From positions 1-64,000 of the forward strand of contig DUMS01000061.1 in the NCBI GenBank assembly GCA_012839745.1: a DNA stretch of 64,000 bases, given 5' to 3'. A program made the translations under genes and the position numbers. The notes under the pieces are model-generated. The model was not told the DNA's origin. It searched no databases and was given only the letters and a program-made list of their open reading frames with translations. Below are positions 1 through 64,000 of the stretch, piece after piece (position 1 is the first letter of the stretch; the number at the start of each line of letters is the position of its first letter). Source of the stretch: Tissierellia bacterium. GTDB lineage: Bacteria > Bacillota > Clostridia > Tissierellales > Tepidimicrobiaceae.

Positions 1-2
1 AT

Positions 3-326
3 GCAAATAACCCTCATGTAGGATTGTACAGAGGCATATTTTCCGTACCGGCACATGCTGTATTTGCAATCACTATGGGATATTATCTATCGTTATCCAG
101 ATATGATTCTGATGAGAGAAGGAAGAGAATAAATTTAAGAAGGTCCCTTTATATGCCTATATTACTGCATGGGACTTTCAACTTCATATTGATGTCCAAC
201 ATACCTCAGCTTACTATGCTGTTTGTTCCATATGTAATATATATCTGGTGGATTAATCAGAAAAAGCTCAGCAAATTTCTATATGATTCCAAGAATAGAG
301 TTATAGGTATTAGAAGAGAAGAATAA
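3..326 (+). CDS. PrsW-like intramembrane protease, C-terminal end (partial)
   Basis: Only the last 107 residues are in the window; the frame is open from base 3, and the TTG at 24 has no ribosome-binding site, so the start lies to the left. The fragment is rich in membrane helices and carries the motifs PAHAVFAITMGYY and LHGTFNF. These resemble the His-containing membrane motifs of the PrsW family (membrane proteases that in Bacillus cleave an anti-sigma factor). The tail is basic (RVIGIRREE). The catalytic Glu pair expected further upstream is not visible, so activity cannot be judged. A perfect hairpin overlaps the stop codon and ends the transcript. The family call is fairly good; the substrate is unknown. 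Confidence 0.65.
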   Translation, partial: ANNPHVGLYRGIFSVPAHAVFAITMGYYLSLSRYDSDERRKRINLRRSLYMPILLHGTFNFILMSNIPQLTMLFVPYVIYIWWINQKKLSKFLYDSKNRVIGIRREE

Positions 327-350
327 TCAGGTTGATTATTCTTCTTAATA
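318..350 (+). terminator. Rho-independent terminator after the PrsW-like gene
   Basis: An 11-bp perfect stem (318-328 with 334-344, loop AGGTT) overlaps the stop codon and is followed by a short T/A-rich tail. It lies upstream of the next gene's ribosome-binding site, which argues against starting that gene at the TTG at 332. Confidence 0.7.
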
Positions 351-394
351 ATTATAAAATAATAATGACATCTATATTAGAAATGAGGAAAAAA

Positions 395-1597
395 ATGAAA
401 AAGATATTGACTTTATTATTAATCATATTGAGTGTAGCCTTGGCAGCAGTTTCGCTAGATAACGATTGGACAGCCTATAAGGAATCTGTAAATGAAGAGA
501 ATTTTGAGCCTGAAGATGAAGGTACAGGTGATGTAATAGAAGAGAATCCAGAGGACAAAAAGGCAACAGCCAGCATATTGGCAGTTGGAGATGTTATGTT
601 TCATATGCCTCAGATTAAATCAGCCTACAACAAGGATACCAATTCCTATGATTTTACCCATGTGTTTAAATATGTCAAACACTATATCCAATCTTCAGAT
701 ATGGCAATAGCTAATTTTGAAACGGTAACCTATGGAAATGATGCAGGTTTCTCCGGATTCCCCCGCTTTAATTCTCCTGTAGAAACCCTATATGCCCTTA
801 AGGATGCAGGATTCGATATTTTGAATACTGCTAATAATCATGCCATTGATATGGGAAAAGATGGAATCATAAATACCATTGACTATATAAACAGCTATGG
901 CATGAAAAATATAGGAACCTACAAGGAACCTGGTGACAGCATTTTAATAGAGGATATCAATGGAATAAAAATAGCCATATTGTCATATTGTTATGGATTC
1001 AACGGATTGGAAAGCCTGCTGACAAATGAAGAACTGTCCTATATGGTAAACAGGATAGACGAAAATAAAATAAAACAGGATATAGAAAGAGCCAGGGAGC
1101 TAAATTCCGATATAGTAGTGGTATTTATTCACTGGGGAGTTGAATACCAGAGGGAGCCTTCACAATATCAGATAGAGCTGGGAAGGAATATGATTAATTG
1201 GGGAGCAAATATAATACTTGGAACTCATCCCCATGTAATACAGAGGTCAGAGATTGTTGAAAAAGACGGGAAGGATAATTTTATAATATATTCCATGGGT
1301 AACTTTTTATCAAACCAGCGGAAGGAAAGTACTGGAAACAAGTATACGGAAGATGGCATTATGGTGAGGATAGAATTGGAAAAGGATATTGAAGAAGGAG
1401 ATACTGTTATAAAGGATATCAGCTATATACCAACATGGGTTAGAAGGTATCAGGATGGCGGAAAGGTAAAATATGAGATACTTCCGGTAGAGGATTTTAT
1501 CAATGACCAAAATCTTTATATTAGCCTTAGTGAAAATGAAAAAAAGAGGATAGCCGAATCCTTTGAAAGCACCATGGAGATGATGAATGACAATTAA
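395..1597 (+). CDS. CapA-like metallophosphatase-fold protein
   Basis: A 400-residue secreted or membrane-anchored protein of the CapA family (PGA_cap), related to capsule poly-gamma-glutamate proteins. The ATG at 395 is chosen because GAGG lies six bases upstream; an open frame reaches back to 332 but there it runs through a terminator. Residues 3-20 form a hydrophobic signal or anchor segment with no lipobox Cys, followed by an acidic linker. Metal-site motifs occur in order: VGDVMFHMP, ANFET, NTANNHAIDMG, FIHWGVEY, LGTHPHVIQ and YSMGNFLSN. No capB or capC lies nearby, so a capsule role is not supported here; many lone CapA homologues in clostridia have unknown substrates. The fold call is strong, the biological role open. 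Confidence 0.85.
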   Translation: MKKILTLLLIILSVALAAVSLDNDWTAYKESVNEENFEPEDEGTGDVIEENPEDKKATASILAVGDVMFHMPQIKSAYNKDTNSYDFTHVFKYVKHYIQSSDMAIANFETVTYGNDAGFSGFPRFNSPVETLYALKDAGFDILNTANNHAIDMGKDGIINTIDYINSYGMKNIGTYKEPGDSILIEDINGIKIAILSYCYGFNGLESLLTNEELSYMVNRIDENKIKQDIERARELNSDIVVVFIHWGVEYQREPSQYQIELGRNMINWGANIILGTHPHVIQRSEIVEKDGKDNFIIYSMGNFLSNQRKESTGNKYTEDGIMVRIELEKDIEEGDTVIKDISYIPTWVRRYQDGGKVKYEILPVEDFINDQNLYISLSENEKKRIAESFESTMEMMNDN

Positions 1598-1680
1598 TAT
1601 TCCATAATCAGTTTAAAATCTTATTCATTTATTATATAATAATAATGTATCACAAGAATTTGAGTAAAGGTGGGTATACC

Positions 1681-2517
1681 TTGCAATATCTAAAGGATTT
1701 ATTTTTAAACATAAGGGTAAGGGATATTTTTGATATATTAATAGTAGCCATGGCCTTTTATAAGCTGTTTATGCTGATAAGAGAGACAAGAGCTGAACAG
1801 CTGATTAAAGGAATTTTTATTCTTTTTGCACTTACAAAGGTAAGCGAATGGCTAGAATTATATACCCTGAATTTTATTCTGGATACTGCAATGACAGTTG
1901 GAGTAATAGCAATACTCATTGTATTTCAGCCTGAATTAAGAAGAGCATTAGAGTATATTGGAAGAAGCAGATTCTTTACCAGGTCATTTTTGGAGATTAA
2001 AAGTGAAAGCTTAAAGGAAGTATTTGATGAAATAGTAGATGCGGTAGCTTCATTATCAAGGCAGAAAATAGGAGCTTTGATTGTCATTGAAAGAGAAACT
2101 GGCTTAAACGAGGTTGCTGAAACGGGAACCATGATTCAGGGGAAGGTTTCCAGTGACCTTTTGATAAATATATTTATCCCTAACACACCTCTTCATGACG
2201 GAGCAGTAATAATCAAGGATGATACAATAAAGGCAGCTGCCTGTTTTTTACCTTTAACTGACAATGCATCCTTAAGCAAGGATTTAGGCACCAGGCACAG
2301 GGCAGCTCTAGGCATTTCAGAAAGGTCTGACTGTTTGGCAATAGTTGTTTCTGAGGAGACCGGTTCCATATCTATAGCTGAAAATGGAAGTTTAGCAAGG
2401 TATTTAGATACCAAGACGTTGAAGCAGATATTAATGGATATGTACAAACCAAAGGACCAGCAGCCATCATTTTTGATGAAATGGAGGAACAAAGATGGGC
2501 AAAGAGAAGAAAAATGA
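1681..2517 (+). CDS. cdaA: Diadenylate cyclase CdaA (c-di-AMP synthase)
   Basis: Makes cyclic di-AMP from two ATP at the membrane. The product is 278 residues, the usual CdaA length, when started at the TTG at 1681, which follows AAAGGTGGG; the in-frame ATG at 1645 has no ribosome-binding site. Residues about 15-80 form the membrane helices, then the DAC (DisA_N) domain carries PLHDGAVII and GTRHRAALGISE, the DGA and RHR active-site motifs, and EETGSISIAENG. The 3' end overlaps cdaR by 23 bases, as in many Firmicutes. In Bacillus the third partner, glmM, follows directly; here glmM lies 17 kb downstream. Confidence 0.95.
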   Translation: MQYLKDLFLNIRVRDIFDILIVAMAFYKLFMLIRETRAEQLIKGIFILFALTKVSEWLELYTLNFILDTAMTVGVIAILIVFQPELRRALEYIGRSRFFTRSFLEIKSESLKEVFDEIVDAVASLSRQKIGALIVIERETGLNEVAETGTMIQGKVSSDLLINIFIPNTPLHDGAVIIKDDTIKAAACFLPLTDNASLSKDLGTRHRAALGISERSDCLAIVVSEETGSISIAENGSLARYLDTKTLKQILMDMYKPKDQQPSFLMKWRNKDGQREEK

Positions 2518-3703
2518 TTTGACTATCAAAATCCTTGCTCTAATTATAGCTATAATACTATGGAGCTATGTTATGAGTGAAGTAGACCCTGTAACAAAGG
2601 ATAATATGAATGTGGATGTTAATTTTTTGAATGTAGCTTCACTGGAAAGACAGGGGTTAGTGGTATTGGAGCCGGAAAATGCCAGTGTTAGGGTACAAAT
2701 ATCTGGAAGAAGGTCTCAGATTATAAAGGTATCTGAAAAGGATATAATAGCCCAGGTAGACTTAAGCGGCTATTCGGAAGGAAAGCTAAAGGTGCCAGTA
2801 TATGTACAAGCTCCAAGCTTTGTAAATATTGAGGATTATAACCCAAAGGAGATTCTGGTTACATTTGACAAAATTATAACAAAGGAAATACCTATAACTG
2901 TGGAAACTACAGGCGAAGTCCCAACCGGAAATGTAATAGGCACTCCAGAGGCAAGACCCCAATATATAGTTGTTGAGGGGCCAAGAACATGGCTTAACTC
3001 TGTATCAAAGGTAGTTGCTACATTAGACGTATCTAAATCAAATGATGATATAAATGTGCCTGTTCCAATTAGAATAGTGGACGATGAAGGGAATGATGTA
3101 AGGGGCGTATCATCAAACTTGAATGTTGTAGATGTTTTTATACCTGTATATAAGGTAAAAACTGTACCAATAGAGCTCAGGACAGAAAATGAGCTTCCCG
3201 AGAATTATGAGATAGTGGATATTACAATAAAGCCTAGCACCGTTTCAATTGTAGGAAAGAAAGATGTATTGCAGAATATTACCCAGATTAATACCGTGCC
3301 CGTGGACATTCTTACATTGATGAACAGCAAAGATGTGCTTGTGGATTTGGATTTGCCAGATGGTGTTACACTGAGGAACCTGGAAGAGCCTGTTAAAGTG
3401 ACCTTGAATATAGAGGAAATACTGTCCAAAACATTTGAGTATACACTGCAGGATGTAGAAATAAAAAATATCAATCCAGGACTGAAAATTGCAGAAGATG
3501 ATATGAACAAGGCTTTCACAGTCACAGTTCAAGGTATAAGTTCTGTAATTGAAGCCCTGGACCCAGAGGATATTGAGCTTATGTTGGATTTAAGTGAACT
3601 GGGAGAGGGAATCCATAACGTGCAGATTGCTGTAGAGGAGAAGGATTTTAAAGTGATTCAGGTACAACCTGAAACTCTGGATATAAGGCTAGTTAAGATA
3701 TAA
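2495..3703 (+). CDS. cdaR: YbbR-domain protein CdaR, regulator of CdaA
   Basis: A 402-residue membrane-anchored extracytoplasmic protein. Residues about 8-28 form one transmembrane helix (KILALIIAIILWSYVM), followed by several consecutive YbbR beta-domains of about 80-90 residues, seen as repeated segments such as VDVNFLNV, IPITVETTGE and VPIELRTENE. The ATG at 2495 has GGAGG seven bases upstream, inside the cdaA coding sequence, so the genes are translationally coupled. In Bacillus and Listeria CdaR binds CdaA and changes its activity. Only 38 bases and no terminator separate it from ptb, so some read-through into the fermentation operon is possible. Confidence 0.9.
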   Translation: MGKEKKNDLTIKILALIIAIILWSYVMSEVDPVTKDNMNVDVNFLNVASLERQGLVVLEPENASVRVQISGRRSQIIKVSEKDIIAQVDLSGYSEGKLKVPVYVQAPSFVNIEDYNPKEILVTFDKIITKEIPITVETTGEVPTGNVIGTPEARPQYIVVEGPRTWLNSVSKVVATLDVSKSNDDINVPVPIRIVDDEGNDVRGVSSNLNVVDVFIPVYKVKTVPIELRTENELPENYEIVDITIKPSTVSIVGKKDVLQNITQINTVPVDILTLMNSKDVLVDLDLPDGVTLRNLEEPVKVTLNIEEILSKTFEYTLQDVEIKNINPGLKIAEDDMNKAFTVTVQGISSVIEALDPEDIELMLDLSELGEGIHNVQIAVEEKDFKVIQVQPETLDIRLVKI

Positions 3704-3741
3704 AGAAAAACTAAATTATTTAAATGGAGGTGTTATTTTAT

Positions 3742-4644
3742 ATGGTAAAAACATTTTCCGAGCTGATAGCTGCTGCTCAGCAGAAAGATCCTAAAAAGCT
3801 GTCTGTTGCAGTGGCTGAAGATATAGAGGTTTTAAGTGCAGTCAAAAAGGCTAAGGAATTAAATATTGTTGAACCCATTTTAGTTGGAAACAGGGAAAAA
3901 ATTGAAGAAATAAGCCGCGAAATTGGATTTGACCTAAAGGATATTGAAATAGTTGATGAAAAGGATGGGCAATTAGCTGCAAGAAAGGCTACAGAACTGG
4001 TAAGCAGCGGAAAAGCGCACATATTGATGAAAGGGCTGATTGACACATCCATTATTATGAAGCAGGTATTGGATAAGGAAATAGGATTAAGAACAGAAAA
4101 AATAATCAGCCATGTGGCAGTTTTTGATGTAGATACCTACCATAAGCTTCTATTTGTGACAGATGCTGCGATGAATATAAGCCCTGATTTGAACCAGAAG
4201 AAAGATATAATTCTAAATGCTGTAAGCTTGGCTCATTCCATGGGGATAGACAATCCTAAGGTTGCTGTAATTGCAGCCAAGGAAAAGGTTTCTCCAAAAA
4301 TGGAGGCTACTATACATGCAAAGGAATTGGCTGAAATGAATAAAAATGGAGAAATAACAGGATGTATAGTTGATGGTCCCTTTGCATTGGATAATGCCAT
4401 TTCAAGGAAAGCAGCAGAAACAAAGGGAATAAAATCAGAAGTTGCAGGAGATGCAGATATATTGCTTATGCCCTATATCGAAGCAGGAAATGTATTGTAT
4501 AAATCCCTAACGTATTTTGCAAATTCCAAAAATGCAGGAATCATACTAGGGGCAAAAGCTCCTATTGTATTGACATCGAGAGCTGATAGTGAAGAGACAA
4601 AACTATATTCCATAGTTCTAGCAGTATTACTAAGTTCAAAATAA
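3742..4644 (+). CDS. ptb: Phosphate butyryltransferase-type acyltransferase
   Basis: Transfers an acyl group from butyryl-CoA or a branched-chain acyl-CoA to phosphate. The 300-residue length fits clostridial Ptb. The start is the ATG at 3742, because the GGAGGTG at 3726-3732 overlaps the earlier in-frame ATG at 3724 and is its ribosome-binding site. Family features include the N-terminal segment [20 protein letters not shown] in the middle, and [13 protein letters not shown] and [15 protein letters not shown] near the C-terminus. It stands directly upstream of butyrate kinase and a 2-oxoacid:ferredoxin oxidoreductase. That context suggests branched-chain acyl-CoAs from amino-acid fermentation as a natural substrate rather than, or besides, butyryl-CoA. 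Confidence 0.93.
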
Positions 4645-4657
4645 GGAGGCTTTTTTT

Positions 4658-5734
4658 ATGGCAGAAAATTATAGGATACTGGCTATAAACCCAGGTTCAA
4701 CATCCACTAAAATTGGAGTATTTGAGGATAATCAGTTATTGTTCAGTGAAACATTAAGGCATTCTGTTGAGGAGCTGTCAGTATATAATCATGTAGCAGA
4801 CCAGTATGAGTTTAGACTCAACATAATACTGGAAGCACTAAAGAAGAACAACATAGATATGCATAGCCTTTCAGCAGTGGTAGGCCGCGGAGGGTTATTA
4901 AAGCCAATAGAAGGAGGCACCTACAAAGTAAATGAAAAAATGATAGAGGATTTAAAATCAACAGAACTGGGAGAACATGCTTCAGATCTGGGAGGAATAC
5001 TGGCCTATGGGATAGCACAAAAGATAGGTGTGGAAGCATTCATAGTAGACCCTGTTGTTGTGGATGAGCTTCAGGATGTAGCCAGGATTTCAGGTTTGAA
5101 GGATATAGAAAGAAAAAGCATATTACATGCTTTGAACCAGAAGGCTGTAGCCAGAAGACATGCAAAGCAAATGGGGAAAAGGTATGAGGATATGAATTTA
5201 ATAGTTGCCCATCTTGGTGGTGGAATTTCAGTAGGAGCCCATTGTAAGGGAAGAGTAATAGATGTACCAAATGCTCTTGATGGGGAAGGGCCTTTTTCAC
5301 CGGAAAGATCAGGTGGCCTTCCTGTAGGTGAAGTGGTGAAAATGTGCTATTCCGGAAAATACACCTATGAAGAGATGAAGAAAAAACTGGTAGGCAAAGG
5401 TGGACTGGTTTCATATTTAAACACTAACAGCGCAATGGAAGTATCAAACAGGATTAAAAATGGCGATAAATATGCAGAATTAATATACTATGCCATGGCT
5501 TATCAGGTAGCAAAGGAAATAGGTGCTTGTGCAGCAGTTCTAAAGGGGCAGGTAGATGGAATTCTGATAACTGGTGGGATAGCCTATGATGAAATGTTCA
5601 CCGGCTGGATTGAGGAAATGGTAAGCTTTATATCTAAAGTATATGTATATCCAGGAGAGGATGAGCTGGCTGCACTTGCAGAAGGTGCATTGAGGGTTTT
5701 AAGAGGAGAGGAAGCCTATAAAGAATACAAATAG
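4658..5734 (+). CDS. buk: Butyrate kinase / branched-chain fatty acid kinase
   Basis: Converts acyl phosphate plus ADP into the free acid plus ATP, the energy-yielding last step after Ptb. The 358 residues match the family. It is an ASKHA-fold acetokinase relative: the N-terminal phosphate motif is [16 protein letters not shown], with [15 protein letters not shown] in the middle and ITGGIAYDE near the C-terminus. An AAGGAGG site lies just upstream and the gap to ptb is 13 bases, so the two are one operon. Substrate chain length cannot be read from the sequence. Confidence 0.94.
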
Positions 5735-5749
5735 AATCCAGGTGATTAT

Positions 5750-6427
5750 ATGTTATTAGATGATAAGAGAATAAGAATTATAGTAGGGCATTATGGAAGC
5801 GGTAAAACTGAATTCAGCGTAAACTATGCAGTGAAATTAAGGCAATTAAAGAATAAGGTTGCTTTAGTGGATTTAGATGTTGTAAACCTTTATTTCCGAA
5901 GCAGGGAAAAGGCTGAGGAGCTGGAAAAACTAGGAATAAGGGTTATTGCCAGTTCCCTTAGGGGTTCCGGAGTTGATATTCCCGCTGTTTCTGCAGAAGT
6001 ATATGCACCAATACAGGATGAAAGCTACGATGCAGTACTGGATGTAGGAGGAGATCCTGCTGGTGCAAGAACCTTGGGAATGTACAGCCAATATTTTACT
6101 GAAGGCGATTATGATATGTTTTTTGTACTGAATGCAAATAGGCCTGAAACTCAAACTGTAGAAAAAGCAATTGAATACCTTAAAAGGATTGAAGATACTG
6201 CAAGGGTTAAGGTAACTGGTATAGTAAATAACACACATATGTTGAAAAGCACCACCTGCGAAGATGTGCTTAAAGGACAGGTATTAGCAGAAAAGCTTTC
6301 TGAAAAACTAAGCATACCTATAAAGTATGTTGTTGCATTGGAGAATGTTGCAAAGGATTTACCACCTAATCTAAATGGAGAAGTTTTCCCAATTAAGCTC
6401 TTTATGAGAGAAGAGTGGATGGTCTAA
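5750..6427 (+). CDS. P-loop ATPase of the CobQ/MinD type in the oxidoreductase operon
   Basis: A 225-residue cytoplasmic P-loop protein with a Walker A at residues about 12-19 (GHYGSGKTE). VALVDLDVVNLYFRSRE fits the deviant Walker/switch region of the SIMIBI class, and VLDVGGDPAGAR follows. It lacks the two-lysine signature of typical ParA. I do not know its exact substrate. Its place between buk and the ferredoxin subunit, with 15-24 base gaps, means it is co-transcribed with them; similar ATPases accompany 2-oxoacid oxidoreductase genes in other clostridia as I recall. A role in assembling or loading a cofactor of the oxidoreductase is an inference. Confidence 0.75.
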   Translation: MLLDDKRIRIIVGHYGSGKTEFSVNYAVKLRQLKNKVALVDLDVVNLYFRSREKAEELEKLGIRVIASSLRGSGVDIPAVSAEVYAPIQDESYDAVLDVGGDPAGARTLGMYSQYFTEGDYDMFFVLNANRPETQTVEKAIEYLKRIEDTARVKVTGIVNNTHMLKSTTCEDVLKGQVLAEKLSEKLSIPIKYVVALENVAKDLPPNLNGEVFPIKLFMREEWMV

Positions 6428-6454
6428 TAATATAAAACATAAGGAGGTTATATG

Positions 6455-6688
6455 ATGGCTACTGCAAAACCAAAGATTCAAGGAAGAATTACATTTAAAG
6501 AAGATATTTGCAAGGGTTGCGGTTTATGTGTCAATGCATGTCCAATGAAGATAATAACCTTGGACAATAACAAGATAAACGCTAAAGGCTATCATCCAGC
6601 TACTGTTATAGACATGGACAAATGTATTGCTTGTGCCAGTTGTGCATTAATGTGCCCAGATGTAGTTATAACTGTTGAGAGACTTTAA
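6455..6688 (+). CDS. 2-oxoacid:ferredoxin oxidoreductase, ferredoxin-like delta subunit
   Basis: A 77-residue protein with two 4Fe-4S cluster motifs: [12 protein letters not shown] at the N-terminal third and [12 protein letters not shown] near the C-terminus. It passes electrons from the oxidoreductase core to ferredoxin. Two adjacent ATGs (6452, 6455) are possible; 6455 is preferred because AAGGAGG then sits seven bases away. It begins the four-subunit set (delta, alpha, beta, gamma) with 20 bases to the next gene. Confidence 0.92.
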
Positions 6689-6708
6689 AAATGAGGGAGG
6701 TTTTTTAA

Positions 6709-7773
6709 ATGGCCAAAGTTCTCATGAAGGGAAACGAAGCTGTAGGAGCTGCTGCCATTGAAGCAGGCTGCAGGTATTTCTTTGGATATCCTATAACACC
6801 ACAAAGCGAATTACCAGAATATATGGCAAGAGAGCTGCCAAAGGTTGGAGGAGTATTCTTGCAGGCTGAAAGCGAAATTGCTGCAATAAACATGGTATAC
6901 GGTGCTGCAGGAGCAGGAGCAAGGGTAATGACTTCATCATCAAGCCCAGGAATTTCATTGAAACAGGAAGGCATATCCTATATTGCAGGTGCAGAATTAC
7001 CCTGTTTAATTGTAAATATGATGAGAGGCGGCCCAGGACTGGGAAGCATTCAGCCATCACAGACAGATTATTTCCAGGCAACCAGGGGCGGAGGAAATGG
7101 AGACTATAGGGTCGTTGTATTAGCCCCATCAAATGTTCAGGAATTAGTGGATTTAATTATAGAAGGATTTGATATAGCTGACCAGTATAGGAATCCAGTT
7201 ATGATACTTGGAGATGGAATGATAGGTCAAATGATGGAGCCAGTGGAGTTCAAGAAGCCAAAACAAAGAGAATTGCCTCCAAAGGATGACTGGATAACAA
7301 ATGGTACTAAGGGAAAGAGGAAACCTCATATAATTAATTCCTTATATCTAGCACCAGAGGAGCTGGAAGCACACAATATAAAGCTTCAGGAAAAATATAG
7401 AAAGATAAGGGAAAATGAAGTAAAGGTAGAATCCTATAACATTGAAGATGCTGACGTAGTAATTGCAGCTTACGGAACTACTGCAAGAATTGTAAAAACT
7501 GCTATATCCCAATTGGAAAGGGAAGGCTATAAGGTAGGGCTTATAAGGCCTATAACCCTGTGGCCATATCCATATGATGAGTTTAAGAAGATTAATCCTC
7601 AGTGCAAAGGAATATTAACTGTTGAAATGAATACAGGACAAATGTTAGATGATGTAAAAATAGCTGTTGAAGGCAGATTCCCAGTATACTTCCATGGAAG
7701 GACTGGAGGAATGGTGCCTACTCCAAACGAGATAATAGAAAAAGTTAAAAGGATCCATGGAGGTGAAATGTAA
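6709..7773 (+). CDS. 2-oxoacid:ferredoxin oxidoreductase, alpha subunit (VorB/KorA type)
   Basis: A 354-residue subunit containing the pyrimidine-binding domain of the thiamine-diphosphate enzyme. It opens with [20 protein letters not shown] and [13 protein letters not shown], then [20 protein letters not shown] with the catalytic Glu, and [14 protein letters not shown]; the second domain carries [14 protein letters not shown]. Sequence and context (ptb-buk) fit a branched-chain 2-oxoacid enzyme (VOR) at least as well as 2-oxoglutarate (KOR); the two cannot be separated by eye. The stop overlaps the next start by one base. Confidence 0.9.
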
Positions 7774-8519
7774 TGGCTATAGTATTTGAAAAGACCAAAG
7801 GATTGACAGATGTGCAGACCCACTATTGCCCTGGATGTACCCATGGTATAATCCATAGGTTAGTTGCTGAAGCTCTGGAGGAATTGGGAGTTCTAGACAA
7901 AGCAATAGGGGTTGCGCCAGTTGGATGTTCAGTTCTTGCATACAAGTATTTCAACTGCGATATGCATGAAGCAGCCCATGGAAGGGCTCCAGCAGTTGCA
8001 ACTGGTATAAAGAGAGTACTTCCAGATAATTTTGTATTCACTTATCAGGGAGATGGAGATTTGGCTTCCATAGGAACAGCAGAAATAGTCCATGCAGCCC
8101 ATAGAGGAGAGAAGATTTCTACAATATTTGTAAACAATGCAATCTACGGCATGACTGGAGGACAGATGGCACCTACTACTTTAGTAGGACAAAAAGCAAC
8201 TACTGCTCCTTTTGGAAGAGATGAGGCACATTGCGGGAAACCAATCAGAATGTCTGAATTGCTTGCTACAATAGATGGAGCTAAATTTGTAGAAAGGGTA
8301 ACTGTAATTTCACCAGCTCATGTCAGAAAGGCTAAAAAGGCAATAAAAGAGTGTTTCAAAGTTCAAATAGAAGGAAAAGGATTTGGAATAGTGGAGGTTC
8401 TTTCCACTTGCCCTACAAACTGGGGAATGACACCAACTGAAGCATTGAAATGGCTGGAAGAAAATATGATACCATATTATCCTCTGGGAAATTTCAAAAG
8501 GCCTGAGGGGGTGGAGTAA
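7773..8519 (+). CDS. 2-oxoacid:ferredoxin oxidoreductase, beta subunit (TPP-binding)
   Basis: A 248-residue subunit that binds the diphosphate of thiamine diphosphate. Visible motifs are [14 protein letters not shown] near the start, [10 protein letters not shown], and [12 protein letters not shown] with the following [12 protein letters not shown], which is the Mg-TPP motif (GDG..N.xYGMTGGQ). Its TAATG junction with the alpha subunit implies coupled translation and a fixed ratio of subunits. Confidence 0.92.
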
Positions 8520-8520
8520 A

Positions 8521-9078
8521 GTGGAAGAAAGGATTACCATAGCAGGATTTGGAGGACAGGGAGTAATGGCCATAGGACAATTATTGACCTATGCAGGCAT
8601 GCTGGAGAATAAGAATGTTTCTTGGTTGCCATCCTATGGACCAGAAATGCGTGGAGGTACTGCAAACTGCAGTGTAGTAATATCAAGCGAAGCTGTAGGT
8701 TCACCTGTTGTAGTAAATGCAACATCTGCAATAATAATGAACAAGCCATCAATGGATAAGTTTGAGCCAACAATTGTAGAAGGCGGCAAGCTATTTGTCA
8801 ATTCCTCTTTGGTGGATAGAAAATCAAATAGGGATGATATAGAAGTTTATTACATTCCAGCCAATGAAATAGCAAATGAACTGGGTAATATGAAGGTGGC
8901 AAATATGGTAATGTTAGGGGCTTATATAGAAGTTACAAAAATGGTAAGCATAGAATCCATATTGGAAGGATTTACAAAAGTGTTTGGAGAGGACAAAGCC
9001 CATCTAATACCATTAAATAAGGAAGCTTTGGAAAAAGGTGCAGAATCAGTCAGAAATCAAATAGCTGCAACTGTATAA
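8521..9078 (+). CDS. 2-oxoacid:ferredoxin oxidoreductase, gamma subunit
   Basis: A 185-residue subunit of the POR/KOR gamma family. It starts with GTG one base after the beta-subunit stop, with GGGGGTGG as ribosome-binding site. The N-terminus ITIAGFGGQGVMAIGQLL and the segment SYGPEMRGGTANCSVVIS are typical of this family. It is the last gene of the operon and is followed at once by a strong terminator. With delta, alpha and beta it completes a four-subunit enzyme that decarboxylates a 2-oxoacid to acyl-CoA and reduces ferredoxin. Confidence 0.92.
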   Translation: MEERITIAGFGGQGVMAIGQLLTYAGMLENKNVSWLPSYGPEMRGGTANCSVVISSEAVGSPVVVNATSAIIMNKPSMDKFEPTIVEGGKLFVNSSLVDRKSNRDDIEVYYIPANEIANELGNMKVANMVMLGAYIEVTKMVSIESILEGFTKVFGEDKAHLIPLNKEALEKGAESVRNQIAATV

Positions 9079-9107
9079 AAAAGGAGCCAGTAATTTTGGC
9101 TCCTTTT
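9079..9107 (+). terminator. Terminator of the ptb-buk-oxidoreductase operon
   Basis: Eleven-base arms (9079-9089 and 9097-9107, AAAAGGAGCCA and its complement) with a seven-base loop, T-rich on the 3' side and beginning directly after the stop codon. Confidence 0.9.
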
Positions 9108-9335
9108 ATTAATTCTGCCTAATGAAATTCATTCCATTTATTGCAAAAAATTAATAAAACTATTGCATAATTAAAAAAAATATGGTAAACTACTACTACA
9201 GGCATTGTACATACTTTTCAGTTCAAACACCGCCTGTACGGTTTCTGAACATTTCTGTTCATGCATTTTGTATCTTTATTGTATTTTCCATTTGACTTAC
9301 TATAATTTTCAATATGAAGTTCAATTTTATATAAT
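9108..9335 (+). promoter_or_regulatory. Long upstream region of the c-di-AMP riboswitch
   Basis: No gene is visible in this AT-rich stretch of about 230 bases. It holds partial inverted repeats (ACAGGC near 9199 with GCCTGT near 9231; GTTC/GAAC pairs between about 9220 and 9260). The promoter for the riboswitch RNA should lie at its right end; TTGACT at 9292-9297 and TATAAT at 9301 or 9330 are candidates, but none has an ideal spacing. Confidence 0.35.
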
Positions 9336-9439
9336 CGCTGAATTCTCTTTTTGAGAAGCGGGGGAACCAATTTCTTGGGGTGAATCCTTTTGGACGGGCG
9401 AAACCCTTAGCCCGAACCCGACAGCTAACCTCGTAAGCG
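9336..9439 (+). ncRNA. Cyclic di-AMP riboswitch (ydaO/yuaA type), aptamer
   Basis: The core matches the ydaO consensus as I know it: CGCTGAATTC at the 5' side, GGGGGAACCAA, TTGGGGTGAATCC, the GGGC/GCCC stem, and the highly conserved end CCGACAGCTAACCTCGTAAG. The 5' CGCT pairs with the 3' AGCG to close the aptamer. c-di-AMP binding normally promotes termination, so the downstream genes should be off when c-di-AMP is high. The signal itself is made by CdaA encoded at 1681. Confidence 0.93.
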
Positions 9440-9465
9440 TTTTTGAGGGTAGTATTGTCAATTAT

Positions 9466-9493
9466 AACTATAGAGCTCCCTCTATAGTTTTTT
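9466..9493 (+). terminator. Riboswitch-controlled terminator
   Basis: A perfect 10-bp stem (9466-9475 with 9480-9489, loop CTCC) is followed by six T. GAGGG at 9445-9449, right after the aptamer, can pair with CCCTC at 9478-9482 inside the hairpin; this would be the antiterminator used when no ligand is bound. It is the expected expression platform for the c-di-AMP aptamer. Confidence 0.85.
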
Positions 9494-9513
9494 GTTTATC
9501 AAAATTAAGCAAG

Positions 9514-9626
9514 AAACTCCCGCTTATGTTATATAAGCGGGAGATATGTTGCCATAGACTGTGATAGACACTACCCGAAGTGAAACAGAGAATCCCCATC
9601 TTCTACAAAGATGGAAGGTTCAAAAA
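9514..9626 (+). mobile_element. IS200/IS605-like end remnant with omega-RNA-like 3' part
   Basis: Between the riboswitch terminator and the next gene lie two hairpins. The first has 11-bp arms at 9517-9527 and 9533-9543 (CTCCCGCTTAT and complement). The second is GAATCCCCATCTT, CTAC, AAAGATGGAAGGTTCAA at about 9590-9623. The ending, GAATC plus hairpin plus GGTTCAA preceded by GTGAAACAG, resembles the right end of IS200/IS605 elements, where the omega RNA (reRNA) of TnpB ends. No tnpA or tnpB is present, so this would be a short non-autonomous relic. The resemblance is recalled, not searched. Confidence 0.5.
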
Positions 9627-9661
9627 TAAAGTAGGGAATTTATGGGATAGGAGGTAGTATG

Positions 9662-10780
9662 ATGAAAAGAGATATTAGCTATGCAGTTATTGGAGCCGGC
9701 AATGGAGGCATTGCCATGGCAGGATATCTGGCCTTAATTGGTTATGAAGTCAATTTGTACAATAGAACCAGGGATAATATATTATCTTTAATTGATGATC
9801 CTGTAATAGAATTATCCGGGGAAGTTGAAGGTACTGGAAGGCTGAACGTTGTTACTGATGACATTGGAAAGGCAATTAGGGGAGCTAACATAATAATGGT
9901 TACTATTCCAGCCATGGGGCATTATGACCTGGCTAAGTCCATGGCTCCATATTTGGAGGATGGTCAGATAATAGTGCTTAATCCTGGAAGAACAGGAGGA
10001 GCTTTAGAGGTCTATTCTGTTATAAAAAGCTTAACTGATAAAAAGGTAGTAGTAGCAGAAGCACAGACATTTATATATGCATGCAGAAAGACTTCTCCAA
10101 AGAGTGCCCATATATTTAAATCCAAAAAGGAAGTTAAACTGGCTGCAATACCATCAATTATGACTGACTACGTACTTAATGCTATAAATGAAGCTTATCC
10201 TCAGTTTATAGCAGCTGCCAACGTAATAGAAACAAGCATAAACAACTATGGAGCTATATTTCATCCAGCTCCAACTCTGTTAAACTGTGGCCATATAGAA
10301 AGAGGGGCACCTTTTGAATACTATACAGAGGGGATCACCCCTTCAATAGGCAATTTCCTTGAGAAAATGGATCATGAAAGAATGAAGATAGGAAGATTGT
10401 TGAATGTGGAAACAGTTTCAGCAAAGGATTGGCTGGAAGAAACCTATAATGCAAAGGGAAATAATCTATACGAAGCAGTGCAGAACAATCCAGGATATAG
10501 AGGACTTCAAGCTCCAAAGGGATTGAATATAAGATATATTTATGAGGATGTACCCTATAGCTTAATTCCTTTATCCTCTATTGCAAAGGAACTGAATATA
10601 GAAACTCCTGCCATAGATTCCATAATAAGATTGGCAACATTGATCACCGGAAGGAATTTCTTTGAAGAGGGAAGAACAGCTGAACGCCTGGGATTAAAAG
10701 GGCTTTCAGTAAAAGAAATGCATGAATATGCAGAAAAAGGATTTATCATGGAAGAAAATAAAGAGGAGGTGGCTTCATGA
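9662..10780 (+). CDS. NAD/NADP octopine/nopaline dehydrogenase family protein
   Basis: A Rossmann oxidoreductase of 372 residues. The N-terminal nucleotide site is VIGAGNGGIAMAGYLAL; IIMVTIPAMGHYDLAKSMAP and VLNPGRTGGALEV follow. The C-terminal helical domain holds NYGAIFHPAPTLLNCGHIE, with the His expected in the active site of opine dehydrogenases. Family members join an amino acid to a 2-oxoacid reductively, or run the reverse. Two ATGs (9659, 9662) are possible; AGGAGG at 9649-9654 favours the second. It overlaps the next gene by four bases (ATGA), so the two proteins probably act together. It lies downstream of a c-di-AMP riboswitch, which suggests a link to osmotic control; the actual substrate is unknown. 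Confidence 0.8.
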   Translation: MKRDISYAVIGAGNGGIAMAGYLALIGYEVNLYNRTRDNILSLIDDPVIELSGEVEGTGRLNVVTDDIGKAIRGANIIMVTIPAMGHYDLAKSMAPYLEDGQIIVLNPGRTGGALEVYSVIKSLTDKKVVVAEAQTFIYACRKTSPKSAHIFKSKKEVKLAAIPSIMTDYVLNAINEAYPQFIAAANVIETSINNYGAIFHPAPTLLNCGHIERGAPFEYYTEGITPSIGNFLEKMDHERMKIGRLLNVETVSAKDWLEETYNAKGNNLYEAVQNNPGYRGLQAPKGLNIRYIYEDVPYSLIPLSSIAKELNIETPAIDSIIRLATLITGRNFFEEGRTAERLGLKGLSVKEMHEYAEKGFIMEENKEEVAS

Positions 10781-12414
10781 GGAAAATACTGGCTTGTACA
10801 ATAGGCAATTGTGTCCATGTAGCAGGTACCATGAATTTTTTAAACCTTGCAGAAAATGAAGGGTATGAAACCGAGTTCCTGGGAATTGGAGTTCCTGTTG
10901 ATGAGCTTATAAAAAACATTAAGGAAAAGAAGCCTGATATTGTTGGACTGAGCTATAGGCTGACACCCGAACCTTTGGCAAAGATACTGGAAGAGCTGAA
11001 ACTTAAAATACAGGAGGAAGGCTTAAGGAATATCATATGGATATTCGGAGGAACGGAGCCAACTGGAAAGGTGGCAGAAGAGTCAAATATATTCAATAAG
11101 ATATTCTATGGATATGAAGATATTGATGAGGTTATTGGATACTTAAAGGGCAAGGAGTATAAGGATAAGGAAGAATACCCAAGGGATCTGATTTCCCGAA
11201 TAGAATCCAAATATCCATATCCTATATTAAGGCACCATTTAGGACTTCCAACTGTTGAAGCTACCATAGAGTCCATTGAAAAAATAGCTGAATCCAAGGT
11301 TCTTGATGTAATATCCATTGCACCTGACCAAAATGCTCAGGAGTACTTCTTTGAACAGGATAAGATGGATAAAAGGCTCGATGGTGCCGGAGGAGTGCCA
11401 TTGAGAACTGAGGAAGACTTCAGGAAGCTGTATGAAGCAGCACAAAGAGGAAACTATCCTCTATTAAGGTCATATAGCGGTACACAGAATATTATTAAAT
11501 TTGCAGAAGTGTTGAGAAGAACCATAAACAACGCCTGGTGTGCTGTGCCATTGTTCTGGTATAGCGAATTGGATAAGCGGGGACCAAGGAAGCTGAAGGA
11601 TGCCATAGCTGAAAATCAACAGGTTATGAAATGGCATGGAGAAAGGAATGTTCCAGTAGAAGTAAATGACCCTCATCATTGGAGCCTTAGAGATGCCCAC
11701 GATGCAATAGGCGTTGCTGCAGCCTATCTTGCTGCCTACAATGCAAAGAAGATGGGCGTTAAGGATTATGTGGCTCAATACATGTTCAACGTTCCTGCCT
11801 TCATATCTCCGGAGATGGATTTAGCCAAAATGCTGGCTAAAATAGAGCTGGTTGAAAGCTTACAGGATGATGGTTTCAAGGTATATAGACAGGCCAGAGC
11901 TGGCCTTGCAAGCTTCCCTGCAGATTTAAGCCAGGCAAAAGGCCAATTGGCAGCTTCTGCATATTTAGCCCTGGCTATTAAACCTCATATATACCATGTA
12001 GTAGGATATTGCGAAGCACACCACGCAGCAACCCATGAGGAAATAATAGAATCATGCAAAATAGTGAGAGGCGTTATTAAGAATGTATTTTTAGGCTCTG
12101 TTGATATCGCTAAGGATAGCAATGTTCAAAGAAGGAAGGAGCAGCTAATCAAGGAGGCTAATATTATAATAGATGCAATAAAGGCAATAGGGCCAAAGGA
12201 TAAAGACCCATTATCTGACCCTGAAACTTTGGCTAAAGCTGTAAAGATAGGAATTTTAGACGCACCCCATCTAAAAGGTAATCCTGCATGCAGTGGAAAA
12301 CTGAATACCAGGGTTATAAGCGGGGCGTTGTATGCATATGATAATGAGAATAAGAGGATAATTACCGAAGAGGAAAGAATAAATAGAATACTGGAGGCAA
12401 ATAAGGTTGGTTAA
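10777..12414 (+). CDS. B12-domain protein with mutase-like TIM-barrel part
   Basis: A 545-residue protein in two parts. Residues about 1-130 look like a cobalamin-binding Rossmann domain (KILACTIGNCVHVAGTMNF, then VGLSYRL and WIFGGTEPTG), but the usual D-x-H-x-x-G motif reads C-V-H-V-A-G, without the Asp. The rest resembles the barrel subunit of glutamate mutase (MutE/GlmE): GGVPLRTEEDFRKL, GNYPLLRSYSGTQN, EVNDPHHWSLRDAHDA, and the ending GILDAPHLKGNP. I read it as a possible fused carbon-skeleton mutase, but cannot name the substrate. Start and stop codons of the pair overlap, so it is translated with the opine-dehydrogenase-like protein. A terminator follows directly. Confidence 0.6.
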   Translation: MRKILACTIGNCVHVAGTMNFLNLAENEGYETEFLGIGVPVDELIKNIKEKKPDIVGLSYRLTPEPLAKILEELKLKIQEEGLRNIIWIFGGTEPTGKVAEESNIFNKIFYGYEDIDEVIGYLKGKEYKDKEEYPRDLISRIESKYPYPILRHHLGLPTVEATIESIEKIAESKVLDVISIAPDQNAQEYFFEQDKMDKRLDGAGGVPLRTEEDFRKLYEAAQRGNYPLLRSYSGTQNIIKFAEVLRRTINNAWCAVPLFWYSELDKRGPRKLKDAIAENQQVMKWHGERNVPVEVNDPHHWSLRDAHDAIGVAAAYLAAYNAKKMGVKDYVAQYMFNVPAFISPEMDLAKMLAKIELVESLQDDGFKVYRQARAGLASFPADLSQAKGQLAASAYLALAIKPHIYHVVGYCEAHHAATHEEIIESCKIVRGVIKNVFLGSVDIAKDSNVQRRKEQLIKEANIIIDAIKAIGPKDKDPLSDPETLAKAVKIGILDAPHLKGNPACSGKLNTRVISGALYAYDNENKRIITEEERINRILEANKVG

Positions 12415-12415
12415 T

Positions 12416-12450
12416 GGAAGCCTGCTGAATTAAGTAGGCTTCCTAATTTT
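12416..12450 (+). terminator. Terminator after the opine-dehydrogenase/B12-domain operon
   Basis: Arms GGAAGCCT at 12416-12423 and AGGCTTCC at 12436-12443, extended by CT/AG, followed by TAATTTT. It begins one base after the stop codon. Confidence 0.85.
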
Positions 12451-12689
12451 AATAGTTTTTTTTAGCTTATTGAAATTTTATAGCACTTGTAGTAGTATAT
12501 AAATATAGGAATAGGACTTTATACCTAAATTTATACATGATAAATGTTTTTCAAACATACCTGACGAATTTTCAGCATTTTTGATAAATTGTTGTCAACC
12601 TAATTCATAATAAATATTCCACTTTATAAGCCGTTGGATAAATTGCAAATGTTGTAGAAAAACAAAAATATTATGTTATAATATTTTTT

Positions 12690-12824
12690 TGATGGGCAGT
12701 ATCATGCACACCTGTAACTTATGCTATGAGTTAGCAGTAATAAATAGGCAGGCTAATATCTATATTTTTATGCCTGTTGAGAACGGAAATCAGGAAACCA
12801 TCTACTTCTATAAGTGATGGTAAT
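12690..12824 (+). ncRNA. Structured leader or small RNA of unknown type
   Basis: A good -10 (TATAAT near 12676) precedes a segment that can form three hairpins: CTGTAACT...AGTTAGCAG (about 12713-12738), CAGGC...GCCTG (about 12750-12779), and CCATCTACTT...AAGTGATGG (about 12798-12820), the last followed by TAATTTATTTT. This is much more structured than the AT-rich flanks and ends just before the ribosome-binding site of the next gene. I compared it from memory with 6S RNA, T-box, c-di-GMP, preQ1, THF, fluoride and SAM elements and it matches none. The 12451-12689 part holds no other feature. Confidence 0.4.
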
Positions 12825-12847
12825 TTATTTTGAACAGAGGTGCTCAT

Positions 12848-13246
12848 ATGGGGGATGAAGGATATTTGAAGAAAAAGTGTTTGGAATTAACTCTTGATTT
12901 TTTAAAAGGCATGGATTCCATAAAGGTTATAGACATGATAATAGATATATATGATAATGTCAGGTATTATACTGTGGATGAGGAGTCCATTAAACAGAAG
13001 TTTTTAAAGGTTCTTTATAATTTAAAGAATTCAGAAACACTGGATTCCCTGATGGAAGAAAGGGATAAAATGATGTTAAATTCATTTATAGGGGATCTAT
13101 TGCAGATTAAAACCGATTCCAACAGATTTTATCTAGGGAATGAGGATTTTTCCAATTTGTCATTAGATGACATTTATCATCTGTTAATAGAGTTAAAATA
13201 TATAAAGGAAAAGGAAATTGAGGACAAAAAGGGAGCTGCCAATTGA
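12848..13246 (+). CDS. Hypothetical protein, 132 residues
   Basis: I do not recognise this family. The ATG at 12848 has AGAGGTG five bases upstream; an in-frame TTG at 12830 has none. The product is soluble, charged and predicted mostly helical, with an acidic middle (NVRYYTVDEESIKQ) and a basic, Lys-rich end. There is no signal peptide, Cys pair or nucleotide motif. It stands alone between the structured RNA region and the convergent fabZ gene, and its last 20 bases form one arm of the shared terminator. Confidence 0.6.
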   Translation: MGDEGYLKKKCLELTLDFLKGMDSIKVIDMIIDIYDNVRYYTVDEESIKQKFLKVLYNLKNSETLDSLMEERDKMMLNSFIGDLLQIKTDSNRFYLGNEDFSNLSLDDIYHLLIELKYIKEKEIEDKKGAAN

Positions 13247-13264
13247 TTGGCAGCTCCCTTTTAT
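13227..13264. terminator. Bidirectional terminator between the hypothetical gene and fabZ
   Basis: A nearly gap-free palindrome: AAAAGGGAGCTGCCAAT (13227-13243) faces its exact complement (13246-13262) across only two bases. It gives a long GC-rich stem with T runs on both strands. It includes the 3' coding end of the + gene and touches the fabZ stop codon, so it can serve both convergent transcripts. Confidence 0.9.
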
Positions 13265-13692
13265 TCTATTGCAAACAGAAATTCACCTTCTGCAGCTACT
13301 TGGCCACATACATAAGCAGTGCCTGTTCCTATTCCGATATTCTTTCTCATTTTGATTATTTCCACTTTCATTTCAAGTCTATCTCCAGGAACCACCTTTC
13401 TTTTAAACCTGACTTTGTTTATACCTGCAAAATAGGGAATTCTTCCTCTATAGCTTTCTTCCGAAAGAAGTATTACTGCTCCTGTTTGAGCCATGGATTC
13501 AATAATTAGTACTCCCGGCATTACTGGCATGTTTGGAAAATGCCCTTTAAAGAAAGGCTCATTTATTGTTACATTTTTGTATCCAGTACCCTTCCTGCCG
13601 GGTTCTTCTATTTCCACCCTGTCAACTAACAGAAAAGGATATCTATGAGGTATTATTCTCATTATCTCTTCTATATCAATACTTTCAATCAT
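13261..13692 (-). CDS. fabZ: (3R)-hydroxyacyl-ACP dehydratase FabZ
   Basis: Removes water from 3-hydroxyacyl-ACP in type II fatty-acid synthesis. The 143-residue hot-dog-fold protein starts at the ATG at 13692, which has GAGGTGA upstream; the frame extends to 13713 without support. Motifs: [15 protein letters not shown] near the N-terminus and [20 protein letters not shown], which contains the catalytic His and Glu. It is transcribed away from the rest of the fab genes, sharing a 195-base control region with fabH, unlike clostridia in which fabZ lies inside the operon. Confidence 0.96.
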
Positions 13693-13887
13693 TTTCTCAC
13701 CTCTTAATTGCATATTATAAAATAGTTGACCAGCACAAAAAAATATTATATACTTTTACTTAAGCTTTGCTATATATACTATATATAATACAAAAATTGA
13801 AAAAATTAGGCAATTTATTTTTTGTGACTGTATTGTGAAGGAGGTGATAAGAATAATCAGGCTAATTAATTAAATGGAGGTGAAAAA
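13693..13887. promoter_or_regulatory. Divergent fabZ / fabH control region
   Basis: This AT-rich spacer must hold both promoters. A near-palindrome (TATATA-TAC-TATATA, about 13772-13786) lies in its middle and could be a -10 overlap or an operator. I looked for the FapR and FabT boxes as I remember them and did not find a match. Near the right end an extra GAAGGAGGTG (about 13837) precedes AAATGGAGGTG, the site used by fabH. Confidence 0.45.
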
Positions 13888-14877
13888 TTGAATATATCAG
13901 TAGGATTAACTGGCATAGGTAGTTATGTACCAGACAAGGCTGTAACCAACGAAGACCTGTCTAGAATAGTTGATACTTCCAATGAATGGATAGTAGAAAG
14001 AACAGGAATCAGAGAAAGAAGAATTGTAGATTATTATACTTCCACTTCCGATATTGCTACAAAGGCAGCACTAAGAGCATTGGAAGATGGTAATACTTCA
14101 CCTGAAGAAATAGACATGATAATAGTAGCAACTGTAACTCCTGATATGTCCTTTCCATCAACAGCTTGCATCGTCCAGAAGAGCATAAGAGCAGTAAATG
14201 CTGCAGCTTTTGATATTTCTGTAGGGTGTTCAGGATTTGTGTATGGACTGAGCATAGGAATGAGCTTCATAAAAGCAGGAGTTTGTAGAAAGGTTCTTGT
14301 TATTGGAGCAGAGACCCTTTCAAAGATTGTTGACTGGCAAGATAGAAGCACTTGCATATTGTTTGGTGATGGGGCTGGAGCTTGTATTTTGGAAAGATGT
14401 GAAGAAGGATACGGTATTTTATCACAGGATTTAGGGTCAGATGGAAATGGAGGTAATCTGTTAACATTGCCTGCTGGTGGCTCAAAACTACCTGCTAGTT
14501 ACGAGACTGTATCGAACAATCTTCACACGATAAAAATGGATGGCAGAGAGGTGTTTAAGTTTGCAGTAAGGGTTATAGAAAAAACTGCAAATGATGCCCT
14601 TGAAAAAGCTCAGCTATCCTTAAAGGACATTGATTTTTTTGTTCCCCATCAGGCAAATTTAAGAATCATACAGTCAGCCATGAAAAAGCTGGATCTCAAG
14701 CAGGATAAGGTATATGTGAATCTGGATAAATACGGGAACATGTCTTCTGCTTCAATACCTGTGGCATTGGATGAAGCCTACAGGAAATCCATGATAAAAA
14801 GAGGAGATGTAGTATTATTGGTAGCTTTTGGTGCTGGATTGACGTGGGGCTCATTAGTTCTGAAATGGAACAAATAG
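13888..14877 (+). CDS. fabH: 3-oxoacyl-ACP synthase III FabH
   Basis: Starts fatty-acid chains by condensing an acyl-CoA with malonyl-ACP. Length 329 residues, with a TTG start behind GGAGGTG. The catalytic Cys is in SVGCSGFVYG (residue about 113), the His in FFVPHQANLRI, and the Asn in NMSSASIPVALDEA. First gene of the + strand operon fabH-fabK-fabD-fabG-acpP-fabF. Branched-chain acyl-CoAs, such as those the oxidoreductase at 6.7 kb may yield, could serve as primers, but primer choice is not readable here. Confidence 0.96.
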   Translation: MNISVGLTGIGSYVPDKAVTNEDLSRIVDTSNEWIVERTGIRERRIVDYYTSTSDIATKAALRALEDGNTSPEEIDMIIVATVTPDMSFPSTACIVQKSIRAVNAAAFDISVGCSGFVYGLSIGMSFIKAGVCRKVLVIGAETLSKIVDWQDRSTCILFGDGAGACILERCEEGYGILSQDLGSDGNGGNLLTLPAGGSKLPASYETVSNNLHTIKMDGREVFKFAVRVIEKTANDALEKAQLSLKDIDFFVPHQANLRIIQSAMKKLDLKQDKVYVNLDKYGNMSSASIPVALDEAYRKSMIKRGDVVLLVAFGAGLTWGSLVLKWNK

Positions 14878-14888
14878 GAGGTGTGAGT

Positions 14889-15848
14889 ATGTTTGATACG
14901 AGGATTTGTAGGCTATTGGGTATTGAGTATCCCATAATTCAGGGAGGCATGGCTTGGGTGGCAACACACGAACTGGCAGTAGCAGTATCTGAAGCTGGAG
15001 GGCTAGGCATAATTGCAGCTGGAAATGCTCCACCGGATGTCATAAGGGAAGAAATAATTAACTTCAAGAAAAAAAGTCAAAAGCCTTTCGGAGTAAATAT
15101 AATGCTTATGTCACCTTTTGCTGAGGATATAGTAGGTATAATCTGTGAAGAGAGGGTTCCCGTGGTGACTACAGGTGCGGGAAATCCAGGCAAGTATATA
15201 GATAAGTTTAAGAAGCATAGAATAAAGGTAATACCTGTAGTACCTACTGTGTCCTTAGCAAAGCGATTGGAACGGATTGGAGTAGATGCTGTAATAGCAG
15301 AAGGAACTGAAGCAGGTGGCCATATTGGAGAATTGACTACTATGGCACTTGTTCCTCAAATTGTGGATGCAGTGGATATACCTGTAATTGCAGCCGGAGG
15401 CATTGGAGATGGAAGAGGATTTTTGGCTGCTCTATCCTTAGGCGCTGAAGGTGTGCAGATGGGAACAAGATTTGTATGCTCTACTGAGTGTACAGCCCAT
15501 GATAACTATAAGGAAATGATAGTGAAATCCAAGGATAGGGATGCAGTAGTTACAGGAAGGAGTACAGGAAGGCCTGTTAGAGTTTTGAAAAATAATTTCG
15601 CCAAAGAGTACCTGGAACTGGAAAAGAAGGGTACTCCCTTTGAAGAGCTTGAAAGTCTTGGAGCAGGAAGATTGAGGCTTGCAGTAAAGGAAGGAGAGGT
15701 TACTGTAGGCTCTGTTATGGCTGGACAGATAGCAGGCCTTATAAAAGACATAAAGCCCTGCAGGAAAATTATTGAAGATATTGTTAAAGAAGCGGAATTG
15801 ATGCTGAAGAATATAGCCTCTTTAAAAGGGGGTGTATTCTTTGAATAA
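14889..15848 (+). CDS. fabK: Enoyl-ACP reductase II FabK (FMN-dependent)
   Basis: Reduces enoyl-ACP, the last step of each elongation cycle, using FMN and NAD(P)H. The 319-residue protein starts at the ATG at 14889 after GGAGGTGTGAG; the open frame reaching back to 14844 lies inside fabH. Motifs: PIIQGGMAWVATHELA, GVNIMLMSP, AEGTEAGGHIGELTTM, and VIAAGGIGDGRG, the last two binding FMN. FabK replaces FabI, which is usual in clostridia and streptococci. Its stop codon overlaps the fabD start region. Confidence 0.95.
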   Translation: MFDTRICRLLGIEYPIIQGGMAWVATHELAVAVSEAGGLGIIAAGNAPPDVIREEIINFKKKSQKPFGVNIMLMSPFAEDIVGIICEERVPVVTTGAGNPGKYIDKFKKHRIKVIPVVPTVSLAKRLERIGVDAVIAEGTEAGGHIGELTTMALVPQIVDAVDIPVIAAGGIGDGRGFLAALSLGAEGVQMGTRFVCSTECTAHDNYKEMIVKSKDRDAVVTGRSTGRPVRVLKNNFAKEYLELEKKGTPFEELESLGAGRLRLAVKEGEVTVGSVMAGQIAGLIKDIKPCRKIIEDIVKEAELMLKNIASLKGGVFFE

Positions 15849-16800
15849 GATAGCTTTCATATTTCCTGGACAGGGGGCTCAGCACGTAGGGATGGGCAAG
15901 GACTTCTATGAGAACTTTAAGGAATCACGTCTCGTGTTTGAAGAAGCCAATGATTCACTTAACATGGATTTGAAGTCCATGTGCTTTGAAGGGTCGGATT
16001 CAGACCTTATGAAGACTGAGAATACCCAGCCGGCAATACTTGCAACCAGCATTGCAATTATGAAGGCCCTGGAAAAGGAAGGCATAGACTGTGATTACAC
16101 TGCTGGGCTTAGCTTGGGAGAATATACTGCTTTAGTGAAATCAGGAGGAATCAAGCTAAGGGATGCCCTAAGGCTTGTTAGAATCAGAGGCAAGCTGATG
16201 CAGGAAACAGTACCTCAGGGAGTAGGCGGAATGGCAGCCATATTAGGCTTAAGCAGAGATAAGGTAAAGGAGGCAATAGAAGAAGTAAGGGACGAATATC
16301 TGGTGGAAATAGCAAACTATAATTCACCTGAACAGATAGTAATATCGGGAGTAAGGGAAGGAATTGAAAAAGCCTGTAGGAAGGCATTGGAACTGGGAGC
16401 AAAAAAAGCAGTTGTGCTTCCTGTCAGTGCACCATTTCACTCAAGCCTGCTGGAGCCTGCCGGAAGGAAATTAAAAGAAGTACTGGATGAAATAGAATTA
16501 TTTGACCTGGAAAAGAACCTTATATCAAATGTAGATGCCAGACCTGTAATAAAAAAGGATGAAGTAAAGGAAAAGCTGGTAAAACAGGTAAGCAGTTCAG
16601 TTCTTTGGCAGGATAGCGTAGAATTCTTAATTAACCAAGGAGTAGAAACATTCATTGAAATAGGTCCAGGCAAAAGCCTTACGGGATTTGTAAAGAGAAT
16701 AAGCAAGTCGTTAAATAAGGATGTTAAGTCGTACAATGTCAGCGATATTGATACATTTGTTAAAACCATTTCAGCAATTAGAGAGGGGGAGATGAATTGA
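15841..16800 (+). CDS. fabD: Malonyl-CoA:ACP transacylase FabD
   Basis: Loads malonyl groups from CoA onto ACP. The 319-residue protein starts at the TTG at 15841, behind AAAGGGGGTG, overlapping the fabK stop by eight bases. Motifs: FIFPGQGAQHVGMG at the N-terminus, GLSLGEYTALV with the catalytic Ser, PVSAPFHSSLL with the catalytic His, and IEIGPGKSLTGFVKR near the C-terminus. Confidence 0.96.
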   Translation: MNKIAFIFPGQGAQHVGMGKDFYENFKESRLVFEEANDSLNMDLKSMCFEGSDSDLMKTENTQPAILATSIAIMKALEKEGIDCDYTAGLSLGEYTALVKSGGIKLRDALRLVRIRGKLMQETVPQGVGGMAAILGLSRDKVKEAIEEVRDEYLVEIANYNSPEQIVISGVREGIEKACRKALELGAKKAVVLPVSAPFHSSLLEPAGRKLKEVLDEIELFDLEKNLISNVDARPVIKKDEVKEKLVKQVSSSVLWQDSVEFLINQGVETFIEIGPGKSLTGFVKRISKSLNKDVKSYNVSDIDTFVKTISAIREGEMN

Positions 16801-17540
16801 GCCTAGCTGGAAAGAATGCCCTGGTGACAGGAGGTTCAAGAGGCATAGGAAAGGCAATTGCTGTAGAGCTAGCCAAAAATGGAGTAAATGTAGCCATAAC
16901 CTTTGTTAACAATGAGGATTTGGCGGAGAGGACAGTAGATGAAATAAAAAAGCATGGAGTCAGGGCCTTAGCTGTAAGAGCAGATGTATCCAGGGAAGAG
17001 GATGTTTTAAACATGGCAAAAACAGTTAAGGAGAATTTAGGCAGCATAGACATACTTGTTAACAACGCAGGAATAACCAGAGATAACCTGCTTATGAGAA
17101 TGGATACGGAAGATTGGGATAAGGTAATTGACACAAATTTAAAGGGTACCTATCTCTGCACAAAATCCGTTATCAGGGATATGATAAAGAAAAAAAGCGG
17201 CAAAATAATAAACATAGCATCTGTAGCAGGAGTTGCAGGCAATTTTGGTCAGACCAATTATAGCGCATCGAAGGCTGGAATTATAGGATTTACAAAATCC
17301 CTGGCAAAGGAAGTTGCAAGCAGAGGTATAAATGTAAATGCAGTGGCACCAGGTTTAATTGAGACAGACATGACATTGGCATTGAAAGAGGATACAAAGA
17401 ATTCACTGGTTAAAAATATTCCTATGGGAAGGCTGGGAACTGTTCAGGATATAGCGAACATAGTAGTATTTTTAGCTAGTGAAAAGTCGGATTATATTAC
17501 AGGCCAGGTTATAAATGTAGATGGCGGAATGATAATGTAG
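16797..17540 (+). CDS. fabG: 3-oxoacyl-ACP reductase FabG
   Basis: NADPH-dependent reduction of 3-oxoacyl-ACP. A 247-residue short-chain dehydrogenase with a TTG start that overlaps the fabD stop by four bases, with GAGGGGGAG upstream. Motifs: [13 protein letters not shown] for the cofactor, [10 protein letters not shown], the Ser...Tyr-x-x-x-Lys triad ending in [10 protein letters not shown], and [13 protein letters not shown]. The C-terminus [12 protein letters not shown] is typical. Confidence 0.96.
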
Positions 17541-17553
17541 AGGAGGAATAAGT

Positions 17554-17790
17554 ATGATGGTGTTTGAAAAGGTGAGAGATATTATTGCAAATATATTAGA
17601 AATAGATGATATTGAAAGCATAACAATGGAAACTTCTATTATGAGAGATTTGGATGCAGATTCATTGGATGCTGTAGAGGTAATGATGGCTCTTGAGGAT
17701 GAATTCCAGATAGAAATACCAGATGAGGATGCAGAAAAATTCAACAACATTGGAGACATAGTAAAATACATCCAAGGGAAAATTGAGTAG
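17554..17790 (+). CDS. acpP: Acyl carrier protein
   Basis: A 78-residue acidic four-helix protein that carries the growing acyl chain. The phosphopantetheine Ser lies in [13 protein letters not shown] (residue about 36). AGGAGG lies seven bases before the ATG at 17554. Placed between fabG and fabF as in many clostridia. The holo-ACP synthase that would activate it is encoded in the same window as half of a fusion protein at 61443. Confidence 0.96.
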
Positions 17791-17811
17791 TTTTCGTGAG
17801 GAGGCTAAAAA

Positions 17812-19044
17812 GTGAATAGGGTAGTCATTACAGGGCTTGGAGCCATTACGCCTATAGGCATAGGTAAAGATGAGTATTGGAACTCCCTTATTGAAGGAAA
17901 ATCAGGCGTAGGATATATTACCAGGTTTGATACGGAAGACTTTGTTACGAAAATAGGCGCTGAAGTGAAGGGCTTTTATCCGGAAGATTACATGGATAAA
18001 AAGGAGGCAAAGCGCTGTGACAGATTTACACAGTATGCCATTGCAGCTACGCACCTTGCCTTAAGGGATGGAGAAATAGATTTAAGCTGTGTAGACAGGG
18101 ACAGGGTAGGAGTTGTAATTGGTTCAGGCATAGGCGGAATGGAAACGCTGGAAGAAGAGCATAACAAGCTTATAGAAAAAGGCCCTAAGAGAATAAGCCC
18201 ATTGTTCATTCCCATGATGATATCAAATATGGCACCAGGGCAAATCTCCATGAAATACGGCTTAAAAGGGCCTACCATGACTGTTACCACAGCTTGTGCA
18301 TCTGCAAATCATGCTATAGGAGAATCCTTTAGGATGATACAGAGGGGAATATGTGATATGGTGATTACAGGCGGAAGTGAAGCAGCCATAACTCCAATTG
18401 CAGTGGCTGGATTCAATGCCATGAAAGCCCTATCCACAAGAAATGAAGACCCATCTCGTGCAAGCAGGCCCTTTGATAAGAATAGGGATGGATTTGTAAT
18501 GGGAGAAGGAGCTGGCATACTTGTACTGGAAGAGCTCAATCATGCACTGAAAAGAAATGCTACCATATATGCTGAAATAATAGGATATGGAGCAACTTCA
18601 GATGCATACCACATAACTGCTCCAGACCCAGAGGGAGAGGGAGCAAGGAAGGCCATGGAACTGGCTCTGTCAGATGGCAACGTAAAATATGACCAGATAG
18701 ACTACATCAATGCTCATGGAACAGGCACCTATTACAATGATAAACTGGAAACTTTGGCTATAAAGAGATTATTTAAGGAACATGCATACAGGTTGAGCAT
18801 AAGCTCAACTAAATCCATGACGGGCCATCTTCTTGGAGCTGCAGGAGGTATAGAAGCAATTGCAACCTGTTTGGCCATTAAAGAGGGAATAGTTCCACCT
18901 ACTATTAACTATGAAGTTGCTGATGAGGAGTGTGATTTAGACTATACACCCAATAAAGCTGTTAAGAAAGACATAAGATTTGCCATTTCCAATTCCCTGG
19001 GATTTGGAGGGCACAATGCAACAATCCTTCTTAAAAAATGGTAA
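17812..19044 (+). CDS. fabF: 3-oxoacyl-ACP synthase II FabF
   Basis: Elongates acyl-ACP with malonyl-ACP. 410 residues, GTG start after GAGGAGGCT. The catalytic Cys is in TVTTACASANHAIG (residue about 163), the two His residues in INAHGTGTYYNDKLE and SMTGHLLGAAG, and the C-terminal SNSLGFGGHNATILL is conserved. Last gene of the fab operon; no acetyl-CoA carboxylase genes follow, unlike some clostridial operons. Confidence 0.96.
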   Translation: MNRVVITGLGAITPIGIGKDEYWNSLIEGKSGVGYITRFDTEDFVTKIGAEVKGFYPEDYMDKKEAKRCDRFTQYAIAATHLALRDGEIDLSCVDRDRVGVVIGSGIGGMETLEEEHNKLIEKGPKRISPLFIPMMISNMAPGQISMKYGLKGPTMTVTTACASANHAIGESFRMIQRGICDMVITGGSEAAITPIAVAGFNAMKALSTRNEDPSRASRPFDKNRDGFVMGEGAGILVLEELNHALKRNATIYAEIIGYGATSDAYHITAPDPEGEGARKAMELALSDGNVKYDQIDYINAHGTGTYYNDKLETLAIKRLFKEHAYRLSISSTKSMTGHLLGAAGGIEAIATCLAIKEGIVPPTINYEVADEECDLDYTPNKAVKKDIRFAISNSLGFGGHNATILLKKW

Positions 19045-19055
19045 TAGAATAATCG

Positions 19056-19087
19056 AAAGGTTTGAGGAAATTTCCTCAAACCTTTTT
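19056..19087 (+). terminator. Terminator of the fab operon
   Basis: A 15-base arm AAAGGTTTGAGGAAA (19056-19070) is followed directly by its exact complement (19071-19085) and more T. The palindrome has no spacer, so the loop forms from the innermost bases. Confidence 0.92.
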
Positions 19088-19154
19088 GTATAATGGGATA
19101 CTTTGCAACCTATACTATGCTATACTTATATTATCTTGAGTATGGAGTGATGCT

Positions 19155-20531
19155 ATGAGAATTAATATTCCAGGTTATGTAGAAAACATAATAGACAGGT
19201 TGGAATCAAATGGCTATGAAGCCTACATAGTTGGAGGCTGCGTGCGGGACATGCTTTTGGGAAGGGTTCCCAAGGATTATGATATAACTACAAATGCACT
19301 TCCAGATGAAGTTGAAATGCTGTTTAGAGATTTTAAAACCGTGAGTGTAGGCAAGGAATTTGGCACCATTATTGTATGCCATGATATGGGGCCTGTAGAG
19401 GTAACTACCTTTAGAAGGGAAGGGAAATATCTGGATGGCAGAAGACCCCAATGGGTGTTTTTTTCAAGGAAGATCGAGGATGATTTAAGCCGCAGGGATT
19501 TTACCATCAATGCCATAGCATACAACAGCAGGAGGGGAATCATAGACCCCTTTGACGGGCAGAAAGATATAAACCTAAGAATAATAAGAACCGTCGGCAT
19601 GCCTGATGAGCGCTTTAGGGAAGATTATTTGAGAATAATGAGGGCAGTAAGATTTGCAGCTGAACTTGATTTTGAAATTGAGGAGGAAACCTTAGAGGCA
19701 GCAAAATCTTACAGCAGGCTCGTTGAAAGGGTCAGCATGGAGCGCATAACAGATGAGTTTTTTAAAATGATTATGTGCAGTATCCCATCCAAAGGCATAA
19801 GGTTGCTGGAAGAGACGGGATTGTTGGATATAGTGCTGCCTGAACTGATTCCAGCCATTGGATTTCAGCAGAGAAACCCTCATCATGAGATGGATGTATA
19901 CAACCACATATTATGCGTATTGGACAATACACCTCCAATACTTGAGGTAAGACTTGCTGCCCTTTTTCACGATATAGGAAAGCCTCATACCTTAACTGTA
20001 GATGAGGAAGGGGTAGGACATTTCTACGGACATGACAGGCTGGGAGCTGATATAGCAAGGGAGGCTTTAAAGCGGCTTAGGGCATCAAACCTGCTAATTA
20101 AAAATGTATGCACGTTGGTAAAGGAGCATATGAACCATCATGCCCATTTTAAGGATAAGGGGCTAAAAAGGCTTATAAGGAGAGTTGGGGAAAATGAAAT
20201 ATTCAACTTAATGGAGCTGCAGAAGGCTGATATTAAATGCTCAAACAAGGAAGCAACAATAGACCACATTCTGGAAAGGGAGAGGAGAATTAGAGAAATT
20301 ATTGATAACAATGAGCCCTATAAGCTATCCCAGCTGAATATAAATGGAAATGATCTTATGAATTTAGGATTTCAAGAAGGACCCATATTAAGGGATGTAC
20401 TTCAATACCTGCTGGATAGGGTTATGGAGGAGCCTGATAAGAACAGGAAGGATGTTCTTAAGGAAATGGCAATGGAAAGATTCTTAAAAAAGAGCGTTTC
20501 TGGGAATAAAGAGGAAGAGATTAACTTTTAA
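19155..20531 (+). CDS. cca: CCA-adding tRNA nucleotidyltransferase with HD domain
   Basis: Adds or repairs the 3' CCA of tRNAs. 458 residues. The N-terminal nucleotidyltransferase head has YIVGGCVRDMLLG and PKDYDITTNALP (the two catalytic Asp), then SRRDFTINAIAYN and DYLRIMRAVRFAAEL. Residues about 240-330 form an HD domain (LAALFHDIGKPHTL, HDRLGADIA), found in many Firmicutes enzymes and linked to phosphohydrolase activity. It is a single gene with its own AT-rich promoter region downstream of the fab terminator. Confidence 0.93.
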   Translation: MRINIPGYVENIIDRLESNGYEAYIVGGCVRDMLLGRVPKDYDITTNALPDEVEMLFRDFKTVSVGKEFGTIIVCHDMGPVEVTTFRREGKYLDGRRPQWVFFSRKIEDDLSRRDFTINAIAYNSRRGIIDPFDGQKDINLRIIRTVGMPDERFREDYLRIMRAVRFAAELDFEIEEETLEAAKSYSRLVERVSMERITDEFFKMIMCSIPSKGIRLLEETGLLDIVLPELIPAIGFQQRNPHHEMDVYNHILCVLDNTPPILEVRLAALFHDIGKPHTLTVDEEGVGHFYGHDRLGADIAREALKRLRASNLLIKNVCTLVKEHMNHHAHFKDKGLKRLIRRVGENEIFNLMELQKADIKCSNKEATIDHILERERRIREIIDNNEPYKLSQLNINGNDLMNLGFQEGPILRDVLQYLLDRVMEEPDKNRKDVLKEMAMERFLKKSVSGNKEEEINF

Positions 20532-20630
20532 CGCTAGTAGAGGAAATATTATGAATTCTAAATGCATTTGTTAAATATAAAGAACTGTGATATTATTTAA
20601 ATATCATATACTTTCTTAGGAGGGATAGAA

Positions 20631-21980
20631 GTGGGCAAACTATTTGGCACAGATGGGATAAGAGGAATTGCAAATATGGATTTAACTCCTGAACTGGCCT
20701 TTAAGGTAGGCAGAGCTGGAGCTTATGTGCTGTCTAAAGGGAAGAAAGGAAAGATAGTTGTAGGCAAGGACACAAGATTATCAGGAGATATGCTTGAAGC
20801 AGCACTTACTGCAGGAATTCTTTCAACTGGATTAGATGTAATATCCTTAGGAGTAGTTCCTACCCCTGCAGTGGCATATTTGACCAAAAAATATAATGCC
20901 CTGGCAGGTGTTGTAATATCAGCTTCCCATAACCCAGTGGAATATAACGGGATTAAGTTCTTTAATGAAGAAGGATTTAAGCTAAATGATGAGATAGAAG
21001 AAGAAATAGAGAATTACATAGAGAAGGACCATGAAATACCATTGCGTCCAATTAAAGGGGAAATAGGGCGCACCATAATGGAGTCTGATGGCTATAAACA
21101 CTATATGTCGCATTTGAAATCAACCATTAATCATGATTTTAAAGGATTGAAGATAGCAGTAGACTGCGGTAATGGTGCAGTATTCAGCATAGCACCAATG
21201 CTGATAAGAGAATTAAATGCAGAGGTAGTTGTAATAAACGACAATCCAAATGGAGTAAATATAAATGTAGAGTGTGGTTCCACCAATCCTTCCATGATTA
21301 AGTCTTTAGTTCTTGAAACAAAGGCAGACATTGGACTGTCCTTTGATGGAGATGCAGACAGGCTAATTGCAGTAGATGAAAAGGGAAACATTATAGACGG
21401 GGATCACATATTGGCAATCTGCGGAACATATCTTAAGGAGCAGGGCAAGCTAAAAAACAATACAGTAGTAGGTACAGTAATGACAAATATAGGCCTCGAT
21501 GTATATCTGAAAAACAACGGGATGAAAGTTGTAAAGACTAAGGTTGGCGACAGATATGTATTGGAGGAAATGATGAATAATGGCTACATATTAGGCGGTG
21601 AACAATCAGGACATATTATATTTCTAGAGCATAGCACAACCGGTGATGGGATGTTAACAGCTCTGCAATTGATAAATGTCATGAAGGAAACAGGCAAAAA
21701 GGCTTCTGAACTGAACAGCATTATGACCAGCTACCCACAGGTATTGGAAAATGCAAGGGTAAGAAAGGAATTAAAGGATTCCTATATGGAAAATGAAGAG
21801 ATAAAATCCGAAATAGAAAGAATTGAGAATATGTTTAAGGGTGAAGGCAGGGTGGTTATAAGGCCTTCTGGCACAGAACCTCTTATTAGAGTTATGATTG
21901 AAGGAAAGGATAAAGAAAAAATAGAAGCTGTCGCCAGGGATTTGGCCAGGTTTATAGAGGAAAGGCTGGGGCAAAAATAG
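20631..21980 (+). CDS. glmM: Phosphoglucosamine mutase GlmM
   Basis: Turns glucosamine-6-phosphate into glucosamine-1-phosphate for cell-wall synthesis. 449 residues, GTG start behind AGGAGGG. Motifs: KLFGTDGIRGIAN, VISASHNPVEYNG with the phosphorylated Ser, LSFDGDADRLIAV for Mg, GGEQSGHIIF for sugar binding, and RPSGTEPLIRVMIE for phosphate. In Bacillus and Listeria GlmM can inhibit CdaA and is encoded next to it; here it is about 17 kb from cdaA-cdaR. No glmS or glmS ribozyme follows. Confidence 0.96.
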   Translation: MGKLFGTDGIRGIANMDLTPELAFKVGRAGAYVLSKGKKGKIVVGKDTRLSGDMLEAALTAGILSTGLDVISLGVVPTPAVAYLTKKYNALAGVVISASHNPVEYNGIKFFNEEGFKLNDEIEEEIENYIEKDHEIPLRPIKGEIGRTIMESDGYKHYMSHLKSTINHDFKGLKIAVDCGNGAVFSIAPMLIRELNAEVVVINDNPNGVNINVECGSTNPSMIKSLVLETKADIGLSFDGDADRLIAVDEKGNIIDGDHILAICGTYLKEQGKLKNNTVVGTVMTNIGLDVYLKNNGMKVVKTKVGDRYVLEEMMNNGYILGGEQSGHIIFLEHSTTGDGMLTALQLINVMKETGKKASELNSIMTSYPQVLENARVRKELKDSYMENEEIKSEIERIENMFKGEGRVVIRPSGTEPLIRVMIEGKDKEKIEAVARDLARFIEERLGQK

Positions 21981-22049
21981 CTAACCTATTGACACTATCC
22001 TCTATTTAAGTTAGAATATTCCTAGGTTTAACCGTTTTATGACAAAAGT

Positions 22050-22071
22050 CACCCACTTATTAAAGTGGGTG
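22050..22071. repeat. Perfect hairpin downstream of glmM
   Basis: CACCCACTT (22050-22058), loop ATTA, AAGTGGGTG (22063-22071). There is no T run, so it is not a standard terminator. It may be an IS200/IS605-like or REP-like palindrome, but nothing around it decides this. Apart from this and the opp promoter, the 390 bases between glmM and the opp operon hold no visible gene. Confidence 0.5.
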
Positions 22072-22259
22072 ATGAATACCTGAAGAATTAAATACATGCA
22101 GGTTAAAAATTGTCAGAATTTTGGTAAAAGGATATGTATATTTGTCTCATGTCTTAAGTATATTTATTATAGCAACTTAAAAACTGGAAAGTTTTTCTGT
22201 TATTAGGAGTTTATTGGCTTTAAATCCATCTTTTGCTTATTCAATTATGTTTCTAATTT

Positions 22260-22324
22260 TGTATTATACCGCTTGGGCAAAATTAATTACATTGACAAAA
22301 TTTAATAAGAAGTGGTATAATACA
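22260..22324 (+). promoter_or_regulatory. opp operon promoter within a 15-bp inverted repeat
   Basis: TTGACA at 22292-22297 and TATAAT at 22316-22321 with an 18-base spacer form a strong sigma-A promoter. Arms TGTATTATACCGCTT (22260-22274) and AAGTGGTATAATACA (22310-22324) are complementary at 14 of 15 positions. The right arm covers the -10 box, so a dimeric repressor bound here could block transcription. Confidence 0.75.
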
Positions 22325-22370
22325 ATAAATTAATAATATTCAAATAATGACAAAGGGGGAGTATTTAAAA

Positions 22371-24314
22371 ATGAAAAGAAAGTTATCTTTGCTATTAGCG
22401 TTAGTATTAGCGCTAGCACTCTTCATGACTGCCTGTGGCAGTTCTAAGGACACAGCTACAAATGATCCTGAAGAAACTGAACAACCAACAGAAACAGGTG
22501 AAGGCGACGAAGAAACCCTAGAGCCACCAGCAGAACCTATGGGACAATTAATCATAGGAAATACTACAGAAATGTCTGGAGAATGGCTACCATATTTCCA
22601 AAACATTGCATCAGACTATGACATTTGGAACTTCATTAACGGTTACAGCACAGTAGCTATAACTTTTGATGGAGAATATGTAGTTGATACAACAGTAGTA
22701 AAAGACTATAAGGTTACAGAAAATGAAGACGGTTCCAAGACATATACTTGGACAATTGCAGATAACCTAGTATACGATGATGGAACTCCTATTACAGCTA
22801 AAGACTATGTTGCATCAGCTCTATTATGGTCATCACAACTACTAGGAGAAATGGGAGGAAGCAACTCCTATGGATTGTACTGGAAGGGCTGGAGTGAATT
22901 CTCCAAGGGACAAACTAATGTATTTGCAGGTGTTAATTTAATTGATGATTATACTTTTGCTATTACTATTGATGCTTCAAATCTTCCATACTTCTATGAA
23001 TTACCAATGGTAAGCGTAGGACCTACTAAACTATCATACTGGTTAGATGAAACTGTAGATATTGCTGATGATGGTGAAGGATGCTACTTTACAGTAGATA
23101 TAAATGCTAAGAATCCTGATGGTTCTCTAGTATATGCTGAGAAGATCAGTGCAGCTAAGTCAAATCCATTCTATCCAGCAAGCGGTCCATATGTAGTAAA
23201 GAGCTTTGATGCTACAACTAAGACAGCAGTTCTTGAAGTTAATGACAAATACGTAGGCGACTATACTGGTCAAAAACCAAAGATTAAGACTATAATCTAT
23301 AAGCTTGTTAACCAATCAACTCAATTTGACGAATTGGCAACTGGTTCAGTTGACTTATTACCTGAGAATGGTAGTGGAGACGCTATCAATGCAGGTCTTG
23401 ACTTAGTAGAGCAAGGCGGATTCTCATACAGTACACACCCACGTTCCGGATATGGTAAGATTCACTTCGCTTGTGACTTTGGACCAACTGCAGACGTAGA
23501 AGTACGTCAAGCTATAGCACACCTATTGGACAGAAACGAATTTGCTAAGTCATTTACAGGTGGATTCGGTTCAGTAGTAAACGGTCCTTATGGAGAAGCA
23601 ATGTGGTTCTATCAGGAGACAAAAGCTGAGTTGAATCAAAAAGTAAATCAATATCCATATGATTTGAACAAAGCAATTGAATTGTTAGAATCAGCTGGAT
23701 GGACATTAAATGCTAATGGCGAGCCATACAAAGAAGGAGACGGAGTACGTTATAAGAGAACTGAAGATGGCAAATTAATGCCACTTATCATTGAATGGGC
23801 TTCAACAGAAAACAACCAGGTATCAGACCTATTAGTAGTAAAATTACAACAAAATCCTGATTTAGCAAAAGCAGGTATTCAAATTAACCAAACAACTATG
23901 ACATTCCCAGAATTAATTAACTGGATGTATCGTGACAAGTCACAAGGAGCAGAATATGCTGTACCAACATACCATATGTTCAACTTGGCAACAAACTATT
24001 CACCATGGTATGACCTATCAACAGAATACGTAACAGACCCAGACATGGTTGCAGCTGGCTACAATACAAACTATATATTTGATGAAGAGCTGGAAAGACT
24101 ATCAAAGGAAATGGTATTAGTAGATCCTAACGATAGAGAAGGATTCAAACGTAAATTCGTAGACTTCATCGTAAGATGGAATTACTTATTGCCAGACCTA
24201 CCACTATACTCAAATATCTACCATGACTTCTATAATGATAAGCTACAAAACTGGAAGATGAACTCCAACGTAGATGTTACTCAGGCAGTTCTATATGCAT
24301 GGGTAACAGAATAG
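22371..24314 (+). CDS. Oligopeptide ABC transporter, substrate-binding lipoprotein
   Basis: A 647-residue extracellular solute-binding protein of family 5 (SBP_bac_5/OppA type). The start is the ATG at 22371 behind AAAGGGGGAG. The signal peptide MKRKLSLLLALVLALALF ends in the lipobox FMTACGSS, then an acidic, Thr/Glu-rich linker. Family features: DNLVYDDGTPITAKDYVAS and a segment with VRQAIAHLLDRNEFAKSF. It is longer than most OppA proteins (about 540-600). Codon choice differs from its neighbours (more CTA, TCA, CGT), which fits high expression. A hairpin after the gene probably separates its level from that of the membrane parts. Confidence 0.9.
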   Translation: MKRKLSLLLALVLALALFMTACGSSKDTATNDPEETEQPTETGEGDEETLEPPAEPMGQLIIGNTTEMSGEWLPYFQNIASDYDIWNFINGYSTVAITFDGEYVVDTTVVKDYKVTENEDGSKTYTWTIADNLVYDDGTPITAKDYVASALLWSSQLLGEMGGSNSYGLYWKGWSEFSKGQTNVFAGVNLIDDYTFAITIDASNLPYFYELPMVSVGPTKLSYWLDETVDIADDGEGCYFTVDINAKNPDGSLVYAEKISAAKSNPFYPASGPYVVKSFDATTKTAVLEVNDKYVGDYTGQKPKIKTIIYKLVNQSTQFDELATGSVDLLPENGSGDAINAGLDLVEQGGFSYSTHPRSGYGKIHFACDFGPTADVEVRQAIAHLLDRNEFAKSFTGGFGSVVNGPYGEAMWFYQETKAELNQKVNQYPYDLNKAIELLESAGWTLNANGEPYKEGDGVRYKRTEDGKLMPLIIEWASTENNQVSDLLVVKLQQNPDLAKAGIQINQTTMTFPELINWMYRDKSQGAEYAVPTYHMFNLATNYSPWYDLSTEYVTDPDMVAAGYNTNYIFDEELERLSKEMVLVDPNDREGFKRKFVDFIVRWNYLLPDLPLYSNIYHDFYNDKLQNWKMNSNVDVTQAVLYAWVTE

Positions 24315-24352
24315 TTGAAATATTAGATTATAGAATTTCATAGATTGCTTGT

Positions 24353-24386
24353 GTAGAAATAGGGTATGCAAATATCCTATTTCTAC
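24353..24386 (+). terminator. Hairpin between opp binding protein and permease genes
   Basis: GTAGAAATAGG (24353-24363) pairs perfectly with CCTATTTCTAC (24376-24386). The tail is only weakly T-rich, so it is likely a partial terminator or an mRNA-stabilising stem, as often found behind binding-protein genes. Confidence 0.7.
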
Positions 24387-24470
24387 ATATTTAAGCAAAA
24401 TTTATTACATTAAAACATTAATAGAATCAAGTTTAAAATCATACAAAACTAGAATAAGGCGGGTAATGAG

Positions 24471-25457
24471 ATGGGTAAATATGTTGCTAAAAGATTATTA
24501 TATATGTTATTTGTTTTAGCAGTAATGACATTTGTATTATTTTTCTTATATAACTTAATACCAGGCGACCCTGCTAGAGCTGAAGTTGAGCCTATGAAAC
24601 ACAGGCTTAAACCGGAAGAATACCAGTACAGATATGAGCAAGCCAGAAAAAGGCTTGGATTGGATGACCCATTAATTGTTAGATATGGGAAATGGGTTAG
24701 AAATTTGCTTAAAGGTGATTTAGGAATTTCCAAGGTTTATAATAAACCAGTCATTGAAGTTTTGAAACCTCCTCTAAAGGTTACAGTTACAGTAAATATA
24801 TTTGTAACTATCTTTTCTTTAGGCATTACCATACCGTTAGGTATTATCTGTGCAGTAAAGAAGAATTCTAAATTTGATAAAGTCGTGCAAGTATTTACTA
24901 TAGTAGGTTACAGCCTTCCTGTATTTATATTTGCACTGTTGTTTATATATGCATTTGCAGTTAAGCTTAGATGGTTCCCGGTAAGTGGCATGAAAACTCC
25001 AAACTTCTCTGGCACTCCATGGGAAGAGTTCAAGGATATGATGCATCATTTAACATTACCTCTTATAGTGTTGATTATAGGTTCCTTAGGAGGTATGACA
25101 AGATATGTCCGTGCAGCCATGATTGACGCTTTAAGTATGGACTGCATTAAGACTGCAAGAGCCAAAGGACTTAGCGAAAAAGTGGTAATTTATTCTCACG
25201 CATGGAGAAATGCCCTTCTTCCTGTTATAACATTGATTATAGGATGGTTTATGAGCATATTCAGCGGTTCACTGGTCACAGAAACAATGTTTGTACTAAA
25301 CGGGATGGGGAAGATCTATATTGATGCGCTAAATAATCAGGACTACAATATAGCTTTAGCGATACAGTTATTCTATATAGTAATGGCAGTACTTGGAAAC
25401 CTGATTGCAGACCTAAGCTATGGAATAGTAGATCCTCGTGTAAGGGTTAATAAGTAA
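24471..25457 (+). CDS. Oligopeptide ABC transporter permease (OppB/DppB type)
   Basis: Inner-membrane permease, 328 residues with six predicted helices. The N-terminus KRLLYMLFVLAVMTFVLFFL and FLYNLIPGDPARAE are typical of DppB/OppB, which carry the P-G-D-P motif after helix 1. The EAA loop is near KTARAKGLSEKVVIYSHAWRN, the contact site for the ATPase. The C-terminus SYGIVDPRVRVN matches the usual ending. It is the normal half of an unusual permease pair. Confidence 0.93.
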   Translation: MGKYVAKRLLYMLFVLAVMTFVLFFLYNLIPGDPARAEVEPMKHRLKPEEYQYRYEQARKRLGLDDPLIVRYGKWVRNLLKGDLGISKVYNKPVIEVLKPPLKVTVTVNIFVTIFSLGITIPLGIICAVKKNSKFDKVVQVFTIVGYSLPVFIFALLFIYAFAVKLRWFPVSGMKTPNFSGTPWEEFKDMMHHLTLPLIVLIIGSLGGMTRYVRAAMIDALSMDCIKTARAKGLSEKVVIYSHAWRNALLPVITLIIGWFMSIFSGSLVTETMFVLNGMGKIYIDALNNQDYNIALAIQLFYIVMAVLGNLIADLSYGIVDPRVRVNK

Positions 25458-25472
25458 AGGAGGAGGTAAAAC

Positions 25473-27326
25473 ATGAGCTCAAGTCAATATAGTAAAGCTA
25501 AAGAAAACGATAAAAGTAAAAAAAGTTTTACACGCCTTCTCTTTGGAAAGCTATTTGGAGGGAAGAAGGAGTTATCAATATTTGAAGAAGAGCAGGTGCA
25601 AAGCCCTTTTAGAACAGTTATAAGAACCTTCAGAGATAACAAGGTTTCAATGACAGCGTTTTATACATTTTTGATAATGTTTCTAATTTTAACTATAGGA
25701 CCTATGATAAAACCTATTGACTTATCCTTTTCAGAAACAAGCCAGCAAAATATAGCCCCTGGTTTTGATTTTCTAAAGTTCCCAAAAGAATTAAACGGAA
25801 AGGTACAGGACATTGCAATAGGCCCTACTTTTAGCCTAGGAGTTTCTACAGATGGCGATTTATATATTTGGGGTAAAACCCGTGTTTCAAGAACAATAGA
25901 TATAAAAGCAGAAGTACCTAAAGGAATGGGTAAGATTGTAAAAGTTGCTGCAGGTTTTGACCATGTACTTGCTCTAAACGACCAAGGAGAAGTATTCGCA
26001 TGGGGCAGCGGTAGACAAATGCAGACTACAATTCCAGATTATATTAAGAGTTTAAATAATATTAAGGATATAGAAGCAGGCTATCAGAACTCCATTATAC
26101 TGACAGAAGATGGTTATATTCACTACTTTGGCAATGCTATGAACAATGACTATAACGAATTCAATGAATATCAAGGCCAGATAAAACAGGTTGCCCTTAC
26201 TGCTGATGCTGTAATAGGACTGACTTTTGATGGACAAGTAGTTTACTTAGGTATGATGGATAACAGCTATACTAAAATACCTGAAAATATGGGAAACGTT
26301 ATAGATATAGCTGCTACAGCTACAACAGTGGCTGCATTAAATGACCAGGGACAGGTTTTTGTATGGGGTAATATTTCTACATTTAGTGACGGAAATGAAG
26401 CACAGGTTGTTGAAACTGATAGTCGCATAATTGATATTGAGGGTGGAAGAACTCATTATACAGCATTAACAGAATCCGGGCAAGTTGTAGCCTGGGGTAG
26501 AAACTACTATAATCAGGCATCTGTTCCAAAAGAGCTGTCAAATGTTAAAATAGAAAGAATATACACCGATTTTTATCAGAATTATGCAATTGATGAAAAT
26601 GGGAATATACACGTTTGGGGCTTAAAAGGATATTTAATGGGCACTGATGATATTGGAAGAGATATATTTACGAGGCTTTTAAACGGCGGTCGTATGACTA
26701 TTACCATTGGAGCTGTTGCTGTTATTATATCCACAATAATCGGAGTTATCGTAGGAGGAATATCTGGATATTTCGGTGGGAAACTGGATATGGTATTACA
26801 GAGAATTTCTGAAATGGTTGCTTCCTTGCCTTTCTTGCCCTTTGCAATGATTTTGTCATCTTTAATTGGAAATGCTATGAGTGCAACCCAAAGGGTTTAC
26901 TTCATAATGGTTGTATTAGGCTTACTATCCTGGACAGGATTACAGAGGCTGGTCCGTGCACAGGTTCTTTCTGTTAGAGAACAGGAATATGTAACTGCTG
27001 CCAGGTCATTAGGAATTAAGAAATACAATATTGTATTTAGACATATATTGCCAAACGTTATATCAGTAATACTCGTAGATGCAACATTGAGCTTTGCATT
27101 AAGTATGCTCACCGAATCAACTTTATCCTTTTTGGGTTTTGGTGTTCAACCTCCACAACCAACTTGGGGTAATATGCTCTATGGTTCAAATAACAGTGTC
27201 GTAATACAAAACTATTGGTGGAGATGGGTATTTGCATCTATAGCATTAAGTATATGCGTAATATGTGTTAACCTAATAGGCGATGGACTAAGAGATGCAA
27301 TAGATCCAAAATCACATGAACGTTAG
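25473..27326 (+). CDS. OppC-type permease with an inserted seven-repeat RCC1-like domain
   Basis: A 617-residue permease, about twice the usual OppC length. Residues 1-57 are a charged cytoplasmic tail and 58-78 the first helix. Residues about 108-385, in the loop facing outside, hold seven repeats of about 41 residues, each with a G-x-hydrophobic core ending in WG or similar: DGDLYIWGK, QGEVFAWGS, DGYIHYFGN, DGQVVYLGM, QGQVFVWGN, SGQVVAWGR and NGNIHVWGL. These are RCC1-like repeats, and seven make one beta-propeller. The permease core resumes at LMGTDDIGRDIFTRLLNGGR, the normal OppC motif, with the EAA loop at AARSLGIKKYNIVFRHILPN. AAGGAGGAGG lies upstream. The propeller may dock the binding protein or sense peptides; that is inference. 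Confidence 0.9.
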   Translation: MSSSQYSKAKENDKSKKSFTRLLFGKLFGGKKELSIFEEEQVQSPFRTVIRTFRDNKVSMTAFYTFLIMFLILTIGPMIKPIDLSFSETSQQNIAPGFDFLKFPKELNGKVQDIAIGPTFSLGVSTDGDLYIWGKTRVSRTIDIKAEVPKGMGKIVKVAAGFDHVLALNDQGEVFAWGSGRQMQTTIPDYIKSLNNIKDIEAGYQNSIILTEDGYIHYFGNAMNNDYNEFNEYQGQIKQVALTADAVIGLTFDGQVVYLGMMDNSYTKIPENMGNVIDIAATATTVAALNDQGQVFVWGNISTFSDGNEAQVVETDSRIIDIEGGRTHYTALTESGQVVAWGRNYYNQASVPKELSNVKIERIYTDFYQNYAIDENGNIHVWGLKGYLMGTDDIGRDIFTRLLNGGRMTITIGAVAVIISTIIGVIVGGISGYFGGKLDMVLQRISEMVASLPFLPFAMILSSLIGNAMSATQRVYFIMVVLGLLSWTGLQRLVRAQVLSVREQEYVTAARSLGIKKYNIVFRHILPNVISVILVDATLSFALSMLTESTLSFLGFGVQPPQPTWGNMLYGSNNSVVIQNYWWRWVFASIALSICVICVNLIGDGLRDAIDPKSHER

Positions 27327-27338
27327 GGGGAAAATTAG

Positions 27339-28331
27339 ATGGCTCTATTAGAACTTAGAAATCTGCATACTTACTTTACGACAAAAAGGGGAATCATCAA
27401 GGCAGTAAACGACGTATCATACTCAGTAGAAGCAGGGAAGACCCTTGGCGTTGTAGGTGAAAGTGGTAGTGGTAAAAGTGTTTCGGCAATGAGTATAATA
27501 AAGCTGTTGGATGGCAACGGATATATCCATAGCGGTGAAATAATATTTAATGGACAGAACCTAGTTGATGTTCCTATGAATGAGATGAGAAATATCAGAG
27601 GAAATGAGATTTCTGTAATTTTCCAGGAGCCAATGACTTCCTTGAATCCAGTATTTACAATTGAAAAACAGGTTTCTGAACCCTTTATTATACACCAGGG
27701 AATGACTAAAAAGGAAGCTGCCAAAAAAGTAGTCGAAATGCTATCCCTTGTTAAGATACCAAATCCGGAATCTGTTGCTAAACAATATCCACACCAGCTT
27801 TCAGGTGGTATGCGTCAACGTGTTATGATTGCTATGGCCTTAGCATGTAGACCAAAGCTTTTAATTGCAGATGAGCCAACAACTGCATTGGACGTTACTA
27901 TACAGGCTCAAATACTGAAATTGATGAATGAATTGAAAGAGGAAGTAGGAACTTCCATATTGTTTATAACTCACGATTTAGGAGTTATCAATGAGATGGC
28001 TGATGATGTTGCCGTCATGTATTGTGGACAGGTAGTAGAAATGGCACCAGCAAGAACCATATTTGGAAGGGATAGTAAATATTCTCATCCTTATACAGAA
28101 GGATTGATGTATTCAATTCCAAGACTGGATACACCTAAAGGAGTAAGACTGGAAGCCATACCAGGTGCTGTACCTCATCCGCTGGCTCTCCCAGAAGGCT
28201 GTAAATTTGCACCAAGATGCAAATATGCCACAGATAAATGTCATAAATATGAACCAAAATTGGAAGATATAGAGCCAGGACATAAGATACGCTGTTTCTA
28301 TCCAGAGAAAGGGGTGAGGGCAAATGGCTAA
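27339..28331 (+). CDS. Oligopeptide ABC transporter ATPase (OppD/DppD type)
   Basis: Cytoplasmic ATPase, 330 residues. Walker A VGESGSGKSVSAM, Q-loop ISVIFQEPMTSLNP, signature QLSGGMRQRVMIAMAL, Walker B LLIADEPTTALDVT, and H-loop SILFITHDLGV. The C-terminal oligopeptide/dipeptide domain has CKFAPRCKYATDKCHK, the four-Cys pattern typical of DppD/OppD and sometimes an Fe-S site. It overlaps the next ATPase gene by eight bases, so the two subunits are translated together. Confidence 0.94.
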   Translation: MALLELRNLHTYFTTKRGIIKAVNDVSYSVEAGKTLGVVGESGSGKSVSAMSIIKLLDGNGYIHSGEIIFNGQNLVDVPMNEMRNIRGNEISVIFQEPMTSLNPVFTIEKQVSEPFIIHQGMTKKEAAKKVVEMLSLVKIPNPESVAKQYPHQLSGGMRQRVMIAMALACRPKLLIADEPTTALDVTIQAQILKLMNELKEEVGTSILFITHDLGVINEMADDVAVMYCGQVVEMAPARTIFGRDSKYSHPYTEGLMYSIPRLDTPKGVRLEAIPGAVPHPLALPEGCKFAPRCKYATDKCHKYEPKLEDIEPGHKIRCFYPEKGVRANG

Positions 28332-29889
28332 CAAACAAGAGAATAGGAAGCCATTAATTCGCATACAGCACTTGAAGCAATACTTCCCTGTAAAGGGCAA
28401 ATCCATATTTGATAGGGAAATAAGAGTTGTAAAAGCTAATGATGATATAAGCCTGGATATATATGAAGGAGAAACATTAGGGCTGGTAGGTGAAAGCGGT
28501 TGCGGTAAATCCACATTGGGCCGTTCCCTTTTACAGCTATATGATCAAACCGATGGACTTACCATCTACTACGGAAGAGAATTAGAGGAATTAGCACCAA
28601 AGTATGTTTTGGACATACTGGAAAACCTAAGCAGCAAATATAAGGAATTAAAGGAACTGGAAAGAAAGGAAAAGGAAGCATATCAGACTTACGAGAGGCT
28701 GCCAGAAGGCGATGAAAAATATGAAGCATTGGAAAAAGCACGTGCTGTAGAAAAGAGCAGGAAAAACCTATTTTTGGATTTAACCAGGTTGGTTGGAGGA
28801 TTACTGCTTTACGATGACCTTAATGAAGTATCCAGGGAGTTAGTAAAGGAATATAAGCTAAAAATAGAAGTAAGCAGGTTGAAAAGAGAAATTCAGGAAA
28901 ATCAAGCTAAGATAGATGGAACTATATCTGTACTTCAGGAAAAAGGAGCCAGCAAGGAAGAAATAGAAAGAAAAACAAGCAAATACACTGCTAAAATTAA
29001 AGAAAATGAAGGGAGAATAGCAAAACTAAATAAGGAAATCCAATCCATCCAAGATGGCATTGAAAAACTAAAGGATAAGTGCAGAAAACATCCAGAATTT
29101 GAAAACTATGAATCATACAAGGACTCAGGTATTGACCTTACAAAGCTTACTGAGGATGAGATGAGAGTATTGCGCAAGGATTTGCAATTGATATTCCAGG
29201 ACCCATACTCTTCTCTAAATCCAAGATTAACAGTAGGACAGATAATTTCAGAGCCTTTGTTTGCTCACAATATATTTGCTAAAAATGACAAGAAGGTACA
29301 GGACTATGTATTAAAGACAATGGATGAGTGTGGTCTGGCGCCATACTTCTTGCATCGCTATCCACACCAATTCTCTGGAGGTCAAAGACAGCGTATTGGC
29401 ATTGCTCGTTCTGTAGCCTTAAGGCCAAAGTTTATTGTGTGCGATGAAGCTGTATCGGCATTGGACGTATCCATTCAATCTCAGATATTGAATCTATTGC
29501 TGGACTTAAAGGAAAAGCAAAATTTAACTTACTTGTTTATTTCGCACGACCTAAGCGTTATAAAATATATAAGCGACAGGGTTGCTGTTATGTATTTAGG
29601 CAACGTTATAGAGCTTGCTGACACTGATGAGCTATATGCTCATCCAATGCATCCATATACTGAAGCTCTATTAGCTGCAATACCAACAACAGACCCAGAT
29701 AGGGAAAAGAAGCAGGTAATATTGGAAGGAGATATTCCAAGCCCAATATCACCACCACCTGGATGCAAATTCCATACAAGATGTAAATATGCTACAGATA
29801 TATGCAGCAAGGTGGTACCAGAATTTGAAGAAGCAAGACCAGGTCATTTTGTAGCATGCCACCATAAGCTGAACAATGGAGATAAATAG
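28324..29889 (+). CDS. OppF-type ATPase with a 180-residue coiled-coil insertion
   Basis: A 521-residue ATPase; normal OppF has about 320. The Walker A (GESGCGKSTLG, residues 56-66) and the Q-loop (LQLIFQDPYSSLNPR, from residue 287) are normal but separated by an extra stretch at about 90-272. It is highly charged and rich in Glu/Lys/Leu heptads (KELKELERKEKEAY, VSRLKREIQENQAKIDG, RIAKLNKEIQSIQDGIEKLK), so it probably forms an antiparallel coiled coil. The rest is regular: FSGGQRQRIGIARS, IVCDEAVSALDVS, SHDLSVI, and the C-terminal CKFHTRCKYATDIC. The insertion keeps the frame and all catalytic motifs, so the protein is likely active. Confidence 0.9.
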   Translation: MANKQENRKPLIRIQHLKQYFPVKGKSIFDREIRVVKANDDISLDIYEGETLGLVGESGCGKSTLGRSLLQLYDQTDGLTIYYGRELEELAPKYVLDILENLSSKYKELKELERKEKEAYQTYERLPEGDEKYEALEKARAVEKSRKNLFLDLTRLVGGLLLYDDLNEVSRELVKEYKLKIEVSRLKREIQENQAKIDGTISVLQEKGASKEEIERKTSKYTAKIKENEGRIAKLNKEIQSIQDGIEKLKDKCRKHPEFENYESYKDSGIDLTKLTEDEMRVLRKDLQLIFQDPYSSLNPRLTVGQIISEPLFAHNIFAKNDKKVQDYVLKTMDECGLAPYFLHRYPHQFSGGQRQRIGIARSVALRPKFIVCDEAVSALDVSIQSQILNLLLDLKEKQNLTYLFISHDLSVIKYISDRVAVMYLGNVIELADTDELYAHPMHPYTEALLAAIPTTDPDREKKQVILEGDIPSPISPPPGCKFHTRCKYATDICSKVVPEFEEARPGHFVACHHKLNNGDK

Positions 29890-29905
29890 AAAGGTTTGAA
29901 AAGTT

Positions 29906-30127
29906 ATGTTTTATCAAAAAAAACTTGACCGTGCTATGAAATGGCTGAAGGAAAAGAGCAATTCACAAAGCAATATCAATAGTACAGATGAAATGTTGGG
30001 ATATAGCAGTGAAAATATTGAACTGGAGAAAAAAGATATACTTGCCATAATTATTTCAGCATTTTTGATATTTGGACCAATTTTTCTGGTACTCATAATA
30101 ATATACCTTTTAGTATTTAGGTTATAA
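29906..30127 (+). CDS. Small membrane protein at the end of the opp operon
   Basis: A 73-residue protein of unknown family. The N-terminal 45 residues are polar (KLDRAMKWLKEKSNSQSN); the C-terminal part is one long hydrophobic helix (IIISAFLIFGPIFLVLIIIY), ending in VFRL. It starts 17 bases after the OppF-like gene with only a weak AAAGG site, and the operon terminator begins at its stop codon. That placement supports a real, co-transcribed gene, perhaps a small accessory subunit of this unusual transporter. Confidence 0.55.
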   Translation: MFYQKKLDRAMKWLKEKSNSQSNINSTDEMLGYSSENIELEKKDILAIIISAFLIFGPIFLVLIIIYLLVFRL

Positions 30128-30153
30128 ATCGGCACTCATTGAGTGCCGATTTT
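30127..30153 (+). terminator. Terminator of the opp operon
   Basis: Arms AATCGGCACTC (30127-30137) and GAGTGCCGATT (30141-30151), followed by T. It overlaps the stop codon of the small membrane protein gene. Confidence 0.88.
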
Positions 30154-30165
30154 AACACATAAAAG

Positions 30166-30207
30166 TAAGACAGAGGGACGGTTCTTCTGTCTTATTCTAC
30201 CCTCTGT
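30166..30207. repeat. REP-like palindromic element
   Basis: TAAGACAGA (30166-30174) pairs with TCTGTCTTA (30186-30194) around GGGACGGTTCT; ACAGAGGG (30170-30177) can instead pair with CCCTCTGT (30200-30207). The sequence GACAGAGGGACGGTTC is one I recall as recurring between genes in clostridial genomes, sometimes near IS200-like transposases. Only one copy is in this window. A T run after it means it could also end read-through from the opp operon. Confidence 0.55.
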
Positions 30208-30250
30208 TTTTAAAAAGGGTACGTGTTCCAACATTTTTCAAAAAAATTTA

Positions 30251-30278
30251 TTGACAATATTCTATTACGTGTTATAAT
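30251..30278 (+). promoter_or_regulatory. Promoter of tRNA-Leu
   Basis: TTGACA (30251-30256), a 16-base spacer and TATAAT (30273-30278), about 27 bases before the first base of the tRNA. The tRNA therefore has its own sigma-A promoter. Confidence 0.8.
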
Positions 30279-30304
30279 AATAAAGTAAGCTAAATAAAGC
30301 CTAT

Positions 30305-30389
30305 GCGGGAGTGGCGGAATTGGCAGACGCGCTAGACTTAGGATCTAGTGTCATGTGACGTGGGGGTTCAAGTCCTCTCTCCCGCACCA
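30305..30389 (+). tRNA. tRNA-Leu (anticodon TAG)
   Basis: 85 bases including an encoded CCA. The acceptor GCGGGAG pairs with CTCCCGC, discriminator A. The D-arm is GGCGGAATTGGCAGACGC, the anticodon arm GACTTAGGATC reads TAG (codon CUA), a class II variable arm TGTCATGTGACG follows, then the T-arm GGGGGTTCAAGTCCTCT. The long variable arm and A-rich D-loop fit leucine. It is a single tRNA gene, not part of a cluster. Confidence 0.97.
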
Positions 30390-30392
30390 TCA

Positions 30393-30425
30393 AAAAAACC
30401 AGTGGTAGTACCATTGGTTTTTTCA
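30393..30425 (+). terminator. Terminator of tRNA-Leu
   Basis: AAAAACCAGTGGTA and TACCATTGGTTTTT pair around a short loop, allowing a G-T wobble, and end in six T. It begins just after the CCA. Confidence 0.85.
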
Positions 30426-30552
30426 TATTTACATAAAAATGTGAAATAATACTTATGAATTTGCTAATATTGTTTATTGTGGTATAATTTTATGGTATAA
30501 TAAATTAGCTTAAAATGGAGAATAAATATTATGTTTAGAGAGGAGCATATAA

Positions 30553-31842
30553 ATGGATTTCGTTCTAAAGAACAGTGAAAACAATAAAATTTCCTTCAAT
30601 ATCGAATTAGGTGCAGAGGAGTTCGAAAAGGCAGTACAAAATGCATATTTAAAAAATAGAAATAAATTTAACATTCCGGGGTTTAGAAAAGGTAAAGCTC
30701 CAAGAAAAATAATCGAATTGAATTATGGTGAAGGAGTATTCTATGATGAAGCGTTAAACAGCATTTTACCAAAGGCATATGAAGAGGCTATTGAAAGATT
30801 TAAATTTGAACCTGTTGACAATCCGGAGATTGACATAGAGAGCATAGAAAAGGGAAAACCAGTTATTATTTCAGTTGAGGTAACTGTTAAACCTGAAGTT
30901 AAGTTAGGAGATTATAAAAATATAGAAGTTGAAAAAGTAGAATATAATGTTACTGAAGAAGATGTGGAAAGAGAATTAAAAACAGTTCAGGAAATGAATG
31001 CGAGAATTATAGATGCTTCTGATAGGGAAACTAAAGAAGGAGACATACTCATAATAGATTATAAAGGATTTGTTGATGGGGAACAGTTTGAAGGCGGTAC
31101 TGCAGAAAAACAAAGACTGGAAATTGGCTCAAAAACTTTTATACCAGGATTTGAAGAACAACTGATTGGAAAGAAGAAAGGAGATGCTGTAAAAATCAAT
31201 GTAACCTTCCCTGAAGACTATTTTGAAGAGAATTTGAAAGGCAAGGAAGCTACATTTGAAGTAGTTATTCACGAAGTAAAAGAAAAACAGCTTCCAGAAT
31301 TGGATGATGAGTTTGCAAAGGATGTCAGTGAGTTTGACACATTGGAAGAATATAAGAACCACATTAAAGAAGAGCTGGAAAAGAATGCAAAGAACAGGGA
31401 AAAAATAGAGTTTGAAAATAAGGTAATTGAGAAGGTTGTTGATTCTTCTGAGGTTGACATACCAGAAGTAATGATTGAACATCAAATAGAGCATGAAATT
31501 GAAGAATTTAACTATAGGCTGAAAATGCAAGGACTGGATTTGGAAAAGTATTTACAGCTAACTGGAAGCAAGCTGGAGGATTTGAAGGAGCAACTTAAAC
31601 CTATAGCTGAAAAAAGGGTTAAAACAGAATTAGTATTTGAAGCCATTGGAAAGGCAGAAAACATAGTGGCTACAGATGAAGATATTGATTTGGAACTGGA
31701 GAAAATTGCAAAAGAATACAAACAGGAAAATGTTGAACAGTTTAAGGAAAACATGAAAAAAGGAGATTTAGGATTTTTAGAAGAGGGTATAATTAGAAAT
31801 AAGGTAATAGACATGTTGATAAATAATGCAAAAACCATATGA
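30553..31842 (+). CDS. tig: Trigger factor
   Basis: Ribosome-bound chaperone and peptidyl-prolyl isomerase, 429 residues. The N-terminal ribosome-binding domain has FNIPGFRKGKAPRK, the tail-docking signature. The FKBP-type domain follows at about 150-240 (GDILIIDYKGFVDG, FIPGFEEQLIGKKKGD), and a long, charged helical C-terminal chaperone domain completes it. GAGAGGAG lies before the ATG. The upstream -10 boxes at 30483 and 30496, the former with TTGCTA 16 bases away, are possible promoters. First gene of tig-clpP-clpX. Confidence 0.95.
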   Translation: MDFVLKNSENNKISFNIELGAEEFEKAVQNAYLKNRNKFNIPGFRKGKAPRKIIELNYGEGVFYDEALNSILPKAYEEAIERFKFEPVDNPEIDIESIEKGKPVIISVEVTVKPEVKLGDYKNIEVEKVEYNVTEEDVERELKTVQEMNARIIDASDRETKEGDILIIDYKGFVDGEQFEGGTAEKQRLEIGSKTFIPGFEEQLIGKKKGDAVKINVTFPEDYFEENLKGKEATFEVVIHEVKEKQLPELDDEFAKDVSEFDTLEEYKNHIKEELEKNAKNREKIEFENKVIEKVVDSSEVDIPEVMIEHQIEHEIEEFNYRLKMQGLDLEKYLQLTGSKLEDLKEQLKPIAEKRVKTELVFEAIGKAENIVATDEDIDLELEKIAKEYKQENVEQFKENMKKGDLGFLEEGIIRNKVIDMLINNAKTI

Positions 31843-31864
31843 TAGATAATAGGAGGGGGTATTT

Positions 31865-32449
31865 ATGGCATTAGTACCTATTGTTGTTGAGCAAACTAAC
31901 CGAGGGGAAAGATCCTATGACATATATTCAAGGCTTTTAAAGGAAAGAATAATATTTCTTGGTGACGAGATAAATGATGTTACAGCAAATCTGGTAGTTG
32001 CACAATTGTTATTTTTAGAGGCTGAGGACCCTGATAAGGATATACAGCTTTATATTAACAGCCCAGGAGGGTCTATAACTGCTGGATTTGCAATATATGA
32101 CACTATGCAGTATATAAAACCGGATGTATCAACTATATGTATAGGCATGGCTGCAAGCATGGGAGCATTTTTACTTGCAGCAGGTACAAAAGGCAAGAGA
32201 TTTGCATTGCCTAATTCAGATATAATGATTCACCAGCCTTTAGGGGGAGCCCATGGCCAGGCAGAAGATATTAGAATTCATGCAAAGAGGATTATTGAAA
32301 TAAGGGATAGAATTAATAAGATATTAAGTGAAAGGACTGGCCAACCTCTGGAAAAAATTGAAAGAGATACAGACAGAGACTTCTTTATGACTGCACAAGA
32401 AGCTAAAGAATATGGTATAATAGATGAGGTAATAAAATCACGAAAATAA
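31865..32449 (+). CDS. clpP: ATP-dependent Clp protease proteolytic subunit
   Basis: Serine protease that forms the degradation chamber with ClpX. 194 residues. Catalytic Ser in [14 protein letters not shown], His in [18 protein letters not shown], and Asp in [24 protein letters not shown] lies before the ATG and 22 bases separate it from tig. With clpX 18 bases behind, the three genes form the common tig-clpP-clpX arrangement. Confidence 0.97.
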
Positions 32450-32467
32450 TTTAAGCGAGGTGTAAGG

Positions 32468-33748
32468 ATGTCAAAACATGATGACAAACAGCTTCGTTGC
32501 TCTTTCTGTGGTAAGCCTCAGGATCAGGTGCGAAGGCTTATAGCAGGTCCTAATGTTTTCATATGTGATGAATGCATAGAGCTTTGTCAGGAAATAATAG
32601 ATGAAGAGTTTATTGAAAATTACGATGAAGAGTTGAGCGAATTACCTACTCCTGCTAAAATAAAGGAAATATTGGATGAGTATGTAATTAAACAGGAAAG
32701 AGCAAAAAAAATACTAGCTGTTGCAGTATATAATCATTACAAGAGAATAAACAAGAAGCCATCAAAATCCAATGATGTGGAGCTGCAGAAGAGCAATATA
32801 GTAATGATTGGACCAACTGGTTCAGGCAAGACATTACTAGCTCAAACACTAGCCAGAATACTAGATGTACCTTTTGCAATAGCAGATGCTACCTCTTTAA
32901 CTGAAGCTGGATATGTGGGAGAAGACGTTGAAAATATAATATTGAAGCTAATTCAGGCGGCAGATTACGATATAGAAAGAGCTGAAAAAGGTATAGTTTA
33001 TATAGATGAAATAGATAAAATTGCTCGCAAATCTGAAAATCCATCAATAACAAGGGATGTAAGCGGCGAAGGAGTACAACAAGCATTACTGAAGATTTTG
33101 GAAGGCACTATAGCCAATGTACCACCACAAGGTGGAAGAAAGCATCCACATCAGGAATTCATACAGGTTGATACAACCAATATCCTGTTCATAGTTGGTG
33201 GTGCTTTTGATGGTATTGAAAAGATTATACAAAAGAGAATTGATACAAAGTCAATGGGATTTGGTGCTGATATAAAGAGCAAGGACAAGAAATCCACAGG
33301 AGAGATATTAAAGCATATACAGCCTGAGGACTTGTTAAAATATGGCTTAATACCTGAATTCGTAGGAAGGCTTCCAGTCATTGTAACACTGGAGGAATTA
33401 GATGAGGATGCTCTTGTGGATATATTGACAGAACCAAAGAATTCCCTTGTAAAACAGTATAAAGAGCTATTCAGGATGGATAATGTAGAATTAGAGTTCG
33501 AAAAAGAAGCTCTAAGAGCAATTGCTAGAAAAGCTATACAGAGGAAAACGGGAGCAAGAGGATTGCGCAGCATTATAGAGGAAGTTTTACTGGATATAAT
33601 GTATGAAATACCTTCAAGGCAGGACATTGAGAAATGCCTTATTACAAAGGAAACCATAGAGTCCAATGGAGAACCAACATTAGTGCTTTCCGACAGAAAG
33701 GCAAAGAATAGAGCTAGTAAAAAAGGTAACAGGGAATCAGTATCATAG
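32468..33748 (+). CDS. clpX: Clp protease ATPase subunit ClpX
   Basis: AAA+ unfoldase that feeds ClpP. 426 residues. The N-terminal zinc-binding domain shows CSFCGK and CDECIELC (four Cys). Walker A is [12 protein letters not shown], Walker [12 protein letters not shown], the pore loop is near [14 protein letters not shown], and the sensor 2 region has [12 protein letters not shown]. The ClpP-docking loop of the IGF type reads [11 protein letters not shown] here. A terminator follows directly. Confidence 0.97.
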
Positions 33749-33755
33749 ATAAAAA

Positions 33756-33781
33756 GGCTCACTAATTGGTGAGTCTTTTTT
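33756..33781 (+). terminator. Terminator between clpX and lon
   Basis: GGCTCACT and GGTGAGTC form an 8-bp stem with two wobbles and loop AATT, then six T. It sits seven bases after the clpX stop and argues that lon also needs its own transcription start or relies on read-through. Confidence 0.75.
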
Positions 33782-33804
33782 CATCATATAAAAGGAGTGA
33801 GGTT

Positions 33805-36165
33805 ATGTACAAGGAATCGTATATTGTGCAGAGAAAGAAAATGCCTCTTATACCACTAAGAGGTATGTCTGTATTTCCTCACATGGTTATACATTTTGAT
33901 GTAGGAAGGGAAAAATCAATAAATGCATTGGAAAAATCCATGGTAGATGAATCCTTAATCTTCCTGTGTACTCAAAAAGATGCAAAAATTGAAGATCCAA
34001 ATTTTGAAGAATTCTATCATATAGGCACTGTATGTAAAATAAGGCAGATGTTGAGGCTGCCTGGCGGCAGCATACGCGTACTGGTTGAAGGCCTTAACAG
34101 AGGAGAGGTTATTAATCTTACCAAAGAAGATGAATACTTCGAAGCTGAAATAGATGAGTATACATACGATGCTGAAAAAATTGTCATTGATAAAGAAATG
34201 AAAGCTATAATGAGATTGGTATTGGATGATTTTGAGGAGTATTTGAGCTTAAACAACAGGATTTCATCAGATATATTATTGACTGTTATGGATGTTGATG
34301 ACCCAAGCAGGCTGGCGGATGTTATAGCTTCCTATATAAATTTCAGGGTTGAAACCCATCAGAAGATATTGGAAACATTTGATTTTTATGAAAGGCTGGA
34401 ATACCTTCACGGTATTTTAAGGGAAGAAATTGAATTATTGAAGATAGAGGAAAGAATAAATCAAAGAGTTAAAACTCAAATCACCAAAGTCCAGAAGGAG
34501 TATTTCTTAAAGGAACAGTTAAGGGCTATACAAAAGGAACTGGGAGAAGAGGACGATATAGATAGGGAAATAGAAGAATACAAGGAAAAGATAGAAAAGG
34601 CAAAGATGCCTAAGGAAGCTAAGGAAAAGGCTTTAAGGGAAGTAGACAGACTAAATAAGATGAGCCCTCATTCTGCTGAAACAGCAGTTATAAGGACATA
34701 TCTGGACTGGTTAATCGACCTTCCATGGAGTAAGGAAACAAAGGATAAGGTAGATATAAAAGTAGCCAGAGACATACTGAATAGAGAGCATTATGGTCTT
34801 AAAGATGTTAAGGAGAGGATTCTGGAATTCCTTGCTATTAGAAAGCTGGCTACAGATATTAAAGGGCCTATCCTCTGCTTAGTAGGGCCTCCAGGAGTAG
34901 GAAAGACTTCCATTGCCAGAAGCATTGCAGAATCATTGAACAGAAAATTTGTAAGAATGTCACTTGGAGGTGTGCAGGATGAGGCAGAGCTTAGAGGACA
35001 CAGGAGGACCTATGTAGGAGCTATGCCTGGAAGAATAATATCCCTAATAAGAAAATCCAATTCAAAAAATCCAGTATTCCTGTTTGACGAAATAGATAAG
35101 CTGAGTACCGGGTTTAGAGGGGATCCAGCAAGCGCCCTTTTGGAAATATTGGACCCTGAGCAAAACAGCACCTTTACAGACCACTATATAGATATCCCCT
35201 TTGACCTTTCAAAGGTGCTATTTATCACTACAGCCAACACCACAAATACCATACCGGCACCACTGCTTGATAGAATGGAAGTAATAAGAATAAGCGGGTA
35301 TACAGAAGAGGAAAAGGTTAATATTGCGATGAACCATCTGGTTCCAAAGCAGATTAAGGAACATGGCCTTAAAGAAGATAACCTGAAAATTTCCGAAAGC
35401 GCCATAAGAAAGATAATAAACAACTATACAAGAGAATCTGGAGTAAGGCAGCTGGAAAGAAATATTGCAAATATATGCAGAAAGGCTGCAAAGAGAATCG
35501 TGGAATTTGAAGATAAATCTGTAACAGTTAATAAAGGAAATATCCATAAGTACTTAGGCAGGGAACTTTATCGTTTCGATACAGGAGAGAGGGAAAACCA
35601 GGTAGGAGTAGCTACTGGGCTTGCCTGGACTGCATTTGGAGGAGATACCTTATCAGTGGAAGTTAACTCAATGAAGGGTACCGGAAAGCTTCAGCTGACA
35701 GGTCAGCTGGGGGATGTGATGAAAGAATCTGCCATGGCAGGCATTAGCTACATTAGAGCAAATTCTGAAAAGCTTGGTATAGACAGCAACTTTTATAAGG
35801 AAATGGACTTGCATATTCACGTTCCGGAAGGTGCCATACCAAAGGACGGACCCTCTGCAGGCATTACCATGGCTACAGCTGCCATTTCAGCCTTAACAAA
35901 CAGGCCAGTCAATAAGGATGTGGCCATGACTGGCGAAATAACCCTGAGAGGAAGGGTTCTTCCTGTCGGAGGTATAAAGGAAAAAGTGCTGGCAGCAAAT
36001 AGAATAGGCATAAAGAAGGTTTTAATACCTTATGAAAACAAAAGGGATCTGGAAGACATACCTGAGAAGATAAGAAGGAAAATTAAATTCGTTCTGGTAA
36101 AAAACATGGAGGAAGTACTTGAACATGCTTTGGTGAAAGAGGAAGATAAGCATGAAAATAACTAA
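33805..36165 (+). CDS. lon: ATP-dependent protease Lon (LonA type)
   Basis: Soluble AAA+ serine protease, 786 residues. The ATG at 33805 follows AAAGGAGTGAGG; the in-frame ATG-like start at 33766 lies inside the clpX terminator. The N-terminal substrate domain ([16 protein letters not shown]) is followed by a coiled-coil segment, Walker [14 protein letters not shown], Walker [12 protein letters not shown], and the protease domain with [14 protein letters not shown] (catalytic Ser) and [17 protein letters not shown] (catalytic Lys). The 3' end overlaps engB by 14 bases. Confidence 0.96.
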
Positions 36166-36748
36166 AGCAGAATTAGAAAGAGTAGCTGTAAATAAAAGTC
36201 AATATCCTAAAGAAGAGTTACCTGAAATAGCCCTTGCTGGAAGGTCCAATGTAGGCAAGTCGTCCTTCATTAATTCCATGGTAAATAGAAAAAATCTTGC
36301 TAGGATAAGCGGAAAGCCAGGGAAGACTAGGACCATTAATTTCTATAATATAAATAACAAATTAAGATTCGTAGATTTACCTGGCTATGGATTTGCTAAA
36401 ATTTCAAAAGAAGAAAGGGAAAAATGGGGAGAAATAATAGAGGAGTATTTAAACACCAGAGAGTGTTTAAAAGAAATAATACTTCTTGTGGACATTAGAC
36501 ATGAGCCTACAGAGCAGGATGTAGTCATGTATAACTGGATAAAATCCTATGATTTTACAGGGCTTGTAATAGCAACAAAGGCAGATAAGATATCAAAAGG
36601 AAAGTACCAGCATCATATTAATATCATAAGGAAGAAGCTTGGAATAGAGAATGAAAGCCTTATAATCCCCTATTCTGCTGTAAACAGATTTAATACTGAT
36701 AAGGTATGGCAGATAATCACAGACCTTATAAATAATAAAGGCAGCTAA
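36152..36748 (+). CDS. engB: Ribosome biogenesis GTPase YsxC/EngB
   Basis: A 198-residue GTPase needed for assembly of the large ribosomal subunit. G1 [12 protein letters not shown]3 DLPGYGFA, G4 ATKADK, and the switch region [15 protein letters not shown] are all present. It overlaps lon, the same gene pair as in Bacillus subtilis (lonA-ysxC). Its stop codon lies in the following terminator. Confidence 0.95.
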
Positions 36749-36765
36749 TTAACAGCTGCCTTTTT
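36737..36765. terminator. Bidirectional terminator between engB and rubredoxin
   Basis: AAAGGCAGCT (36737-36746) pairs with AGCTGCCTTT (36754-36763). It is followed by T on the + strand, and the minus-strand rubredoxin gene ends just beyond at 36768, so it can serve both. Confidence 0.88.
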
Positions 36766-36767
36766 AA

Positions 36768-36929
36768 TTAGTCCTCTTTTACAAACATATCCTTTGATGC
36801 GCCACATACTGGGCATACCCAATCATCTGGAAGGTCTTCAAAAGGAGTTCCTGGTTCTATACCGTTATCTGGGTCACCTACTTCTGGGTCATAAACATAT
36901 CCGCATGGTTCACATACATATCTATCCAT
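36768..36929 (-). CDS. Rubredoxin
   Basis: A 53-residue electron carrier with one Fe bound by four Cys: [12 protein letters not shown] near the start and [13 protein letters not shown] near the end. The ATG at 36929 with AAAGGAG upstream gives the normal rubredoxin length; the open frame reaches 36962 without a ribosome-binding site. It is a lone gene. In anaerobes rubredoxins often serve oxygen- or peroxide-reducing enzymes; no such partner is in this window. Confidence 0.96.
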
Positions 36930-37107
36930 AACAAATTCTCCTTTCAATATGTAATTAATCAAATATTACCCAATAATAAAAAATTTTAAACTGGTTTTTT
37001 AAAAAATTATTTGTTAAAATATTGTTGTAAATATAAGAGGTTAAAGTTAAACGGTTGTGGGTAAAATTATAATAGCTATACAATAACAATGAATAGGCGT
37101 GATTCTT

Positions 37108-37497
37108 ATGGGGTTTAGATTTCAGGGTTCAGTTTGTAGCGATTTACACGATATAAAGATGTTTATAAACAAAGTACTATCCTATTTGGAAGAAATACTA
37201 TGTGATAAGAACCTGATGTTTGACATAAGGTTGATTTTGAACGAACTCATAATAAATGGTGTAATCCACGGAAACAAACTGAACAGAGAAAAATGTGTAA
37301 ATCTTTTTTTAGAGATTATAGAGGATTCTATAAGAATTGAGGTTGTTGATGAAGGGCAAGGGTTTGATTTCACTATTGAAGATTATGATCCTATGGAGTT
37401 AAAATGCTGCGGGAGAGGTCTTCTAATAGTGAATGGATTATCTGATGAGGTTCATATAGATAAAAATAAAATAGTGGCAATTAAATATATTTCTTAA
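37108..37497 (+). CDS. Anti-sigma-factor-type ATP-binding protein (HATPase_c)
   Basis: A 129-residue GHKL ATPase like RsbW/SpoIIAB serine kinases. N-box LILNELIINGVIHGNK, G1 box VVDEGQGFDF, G2 box CGRGLLIVNGLSDEV. The ATG at 37108 and the GTG at 37099 are both possible; ribosome-binding sites are weak. There is no adjacent sigma factor or anti-anti-sigma gene, so its partner is unknown; the sigma factor at 44693 is a candidate only by being in the same window. It may equally be a single-domain kinase of a different switch. Confidence 0.75.
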   Translation: MGFRFQGSVCSDLHDIKMFINKVLSYLEEILCDKNLMFDIRLILNELIINGVIHGNKLNREKCVNLFLEIIEDSIRIEVVDEGQGFDFTIEDYDPMELKCCGRGLLIVNGLSDEVHIDKNKIVAIKYIS

Positions 37498-37508
37498 TTA
37501 AAATGTAC

Positions 37509-37534
37509 GGCAGGCTAAAACCTGCCTTATATTT
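37509..37534 (+). terminator. Terminator after the HATPase gene
   Basis: GGCAGG (37509-37514), loop CTAAAA, CCTGCC (37521-37526), then a T-rich tail. It separates this gene from typA. Confidence 0.75.
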
Positions 37535-37619
37535 TCCTATGAATTTATAATAAATTGTGTTACAATTAACTTTGGCAAAAAATATATTCTATATTTAGAA
37601 ATGGAAGTGAAAGGTTTTT

Positions 37620-39446
37620 ATGAGAATAAAAAGGGACGATTTAAGGAATATAGCTATAATTGCTCACGTGGACCATGGAAAGACAACATTGGTGGATAGC
37701 TTATTGAAGCAGAGCGGAGTTTTTAGGGAAAACCAAGTAGTAGTGGAAAGAGTTTTGGATTCCAATGATATAGAAAGAGAAAGAGGAATTACAATTCTTG
37801 CTAAGAATACTGCCGTAAACTATAAAGGAAAGAAAATAAATATAGTTGATACGCCAGGACATGCTGATTTTGGAGGGGAAGTAGAAAGGGTTCTGAAGAT
37901 GGTGGATGGTGTGGTGGTACTTGTAGATGCCTTTGAAGGACCAATGCCACAGACCAAATTTGTATTGAAAAAAGCCCTAGAGCTGGATTTGCCGGCAGTT
38001 GTATGTATAAACAAGATTGATAGACCTGAAGCAAGACCTGAAGAAGTTATTGATGAAATGCTTGATTTGTTTATTGAATTGGGAGCAAAGGAAGAATATT
38101 TGGAATCTCCATTTGTATTTGCATCAGCAAAGGAAGGCTATGCTACCTTGGATTATAATGTTAAGAAGGACAACATGGATGATTTGTTTGAAACAATAAT
38201 AGATTATATTCCAGCACCATCTGGAGATATAGATGGGCCCCTTCAGATTCTGATATCTACCATAGACTATAATGACTATGTAGGAAGAATTGGAATTGGA
38301 AAGATTGAAAGAGGTAAAATTAAAGTAAATCAGGAAGTAATAATAGTAAATAAGGAAAAACAGGATTATTCAAAGAGGGTTAAAGTAACAAATATATTTG
38401 AGTTTGAAGGGCTTAACAGGATAAGAGTTGAAGAATCCTCTGTGGGAAGCATAATAGCCGTAACGGGCGTGGAAGGGATTCACATTGGAGATACAATATG
38501 TGATGTGGACAATCCTGAGCCCCTTTCCTTCGTTAAGATATCTGAACCAACCATCGCCATGACATTTTCAGTTAACGACAGCCCCTTTGCAGGACGTGAA
38601 GGAAAGTATGTGACATCCAGACAGTTAAGAAGCAGGCTGTTTAGAGAGCTGCAAACTGATGTAAGCCTCAGAGTTGAAGAAACTGATTCCACTGATGCCT
38701 TTAAAGTATCAGGAAGGGGAGAACTGCACCTTTCTGTGCTAATAGAAAACATGAGAAGAGAAGGGTATGAATTTCAGGTATCAAAACCTGAGGTATTATA
38801 TAAATATGAAAATGGCAAAAAACTAGAGCCTATGGAAAGAGTAATAATAGATGTTACAGAGGAATTTGTTGGAGTAGTAATAGAAAAGCTGGGAAGAAGA
38901 AAAGGAGAATTAATAAGCATGACTGAGTCTAATGGAGGATATGTAAGGCTTGAATTTTCCGTTCCTGCAAGAGGTTTAATTGGATATGCCCAGGAATTCA
39001 TGACTGACACAAAAGGCAATGGAATTTTGAATTCCATATTTGACGGATATGCCCCATATAAGGGAGATATTCCAATGAGAAAGGAAGGTTCACTTATTTC
39101 CTTTGAAACTGGTGAAGCTACTACCTACGGATTGTATTCAGCCCAGGAAAGAGGAATTCTATTTATCACACCAGGAGTACAGGTATATGAAGGAATGGTA
39201 ATAGGTTCAAACCCAAAAGGATTGGACATAGAAGTAAATGTCTGCAGAAAAAAACACCAGACAAATATTAGAGCTGCAGGTTCAGATGAGGCACTTAGAC
39301 TATCTCCTGCAAAGGAAATGTCTCTGGAGGAAGCCATTGAGTTCATAGAAGATGATGAACTAATAGAGATAACTCCAAAAAGCATAAGAATAAGAAAGAA
39401 AATACTTGATTCAAATAAGAGATATAAATCCAAGAAAAACAGTTAG
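37620..39446 (+). CDS. typA: Translational GTPase TypA/BipA
   Basis: Ribosome-associated GTPase of 608 residues linked to stress and low-temperature ribosome assembly. G1 AHVDHGKTTLVD, switch ERERGITILAKN, G3 DTPGHADFGGE, G4 INKIDRP. Domains II, III and V and the BipA-specific C-terminal domain follow, with the conserved EFMTDTKGNGILN and the DEALRLSP segment. The start ATG is preceded by GTGAAAGG. Confidence 0.96.
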   Translation: MRIKRDDLRNIAIIAHVDHGKTTLVDSLLKQSGVFRENQVVVERVLDSNDIERERGITILAKNTAVNYKGKKINIVDTPGHADFGGEVERVLKMVDGVVVLVDAFEGPMPQTKFVLKKALELDLPAVVCINKIDRPEARPEEVIDEMLDLFIELGAKEEYLESPFVFASAKEGYATLDYNVKKDNMDDLFETIIDYIPAPSGDIDGPLQILISTIDYNDYVGRIGIGKIERGKIKVNQEVIIVNKEKQDYSKRVKVTNIFEFEGLNRIRVEESSVGSIIAVTGVEGIHIGDTICDVDNPEPLSFVKISEPTIAMTFSVNDSPFAGREGKYVTSRQLRSRLFRELQTDVSLRVEETDSTDAFKVSGRGELHLSVLIENMRREGYEFQVSKPEVLYKYENGKKLEPMERVIIDVTEEFVGVVIEKLGRRKGELISMTESNGGYVRLEFSVPARGLIGYAQEFMTDTKGNGILNSIFDGYAPYKGDIPMRKEGSLISFETGEATTYGLYSAQERGILFITPGVQVYEGMVIGSNPKGLDIEVNVCRKKHQTNIRAAGSDEALRLSPAKEMSLEEAIEFIEDDELIEITPKSIRIRKKILDSNKRYKSKKNS

Positions 39447-39519
39447 TGCTTTTACACGGTGTTTTATGGAGACAGCTATATATAGCTGTGGAAAACAACT
39501 TTGGTTAAGGATAAAAATT

Positions 39520-39550
39520 CACCTCTGGGGAAACACTATCCTAAGAGGTG
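39520..39550 (+). promoter_or_regulatory. Hairpin that can hide the ribosome-binding site of the lipoprotein gene
   Basis: CACCTCT (39520-39526) is exactly complementary to AGAGGTG (39544-39550), which is the ribosome-binding site of the gene starting at 39557. Forming this stem would block translation. The palindrome ACAGCTATATATAGCTGT at 39471-39488 lies just upstream. Whether a ligand, protein or temperature governs it is unknown. Confidence 0.5.
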
Positions 39551-39556
39551 ATGAAC

Positions 39557-40447
39557 TTGAAATGGAGAATACCTTTAATATATGCAATAATCATAACAAC
39601 CTTATTAACAGCTTGTGTGAACCCCTCGGAAAAAAGCAGCAAGATAAGCAAAAAGGATAAGGCTCCAGAAACTTTAACTAAGGTATCTGAAGGAATTGAT
39701 GAGATATTTAAAAGCGTGGATTCTATTATGGAAATAGCTAAACTCAGTGAAAGCGAGTATCAGGCATTAAGGACCCAGAAGGATAAGAAGAAGGAAAAAT
39801 CCCAGCAGGGGTATCAGAGCAGTGGAGGAGGTCAAGAGGGGGAGGGAAACCAGGGAGATGGCCAGGGACAGAGCGGTCAAGGAGGGCAGCAACAGCAGCA
39901 GGAACAGGAAGATATTATGACTAAAGACGAAGAAATATTTCTGAAATGGAGAGAGGTTGATAAAAAGCTTGAAGAAATCCATACAAGCTGGAACCAGTAT
40001 GAAGCGGAAAACAAGGAAAAAGGAGCTACTCAGCAAAAAGGGGAAGAGCTAAAAACAAATCTGAATGATTTTACAGTAGCTGTTGCCAATAGAGAGATTA
40101 GGGATATTATTGATGCAGGAAGCAAAGTTCATAACTCATTGGCTGTTTTCTTTGACATGTATAAGGATGAGATATCAGGAGATTTGTCCAGAGTAAAGTA
40201 TTCAGCATATAGGGCATATTTATATGCTCAGGAAGGAAATATAGAAGAAGCAAGTAAGCTTCTTACCTCAGCTGAGGAACATATATCTAGAGTCAGGAAA
40301 AATCTGGAGGAAGATAAGGTTAAGGACTTGGAAAAGCTGTCACTATCAATTGCAGATATGAAATTAGCCTTAAATAAGAACAATATGGAACTTTTGAAGA
40401 TAAAGCTTGATATAATAGTTGAAAACATAAAGGTTTTGAAGGGTTAA
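39557..40447 (+). CDS. Lipoprotein with a Gly/Gln-rich segment
   Basis: A 296-residue predicted lipoprotein of no family I recognise. The TTG at 39557 is chosen because AGAGGTG lies six bases upstream. The signal peptide KWRIPLIYAIIITTLL ends in the lipobox LTAC. Residues about 80-118 are low-complexity, rich in Gly, Gln and Ser (QGYQSSGGGQEGEGN, then QGGQQQQQEQ), which suggests a flexible spacer. The C-terminal two thirds are helical and charged, with a tetratricopeptide-like stretch (YLYAQEGNIEEASKLLTSAE). It has 17 bases to the next gene, an aminotransferase, with which it may share a transcript. Confidence 0.7.
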   Translation: MKWRIPLIYAIIITTLLTACVNPSEKSSKISKKDKAPETLTKVSEGIDEIFKSVDSIMEIAKLSESEYQALRTQKDKKKEKSQQGYQSSGGGQEGEGNQGDGQGQSGQGGQQQQQEQEDIMTKDEEIFLKWREVDKKLEEIHTSWNQYEAENKEKGATQQKGEELKTNLNDFTVAVANREIRDIIDAGSKVHNSLAVFFDMYKDEISGDLSRVKYSAYRAYLYAQEGNIEEASKLLTSAEEHISRVRKNLEEDKVKDLEKLSLSIADMKLALNKNNMELLKIKLDIIVENIKVLKG

Positions 40448-40464
40448 TAAAGGGGGAATTGTTT

Positions 40465-41298
40465 TTGAAACCAGAGGCAATAAAAAAATACTACATGGCA
40501 AACGGTAGATTAATATCAACTGATGACCTTGATATATTTTACAGCATAGAAAAGCTTCCAATTTATGAAGTTATAAGGGTTATTGATGGAATACCCCTTT
40601 TTTTGGAGGACCATTTGGAAAGAATGAGAATATCAGGAGAACTGGTAGGAGTAAGCATAAACAGGTCAGATGAGGAAATAGAAAAAGACATAATGAAGCT
40701 TATAGAAGCTAATGGGGTTGAAAATCTGAATATTAAGCTATTATGTGCCAATATTGAAGGAGAAGGGCAGGTTCTTTTAGCCTATTTCATAAAGAGCTTC
40801 TATCCACCTGAAGAGTATTACAGAGATGGAATTCATACAATACTGTTTCATCATGAGAGAGAAAACCCAAATGCAAAGGTGCTAAAATATTCCTTTAAAG
40901 AAGAAGTAGCAAAAAAGCTTGAAGAAAATAAGGCCTTTGAAGCACTGCTGGTAAATAATGATGGGTATATAACTGAAGGCAGCAGGTCCAATATGTTTTT
41001 CGTAAAGGAGAATAAAATATATACAGCACCAAAAGGTACAGTATTATTGGGAATTACAAGACAGCATATAATGGAGGTATGCAAGGAGCTGAGTATAGAA
41101 GTAGTAGAGGAAAACATACATGTAGATGATTTAGATAGGCTGGAAGGAGCTTTCATGTCAGGAACATCAGTCAATGTATTGCCTATTTCCACTATAGAAG
41201 ATATAAGGCTTAATTCAGTAAACAACCATATCATAAGGAAGATTGCAAAGGGATATGAAAACAAGATGAAGGAGTATATTAAGAGCAAAACCTTGTAA
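40465..41298 (+). CDS. Aminotransferase class IV (branched-chain/D-amino acid type)
   Basis: A 277-residue fold-type IV PLP enzyme. The TTG at 40465 has AGGGGG eight bases upstream. Features: EVIRVIDGIPLFLEDHLERM, where members carry the conserved Arg/His region; VLKYSFKEEVAKKLEENK with the candidate PLP Lys; EALLVNNDGYITEGSRSNMFFV; and the C-terminal EGAFMSGTSVNVLPI. The family includes branched-chain aminotransferase, D-alanine aminotransferase and aminodeoxychorismate lyase; the sequence alone does not decide among them. Its stop codon is inside the terminator. Confidence 0.82.
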   Translation: MKPEAIKKYYMANGRLISTDDLDIFYSIEKLPIYEVIRVIDGIPLFLEDHLERMRISGELVGVSINRSDEEIEKDIMKLIEANGVENLNIKLLCANIEGEGQVLLAYFIKSFYPPEEYYRDGIHTILFHHERENPNAKVLKYSFKEEVAKKLEENKAFEALLVNNDGYITEGSRSNMFFVKENKIYTAPKGTVLLGITRQHIMEVCKELSIEVVEENIHVDDLDRLEGAFMSGTSVNVLPISTIEDIRLNSVNNHIIRKIAKGYENKMKEYIKSKTL

Positions 41299-41314
41299 AA
41301 TTACAAGGTTTTTT
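41287..41314 (+). terminator. Terminator after the class IV aminotransferase
   Basis: AAAACCTTGTAA (41287-41298) and TTACAAGGTTTT (41301-41312) form a perfect 12-bp stem across two bases, with a T run on the + strand. Confidence 0.88.
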
Positions 41315-41333
41315 ATTTTTGTATCAATTTCTA

Positions 41334-41362
41334 TTGACAATCATATAATATTAGTATACTAT
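41334..41362 (+). promoter_or_regulatory. Promoter and possible operator of the GntR-ABC operon
   Basis: TTGACA at 41334-41339 with TATACT at 41355-41360 (15-base spacer). The -10 lies within the 10-base palindrome TAGTATACTA (41353-41362), and ACTAGT occurs about ten bases further. A GntR/YtrA-type dimer encoded just downstream could bind here and regulate itself; this is inference. Confidence 0.55.
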
Positions 41363-41403
41363 AAAATTAATACACTAGTACGTTAAGTCGCGGAGGTGAT
41401 AGA

Positions 41404-41772
41404 ATGGACTTTAACGACAATTTGCCCATATACATGCAGATAATGAACTTAATCAAAAGCAAAATGGCTTCCGGAGAAATAAGTGGAGGTGATAAATTGC
41501 CATCAGTTAGAGAATTATCAAAGGAATTAAAGGTAAATCCAAATACAATTCAAAGAGCATATCAGGAGCTGGAAAGAGAGGAGCTGGTTTTTACCCAGAG
41601 GGGAATGGGAACCTTTGCAACTGAGGATATGGAGGTTATAAAGAGCTTAAAGAGGAAAATGGCCAGGGAACTGGTGAACAGATTTTTTATGGAGATGAAG
41701 AAGCTGGGATTTAGTATTGATGAAGTAAAAAGTATAGTTTTTGAGTGGATTGAAAGGGAGGATGGAGAATGA
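41404..41772 (+). CDS. GntR-family regulator (YtrA type)
   Basis: A 122-residue regulator: the winged helix of the GntR family (NLPIYMQIMNLIKSKMASGE, KLPSVRELSKELKVNPNTIQ, AYQELEREELVFTQRGMGTF) followed by a short helical tail rather than a ligand domain, as in the YtrA subfamily. The ribosome-binding site is GGAGGTG. It overlaps the ABC ATPase gene by four bases. YtrA regulators usually repress the ABC operon they belong to. Confidence 0.9.
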   Translation: MDFNDNLPIYMQIMNLIKSKMASGEISGGDKLPSVRELSKELKVNPNTIQRAYQELEREELVFTQRGMGTFATEDMEVIKSLKRKMARELVNRFFMEMKKLGFSIDEVKSIVFEWIEREDGE

Positions 41773-42467
41773 AAAATATAGTTGAGATAAAAGGCCTAAC
41801 AAAAAAGTATTCCAGCAAAGTAGCGCTAAATAATATTAATTTAAATATAGAAAAAGGAAAGGTAGTTGGAATACTGGGACCAAATGGCAGCGGAAAGACC
41901 ACATTAATTAAGATACTTGCAGGACTGCTAAGGCAGACATCAGGAGAGGTTCTTATAGATGGAAGGAGTATAGGTGTATATACTAAATCCATAGTATCCT
42001 ATTTGCCCGATAGAAGCTTTCTATATAAATGGATGAAAATAGAGGATGCAATGAATCTGTATAAGGACTTTTACTCTGATTTTGATGAAGAAAAGTTTAA
42101 TGAGCTATTATCATTTATGAAGCTGGAAAGAAACATGAAAATAGATGCCCTTTCAAAGGGAATGCATGAAAAGCTGAATTTATCCTTGGTATTAGCAAGA
42201 AATTCAAAGCTTTATATATTGGATGAGCCAATAGGAGGAGTGGATCCAGTTGCAAGAGATCAGATCATAGATGCCATTATAAACAACTATAACGAAGAAA
42301 GCTCAATGATTATAACTACCCATTTGGTGAGAGATATGGAAAGCATATTGGATGAAGTGGTATTTCTTAAGGAAGGGAATATAGTCCTTACAGGCAGTGC
42401 AGAAGCCTTAAGAGAGGAAAGAGGAAAGCAAATAGATGACATATATAAAGAAGTATTTGGTGAATAG
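41769..42467 (+). CDS. ABC transporter ATPase (YtrB-like)
   Basis: A 232-residue ATPase. Walker A LGPNGSGKTTLIKIL, signature region DALSKGMHEKLNLSLVLAR (LSKGM in place of LSGGQ), Walker B LYILDEPIGGVDPVARD, and H-loop SMIITTHLVRDM. Works with the membrane protein encoded 11 bases downstream. Deviating LSxG signatures of this kind occur in this exporter group. Substrate unknown; related systems are induced by cell-wall antibiotics. Confidence 0.9.
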   Translation: MKNIVEIKGLTKKYSSKVALNNINLNIEKGKVVGILGPNGSGKTTLIKILAGLLRQTSGEVLIDGRSIGVYTKSIVSYLPDRSFLYKWMKIEDAMNLYKDFYSDFDEEKFNELLSFMKLERNMKIDALSKGMHEKLNLSLVLARNSKLYILDEPIGGVDPVARDQIIDAIINNYNEESSMIITTHLVRDMESILDEVVFLKEGNIVLTGSAEALREERGKQIDDIYKEVFGE

Positions 42468-42478
42468 GAGGGGAAAGC

Positions 42479-43315
42479 ATGTTTAAATATATGAAATATG
42501 AAATAAGAGGAACCTACAGGTATATATTAGGCGTATTGGCATTAGTGCTAATACTTATTACAGGATTATATGTATATATAGATAGAATGGGACGTACAGG
42601 AGAGATTTCAGCCATAGGCGGTACTTTTATGGGGCTTTCGGTGATGATTCTGTTTGGCACTGCTCTTGCCACATTTCTATATATAGTGGGCTCCTTCAGA
42701 AAGGAGCTATATGAGGATAGGGGATATCTGACGTTTACACTGCCTTTGACAGGAAATCAAATAGTCTGCTCTAAGCTAATTGTAGCTTCTATATGGTTTT
42801 TGGGGTTGGGAATTGCAATTGGTTTATACAATATACTAATGGTGGCCATATTTGCACCAGTTGAAGTATCCTTATCTGAACTTTTTCGCGAAATGTCTGC
42901 AATTGTGGCTGTAAGAAAAGTATTATTTTCTATAATATCAGGAATATTTAGCATAGTTAATATGCTTATTATCATATACTTTTCCATGGCTCTTGGTAGA
43001 GTTACATTCAGAAACAAGAGAATTGGAGGATTATGGTTTATAATATTTATTATTATAAGCATACTATTGGGTTCTGTAGCATTGACGATTTCTGATTATC
43101 TGCCATATTATTTAGACTTGAACACATCTAGAATAGGAACGTTAGATTCAATAAGAATCAATTATCAGATTAATATAGATGTAAATGCAGTAGCAGTAAA
43201 GACATCATCAGATATGGCAACAATAAACATTGCAAGCACTATATTTAATATAGCTACTACGGTACTCTTATTCCTTGGAACAGGATATTTAATAGATAGA
43301 AAGATTGACTTATAA
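42479..43315 (+). CDS. ABC transporter membrane subunit of the GntR-ABC operon
   Basis: A 278-residue membrane protein with about six hydrophobic segments (YILGVLALVLILITGLYVY, LSVMILFGTALATFLYIVG, and so on). The segment YEDRGYLTFTLPLTGNQIVCSKLIVASI is typical of ABC-2-type permeases that follow YtrA/YtrB genes. AGGAGGGG precedes the ATG. It should be the pore of the exporter; no further subunit follows before the terminator. Confidence 0.8.
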   Translation: MFKYMKYEIRGTYRYILGVLALVLILITGLYVYIDRMGRTGEISAIGGTFMGLSVMILFGTALATFLYIVGSFRKELYEDRGYLTFTLPLTGNQIVCSKLIVASIWFLGLGIAIGLYNILMVAIFAPVEVSLSELFREMSAIVAVRKVLFSIISGIFSIVNMLIIIYFSMALGRVTFRNKRIGGLWFIIFIIISILLGSVALTISDYLPYYLDLNTSRIGTLDSIRINYQINIDVNAVAVKTSSDMATINIASTIFNIATTVLLFLGTGYLIDRKIDL

Positions 43316-43322
43316 AAAGGGG

Positions 43323-43360
43323 TCAGGCTTGAATAATTGAATAATTCAAGCCTGATTTTT
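43323..43360 (+). terminator. Terminator of the GntR-ABC operon
   Basis: TCAGGCTTGAAT (43323-43334) pairs perfectly with ATTCAAGCCTGA (43344-43355), followed by five T. Confidence 0.9.
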
Positions 43361-43470
43361 AATTATATCTTCTAAAATTAAATATTGAAAAATAAACATT
43401 CTATGCATAACATAAGCTTATATTGTATATTAATAATAGGATGATTTTATTAAATTTGTGGGGAAATGTT

Positions 43471-44718
43471 ATGGAGAGGAAATTATCTATTTTTATTGCT
43501 GCTTTTTTCATTTTTCTTATGCTTTTTATTTCAGTAATTCTCATAAGTGAATACAGAAACATGGATAGACTAAAATCAAAGAACCCATCTATTCCAGAGA
43601 AAAATTATAATTACAGGAAATCAGCCCTGAAGCTGTGGGCAGTGAATTTGGTAATAAAATTCCTGGTACCGGTACTTTTGCTTGCAACAGGTATTTCAAA
43701 CAGAATATGGCTATTTGCAGAAGGAAAGGGAAGAAATATTTTTTTTGCGGGGATTATTTATGTGGTCATTTTTTCAATCATAGATTTGTTAATCACATTG
43801 CCTACAGACTACTATGGATTTGTATTAAGGCATAGATATGGATTATCAGACCAGACTATATACAGATGGCTGGAGCTGAATCTGAAAAACTTTATATTGA
43901 ATACCATAGTGTTTTCCTTAGTAATATGGTTTCCATATTATCTTATGAGGATAAGCCCCAATAGATGGTGGCTGTACCTGGGCCTTTTGGCCATACCTGT
44001 AATCGCATTTGTAAACTTCATATCTCCTACCTATATAGACCCCATATTTAATAAATATATTGCTGTAGATAAGGGAAATGATGATTTGGGAAGGGATATA
44101 AAGAAGCTTCTAGATAAAGCAGGAGTAGGGGATGCAGACATATTTATAGTAGATAAGAGCAGGGATACCAATACGTTAAATGCCTATATGACAGGCATAT
44201 GGTCTTCAAAGAGAATAGTGCTGTGGGATACTACTGTAAACAAAATGGAAAGGGAAGAAGTTCTTTCAGTTACTGCCCATGAAATAGGCCATTATGTGCT
44301 GGGACATATTTGGAAGGGCATAGTTCTTGGAGGGCTTTTCTCCGTATTATTGGTATATCTAATATATAAAACTTCCAATTGGATGCTTGTGCGCTCCAAT
44401 GGAAGTTTTGGATTCACTAAAATATATTCAATTGCATCTTTACCGCTATTTATATTCGTGTTAAATATGTATATGTTTTTAGGCAATCCAATTGCCAACT
44501 TTGTTTCCAGACATATGGAAAGGGAAGCAGATGCCTATGAAATCAACCTTACAAAGGATAGAGAAGCTGCCATTTCTGCCATGATTAAGCTAAGCGAAGA
44601 AAGCTTAAGCATCCCACGTCCCAGTGAGATATATAAGATATGGTTCTATACCCATCCGCCTGTTGAGGAAAGAATTGAGTTTTTTGAAAAGGTCAACATT
44701 CAAGAAGATAGTCCTTAA
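43471..44718 (+). CDS. M48-family zinc metallopeptidase (Ste24-like)
   Basis: A membrane metalloprotease of 415 residues. It has an N-terminal helix, a block of helices through about residue 190, then the zinc site VTAHEIGHYVLGH (HExxH) and the third-ligand region MEREADAYEINL. FNKYIAVDKGNDDL and STE24-like TGIWSSKRIVLWDTT fit the CAAX-protease-like branch. The ATG at 43471 is preferred; earlier in-frame ATGs (43423, 43441) lack better sites. Its last 26 bases overlap the convergent sigma-factor gene on the other strand. Confidence 0.88.
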   Translation: MERKLSIFIAAFFIFLMLFISVILISEYRNMDRLKSKNPSIPEKNYNYRKSALKLWAVNLVIKFLVPVLLLATGISNRIWLFAEGKGRNIFFAGIIYVVIFSIIDLLITLPTDYYGFVLRHRYGLSDQTIYRWLELNLKNFILNTIVFSLVIWFPYYLMRISPNRWWLYLGLLAIPVIAFVNFISPTYIDPIFNKYIAVDKGNDDLGRDIKKLLDKAGVGDADIFIVDKSRDTNTLNAYMTGIWSSKRIVLWDTTVNKMEREEVLSVTAHEIGHYVLGHIWKGIVLGGLFSVLLVYLIYKTSNWMLVRSNGSFGFTKIYSIASLPLFIFVLNMYMFLGNPIANFVSRHMEREADAYEINLTKDREAAISAMIKLSEESLSIPRPSEIYKIWFYTHPPVEERIEFFEKVNIQEDSP

Positions 44719-45520
44719 GGCCAAACCTTGAGGTATATCTTCTTATTTTATTTAATGCCTTATTTTCAATTTGCCTTATCCTTTCCCGGGTTAAGTTATA
44801 TTTGCTTCCTATGGCTTCAAGGGTCAATGGCTCTTCTCCGTTTAATCCGTATCTAAGCTTTATAATTTCCTTTTCCTTAGGTGTCAGCATGTTCAGAAGA
44901 TTCATTATCTGGACTTTTAAGTCATCTGAAATTACCGCATCTTCAATTGAATAGTCGCAGGGTATGTAGTCCTGAAGCTCTGCATAGTTGTCATCTGAAT
45001 CTATGTTTATTACAGAGTTTAATGAGATTAAATGGGAGAAGTTTGTCTTGTAGGCGTTAATCAAGAGATATTCCTGTTTTGTAATATTTATCTCATTACA
45101 CAACATGTCAATATCCAGGTTTTCATTGTTTGCAAGGTAGGAGTTTTCCATTAAAGATATGGCGTTTAGCTTTTCGTAAACATAGGCAGGAAGTCTGATT
45201 AGGTAGCCGTTATTCATAACAGCTCTATCCATCTGTTGAGTGATCCAATAATAGGCATAGGTGGAGAAGCTGACATTTTTAGTTATATCAAATTTTTCTA
45301 TACTTTTTATCATTCCTATGATGCCTTCCTGAACCAGATCCTCTATTGTAAAGCTGGTGTTGCTTTTCACCTTCTTTTTTGCTGCCGAGTATACCAGCCC
45401 AATATTATTTAGTATAATCCTGTTTCTAATGCTTAAATCCCTGTTTTCCTGGTAAAGGGCTATGAGCTCTTCATTTGACATATAGTTATTGTTAACTTTA
45501 TGCTGTTTGGCATTTATCAT
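44693..45520 (-). CDS. Sigma-70 family RNA polymerase sigma factor
   Basis: A 275-residue sigma factor with regions 1.2 to 4 but no long N-terminal extension. Region 2 has LVQEGIIGMIKSIEKFD and FSTYAYYWITQQMDRAV; region 4 has LTPKEKEIIKLRYGLNG and LTRERIRQIENKALNKIRR, close to the RpoD type. Region 3 is present and Asn-rich. The preferred start is the ATG at 45520 with AGGTG upstream. It lacks the hallmarks of named sporulation sigmas that I can check by eye, so its regulon is unknown. It overlaps the M48 gene tail to tail. Confidence 0.88.
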   Translation of the reverse strand: MINAKQHKVNNNYMSNEELIALYQENRDLSIRNRIILNNIGLVYSAAKKKVKSNTSFTIEDLVQEGIIGMIKSIEKFDITKNVSFSTYAYYWITQQMDRAVMNNGYLIRLPAYVYEKLNAISLMENSYLANNENLDIDMLCNEINITKQEYLLINAYKTNFSHLISLNSVINIDSDDNYAELQDYIPCDYSIEDAVISDDLKVQIMNLLNMLTPKEKEIIKLRYGLNGEEPLTLEAIGSKYNLTRERIRQIENKALNKIRRYTSRFGLKDYLLEC

Positions 45521-45620
45521 AATCATCACCTAATATATTATATTCTATACTTATTGATAAAATCCTTCTTTTTGCAGTAAAATATATGTTCTACAATGGG
45601 GTAGTTAAATTTTGCACAAT

Positions 45621-45652
45621 AAAATGATGGAGCATTGAAACTCCATCATTTT
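45621..45652 (-). terminator. Terminator of the SOS polymerase operon
   Basis: AAAATGATGGAG and CTCCATCATTTT (45621-45632, 45641-45652) form a perfect 12-bp stem with an eight-base loop, ending in T on the minus strand directly after the 45651 stop codon. Confidence 0.85.
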
Positions 45653-45896
45653 AATTGTTTCGCTTTGATAATTCTTCCAACAAAGAGGAAGTTAACCTGT
45701 TTACATCTTCTATTTTGCTGTTTAATTCCTGAAATTTCTTGCTTAGCTCCTCATCCTTTGTGCTGCCTAAATCATTGGATGCAAGCAACATATTTATGCT
45801 GTTTAGACATTGAGCGCTATCGAAGTTGTTTTCATCAATTTTCTTAGTCTGGTCTATTATTTCCTTCAGAGACCTTGGATTTTTCACAGAATTCAT
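45651..45896 (-). CDS. Small coiled-coil protein, last gene of the SOS operon
   Basis: About 81 residues, family unknown. The frame is open up to 45938; the ATG at 45896 and the GTG at 45887 are the plausible starts, the latter with AGAGG eight bases upstream. The C-terminal half is a likely coiled coil (KKFQELNSKIEDVNRLTSSL). There is no membrane segment. The place behind the polymerase and the 87-residue gene, without a terminator between, suggests co-induction on DNA damage. Confidence 0.6.
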   Translation of the reverse strand: MNSVKNPRSLKEIIDQTKKIDENNFDSAQCLNSINMLLASNDLGSTKDEELSKKFQELNSKIEDVNRLTSSLLEELSKRNN

Positions 45897-45954
45897 CCTC
45901 TCGTAAATATAGCCTTCGTCTTTATATAGTATGTACAAAAATTAAAATAATAAA

Positions 45955-46218
45955 CTAAAATTTATATAGAAACCATTTGCAGCTGTCCACTTCGTATTTT
46001 AGCTCATATACTCTATTAAGGTTGTTTATTTTGCTTTCGCATCTATAGAGAATCATCCTGTTGCCTGCCAGCTTTTCTTCTTCAGCAAATAATATGCGGT
46101 CTACCTTTATTACTTTAAATGTATTGTTTTCATCCATAATTCTGTATCTTAATGGAATCGGCTTTTTATCTGTAGTAAACCAGGCTATCATTTCTATTGG
46201 TTTCATCAATATCTTCAT
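45955..46218 (-). CDS. Small conserved protein next to the Y-family polymerase
   Basis: An 87-residue protein. The sequence MIAWFTTDKKPIPLRYRI, VIKVDRILFAEEEKLAGNRM and YELKYEVDSCKWFLYKF resembles a small protein I recall beside Y-family polymerase genes in other clostridia. It is beta-rich and soluble, with no known catalytic motif. GAGGTGG precedes the ATG. It starts 11 bases after the polymerase stop and is read from the same SOS promoter, so a role as polymerase accessory protein is a reasonable guess, not shown. Confidence 0.72.
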   Translation of the reverse strand: MKILMKPIEMIAWFTTDKKPIPLRYRIMDENNTFKVIKVDRILFAEEEKLAGNRMILYRCESKINNLNRVYELKYEVDSCKWFLYKF

Positions 46219-46229
46219 TTACACCACCT

Positions 46230-47471
46230 CTAAATAATACTGGACATCATAGGATATTCCTCTTCCATTACTCCTCCAATAATTGGATTTATACCGGAAT
46301 GGAGAAAACAGGAGCGAATTATGGAATTGTACCCATACTTACATCGTATTCTATCTATTGCCTTGTTTAGCTTCTCATCCTTTTCGCTATAGCCTTCCAA
46401 AAGGGACAGCTGATAAAAATCGCTGGATGAGAGTTCAGACAATGTAATGTTAAATCGCCTTATAGGCTTTCCATCCCACATTTCATCAAACAGTTTTTTG
46501 CTGGTTTCATATATGGTATTGGTAGAATTTGTGGCTACATCCAGCTTTCTTTGATGGGAATAGGAATAGAACTCCTCATTCCTTATTGAAACAGACACTA
46601 CCTTTCCACACAGCTTTAAATCTCTGGTCCTCATGCCAACCATTTCCGATATGGCCAACAGGAACATATATGCTTCCTTTCTATTGTCTACATCATAGGA
46701 GGTTGTGGTAGAATTTCCTATGGATTTAACAGGATAGGAGATGCTTCTTACCGGTGAATTCTCTATTCCATTAGCATATTCCCATATTAACAGCCCTGGC
46801 ATTTTTAACCAGGAGTATATATACTTCCTATCCAGATTCGCCAACTCCCCTATGGTGTATATGCCTCTTCCATTGAGCTTTCTCTGGGTTTTGACTCCTA
46901 TCATGAATAGCTCTCCAACGGGCAGAGGCCACATCTTTTCCTTAATTTCATCCGGAAACAGGGTATGTATTCTATCAGGCTTCTTAAAGTCTGAAGCCAT
47001 TTTAGCCAACAGCTTATTGGAGCTTATGCCTATGTTTACAGTAAAGCCTAACTCCTCTTTTATCCTTTCCTTGATTTCGTATGCTATTTTCAAAAAATCC
47101 TTACCCTTAAAGTGTGAGCAGTCCATAAAGACCTCATCAATGGAAAACCTCTGTATAATGGGGGAGTATTCATTGAGCAGGCTTATCATGCTGTTGCTGG
47201 CTTTTATGTATCTTTCATAATTAGGGGGAACAATGGTCAAATTTGGGCATTTCTGCCTGGCGGAATATACGCTTTCCCCGGTTACTATGCCATATTCCTT
47301 TGCAGGTATGGATTTGGACAATACTATTCCATGCCTCTTTGATTCATCTCCTCCCACAATAGAGGGTATTTCCCTTAAATCTATGCTTTCTCCATGCTGA
47401 AGCCTATAGACTGCTTCCCAGGACAGGTAAGCTGAATTTACATCAACATGAAATATAATCCTCTCCTTCAT
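46230..47471 (-). CDS. Y-family (DinB/UmuC-type) translesion DNA polymerase
   Basis: A 413-residue lesion-bypass polymerase. The palm motifs IIFHVDVNSAYLSWEAV and FSIDEVFMDCSHFKG hold the catalytic Asp and Asp-Glu residues; NIGISSNKLLAKMASDFKKP follows, then a helix-hairpin region (KLNGRGIYTIGELANLD) and a little-finger domain. The C-terminus shows no clear beta-clamp motif that I can name. AGGAGG precedes the ATG at 47471. Its promoter contains a LexA box between the -35 and -10 boxes, so it is a DNA-damage gene. The first two DNA-polymerase residues differ enough from E. coli Pol IV that I do not assign dinB or umuC. Confidence 0.9.
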   Translation of the reverse strand: MKERIIFHVDVNSAYLSWEAVYRLQHGESIDLREIPSIVGGDESKRHGIVLSKSIPAKEYGIVTGESVYSARQKCPNLTIVPPNYERYIKASNSMISLLNEYSPIIQRFSIDEVFMDCSHFKGKDFLKIAYEIKERIKEELGFTVNIGISSNKLLAKMASDFKKPDRIHTLFPDEIKEKMWPLPVGELFMIGVKTQRKLNGRGIYTIGELANLDRKYIYSWLKMPGLLIWEYANGIENSPVRSISYPVKSIGNSTTTSYDVDNRKEAYMFLLAISEMVGMRTRDLKLCGKVVSVSIRNEEFYSYSHQRKLDVATNSTNTIYETSKKLFDEMWDGKPIRRFNITLSELSSSDFYQLSLLEGYSEKDEKLNKAIDRIRCKYGYNSIIRSCFLHSGINPIIGGVMEEEYPMMSSII

Positions 47472-47490
47472 ATATATTCCTCCTGTTTAC

Positions 47491-47519
47491 ATTATATCAG
47501 AACATATGTTCTTAGTAAA
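47491..47519 (-). promoter_or_regulatory. SOS promoter with LexA box
   Basis: On the minus strand TTTACT (47514-47519) and TATAAT (47491-47496) are 17 bases apart. Inside the spacer is AGAACATATGTTCT (47499-47512), a perfect palindrome of the Gram-positive LexA/DinR type (GAAC-N4-GTTC). Repressor bound here would block RNA polymerase until DNA damage cleaves LexA. Confidence 0.92.
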
Positions 47520-47538
47520 GGGTGTTTTTTAAAAACTA

Positions 47539-47567
47539 TTGATATATTTGATAAAAAGTAGTATAAT
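47539..47567 (+). promoter_or_regulatory. Promoter of the cobalamin riboswitch RNA
   Basis: TTGATA at 47539-47544 and TATAAT at 47562-47567 with a 17-base spacer, placed about 27 bases before the aptamer. It diverges from the SOS promoter, with about 20 bases between their -35 boxes. Confidence 0.8.
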
Positions 47568-47594
47568 TAAATATAGAAAAACTGAATAGTGATT

Positions 47595-47743
47595 GATATA
47601 GGTTGCAGCTGCATTAATAGGGAAACAGGTGAAAGTCCTGTGCGGTCCCGCCGCCGTAAGGCATTTATGTAGTTTATTACGCCACTGGGAAACTGGGAAG
47701 GCAAACTACATTTAAAAGCCGAGCCGGAAGACCTGCCTATATC
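47595..47743 (+). ncRNA. Cobalamin riboswitch
   Basis: The B12 aptamer is clear: the closing stem GATATAGG/CCTATATC, the core GGTGAAAGTCCTGTGCGG, TCCCGCCGCCGTAA, GCCACTGGG, GGGAAGGC, and GCCGAGCCGGAAGACCTGCC. Binding of a cobalamin should switch off the genes for B12 uptake that follow. This marks the downstream S component as a likely B12 transporter. Confidence 0.96.
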
Positions 47744-47833
47744 TATTACAACTAACTTCACGAGGAATGGAGGTGTTGTAAGTATTTAAGGCCAAAATGG
47801 TTAATCCATTGGCCAAATATATGCAAGTATTCT

Positions 47834-47864
47834 ACCTCTCGACATGAAGTTGAGAGGTTTTTTA
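47834..47864 (+). terminator. Terminator controlled by the cobalamin riboswitch
   Basis: ACCTCTCGAC and GTTGAGAGGT form a 10-bp stem (one G-U), loop ATGAA, then T6. AACTTCA at about 47753-47760 is complementary to TGAAGTT within the hairpin and can serve as antiterminator when no ligand is bound. Confidence 0.85.
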
Positions 47865-47903
47865 TTTAGTAGCAATACATTTTAAATACAAGGAGGAATA
47901 TTT

Positions 47904-48299
47904 ATGAGCAAAAAAATTATTGCAATAATATCTGTATTGGTGCTGGCAGCCTTAGCGTTTGCAGGGTATAAGGCTTTCTTAAGCCCAAAGGGTGTTGAAG
48001 GAGCCAAAGAGGTAACTATTAACATTGTTATTGAAAAGGAAGGCATAGATAAGACATTTACTTATAATACAAACCATGAATTTTTGATTCAGCTATTGGA
48101 AGAAAATAAGGAGGAGCTAGGTATAACCTTTGAGGAATTTGATTTTGGCAAAATGATAACAGGAATGATGGGTTATACAGCAGATCCAACCAGCGAATAC
48201 TTCCACATATATGTTAATGGAGAGGATGCAACTACCGGGGTGGCAGAGATACCTTTAAATGACCAGGACAGCTATACATTTGAGTTGAAGAATTTCTAG
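47904..48299 (+). CDS. DUF4430-domain protein (transcobalamin-like), B12-regulated
   Basis: A 131-residue exported protein. An N-terminal hydrophobic segment (IIAIISVLVLAALAFAGYKAF) lacks a lipobox, then a domain of the DUF4430 type: VTINIVIEKEGIDKTF, QLLEENKEELGITFEEF, HIYVNGEDATTGVAEIPL, and DSYTFELKNF. This domain resembles the C-terminal part of transcobalamin and intrinsic factor, and often stands next to B12 ECF S components. AAGGAGG precedes the ATG. It probably binds or presents corrinoid outside the cell. Confidence 0.82.
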   Translation: MSKKIIAIISVLVLAALAFAGYKAFLSPKGVEGAKEVTINIVIEKEGIDKTFTYNTNHEFLIQLLEENKEELGITFEEFDFGKMITGMMGYTADPTSEYFHIYVNGEDATTGVAEIPLNDQDSYTFELKNF

Positions 48300-48303
48300 A
48301 ACC

Positions 48304-48813
48304 ATGAATTCAAAGGATATTGTGCTAATAGGTATTTTAAGTGCCACCATAACGGCAGGGAAATTAGCTCTAAGCTTTATACCAAATATAGAGGTTGTAA
48401 CCCTGCTATTTATTGCATATACCATAGTATTTGGTTATAGGAAGACCATGTTTGTATCTCTGATATTCACTACAACTGAAATATTCATATACGGGTTAAA
48501 TACCTGGCTTCTTGTATATTATTTCATATGGCCGTTTTTAATATTATTGACGGAGATAATGAAAAAGGCAGTAAAATCAGAATATGGATATGCAGTATTA
48601 GGGGGAATATTTGGATATGCTTTTGGTTTTTTCTTTGCAATAGGTGAATCATTGTTTTATGGCATAGCCTATGGATGGGCATATTGGATTAGAGGGTTGC
48701 TTTTCGATTTGATACATGGTACTTCCAACTTCATAGTAATACTGACACTTCTAAATCCATTAAAGAGCTTATTATCCAAACTGAAAATGGCATATTATAG
48801 AGAAAAAAGCTGA
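48304..48813 (+). CDS. ECF transporter S component, probably for cobalamin
   Basis: A 169-residue integral membrane protein of about six helices, typical of energy-coupling-factor S components. Features: MNSKDIVLIGILSATITAGK at the N-terminus, where the interaction helix lies, LTEIMKKAVKSEYGYAVLGG in the middle, and GWAYWIRGLLFDLIHGTSNF. The start is four bases after the DUF4430 stop with no good ribosome-binding site, so it depends on translational coupling. The cobalamin riboswitch identifies the probable substrate. The shared ATPases and T component are not in this window. Confidence 0.85.
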   Translation: MNSKDIVLIGILSATITAGKLALSFIPNIEVVTLLFIAYTIVFGYRKTMFVSLIFTTTEIFIYGLNTWLLVYYFIWPFLILLTEIMKKAVKSEYGYAVLGGIFGYAFGFFFAIGESLFYGIAYGWAYWIRGLLFDLIHGTSNFIVILTLLNPLKSLLSKLKMAYYREKS

Positions 48814-48833
48814 GTTTTGTGCTCAGCTTTAAT
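48806..48833 (+). terminator. Terminator after the ECF S component
   Basis: AAAGCTGAG and CTCAGCTTT form a 9-bp stem with loop TTTTGTG, then AATTTT. It overlaps the stop codon. Confidence 0.85.
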
Positions 48834-48953
48834 TTTGTAGAAAAATAGCAATATATGTGTTAAAATAATAAAAATGGGACATGGTTATAAAAGCTTTATA
48901 GAAGCAGTTTATATTTATACTTATGTGGAGAAAATAGAATATGAGGTGAAAGG

Positions 48954-50141
48954 ATGAAAAATAAAGCCGTTATACTTGGGGCAAATTATTATATAGGTTT
49001 GAGCATTATTCGCTGCTTAGGCATTTATGGAATACCTACAGTAGCAGTAGATTATTCCAGAAAGGGTACATATGGTTTTCATTCCAAATACTGTTCAGAA
49101 ACGCTAATTGGACCGGATGTTAAGAAGGACCCTGAAGGAATGGTGGAATTCCTCATAGATTATGCCAGAAAACAGGACCATAAGCCTGTACTTTTTCCAT
49201 CAGCAGATGGATATGTGGAATTCATAGATAAATATGTTTCCATTCTGAAGGAGTATTATCTTTTTAACCAGACAGAGGATAGAATACACACAAAAGTCAT
49301 GGACAAAAAAACACTGCATTCAATAGCCAAGGAACACAATGTGTTGGTACCCGAGACGGTAAAAACAGATGAGGAGAACTTTAAGGATAAAGTAGAGGAG
49401 TATATTAAATTTCCATGCCTGGTAAAGCCAACAGACTCTCCTGCTTTTGTATCTAAGTTCAGAAGAAAGCTCTTCACGGTATATAATATGAAGGAGCTGG
49501 AAGAAGCAGTTAAAAAGGCTAAAGATGCTGGTTTGGAAGTAATCATACAGAGAATAATTCCCGGATTTGATGACCATATGTATACTTTTGATGCATATTT
49601 GAACAAAAATTCAAAGGTAACCCACTGGGCCACATGTCAGAAGTTCAGACAATTTCCCATAAACTTTGGAGCCAGCGTATATACCGGACAAAAATTTGTA
49701 CCGGAACTATATGAAATTGGCGGTAGGTTTCTGGAATCCATTGGGTATAAAGGATTTGGAGAAATAGAGTTTAAAAAGGATGCTGAAACGGGCACATTCT
49801 ATTTAATAGAGATAAATACCAGAACCACAAATTTAAATAGCCTGCTGTTTAAGGCTGGATTAAATATGCCATATATTGCCTACAGGGAGCTTGTGGGAGA
49901 GCCAATGGAGCCCTATGCCATAACAAATGATACTGGACTGGTATTCTGGTATGCATACGAGGATCTGTTTGCTGTAAAGGATTATCTGAAAACAGGGCAG
50001 TTAAAGCTGATGGATGTAATTAAATCCTATAATAAGCCTAAGGCATACGCCATTTGGGATGCAAAAGACCCAAAGCCTGCTTTTGTATTTTTAGGCAGCA
50101 AGGTAAAGAGAATTTTTGAAAAGGCATTTAGGGTAGGTTAA
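48954..50141 (+). CDS. ATP-grasp carboxylate-amine ligase
   Basis: A 395-residue ATP-grasp enzyme. It opens with a Rossmann-like pre-ATP domain (AVILGANYYIGLSIIRCLG, IPTVAVDYSRKGTYGFHS); the ATP site follows with FPCLVKPTDSPAF and VIIQRIIPGFDDHMYTFDAY; the Mg ligands are in GEIEFKKDAETGTFYLIEIN and the adjoining TRTTN. Such enzymes couple an amino acid to a carboxylate using ATP; D-aspartate ligase of peptidoglycan cross-bridges is one relative by length and layout. The gene lies 24 bases before a Mur-ligase-like gene, so both enzymes probably work on the same product. The ribosome-binding site is GAGGTGAAAGG. The substrate is unknown. Confidence 0.8.
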   Translation: MKNKAVILGANYYIGLSIIRCLGIYGIPTVAVDYSRKGTYGFHSKYCSETLIGPDVKKDPEGMVEFLIDYARKQDHKPVLFPSADGYVEFIDKYVSILKEYYLFNQTEDRIHTKVMDKKTLHSIAKEHNVLVPETVKTDEENFKDKVEEYIKFPCLVKPTDSPAFVSKFRRKLFTVYNMKELEEAVKKAKDAGLEVIIQRIIPGFDDHMYTFDAYLNKNSKVTHWATCQKFRQFPINFGASVYTGQKFVPELYEIGGRFLESIGYKGFGEIEFKKDAETGTFYLIEINTRTTNLNSLLFKAGLNMPYIAYRELVGEPMEPYAITNDTGLVFWYAYEDLFAVKDYLKTGQLKLMDVIKSYNKPKAYAIWDAKDPKPAFVFLGSKVKRIFEKAFRVG

Positions 50142-50165
50142 TATTAGTCAAGGAAGGGGAAACAA

Positions 50166-51710
50166 ATGATAAGGCTATACGATTTGTTAAAATCCATAAA
50201 CATAATTGAGTCCTTACACGAAGCTGATACAGACATAAAGGGAATTGCCTATCATTCCGGAAAGGTAAGGGAAGGATTTCTATTTATAGCCATAAAAGGA
50301 TATAAAACTGATGGACATAAATATATACATCAGGCAATAGAAAATGGAGCAGCAGCTGTTGTAGTAGAAGATATACAGTCAGATATATGTATACCACAGT
50401 TTAAAGTTGAAGATAGCCGTAAGGCTCTGGCAGCCTTAAGCGATGCCTATTATGGCCATCCTACCAGGTATTTAAAGGTTATAGGCATTACAGCTACAAA
50501 TGGCAAGACATCCAGTTCCTTTATGACAAATTCCATACTTGAGAAGGCTGGGCTTAAAACTGGCATAATAGGCACAGTAATGACTAAGTTTGGAAATTAT
50601 ATTGAGCCTTCCATATTGACTACTCCGGAATCCCTGGATTTACAGCGATATTTTTCCCAAATGAGGGCACAGGACGTAACCCATGCAGTAATGGAAGTTT
50701 CATCTTCTGCCCTGGAGCTTAAAAGGGTGGAATATGTTGATTTTGATATTGTAACGCTAAACAATATAGGCAGGGAACACATAGATTTACACGGGTCTTT
50801 TGAAAACTACTATAATGCTAAAGCAAGCCTTATAAGAAATGCCAGGGAAACTTCCTGGGCAGTTCTAAACTTAGATTGTCCTTATTCCTGCAGACTTGCA
50901 GAGGAAACAAAGGCCAATGTTCTAACCTATGGAATAAAGGATAGAAGCGGACATATAACCATTGATGATTTGGACCTGTCAACAGGAAGGGGAAATTTCA
51001 AGGTAATAATCAATAAGCCCATAAGAGCGGAAAACAATGAATATAAACCACAGAAGTTTGATATAAGCCTGTCTGTACCTGGATACCATTCAGTATACAA
51101 CTCCTTGGTGGCCATATCAATAGGCATACTGTGCGGTATTGAAATACCGGTAATCCAAAGCGCCATCAATTCCTTTAAAGGTGTTGAAAGGCGATTCCAG
51201 ATAATATATGACAGGGGATTTAAGATTATTGATGACCACTTTGCCAACCCTGGGAACATAAATGTGACATTGGAAACCATAAGCATGATGGATTATAACA
51301 GACTGCACCTTATTTATGCAATAAGAGGAAGCCGTGGCGTTACAACTAATAGAGAAAATGCGGAAGCAATAGCAAAATGGGCCAAAAAGCTTAATCTAAA
51401 GGAGATAATAGGAACTCTAAGCAGATCCAACGTTATGGAAAAGGACAGGGTAACTAAGGAGGAACTGGAAGTTTTTCTGGAAGTCATGGAGGAGAATAAT
51501 ATAAAGGTTCGCATATATGATGAGCTTAGGGATGCAATATCCTATGGGTTAAGCAATGTTTCCAAAAATGATATTGTATTATTGGCAGGCTGCCAGGGCA
51601 TGGATTATGGGGCTAAAATTGCACTGGAGGAGCTTCACAGGCTTAGACCTGACATAGATAAAAGGGAGCTATTTGAAGCATTAAAAAATAGAATAGCAGG
51701 AATTATTTAA
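50166..51710 (+). CDS. MurE-like Mur ligase, non-canonical
   Basis: A 514-residue Mur-ligase-fold protein: N-terminal UDP-binding-like domain (GIAYHSGKVREGFLFIAIKG), ATP-binding domain with P-loop ITATNGKTSSSF, LTTPESLDLQRYFSQM, VMEVSSSALELKRV, and NYYNAKASLI with the carbamoylated-Lys position. It differs from true MurE: GTNGKT reads ATNGKT; the DHLDYH region reads EHIDLH; the usual DYAHTPD reads DDHFANPG; and the DNPR that selects diaminopimelate reads TLSRSNVME. So it probably does not add DAP to UDP-MurNAc-dipeptide. With the preceding ATP-grasp gene it resembles cyanophycin-synthetase chemistry split in two, or a wall-peptide modifier. A second, regular murE should exist elsewhere. Confidence 0.82.
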   Translation: MIRLYDLLKSINIIESLHEADTDIKGIAYHSGKVREGFLFIAIKGYKTDGHKYIHQAIENGAAAVVVEDIQSDICIPQFKVEDSRKALAALSDAYYGHPTRYLKVIGITATNGKTSSSFMTNSILEKAGLKTGIIGTVMTKFGNYIEPSILTTPESLDLQRYFSQMRAQDVTHAVMEVSSSALELKRVEYVDFDIVTLNNIGREHIDLHGSFENYYNAKASLIRNARETSWAVLNLDCPYSCRLAEETKANVLTYGIKDRSGHITIDDLDLSTGRGNFKVIINKPIRAENNEYKPQKFDISLSVPGYHSVYNSLVAISIGILCGIEIPVIQSAINSFKGVERRFQIIYDRGFKIIDDHFANPGNINVTLETISMMDYNRLHLIYAIRGSRGVTTNRENAEAIAKWAKKLNLKEIIGTLSRSNVMEKDRVTKEELEVFLEVMEENNIKVRIYDELRDAISYGLSNVSKNDIVLLAGCQGMDYGAKIALEELHRLRPDIDKRELFEALKNRIAGII

Positions 51711-51730
51711 TTAAGTAAATTTATTGTTAA

Positions 51731-51786
51731 GGCATATTGCAGGATTAAGTCTTAAACTAAAGTTTATCTTGCAATATGTCTTTTTG
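51731..51786 (+). terminator. Terminator after the ATP-grasp/Mur-ligase pair
   Basis: GGCATATTGCAGGAT (51731-51745) pairs with ATCTTGCAATATGTC (51766-51780) with few mismatches, then five T. A smaller stem (TTAAGTCT, AGTTTA) lies inside the loop. Confidence 0.75.
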
Positions 51787-51852
51787 TGTATTTAACTCTG
51801 TATTTGTGATATAATTATCAAAAGATATTAATTAAAGCAATGGGGGTATGGT

Positions 51853-53103
51853 ATGACAAACAATGAAAATATCAAAATACAGAGCAGTTTAATGATAATA
51901 ATATTATTATCAATCAGTTTTATAGTAATGGCTTTTGTTTTAGAGCCTCCCCAATCGCTATTGAAAGGACTACTTGATATAATCATTGCCCCAGATATTC
52001 TCTTAACTGATTATATAGCTGTTGGTGGAATCGGTGCTGCTTTCTTAAATGTAGGATTGATGGGACTCATAAATTCTTTTTTATTGTACAGGTTTAGAAT
52101 TCATATGCATGGCCTTGCAATTGCATCAATATATACTGTTATGGGATTTTCTTTCATAGGAAAGAATATATTTAACTTATGGCCCATTTATATTGGAGGT
52201 TATTTATATTCAAGATTCAAAGATTTGGAATATAAAAGCATTTTTTTGATATTGATGTTTGCCACTACTTTGTCACCGGTAGTCAGCGAAATAGGTTTTG
52301 GAACCTATCTTCCACGACATATTGCAATACCTGCTGGAATACTTGCAGGAATAGTCATAGGTTTTATAATAGTACCTTTGTCAGCTCAGGTTATGAAATT
52401 CCATGATGGTTATAATCTATATAATATTGGATTTGCTGGAGGAATACTGGGAACAGTGATTACATCCCTAATGAGGGGATTTGGAATTAATATTAATACA
52501 CAGAATGTTTTATCATATGAATATAGTTTGCATTTGTGCATTTTGCTTATTATAATATTTGTTATGTTTATTATAATAGGATATTTTAAAGATAATAATA
52601 AGCTAAAGGAATACAGAAAGATATTCAATTATGTAGGAAGGACTGCAACAGATTTTACCCAACTATTAGGGGATGGAATAACATATGTAAACATGGGTAT
52701 CATGGGTTTGATTTGCATTATATATGTGATTTTATCAAAAGGGTACTTTAACGGACCTGTTTTAGCAGGAATATTCACAGTTGTTGGTTTTTCAGCCTTT
52801 GGGAAACATCCCAAAAATGTACTGCCTATACTCATAGGTGTTATGTTATCTTCATTTTTTAACATTTGGGATATATCCTCAACTTCAGTAATTATTGCAG
52901 GCTTATTTGGCACTACTTTGTCTCCAATTGCAGGTAAATATGGCTGGATAGCAGGAATAATAACTGGAGGAGTCCACTTAGCCATATCTATGAATGTAGG
53001 AATGGTACATGGAGGGATTAACCTGTATAACAATGGATTTGCAGGAGGAATTGCAGCTGGGATTATAATACCTATTTTAAAAATATTTGAGAAGGAGAAT
53101 TGA
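51853..53103 (+). CDS. DUF1576 membrane protein
   Basis: A 416-residue integral membrane protein with about ten helices. It looks like an internal duplication: the motif VGGIGAAFLNVGLMGLINSF in the first half parallels YVNMGIMGLICIIYVILSKG in the second, and FAGGILGTVITSLM parallels FAGGIAAGIIIPIL; each half also has LSPVVSE or LSPIAGKYGWIAG. This is the DUF1576 family, whose function is unknown to me; transport is the natural guess. It has a preceding terminator and GGGGGTATGGT before the start. The small gene behind it starts one base after its stop. Confidence 0.85.
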   Translation: MTNNENIKIQSSLMIIILLSISFIVMAFVLEPPQSLLKGLLDIIIAPDILLTDYIAVGGIGAAFLNVGLMGLINSFLLYRFRIHMHGLAIASIYTVMGFSFIGKNIFNLWPIYIGGYLYSRFKDLEYKSIFLILMFATTLSPVVSEIGFGTYLPRHIAIPAGILAGIVIGFIIVPLSAQVMKFHDGYNLYNIGFAGGILGTVITSLMRGFGININTQNVLSYEYSLHLCILLIIIFVMFIIIGYFKDNNKLKEYRKIFNYVGRTATDFTQLLGDGITYVNMGIMGLICIIYVILSKGYFNGPVLAGIFTVVGFSAFGKHPKNVLPILIGVMLSSFFNIWDISSTSVIIAGLFGTTLSPIAGKYGWIAGIITGGVHLAISMNVGMVHGGINLYNNGFAGGIAAGIIIPILKIFEKEN

Positions 53104-53104
53104 C

Positions 53105-53446
53105 ATGAATAGAGAGATGACAAAAATTTCTAGCATAACAAAAGAGCTTATCAATTATTTTCTTATGCATGATGCCAAAGATATTGAGCTGAAAATCAAA
53201 GTTAAGGAAGATAAAACAGAAATAAATATACATAGTGAAAATATAGAGTTTACAGAAGAGGATATGGAAAATATAAAAAGCTTATTAAATGTTGGTAGGG
53301 AAATAGAGAATGATGAATATTATTGCCAGGTGATAGGAGTAAATTCCGAAGGGGAGGAACTATCAGCTATTGGAGTCATGGTAGATGAGGCAAAAATAAA
53401 ATGGAATAAGCCATCTCTGGATATTTCATTGATTAGGAAAAGATAG
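53105..53446 (+). CDS. Small hypothetical protein coupled to the DUF1576 gene
   Basis: A 113-residue soluble protein of no family I recognise. The ATG at 53105 has AAGGAG eight bases before it and follows the DUF1576 stop almost directly, so the two genes are coupled. It is acidic and beta/alpha mixed (KDIELKIKVKEDKTEINIHS, FTEEDMENIKSLLNVGREIE) with a C-terminal SLDISLIRKR. Its place suggests a cytoplasmic partner of the membrane protein. Confidence 0.65.
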   Translation: MNREMTKISSITKELINYFLMHDAKDIELKIKVKEDKTEINIHSENIEFTEEDMENIKSLLNVGREIENDEYYCQVIGVNSEGEELSAIGVMVDEAKIKWNKPSLDISLIRKR

Positions 53447-53516
53447 TATTACAAATATTTTTGAAAAAATAATAATGTTACCATTAATATATATAAACAA
53501 TGAAAGGGGTGGAATG

Positions 53517-54245
53517 ATGTTAAAATTACAAAACCTATCAAAAACTTATGGAAAAGGAAGTGTGAAAGCAGTAGATAATGTAAGCCTGGAAATAAGGCCT
53601 GGTGAGATATTTGGATTTTTAGGACCCAACGGAGCAGGAAAGACAACCACTATTAAGATGATAGTAGGGCTGCTTAAGCCTGATAGCGGAAAAATTTATC
53701 TGGATAATATTGATGTATGGGAGAACCCTATGGAGGCTAAAAGCAGAATATCCTTCGTCCCGGATACGCCAGAAGTATACGATAAGCTAAAGGGAATAGA
53801 GTATCTGAACTTTATAGCGGATATATATGGCATACCCAAGGATATAAGGCAGGAGAGAATAGAAAAGTACCTGGATATATTTGAGTTAAGGAATGCAGTA
53901 GGAGATATTATTGGAAGCTATTCCCACGGAATGAAGCAAAAATTGGTCCTCATATCAGCTTTAATTCATGATCCAAAGCTGTTCATTCTAGACGAGCCCA
54001 TGGTAGGATTGGATCCTAAATCTTCCTTTCATCTAAAGGAAATAATGAGAGAGAGATGTAATGAAGGGAAAATAGTATTCTTTTCCACTCACGTATTGGA
54101 GGTTGCAGAGAAGCTTTGTGATAGAATAGCCATTATAAACAAGGGAAAGATTGTTGCATTGGGAACAATGGATGAATTGAGAAGGTACTCAGAGGAAAAA
54201 GAATCTCTGGAAAATATATTCCTGGAGTTGACTGCAAATGAATAG
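53517..54245 (+). CDS. ABC transporter ATPase (ABC-2 system)
   Basis: A 242-residue ATPase. The ATG at 53517 has AAAGGGG seven bases upstream. Walker A LGPNGAGKTTTIKMI, signature SYSHGMKQKLVLISAL (SHGMKQ), Walker B LFILDEPMVGLDP, and H-loop VFFSTHVLEVAEKLCD. It precedes and overlaps by eight bases a large membrane protein. Homologues in Bacillus (EcsA type) belong to exporters linked to secretion, but the pairing here is not the EcsAB pattern in length. Confidence 0.92.
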   Translation: MLKLQNLSKTYGKGSVKAVDNVSLEIRPGEIFGFLGPNGAGKTTTIKMIVGLLKPDSGKIYLDNIDVWENPMEAKSRISFVPDTPEVYDKLKGIEYLNFIADIYGIPKDIRQERIEKYLDIFELRNAVGDIIGSYSHGMKQKLVLISALIHDPKLFILDEPMVGLDPKSSFHLKEIMRERCNEGKIVFFSTHVLEVAEKLCDRIAIINKGKIVALGTMDELRRYSEEKESLENIFLELTANE

Positions 54246-55902
54246 GATATTAGCATTAATTAAAATGGACTTGAGCATTACTTTTGGATTATCTGCAATC
54301 AGGCATAAGATTAGGAACAGAAATGATATGATACAGATGATAATACTTGGAATTGCATTATTATCCTTGATTCCTGCCTACTTAATGATGGTTTCCGGAC
54401 TGTCCAGAATATATTATGCCTATTTGAATATTGGACAGAAGTCCATGTTCCTGTTAACAGGCATACTGGCATGTCAGGTAATTATATTGTTTTTAGGCAT
54501 ACTGTATGTCATGAGCAAATACTATTTTTCCAATGACCTGAACATTCTGGTGCCATTGCCTCTAAAGCCAAAGGAGATAATTGGAGCCAAGTTTATATCG
54601 CTGCTTATATATGAATACATTACTACTCTGCCATTATTGCTTCCTTTTATAATAATATATGGAGTAAATGAAAATGCAAATATATTATACTGGATTTATT
54701 CCATAATAATACTGGTTTTCCTGCCTGTAATACCCTTAAGCATATCATCAATAATTGTCATGCTGTTTATGAAGTATACAAATATTAGAGGGAAAAAGGA
54801 CTTATTAAGAACAATTGGGTATATAGCATTGATTATTGTTATGATTGCATTTCAGTTAAAGATGCAGAATTTAGCCCAAAGAGCAATAGACAATGAAGAT
54901 TTTCTTTATAAGATAATCACAGACTCCACAATACTTGTAAGGAGCTTGGGAATAGTATTCCCTCCAAGCATGTGGGCTGCCTTATCCTTAAGCAATCTGA
55001 CCAGCATATCTGGATTTTTATATATACTGTTATTTGTAATAGCATCCATTGCAGTGTTTTATATAATGCTGTTTTTAAGCGATAGGGTATTTTTCCAGGG
55101 ACTTATAGGGAACCTTGAAGTAAGTACCTCAGGAAGAAAAGCCAGGGTTAAATCCAGCGATTTCCAAAGGCAATCCCCATCATGTATTGCAATTGCAATG
55201 AAGGAGGTAAGGGTCCTCTTAAGGACGCCTGTATATCTTATGAATTCCATTGGAGGAGTAGTATTAATGCCTGTACTGATGGTAATATCCTTTTTCATAG
55301 AGGGAGAAGAGTCCCTTAGTATGATAAAAATGCTTTTGGAAACTAACCAAAGGATTGTAAATTTAATTGGAGTTGGGTTTATAGTTGTATTGGGTTTTCT
55401 TAACTCCGTCTGCTGTACTACATTTTCCAGGGAAGGTAAGAACATGTGGATTCAAAGGGTCTTGCCTGTAAGTACGAAGGACCAGATAATTGGAAGGATA
55501 TTGTCATCCATGTTTGTACAGGTAATAGGAATTATGGTACTATATGGAAGCATGGCGTATATAAGGGTACTGACTTTGGAAGGAGCATTAATAATTGCAG
55601 TATTGGGGCTTTTAGGAAGTATACCTGTTGGAGAACTGGGAATGATTATAGATGCCTATAGGCCTTTGCTCAACTGGGATAATCCTCAAAAGGCTATGAA
55701 ACAGAATCTGAACGTGATAATATGCATGGGAATTGGAGGGTTATATGTATTTGGAGCAGGCTTTCTGATTTATAAGCTGATGGATACAGTTGACCTTTTA
55801 GTTATATACGGAATAGCAGCTGCAATATTTATAGTATCCTCATTAATACTTTACAAGCCCCTCGAGAAAATTATTGAAATGCGATTCAACAGTTTAGAAT
55901 AA
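54238..55902 (+). CDS. Large ABC exporter membrane subunit
   Basis: A 554-residue membrane protein with about twelve predicted helices. A short basic N-terminus (NRILALIKMDLSITFG) is followed by helix-rich halves separated by a soluble part (VSTSGRKARVKSSDFQRQSP). Segments such as DLNILVPLPLKPKEIIGAKF and REGKNMWIQRVLPVSTKDQI, the substrate-loop P-L-x-P or L-P-V-S pattern before a helix, are typical of ABC-2-type permeases. It acts with the ATPase encoded just upstream. Substrate not readable. Confidence 0.8.
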   Translation: MNRILALIKMDLSITFGLSAIRHKIRNRNDMIQMIILGIALLSLIPAYLMMVSGLSRIYYAYLNIGQKSMFLLTGILACQVIILFLGILYVMSKYYFSNDLNILVPLPLKPKEIIGAKFISLLIYEYITTLPLLLPFIIIYGVNENANILYWIYSIIILVFLPVIPLSISSIIVMLFMKYTNIRGKKDLLRTIGYIALIIVMIAFQLKMQNLAQRAIDNEDFLYKIITDSTILVRSLGIVFPPSMWAALSLSNLTSISGFLYILLFVIASIAVFYIMLFLSDRVFFQGLIGNLEVSTSGRKARVKSSDFQRQSPSCIAIAMKEVRVLLRTPVYLMNSIGGVVLMPVLMVISFFIEGEESLSMIKMLLETNQRIVNLIGVGFIVVLGFLNSVCCTTFSREGKNMWIQRVLPVSTKDQIIGRILSSMFVQVIGIMVLYGSMAYIRVLTLEGALIIAVLGLLGSIPVGELGMIIDAYRPLLNWDNPQKAMKQNLNVIICMGIGGLYVFGAGFLIYKLMDTVDLLVIYGIAAAIFIVSSLILYKPLEKIIEMRFNSLE

Positions 55903-55904
55903 AC

Positions 55905-55933
55905 AAGCGTAGTGGGTTCACTACGCTTATTTT
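55905..55933. terminator. Bidirectional terminator between ABC exporter and MATE gene
   Basis: AAGCGTAGTG (55905-55914) and CACTACGCTT (55919-55928) form a 10-bp perfect stem with a GGTT loop, T-rich on the + side and serving the convergent MATE gene on the minus side. Confidence 0.85.
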
Positions 55934-57305
55934 ATACCCTTGTGGCTTTCCATATTCCCTTTTTATAATGATAGAGAACCACAGCTACTTCTCCAATTTC
56001 AGACAATACAAAGCTTAACCATACTGCAATAACAGGCAGGTTAAGTATATTTGTGCTTAAGTACAGAAATGGTATCTGGATAATCCATCTGGATACTATG
56101 GATGCAAGTAAAAATGGAGTATTATGTCCTGAGCCGGTAAATACACATCCCAGTCCTATGGTCCATCCTGCCAGTACAAGTGAAGGAATCAGTATTCTAA
56201 TCATGGTAATTCCTATTTCTATAACCGGTTTTTCATTTATAAAAAGCTTCATTATCTCTTCAGGGAATAATATGGCTACCAATGAAAATATTCCCATCAT
56301 TACTGCATCTGCTATAGCTGAAAACCTGGCTGTTTCCTTTGCTTTATCAATTTCATCAGCACCCAGGGCTTGTCCTACCATGGTGCTTGAGCCTGAAGAC
56401 ATGCCCATTATGGGGGTAAAGGCGAAGCCTAATAGCTTGCTTCCTATACCTAAAGCTGCAACTGTGTTGGTTCCATATGTGGATACAAATTTAAGTGTAA
56501 TCATGCTTGACAGGTTTCTCATGAGAACTTCTATGCCATTGGGCAAGCCAATTGTCAAAAGCTTTTTGTCTATTTCCCAATCCAGTTTAAGCAGCCCTTT
56601 TAAATCTATTTTAATCCTTGCTTTTCCATTTATAAGTATAAATAATCCCACTCCAAAGGCAACTACTGTGGATATTACTGTAGCCAGGGCAGCACCGAAT
56701 ACTCCCATATCCAACCCAGGGATATTGGTATATGGTATTTTATCAAACATGAATACCGGGTCCAGAATTATGTTTACCAGGGATGAAAATATCATTATGT
56801 TCATGGGAGTCTTTGAATCTCCCAAGCATCTTAAAGCAGTATTTACAGAATAGGATGCAAACATTATAGGAAGAAAGAATATCCTGATATATCCATAGTC
56901 CAAGGCTGCCTTTATGACCAGTTCATCCTTTGAGAAAAACCGCAATAAGGGTTCCAGTATAATTGAAATGATTATTCCAGCAATTACAGCAACCAGCATT
57001 TTAAAAGTCAATGTCTGTTCCAGTATCCTTTTAGTTCTTTCCATATCGTTTTTGCCGTAGCTTTGGGTTAAGAGGGAAATGGAGCTGGAGCCTATGATTT
57101 CATTCAGTACAACAACTATCCAGAATATAGTTGAAAAAACAGTTACCCCTGCCACTGCATTGGCTGAAATCTTGCCAATCCAGTAAATATCAACCATATC
57201 ATACATAGATTGCAGGGCATAGCCTATACTTGTAGGTAACGCAAGCTTAATCAGATTCATTTTTAAATTTCCTGTTAGTAGTTCATTTTGTTCTGCTGCC
57301 TTCAC
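55932..57305 (-). CDS. MATE-family efflux transporter (first of two)
   Basis: A 457-residue twelve-helix antiporter of the MATE (MatE/NorM) family, probably exporting cationic drugs or metabolites. It starts with GTG at 57305 behind AGGGGGAAT. Family features are LIKLALPTSIGYALQSMYDM near the start, with GIGSKLLGFAFTPIMGMSSG at the start of the second half and MVGQALGADEIDKAKETARF after it. The promoter region is shared with the divergent M55 gene. A second MATE gene lies 1 kb away on the other strand; they are not recent duplicates by eye. Confidence 0.93.
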   Translation of the reverse strand: MKAAEQNELLTGNLKMNLIKLALPTSIGYALQSMYDMVDIYWIGKISANAVAGVTVFSTIFWIVVVLNEIIGSSSISLLTQSYGKNDMERTKRILEQTLTFKMLVAVIAGIIISIILEPLLRFFSKDELVIKAALDYGYIRIFFLPIMFASYSVNTALRCLGDSKTPMNIMIFSSLVNIILDPVFMFDKIPYTNIPGLDMGVFGAALATVISTVVAFGVGLFILINGKARIKIDLKGLLKLDWEIDKKLLTIGLPNGIEVLMRNLSSMITLKFVSTYGTNTVAALGIGSKLLGFAFTPIMGMSSGSSTMVGQALGADEIDKAKETARFSAIADAVMMGIFSLVAILFPEEIMKLFINEKPVIEIGITMIRILIPSLVLAGWTIGLGCVFTGSGHNTPFLLASIVSRWIIQIPFLYLSTNILNLPVIAVWLSFVLSEIGEVAVVLYHYKKGIWKATRV

Positions 57306-57470
57306 TTTAATTCCCCCTAGAAGTTAATATTGCAATTATTATGCTATTACAAATTCAGCTAGATGGCAATGAGAATTTAAGCAAAACCTGATATTAGAAG
57401 CAAAATTTTAATATATCATTTAATAAAATATTGATATAATGTTATTATACTGAAGTAAGGGGGAATTAGT

Positions 57471-58271
57471 ATGAAGATATATATAAGTGCTGATATTGAA
57501 GGGGTTACAGGCGTAACCCACTGGGACGAAACGGAAAAGGGAAAAGAAGGATATAAGGAATATGCACAGCAGATGACATTGGAAGTAAAGGCTGCCTGCC
57601 AGGGAGCAATTAATGCAGGAGCAAATGAAATATGGGTTAAGGATGCCCATGACAGTGCAAGAAATATAGACCACAATCAATTGCCTAAAAACACTAAGCT
57701 CATCAGGGGATGGACCGGGCATATGTATTCTATGGTTCAAGGCCTTGATAGTACATTTGATGCTCTGATATTTGTAGGGTATCACTCTGCAGGCGGAAGC
57801 GATAAAAGTCCATTGGCACATACTATGGACAATGGAAAGATTAATTATATTAAGCTAAATGGACAAATCCTAAGCGAGTTTTTGACCCATGCCTACATTG
57901 CTGCCTATTTAGGAGTTCCTGTTGTATTTTTAAGCGGAGACCTGGGGCTTTGCGATGAAGTAAAGAAGATAAATCCAAATATAGTTACTATTCCCGTAAA
58001 GGAAGGTATTGGAGGGGCTACTATCAGCATACATCCCCAGCTGGCTTTGGAATTGATAAAGGATGGAGTAGAGAAAAGCCTGAAGAAGGATTTATCCTTA
58101 TATAAGATAGAATTGCCAGAGAAATTTGTGCTGGATATTAATTACAGAGAAAGCAGGGATGCTTCAAAAGCTTTGGATTATCCTAATATGAAATATAATG
58201 GGCCAAAGGAAGTAAGGCTTGAAACAGATGATTATATGGAAGTAGTAAGGGCTATTCAGTTTTTAGTATAA
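57471..58271 (+). CDS. M55-family D-aminopeptidase (DppA-like)
   Basis: A 266-residue zinc aminopeptidase of the DppA family, which removes N-terminal D-amino acids from small peptides. The N-terminal metal motif is YISADIEGVTGVTHW; KDAHDSARNIDHNQLP, FVGYHSAGGSDKSPLAHT and FLSGDLGLCDE hold further ligands (Asp, Glu, His). The ribosome-binding site is AAGGGGG. It could process peptides taken up by the oligopeptide transporter, or peptidoglycan fragments; both are inference. Confidence 0.92.
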   Translation: MKIYISADIEGVTGVTHWDETEKGKEGYKEYAQQMTLEVKAACQGAINAGANEIWVKDAHDSARNIDHNQLPKNTKLIRGWTGHMYSMVQGLDSTFDALIFVGYHSAGGSDKSPLAHTMDNGKINYIKLNGQILSEFLTHAYIAAYLGVPVVFLSGDLGLCDEVKKINPNIVTIPVKEGIGGATISIHPQLALELIKDGVEKSLKKDLSLYKIELPEKFVLDINYRESRDASKALDYPNMKYNGPKEVRLETDDYMEVVRAIQFLV

Positions 58272-58300
58272 TACAATAATATGGAAAAGGGAGTCAGTAG

Positions 58301-59674
58301 ATGAGGTTATATTCCAGTAATGTTGAAGACAAGATAATAAGTAAAAAGATTCTGGCCATGATTCTTCCCATAACCCTGGAAGGCGTCCTGCAGATGACTA
58401 CAAGTGTCATATCCATGGCAATGGTGGGAAGAATCAGCTCCATGGCAGTCAGTGCCCTGGGGATAAGCAGCAACATATTCAATATCATCTGGGCAATTTT
58501 CAAAGGAATTGCAACGGGAGTATCCGTATTTGTTGCACAGGCTCATGGTGCAAATAACTATGAAAAGATAAGAAAAATATCAGTACAGACCCTTTTATTC
58601 TCCTTTATGCTGGTAATGGTACTGCAGCAGCTGGTGTTTTGGAACGCAGAAAAAATATTGAATATATTCGATCCCAGTGAAGAACTGTTGTTTAATGCTA
58701 CCATCTACTTGAAGATAACTTCATGGGGGTTGCCTTTCATAACCATAGTGCTAATAGTTGCAGGTGTTTTTCAAGGCATGGGAAATGCCAATACTCCTAT
58801 GAAGGTAGCAATTATTATGAATGTGGTAAACATAATATTCAGCTATTTGTTTATATTTGGAGAATTGGGATTTAGTCCCATGGGACTTAAAGGAGCAGCC
58901 TATGCTTTGTTTATAGCCCAGTTTGTTTCAGCAGTTATAGGTTTTAAACTATTAAATGGTAAGCTAAATATGGCAGATTTAGGGGGAAAACACACTAACA
59001 AAATAGGATTTGATGAGATAATTCCTGTATATAAGGTTGGACTTCCTGTATCCTTTGAAAGGATATTATGGCAGGGAGCTTCCATTTTTCTTACAAAGGC
59101 AATACTGACCTATGGAGAAACAGCCTATGCTGCATACCAGTTAGGACTGCAGGCTGAAGGAATATCCTATATGCCTGCAGGAGGATTTGCAGTGGCAGCT
59201 ACTACGTTTATAGGATATGCCATTGGAGCCAAGGACATGGAAATGGGGAAGAAGTATTATAAGAAACTGACTAACTGGACAATTGTATTGACCATATTTA
59301 CTGGAGGCTTACTGACCTTTTTCCCTGGTGCAATAATGAGAGTATTAACCAATGATTCGGATATTATTGAAATAGGCGCCAGATATCTGTTTGTAATGGG
59401 GTTGGTACAGATGCCTCAAAATGTAAAGGGAGTAATAGAAGGGGCTTTAAGAGGTGCCGGGTATACAAAGGCACCTACAGTAATAGCCATGATAGGCTTA
59501 TGGTGTTTGAGGGTACCCCTATCCTTGTTTGGGGCATATGTTTTAAACACCAGCATCACATTTATTTGGATTGTATTTGGATTGGATTTGGTATTTAGAT
59601 TCCTGTGCGACCTGGTACTGTTTAAAAGGAAGGATGTATTGAACAATACCAGAGTATTAATTGGAGATGAATAG
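58301..59674 (+). CDS. MATE-family efflux transporter (second)
   Basis: Also 457 residues with twelve helices. It begins KILAMILPITLEGVLQMTTS, and PVYKVGLPVSFERILWQGAS starts the second half. AAAGGGAGTC lies before the ATG. It follows the M55 gene by 29 bases and precedes DUF1893 by two, so these three may be one transcript. Sequence similarity to the first MATE protein is only family-level, implying different substrates. Confidence 0.93.
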   Translation: MRLYSSNVEDKIISKKILAMILPITLEGVLQMTTSVISMAMVGRISSMAVSALGISSNIFNIIWAIFKGIATGVSVFVAQAHGANNYEKIRKISVQTLLFSFMLVMVLQQLVFWNAEKILNIFDPSEELLFNATIYLKITSWGLPFITIVLIVAGVFQGMGNANTPMKVAIIMNVVNIIFSYLFIFGELGFSPMGLKGAAYALFIAQFVSAVIGFKLLNGKLNMADLGGKHTNKIGFDEIIPVYKVGLPVSFERILWQGASIFLTKAILTYGETAYAAYQLGLQAEGISYMPAGGFAVAATTFIGYAIGAKDMEMGKKYYKKLTNWTIVLTIFTGGLLTFFPGAIMRVLTNDSDIIEIGARYLFVMGLVQMPQNVKGVIEGALRGAGYTKAPTVIAMIGLWCLRVPLSLFGAYVLNTSITFIWIVFGLDLVFRFLCDLVLFKRKDVLNNTRVLIGDE

Positions 59675-59676
59675 AC

Positions 59677-60018
59677 ATGAAGAAGGATATAGCAAAGGAA
59701 TTGCTTGAGAAGGAAAACTTAAGCTTAGTAGTGGTGAAGGACAATGAAGTAATATACAAAAGCTGTGATAAGAGCATAAGGCCTATGTACTATGCAGCTA
59801 CCAGCCTTATTAATAAAGCAAGGGGGAGTTCCATAGCAGACAGGGTAATAGGGGAAGGAGCAGCAATGCTTTGCAGGATTTTAGGAGTCAAGGAAGTCTA
59901 TCCTCCCCTTATATCAGAGACAGCAATTCAGGTATTGAAGGAGGCTAATATTCCTTTCAGCTATCAGGAGTGCTGCTCCTATATAATGAACATGAAAAAA
60001 CAGGATTATGCCCTGTAG
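59677..60018 (+). CDS. DUF1893 protein
   Basis: A 113-residue small protein of the DUF1893 family, function unknown to me. Features: LSLVVVKDNEVIYKSCD, RVIGEGAAMLCRILGVKEVY, and a Cys-Cys segment (SYQECCSYIMNMKKQD) near the C-terminus. The fold resembles small cytidine-deaminase-like proteins but I see no complete zinc site. Starts two bases after the MATE stop, with GGAGATG as a partial site. Confidence 0.72.
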   Translation: MKKDIAKELLEKENLSLVVVKDNEVIYKSCDKSIRPMYYAATSLINKARGSSIADRVIGEGAAMLCRILGVKEVYPPLISETAIQVLKEANIPFSYQECCSYIMNMKKQDYAL

Positions 60019-60133
60019 AAAAAATGGCTATGGAATCTGAAAATGAAGTGGACCTTTTAGAAAAGAGAAAGGGTTTTTTGGAAATAAACAACCCTCAATA
60101 TGGTATAATAAAAACCAAATAAGAGGTGATTAT

Positions 60134-61423
60134 ATGAACTTGCTTATAAAGGATGTTGCTTTGCTTCCAATGGATGGAGAAAATGGCATAGTAAATGGCA
60201 CAAATATTTACATTAAGGGAAACAGAATAGCCCACATAGGCGAAGTGAGGGAAGATATAAAGGTAGACAGAGTAATAGACGGGAGTAAAAAGCTAGCCAT
60301 GCCAGGCCTCATAAACGCCCATACCCATATTGGAATGTCACTTTTTAGAAACTATGCTGACGACTTACCACTTCATGACTGGCTTACTAAAAAGATATGG
60401 CCTTTGGAAGCCAAACTGACAGCAGAAGACGTATACTGGGGTTCCCTGTTGAGCATGGTTGAAATGATACAATCTGGAACCACCACTTTTTGCGACATGT
60501 ATTTCTTCATGGAGAAGGTGGGGGAAGGCCTTATTGAATCTGGCATGAGGGGAGTTATCGCTCGTGGTATTATTGAGGAAAAGGGCTTGGAAAAGGGAAA
60601 GATTGATTATTCCAGGAAATTGTATGATGAATGGAACGGAAAGGGAGAAGGAAGGATCAAGGTAATAGTAGCGCCCCATGCCCCTTATACGTGCAGCCCT
60701 GGGTATTTAAAGGAATTATTGGAACTGGCAATGGAGTTGAATACTCCTATACACATACACCTTTCTGAAACAAGAAAGGAAGTAGAGGATAGTCTAAATC
60801 TATATGGAAAATCTCCAATAAGGCATGCATATGATTTAGGGTTGTTTAAGCAGCCTACTATAGCTGCTCATTGTGTGCATGTCGATGAAGAGGATATTAG
60901 AATACTAAAGGATAACAATGTTAGTCCCGTATATAACCCAAGCAGCAACTTAAAGCTTGCCAGCGGATTTGCACCGGTGGATAGGATGCTTAAGGAAGAT
61001 ATAAATGTGGCACTGGGAACGGATGGGTCTTCAAGCAACAATAACCTGAACATGTTTGAGGAAATTCATATAGCTTCCATTGTCAATAAGGCGGTAAATA
61101 TGGATGCCATATCTGTAAAGGCAATGGATGCACTGAAAATGGCAACTATTAACGGAGCCAGGGCTTTAAAATGGGATGATGAAATAGGGTCCATAGAAGT
61201 GAACAAGAAAGCAGATATAATATTGATAGACCTGGATAAGCCTCATCTATATCCACTGCACAATCTGGTTTCCCTGCTGGCATATTCAGTACAGGGTTCA
61301 GATGTGGATACAGTAATAATAGACGGCAACATTGTAATGGAGAATAGGGAGATTAAAACATTGGACGTAGAGAAGATAATGTACAATGCTCAAAAATTAT
61401 CTGAAGAGCTTATACTGAGATAG
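60134..61423 (+). CDS. Amidohydrolase, MTA/SAH deaminase type
   Basis: A 429-residue metal-dependent deaminase of the S-adenosylhomocysteine / methylthioadenosine deaminase family (MtaD, TrzN/AtzA-like). Metal ligands: [27 protein letters not shown] and HCVHVDEED, with Asp in [38 protein letters not shown] is typical of the family. AAGAGGTG precedes the ATG. It could recycle SAH or methylthioadenosine to the inosyl forms, or act on another amino-pyrimidine/purine; the family is broad. Confidence 0.85.
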
Positions 61424-61442
61424 ATTCTTGAGGAGAGTCCTT

Positions 61443-62711
61443 ATGAGTATATTAAATGGAGTGGATATCGTTAAGGTTTCAAGGATAGAAAAGCTCATGG
61501 ATAAGCATAGGGATGTTTTTTTAAACAGGGTATTTACAGAAGGAGAAATTGGATACATTAAGTCCAAAAACTATAACCTGCAGACTGTTGCAGGATTATT
61601 TGCAGCAAAGGAAGCCATATCCAAACTATTGGGAACAGGCATTGGAAAAGTGAGCTTTAAACATATGGAGATTATACATGACGAGAATGGCAAACCCCAT
61701 GTGTTATTACATGACATGGGATATGAGCTGTTTAAGACCTTAAAGATAAGAAATATCGAGATTTCGATATCTCACGAAAGGGATTATGCAATTGCATATG
61801 CTGTTGGAGAGGCTTTTAATGGAAAGGTAAGTGTAAATGTTCCAGTAAATATAATGAATATACTTCCAAAGAGAAAAAAGGATTCTCATAAGGGAGATTA
61901 TGGAAGAGCTGGAATTGTCGCTGGAAAGAAGGGAATGACCGGAGCAGCCTATCTTGCCACCATGGCAGCATTGAGAGCTGGAAGTGGGCTGGTATATGCC
62001 ATTGTTCCTGATACCATAAGCCAAATACTATCCATAAAGCTGACAGAAGCAATAATTAGACCTGTAGAGGATAAACAGAAAGGCTATTTTATATTGGATT
62101 CGTTAGATGAAATTATGGAAGTAATTAAGGATATGGATGTAATAGCTGTAGGTCCTGGAATAGGCGTTAATGAGGAAACTGTTCAGGTAGTCAGGAATAT
62201 ACTGTTAAATTATGATAAAACTATTGTATTGGATGCTGACGGGCTCAATTGCCTATCGGAAATGGGATTGGATATACTGTATGAAAGAAAAGGGGATACC
62301 ATAATAACCCCTCATCCTGGGGAAATGTCAAGATTAATAGGAGTTAAAACAGGAGAAATACAGAAAAAGCGAGTAGAATATTCCCTGGAGCTATCGAATA
62401 AATATAATATTACAGTTGTACTAAAGGGAAATGGCACAGTAGTCGTTAGCCCAGACAAGGAGATATATATTAATACAACAGGCAATCCAGGCATGGCAAC
62501 AGCAGGAAGTGGAGATGTTTTAACAGGCATAATAACCAGCCTGGCAGGGCAGAGAATTGGCACCCATGAGTCAGCGGTATTAGGCGTATACCTGCACGGG
62601 CTTGCAGGAGATTTGGCCAAGGCTTGCAAGGGTGAATATGGAATGATAGCAAGAGATATATTGAATAATATACCCAATAGTATAAAATATATAGAGATGA
62701 TGAAGAATTGA
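61443..62711 (+). CDS. Fusion of holo-ACP synthase AcpS and NAD(P)HX dehydratase NnrD
   Basis: A 422-residue two-domain protein. Residues about 1-122 are a complete AcpS: NGVDIVKVSRIEKLM and GLFAAKEAISKLLGTGIG with the Asp and Glu ligands. Residues about 135-420 are the ADP/ATP-dependent NAD(P)HX dehydratase (YjeF C-terminal type): KGDYGRAGIVAGKKGMTGAA, TIVLDADGLNCLSE, ITPHPGEMSRLIGV, VVLKGNGTVVVSP and NPGMATAGSGDVLTG. The epimerase domain (NnrE), usually fused ahead of NnrD, is absent. The ATG at 61443 follows GAGGAG; TTG at 61428 lies too early. AcpS would activate AcpP encoded at 17554. The open frame continues cleanly through the junction, so it is a real fusion in this sequence. Confidence 0.88.
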   Translation: MSILNGVDIVKVSRIEKLMDKHRDVFLNRVFTEGEIGYIKSKNYNLQTVAGLFAAKEAISKLLGTGIGKVSFKHMEIIHDENGKPHVLLHDMGYELFKTLKIRNIEISISHERDYAIAYAVGEAFNGKVSVNVPVNIMNILPKRKKDSHKGDYGRAGIVAGKKGMTGAAYLATMAALRAGSGLVYAIVPDTISQILSIKLTEAIIRPVEDKQKGYFILDSLDEIMEVIKDMDVIAVGPGIGVNEETVQVVRNILLNYDKTIVLDADGLNCLSEMGLDILYERKGDTIITPHPGEMSRLIGVKTGEIQKKRVEYSLELSNKYNITVVLKGNGTVVVSPDKEIYINTTGNPGMATAGSGDVLTGIITSLAGQRIGTHESAVLGVYLHGLAGDLAKACKGEYGMIARDILNNIPNSIKYIEMMKN

Positions 62712-62816
62712 AATGAATTTGAAAAAATATTATCAAAAAAAGAAGGAATATGTTTTAACATATAGAATAAATAATTAATGAACTATAATATAAAATATTT
62801 AACAGAGGGTGTTAGC

Positions 62817-63989
62817 GTGATTACATTGGATGAAGTAAGGCCTGTATGGGCTGAAATAAACCTGGACAATTTGGCTCATAATATGAGAGAAGTTAAAAAA
62901 AGCGTTAAAGAGGGAACATTAATAACTGCAGTGGTTAAGGCAAATGCATATGGCCATGGTTCTGTTTATGCAGCCAGAACATTTTTAAAGAATGGTGCTG
63001 ATAGATTAGCTGTTGCAACGCTTGCTGAAGCTATAGAGCTTAGGAATGCAGGCATAGACGTACCAATACTGATATTAGGATATACTCCTGTTAGTCAATA
63101 CTCTTCCGTAATTGAACATGATATTACTCAGACAATATACAATCTGGAAAGCGCTAAGGCATTTTCCCAGACAGCCGGTAAGCTAAATAAAACTGGTTAT
63201 ATTCATATTAAAATAGATAGCGGAATGGGAAGAATAGGATTCCTTCCAACTGATAAATCAGTCAATGATATATTAGAGATTTCAAAATTGCCTAATATAA
63301 TGGTAGAAGGCATATTTACCCATTTTGCAACAGCAGATGAAAAAGACAAGACCTATACCTATACTCAATACGAAAGGTTTATGTATGTGATCAATAAGCT
63401 TGAGGAAAGAGGCCTTTCAATACCAGTTAAACATGTGTCAAATAGTGCTGCAATAATAGATCTACCCGATTTCAATTTAAACATGGTAAGGGCAGGAATT
63501 ATGCTGTATGGATACTATCCTTCCGATGAAGTCCACAAGGAAAGGGTTAATCTATTGCCTGCCATGAGCCTAAAGGCCAGAATATCACATGTAAAGGCTG
63601 TGCCTGCGGATACAGGAATAAGCTATGGACAGATTTTTGTTACAAAAAGGGAGTCTAAAATAGCTACAATTCCAATAGGCTATGCTGATGGATTTACAAG
63701 GATGCTATCCTCAAAAGGGGAAGCCTATATAAAGGGCAGAATAGTTCCAATAGTGGGCAGAATATGTATGGACCAGTGTATGCTTGATGTTACAGAAATA
63801 GAGGATGTAAAAGTAGGAGATGAAGTGATACTGTTTGGATACGAAGAAGGCTCATTAAATGCAGATGATATAGCAGCAAAATTAAATACTATAAGCTATG
63901 AGATACTGTGTATGGTAGGAAGAAGAGTGCCAAGAGTTTATGTACAGGATGGAGAAATAATTGCCGTAGATGATTATCTCATGAGGTAA
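62817..63989 (+). CDS. alr: Alanine racemase
   Basis: PLP enzyme that makes D-alanine for peptidoglycan. The GTG at 62817 follows AGAGGGTG and gives 390 residues, the usual size; the open frame from 62778 has no ribosome-binding site. Features: AVVKANAYGHGS with the PLP Lys, IDSGMGRIGF, ISYGQIFVTKRE with the catalytic Tyr region, IPIGYADGFTRM, and GRICMDQCMLDVT. It ends ten bases before the window edge. An acpS-(nnr)-alr order is common in Firmicutes, so the neighbourhood supports the AcpS assignment of the fusion next door. Confidence 0.95.
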   Translation: MITLDEVRPVWAEINLDNLAHNMREVKKSVKEGTLITAVVKANAYGHGSVYAARTFLKNGADRLAVATLAEAIELRNAGIDVPILILGYTPVSQYSSVIEHDITQTIYNLESAKAFSQTAGKLNKTGYIHIKIDSGMGRIGFLPTDKSVNDILEISKLPNIMVEGIFTHFATADEKDKTYTYTQYERFMYVINKLEERGLSIPVKHVSNSAAIIDLPDFNLNMVRAGIMLYGYYPSDEVHKERVNLLPAMSLKARISHVKAVPADTGISYGQIFVTKRESKIATIPIGYADGFTRMLSSKGEAYIKGRIVPIVGRICMDQCMLDVTEIEDVKVGDEVILFGYEEGSLNADDIAAKLNTISYEILCMVGRRVPRVYVQDGEIIAVDDYLMR

Positions 63990-64000
63990 AATATTGAATA

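Follow-up and report, generated by a model that had tools for sequence, protein, structure and literature searches.

Gene composition of the locus

The window, that is, the whole stretch of 64,000 nucleotides that was analyzed (contig DUMS01000061.1 of a Tissierellia bacterium), contains a complete predicted peptide importer operon at positions 22347-29889, which encodes a substrate-binding protein (SBP), two permease subunits and two ATPases. The features considered here are the following.

22347..24314, + strand: lipoprotein substrate-binding protein, SBP_bac_5, 655 aa
24471..25457, + strand: OppB-type permease subunit, 328 aa
25473..27326, + strand: OppC-type permease subunit with an inserted propeller, 617 aa, start codon ATG (ORF call, Pfam, AF2, VIA-align)
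25641..25709, + strand: TM1 of OppC, residues 57-79, within OppC_N (residues 44-96) (DSSP of the AF2 model)
25761..26627, + strand: BLIP-II/RCC1-like seven-bladed propeller, predicted to be extracellular, residues ~97-385 (blades ~108-383)
26622..26663, + strand: junction LKGYLMGTDDIGRD, residues 384-397, leading from the last blade to TM2 (linker entropy)
26628..27323, + strand: OppC transmembrane core and cytoplasmic EAA-type loop (residues ~503-528) (BPD_transp_1; VIA-align)
27339..28331, + strand: OppD-type ATPase, 330 aa, normal length
28324..29889, + strand: OppF-type ATPase, 521 aa
28585..29127, + strand: OppF insert, residues ~88-268, between Walker A and the Q-loop (AF2; alignment; co-occurrence with the fused OppC)

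The operon is flanked by glmM (20631-21980) on one side and by a tRNA gene, tig and clpP on the other. The tRNA gene (30305-30386, + strand) lies between the operon and tig; it is the only RNA found and is located downstream, so that RNA regulation upstream of the operon was rejected. No regulator or kinase gene is seen within the operon. The order SBP-OppB-OppC-OppD-OppF is constant in all loci examined that encode the fused OppC (hereinafter decorated loci), as far as each contig reaches. In sister genomes, the same glmM-tig-clpP slot is occupied by a plain Opp4-type operon (loci L095-L103), with an OppC of ~307-325 aa, an OppF of ~324-335 aa and an SBP of 576-586 aa. The SBPs of the decorated operons, by contrast, reach ~600-817 aa, being enlarged through several insertions spread over their length. 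One genome (G045) has both operons at separate places, the plain Opp4-type one in the tig-clpP slot (L103) and the decorated one elsewhere (L110). In another genome (G1355), the whole decorated five-gene operon is duplicated in tandem (L109, positions 1518-16714).

Architecture of the OppC-type subunit

The OppC-type protein contains both domains typical of such permeases, namely BPD_transp_1 at residues 424-613 (E 1.3e-31; 110.2 bits, above the Pfam gathering threshold of 26.4) and OppC_N at residues 44-96 (E 1.9e-7; 31.3 bits, gathering threshold 23.9). The AF2 model of this protein, built on a 44-sequence family alignment, has a mean pLDDT of 84.8 and aligns with E. coli OppC (8z21_B) over 277 of 278 residues (VIA-align; Z 30.2, rmsd 2.3); the OppC fold, TM1 and the EAA coupling loop included, can thus be considered complete. 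Among the NCBIfam models, Opp4C matches the core best (E 4.8e-91), although the score against this equivalog (NF045476; 304.9 bits over residues 386-613) is below the curated cut-off of 350. By analogy with OppC/DppC-type permeases of type I ABC importers, this subunit should support peptide import that depends on the binding protein. The initial annotation, which described a subunit of 617 residues with an additional domain between TM1 and the GTDxxGRD motif, is confirmed by the ORF call, Pfam and the AF2 model.

The inserted region consists of exactly seven repeats of ~41 residues, in agreement with the count and the positions originally proposed. The blades end in WG (five), FG (one) or LG (one) at residues 133, 177, 219, 259, 298, 341 and 382. 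Because the spacings between these ends range from 39 to 44 residues (44, 42, 40, 39, 43 and 41), simple offset autocorrelation of the blades is uninformative. DSSP assigns seven sets of three strands in the AF2 model (residues 111-134, 155-178, 197-220, 237-258, 276-299, 319-342 and 360-383), and the pLDDT of the propeller blocks is ~90-96 except at residues 301-310, where it falls to 74. The region is matched by RCC1_2 (PF13540) in five stretches (E 2.9e-35; 119.6 bits, well above the gathering threshold of 22); the WD40_RLD profile (PF25390) yields E 2.8e-38 but, at 132.6 bits, remains below its gathering threshold of 150. In the structural comparison, residues 97-374 match BLIP-II (3qi0_A; Z 30.0, rmsd 2.1, 255 residues), which is also the top PDB sequence match (E 1e-20). 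The model thus bears out the proposal of one seven-bladed propeller in the TM1-TM2 loop, with seven predicted three-stranded blades. The assignment of the blades to the RCC1 type stands with respect to the repeat family (RCC1_2), whereas the closest solved relative is BLIP-II rather than RCC1. The initial annotation had also suggested a search for RCC1 and BPD_transp_1 domains in the same protein across Firmicutes; both match in all 44 relatives scanned. Together with the low dN/dS values (0.03-0.18, see below), this co-occurrence indicates that the propeller is not a chance resemblance.

The point of insertion can be defined precisely. In the profile alignment, it falls between residues 77 and 80 of E. 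coli OppC, directly ahead of GTD, so that the propeller is located between the conserved AP(G) and GYxxGTD motifs. The loop between TM1 and TM2 that bears the propeller should lie outside the cell, given the OppC homology, the presence of three TM helices between the propeller and the cytoplasmic EAA loop, and the lysine-rich N-terminal tail of the fused OppC. Within the inserted region, conservation peaks at the junction between the last blade and TM2 (residues 384-397), with a mean entropy of 0.58 bits compared to 1.9-2.2 bits in the other, poorly conserved inter-blade linkers. Among the loops of the propeller itself, those connecting strands A and B show the highest conservation, with invariant H164, Q205, H328, Q369 and Y371 and near-invariant N370. 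This pattern of sequence conservation suggests that the A-B loops form a binding face.

The four-helix insert of OppF

The OppF-type ATPase contains an insert of ~180 residues which is modelled by AF2 as four long helices (residues 102-125, 130-162, 166-206 and 211-253; block pLDDT ~87-98). The insert carries a conserved GG at residues 158-159. Without the insert, OppF is normal, as indicated by the alignment with E. coli OppF (8z21_D; Z 40.9, 325 of 328 residues). A comparison of the insert with PDB sequences detected no relative, only coiled-coil noise, and the matches in the structure search with OppF are to the ATPase part alone.

In every complete decorated operon, OppF is ~470-565 aa long, and the insert is present in 51 of 51 such operons; it is absent from undecorated relatives, including the plain operon in the glmM-tig-clpP slot. 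An independent search for the insert gave matches in 14 of 391 genomes of the class, all of them among the 17 with a fused OppC, and the remaining three of these (G052, G074 and G405) encode a long OppF too. Because all decorated loci belong to one clade, this co-occurrence reflects one or two evolutionary events rather than 51 independent ones. In E. coli, DppC pairs with DppF (PMC12136057); the additions to OppC and OppF would accordingly be located on the same C-F half of the importer, one outside and one inside the cell, and the two may be linked. The original observation on OppC is sound and turns out to be somewhat larger than stated, the paired OppF insert having been missed.

Distribution and evolution of the fused permeases

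A scan of genome contigs identified 49 full-length fused relatives in Tissierellales, Lachnospiraceae, Oscillospiraceae, Acetivibrionaceae and other groups. The fusion is present in 10 of 61 genomes of relatives, 17 of 391 genomes of the class and 14 of 398 genomes of the phylum, the genome of the window being counted in each of the three samples. The claim that such a fusion is unusual therefore holds, at ~3-4% of the sampled genomes of the class and phylum, yet this is an old clade and not a one-off. Among the genomes sampled, fused permeases are seen only in Bacillota; no match was obtained in Spirochaetota (149 genomes) or Pseudomonadota (200 genomes) at the strict E of 1e-85, a weak negative given that this search had no positive control. 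Cultivated strains with the fusion include Acetivibrio ethanolgignens, Merdimmobilis hominis and Soehngenia longivitae.

In the tree of the OppC core (99 rows, with the propeller left out), a single branch with support 100 sets the 59 fused proteins apart; their neighbor is the plain Opp4-type OppC, and none of the members of this 59-protein clade is propeller-free. The propeller was inserted into OppC once and has a single origin. With 49 full-length relatives, low dN/dS and a single clade in the tree, an assembly or frame artefact is ruled out. The loci of family f4 are split within the clade: L090 and L091 are basal whereas L094 is found among the Tissierellales sequences nearest to the window. 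This split placement, along with the patchy presence of the fusion, suggests transfer of whole operons.

Identity is higher between equivalent blades of distant relatives (37%) than between different blades within one protein (24%), which rules out recent amplification of blades; judging from the sequences, the propeller is old. Over eleven close pairs, the dN/dS of the propeller is 0.03-0.18, with dS near saturation in some of the pairs, and the propeller is kept by purifying selection. Compared with the core, it has diverged faster (mean distance 1.24 versus 0.46), and the OppF insert is the fastest evolving part (1.98). One locus (L089 in G277; 5943-8063, - strand) encodes a fused OppC of 707 aa in which blades 2 and 3 are separated by an additional acidic, low-complexity segment. 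In another genome which also encodes a fused OppC (G831), a separate protein of 558 aa (L108 on contig C56; 1883-3556, - strand) has, judged by eye, an SPFH-like N-terminal part, together with a TM segment and, at the C-terminus, RCC1-like repeats whose blades are nearly identical.

Possible functions of the propeller

The most likely role of the propeller in this type I peptide importer, proposed here tentatively, is that of an outer docking or retention module for the enlarged SBP or for the SBP-peptide complex, direct contact with the SBP being favored only mildly. Several observations point in this direction: both domains are intact and confidently modelled, the OppC fold being otherwise complete; the insertion is found in the outer region between TM1 and TM2; the SBP gene comes first in a constant gene order, and its product is longer in the decorated operons; and the A-B loops are the best conserved ones, as might be expected of a binding face. 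In E. coli Dpp, the TM1-TM2 outer region differs between the two permeases, and a scoop on the TM1 side of DppB enters the SBP cleft (PMC12136057). When the distances of the core subunits are removed, the propeller distances correlate best with those of the SBP (partial r 0.44, or 0.58 with flexible controls), which compares with 0.40/0.44 for the SBP and the scoop region of OppB, a known contact in Dpp. At 0.53, the correlation between the propeller and the cytoplasmic N-terminal tail of OppC itself is nearly as high, so that rate covariation is suggestive rather than specific and poorly tells partners apart. Ordinary Opp systems dock the SBP without any propeller, which counts against docking.

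In mechanistic terms, the docking scheme would involve a five-gene type I ABC peptide importer in which the first outer loop of OppC carries a BLIP-II-type propeller and OppF a four-helix domain. The lipoprotein SBP would bind a peptide and then dock on OppB/OppC, where the propeller, held tightly beside the GTDxxGRD segment, would dock and retain it at the mouth of the pathway. ATP binding would open the outer gate and hydrolysis would reset the importer, as in Opp/Dpp.

The fold does not name the ligand of the propeller, since propellers of the BLIP-II and RCC1 types have a wide range of unrelated binding partners. The importer could be a transceptor, used for sensing or itself gated: the propeller would recognize some extracellular ligand distinct from the peptide that is imported, and the cytoplasmic four-helix domain of OppF would either receive the state of the C-F half or control it. 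Such a role appears rather unlikely. It would fit the joint presence of the propeller and the insert in all complete operons and in the genome search, their predicted position on one half (given the DppC-DppF pairing; PMC12136057) and the residues of the A-B face that are atypical of RCC1 repeats (invariant Q205, Q369 and Y371, near-invariant N370). However, within a single clade, the co-occurrence may come from one or two old events inherited jointly, the rates of the propeller and the OppF insert correlate less (0.22/0.34) than those of the propeller and the SBP, the OppF insert is the fastest evolving part, which is unusual for a precise signalling surface, and the operon lacks a visible regulator or kinase gene. 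A still more doubtful version is a signalling importer regulated by a pair of modules, one outer and one inner, in which the OppC propeller would be the receptor and the ligand state would pass via the C-F half to the four-helix domain.

A partner in the cell envelope can be envisaged as well: by binding peptidoglycan, a penicillin-binding protein or another surface protein, the propeller might place the importer where wall peptides or products of proteolysis arise. The nearest solved relative by both sequence and fold, BLIP-II, is a secreted binder of class A beta-lactamases (PMC6121496), which makes such tethering conceivable, if unlikely; the likeness to BLIP-II is one of fold, at 24-29% identity, a wall-binding motif was not identified, conservation of the inter-blade linkers is low, and the tight, conserved stretch of 14 residues that leads into TM2 points to a propeller coupled to the permease, not to one loosely tethered. 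That the propeller merely shields or stabilizes the outer face, with no specific ligand, is improbable. Its fast evolution relative to the core and the fact that ordinary Opp systems function without it are compatible with passive decoration, whereas the lack of propeller-free members among the 59 proteins of the fused clade, the low dN/dS and the clustering of invariant residues in the A-B loops argue against it. Docking of the SBP remains the preferred, if tentative, reading.

Few bacterial uptake systems for nutrients and peptide signals have been studied as much as the Opp/Dpp importers, whose permeases are usually regarded as minimal six-helix subunits. The conserved clade of gut- and digester-associated (sludge-type) Clostridia described here, with an outer propeller of a protein-binding type and a helical domain in the partner ATPase, would lend itself naturally to examining how a type I importer can be extended by outer and inner modules, and its presence in cultivated strains makes the system open to experiment.

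Comparison with known systems

The decorated system has the same subunit make-up as E. coli OppBCDF/DppABCDF (8z21, 8z1v-z) and M. tuberculosis OppABCD/DppABCD (8j5q-t, 8wd9-b), and shares with them the full OppC and OppF folds, the ATPase motifs and the C-terminal cysteine region; in these characterized systems, OppC/DppC lacks the propeller and OppF/DppF lacks the four-helix insert. Eukaryotic RCC1, UVR8 and HERC RCC1-like domains have the repeat family (PF13540, PF00415) and the seven blades in common with the propeller but are intracellular, with longer blades, whereas the propeller is predicted to be extracellular. RCC1 and BLIP-II have been placed in one group (PMC9218822). BLIP-II (1jtd, 3qhy, 3qi0) is a seven-bladed propeller with only three strands per blade (PMC6121496), as in the fused OppC. 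Unlike the propeller analyzed here, which is part of an integral membrane protein and hence falls outside that class, BLIP-II is a free, secreted, single-domain inhibitor; the likeness is one of fold (~26% identity), and of the two, only BLIP-II is known to bind beta-lactamases.

The closest system is the Opp4-type operon (NCBIfam Opp4A/B/C), which is alike in gene order and chromosomal slot and forms the sister clade in the OppC core tree. It differs in having no inserts in OppC or OppF and a shorter SBP (~577 aa), and the OppC of the window scores below the Opp4C cut-off. No description of an RCC1-OppC or RCC1-ABC permease fusion was found in openly licensed PMC papers, although domain databases may well list the architecture. 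The decorated systems thus constitute a distinct Opp clade, undescribed as far as the literature search reached, in which a known type of importer is combined with a propeller and a helical domain of OppF.
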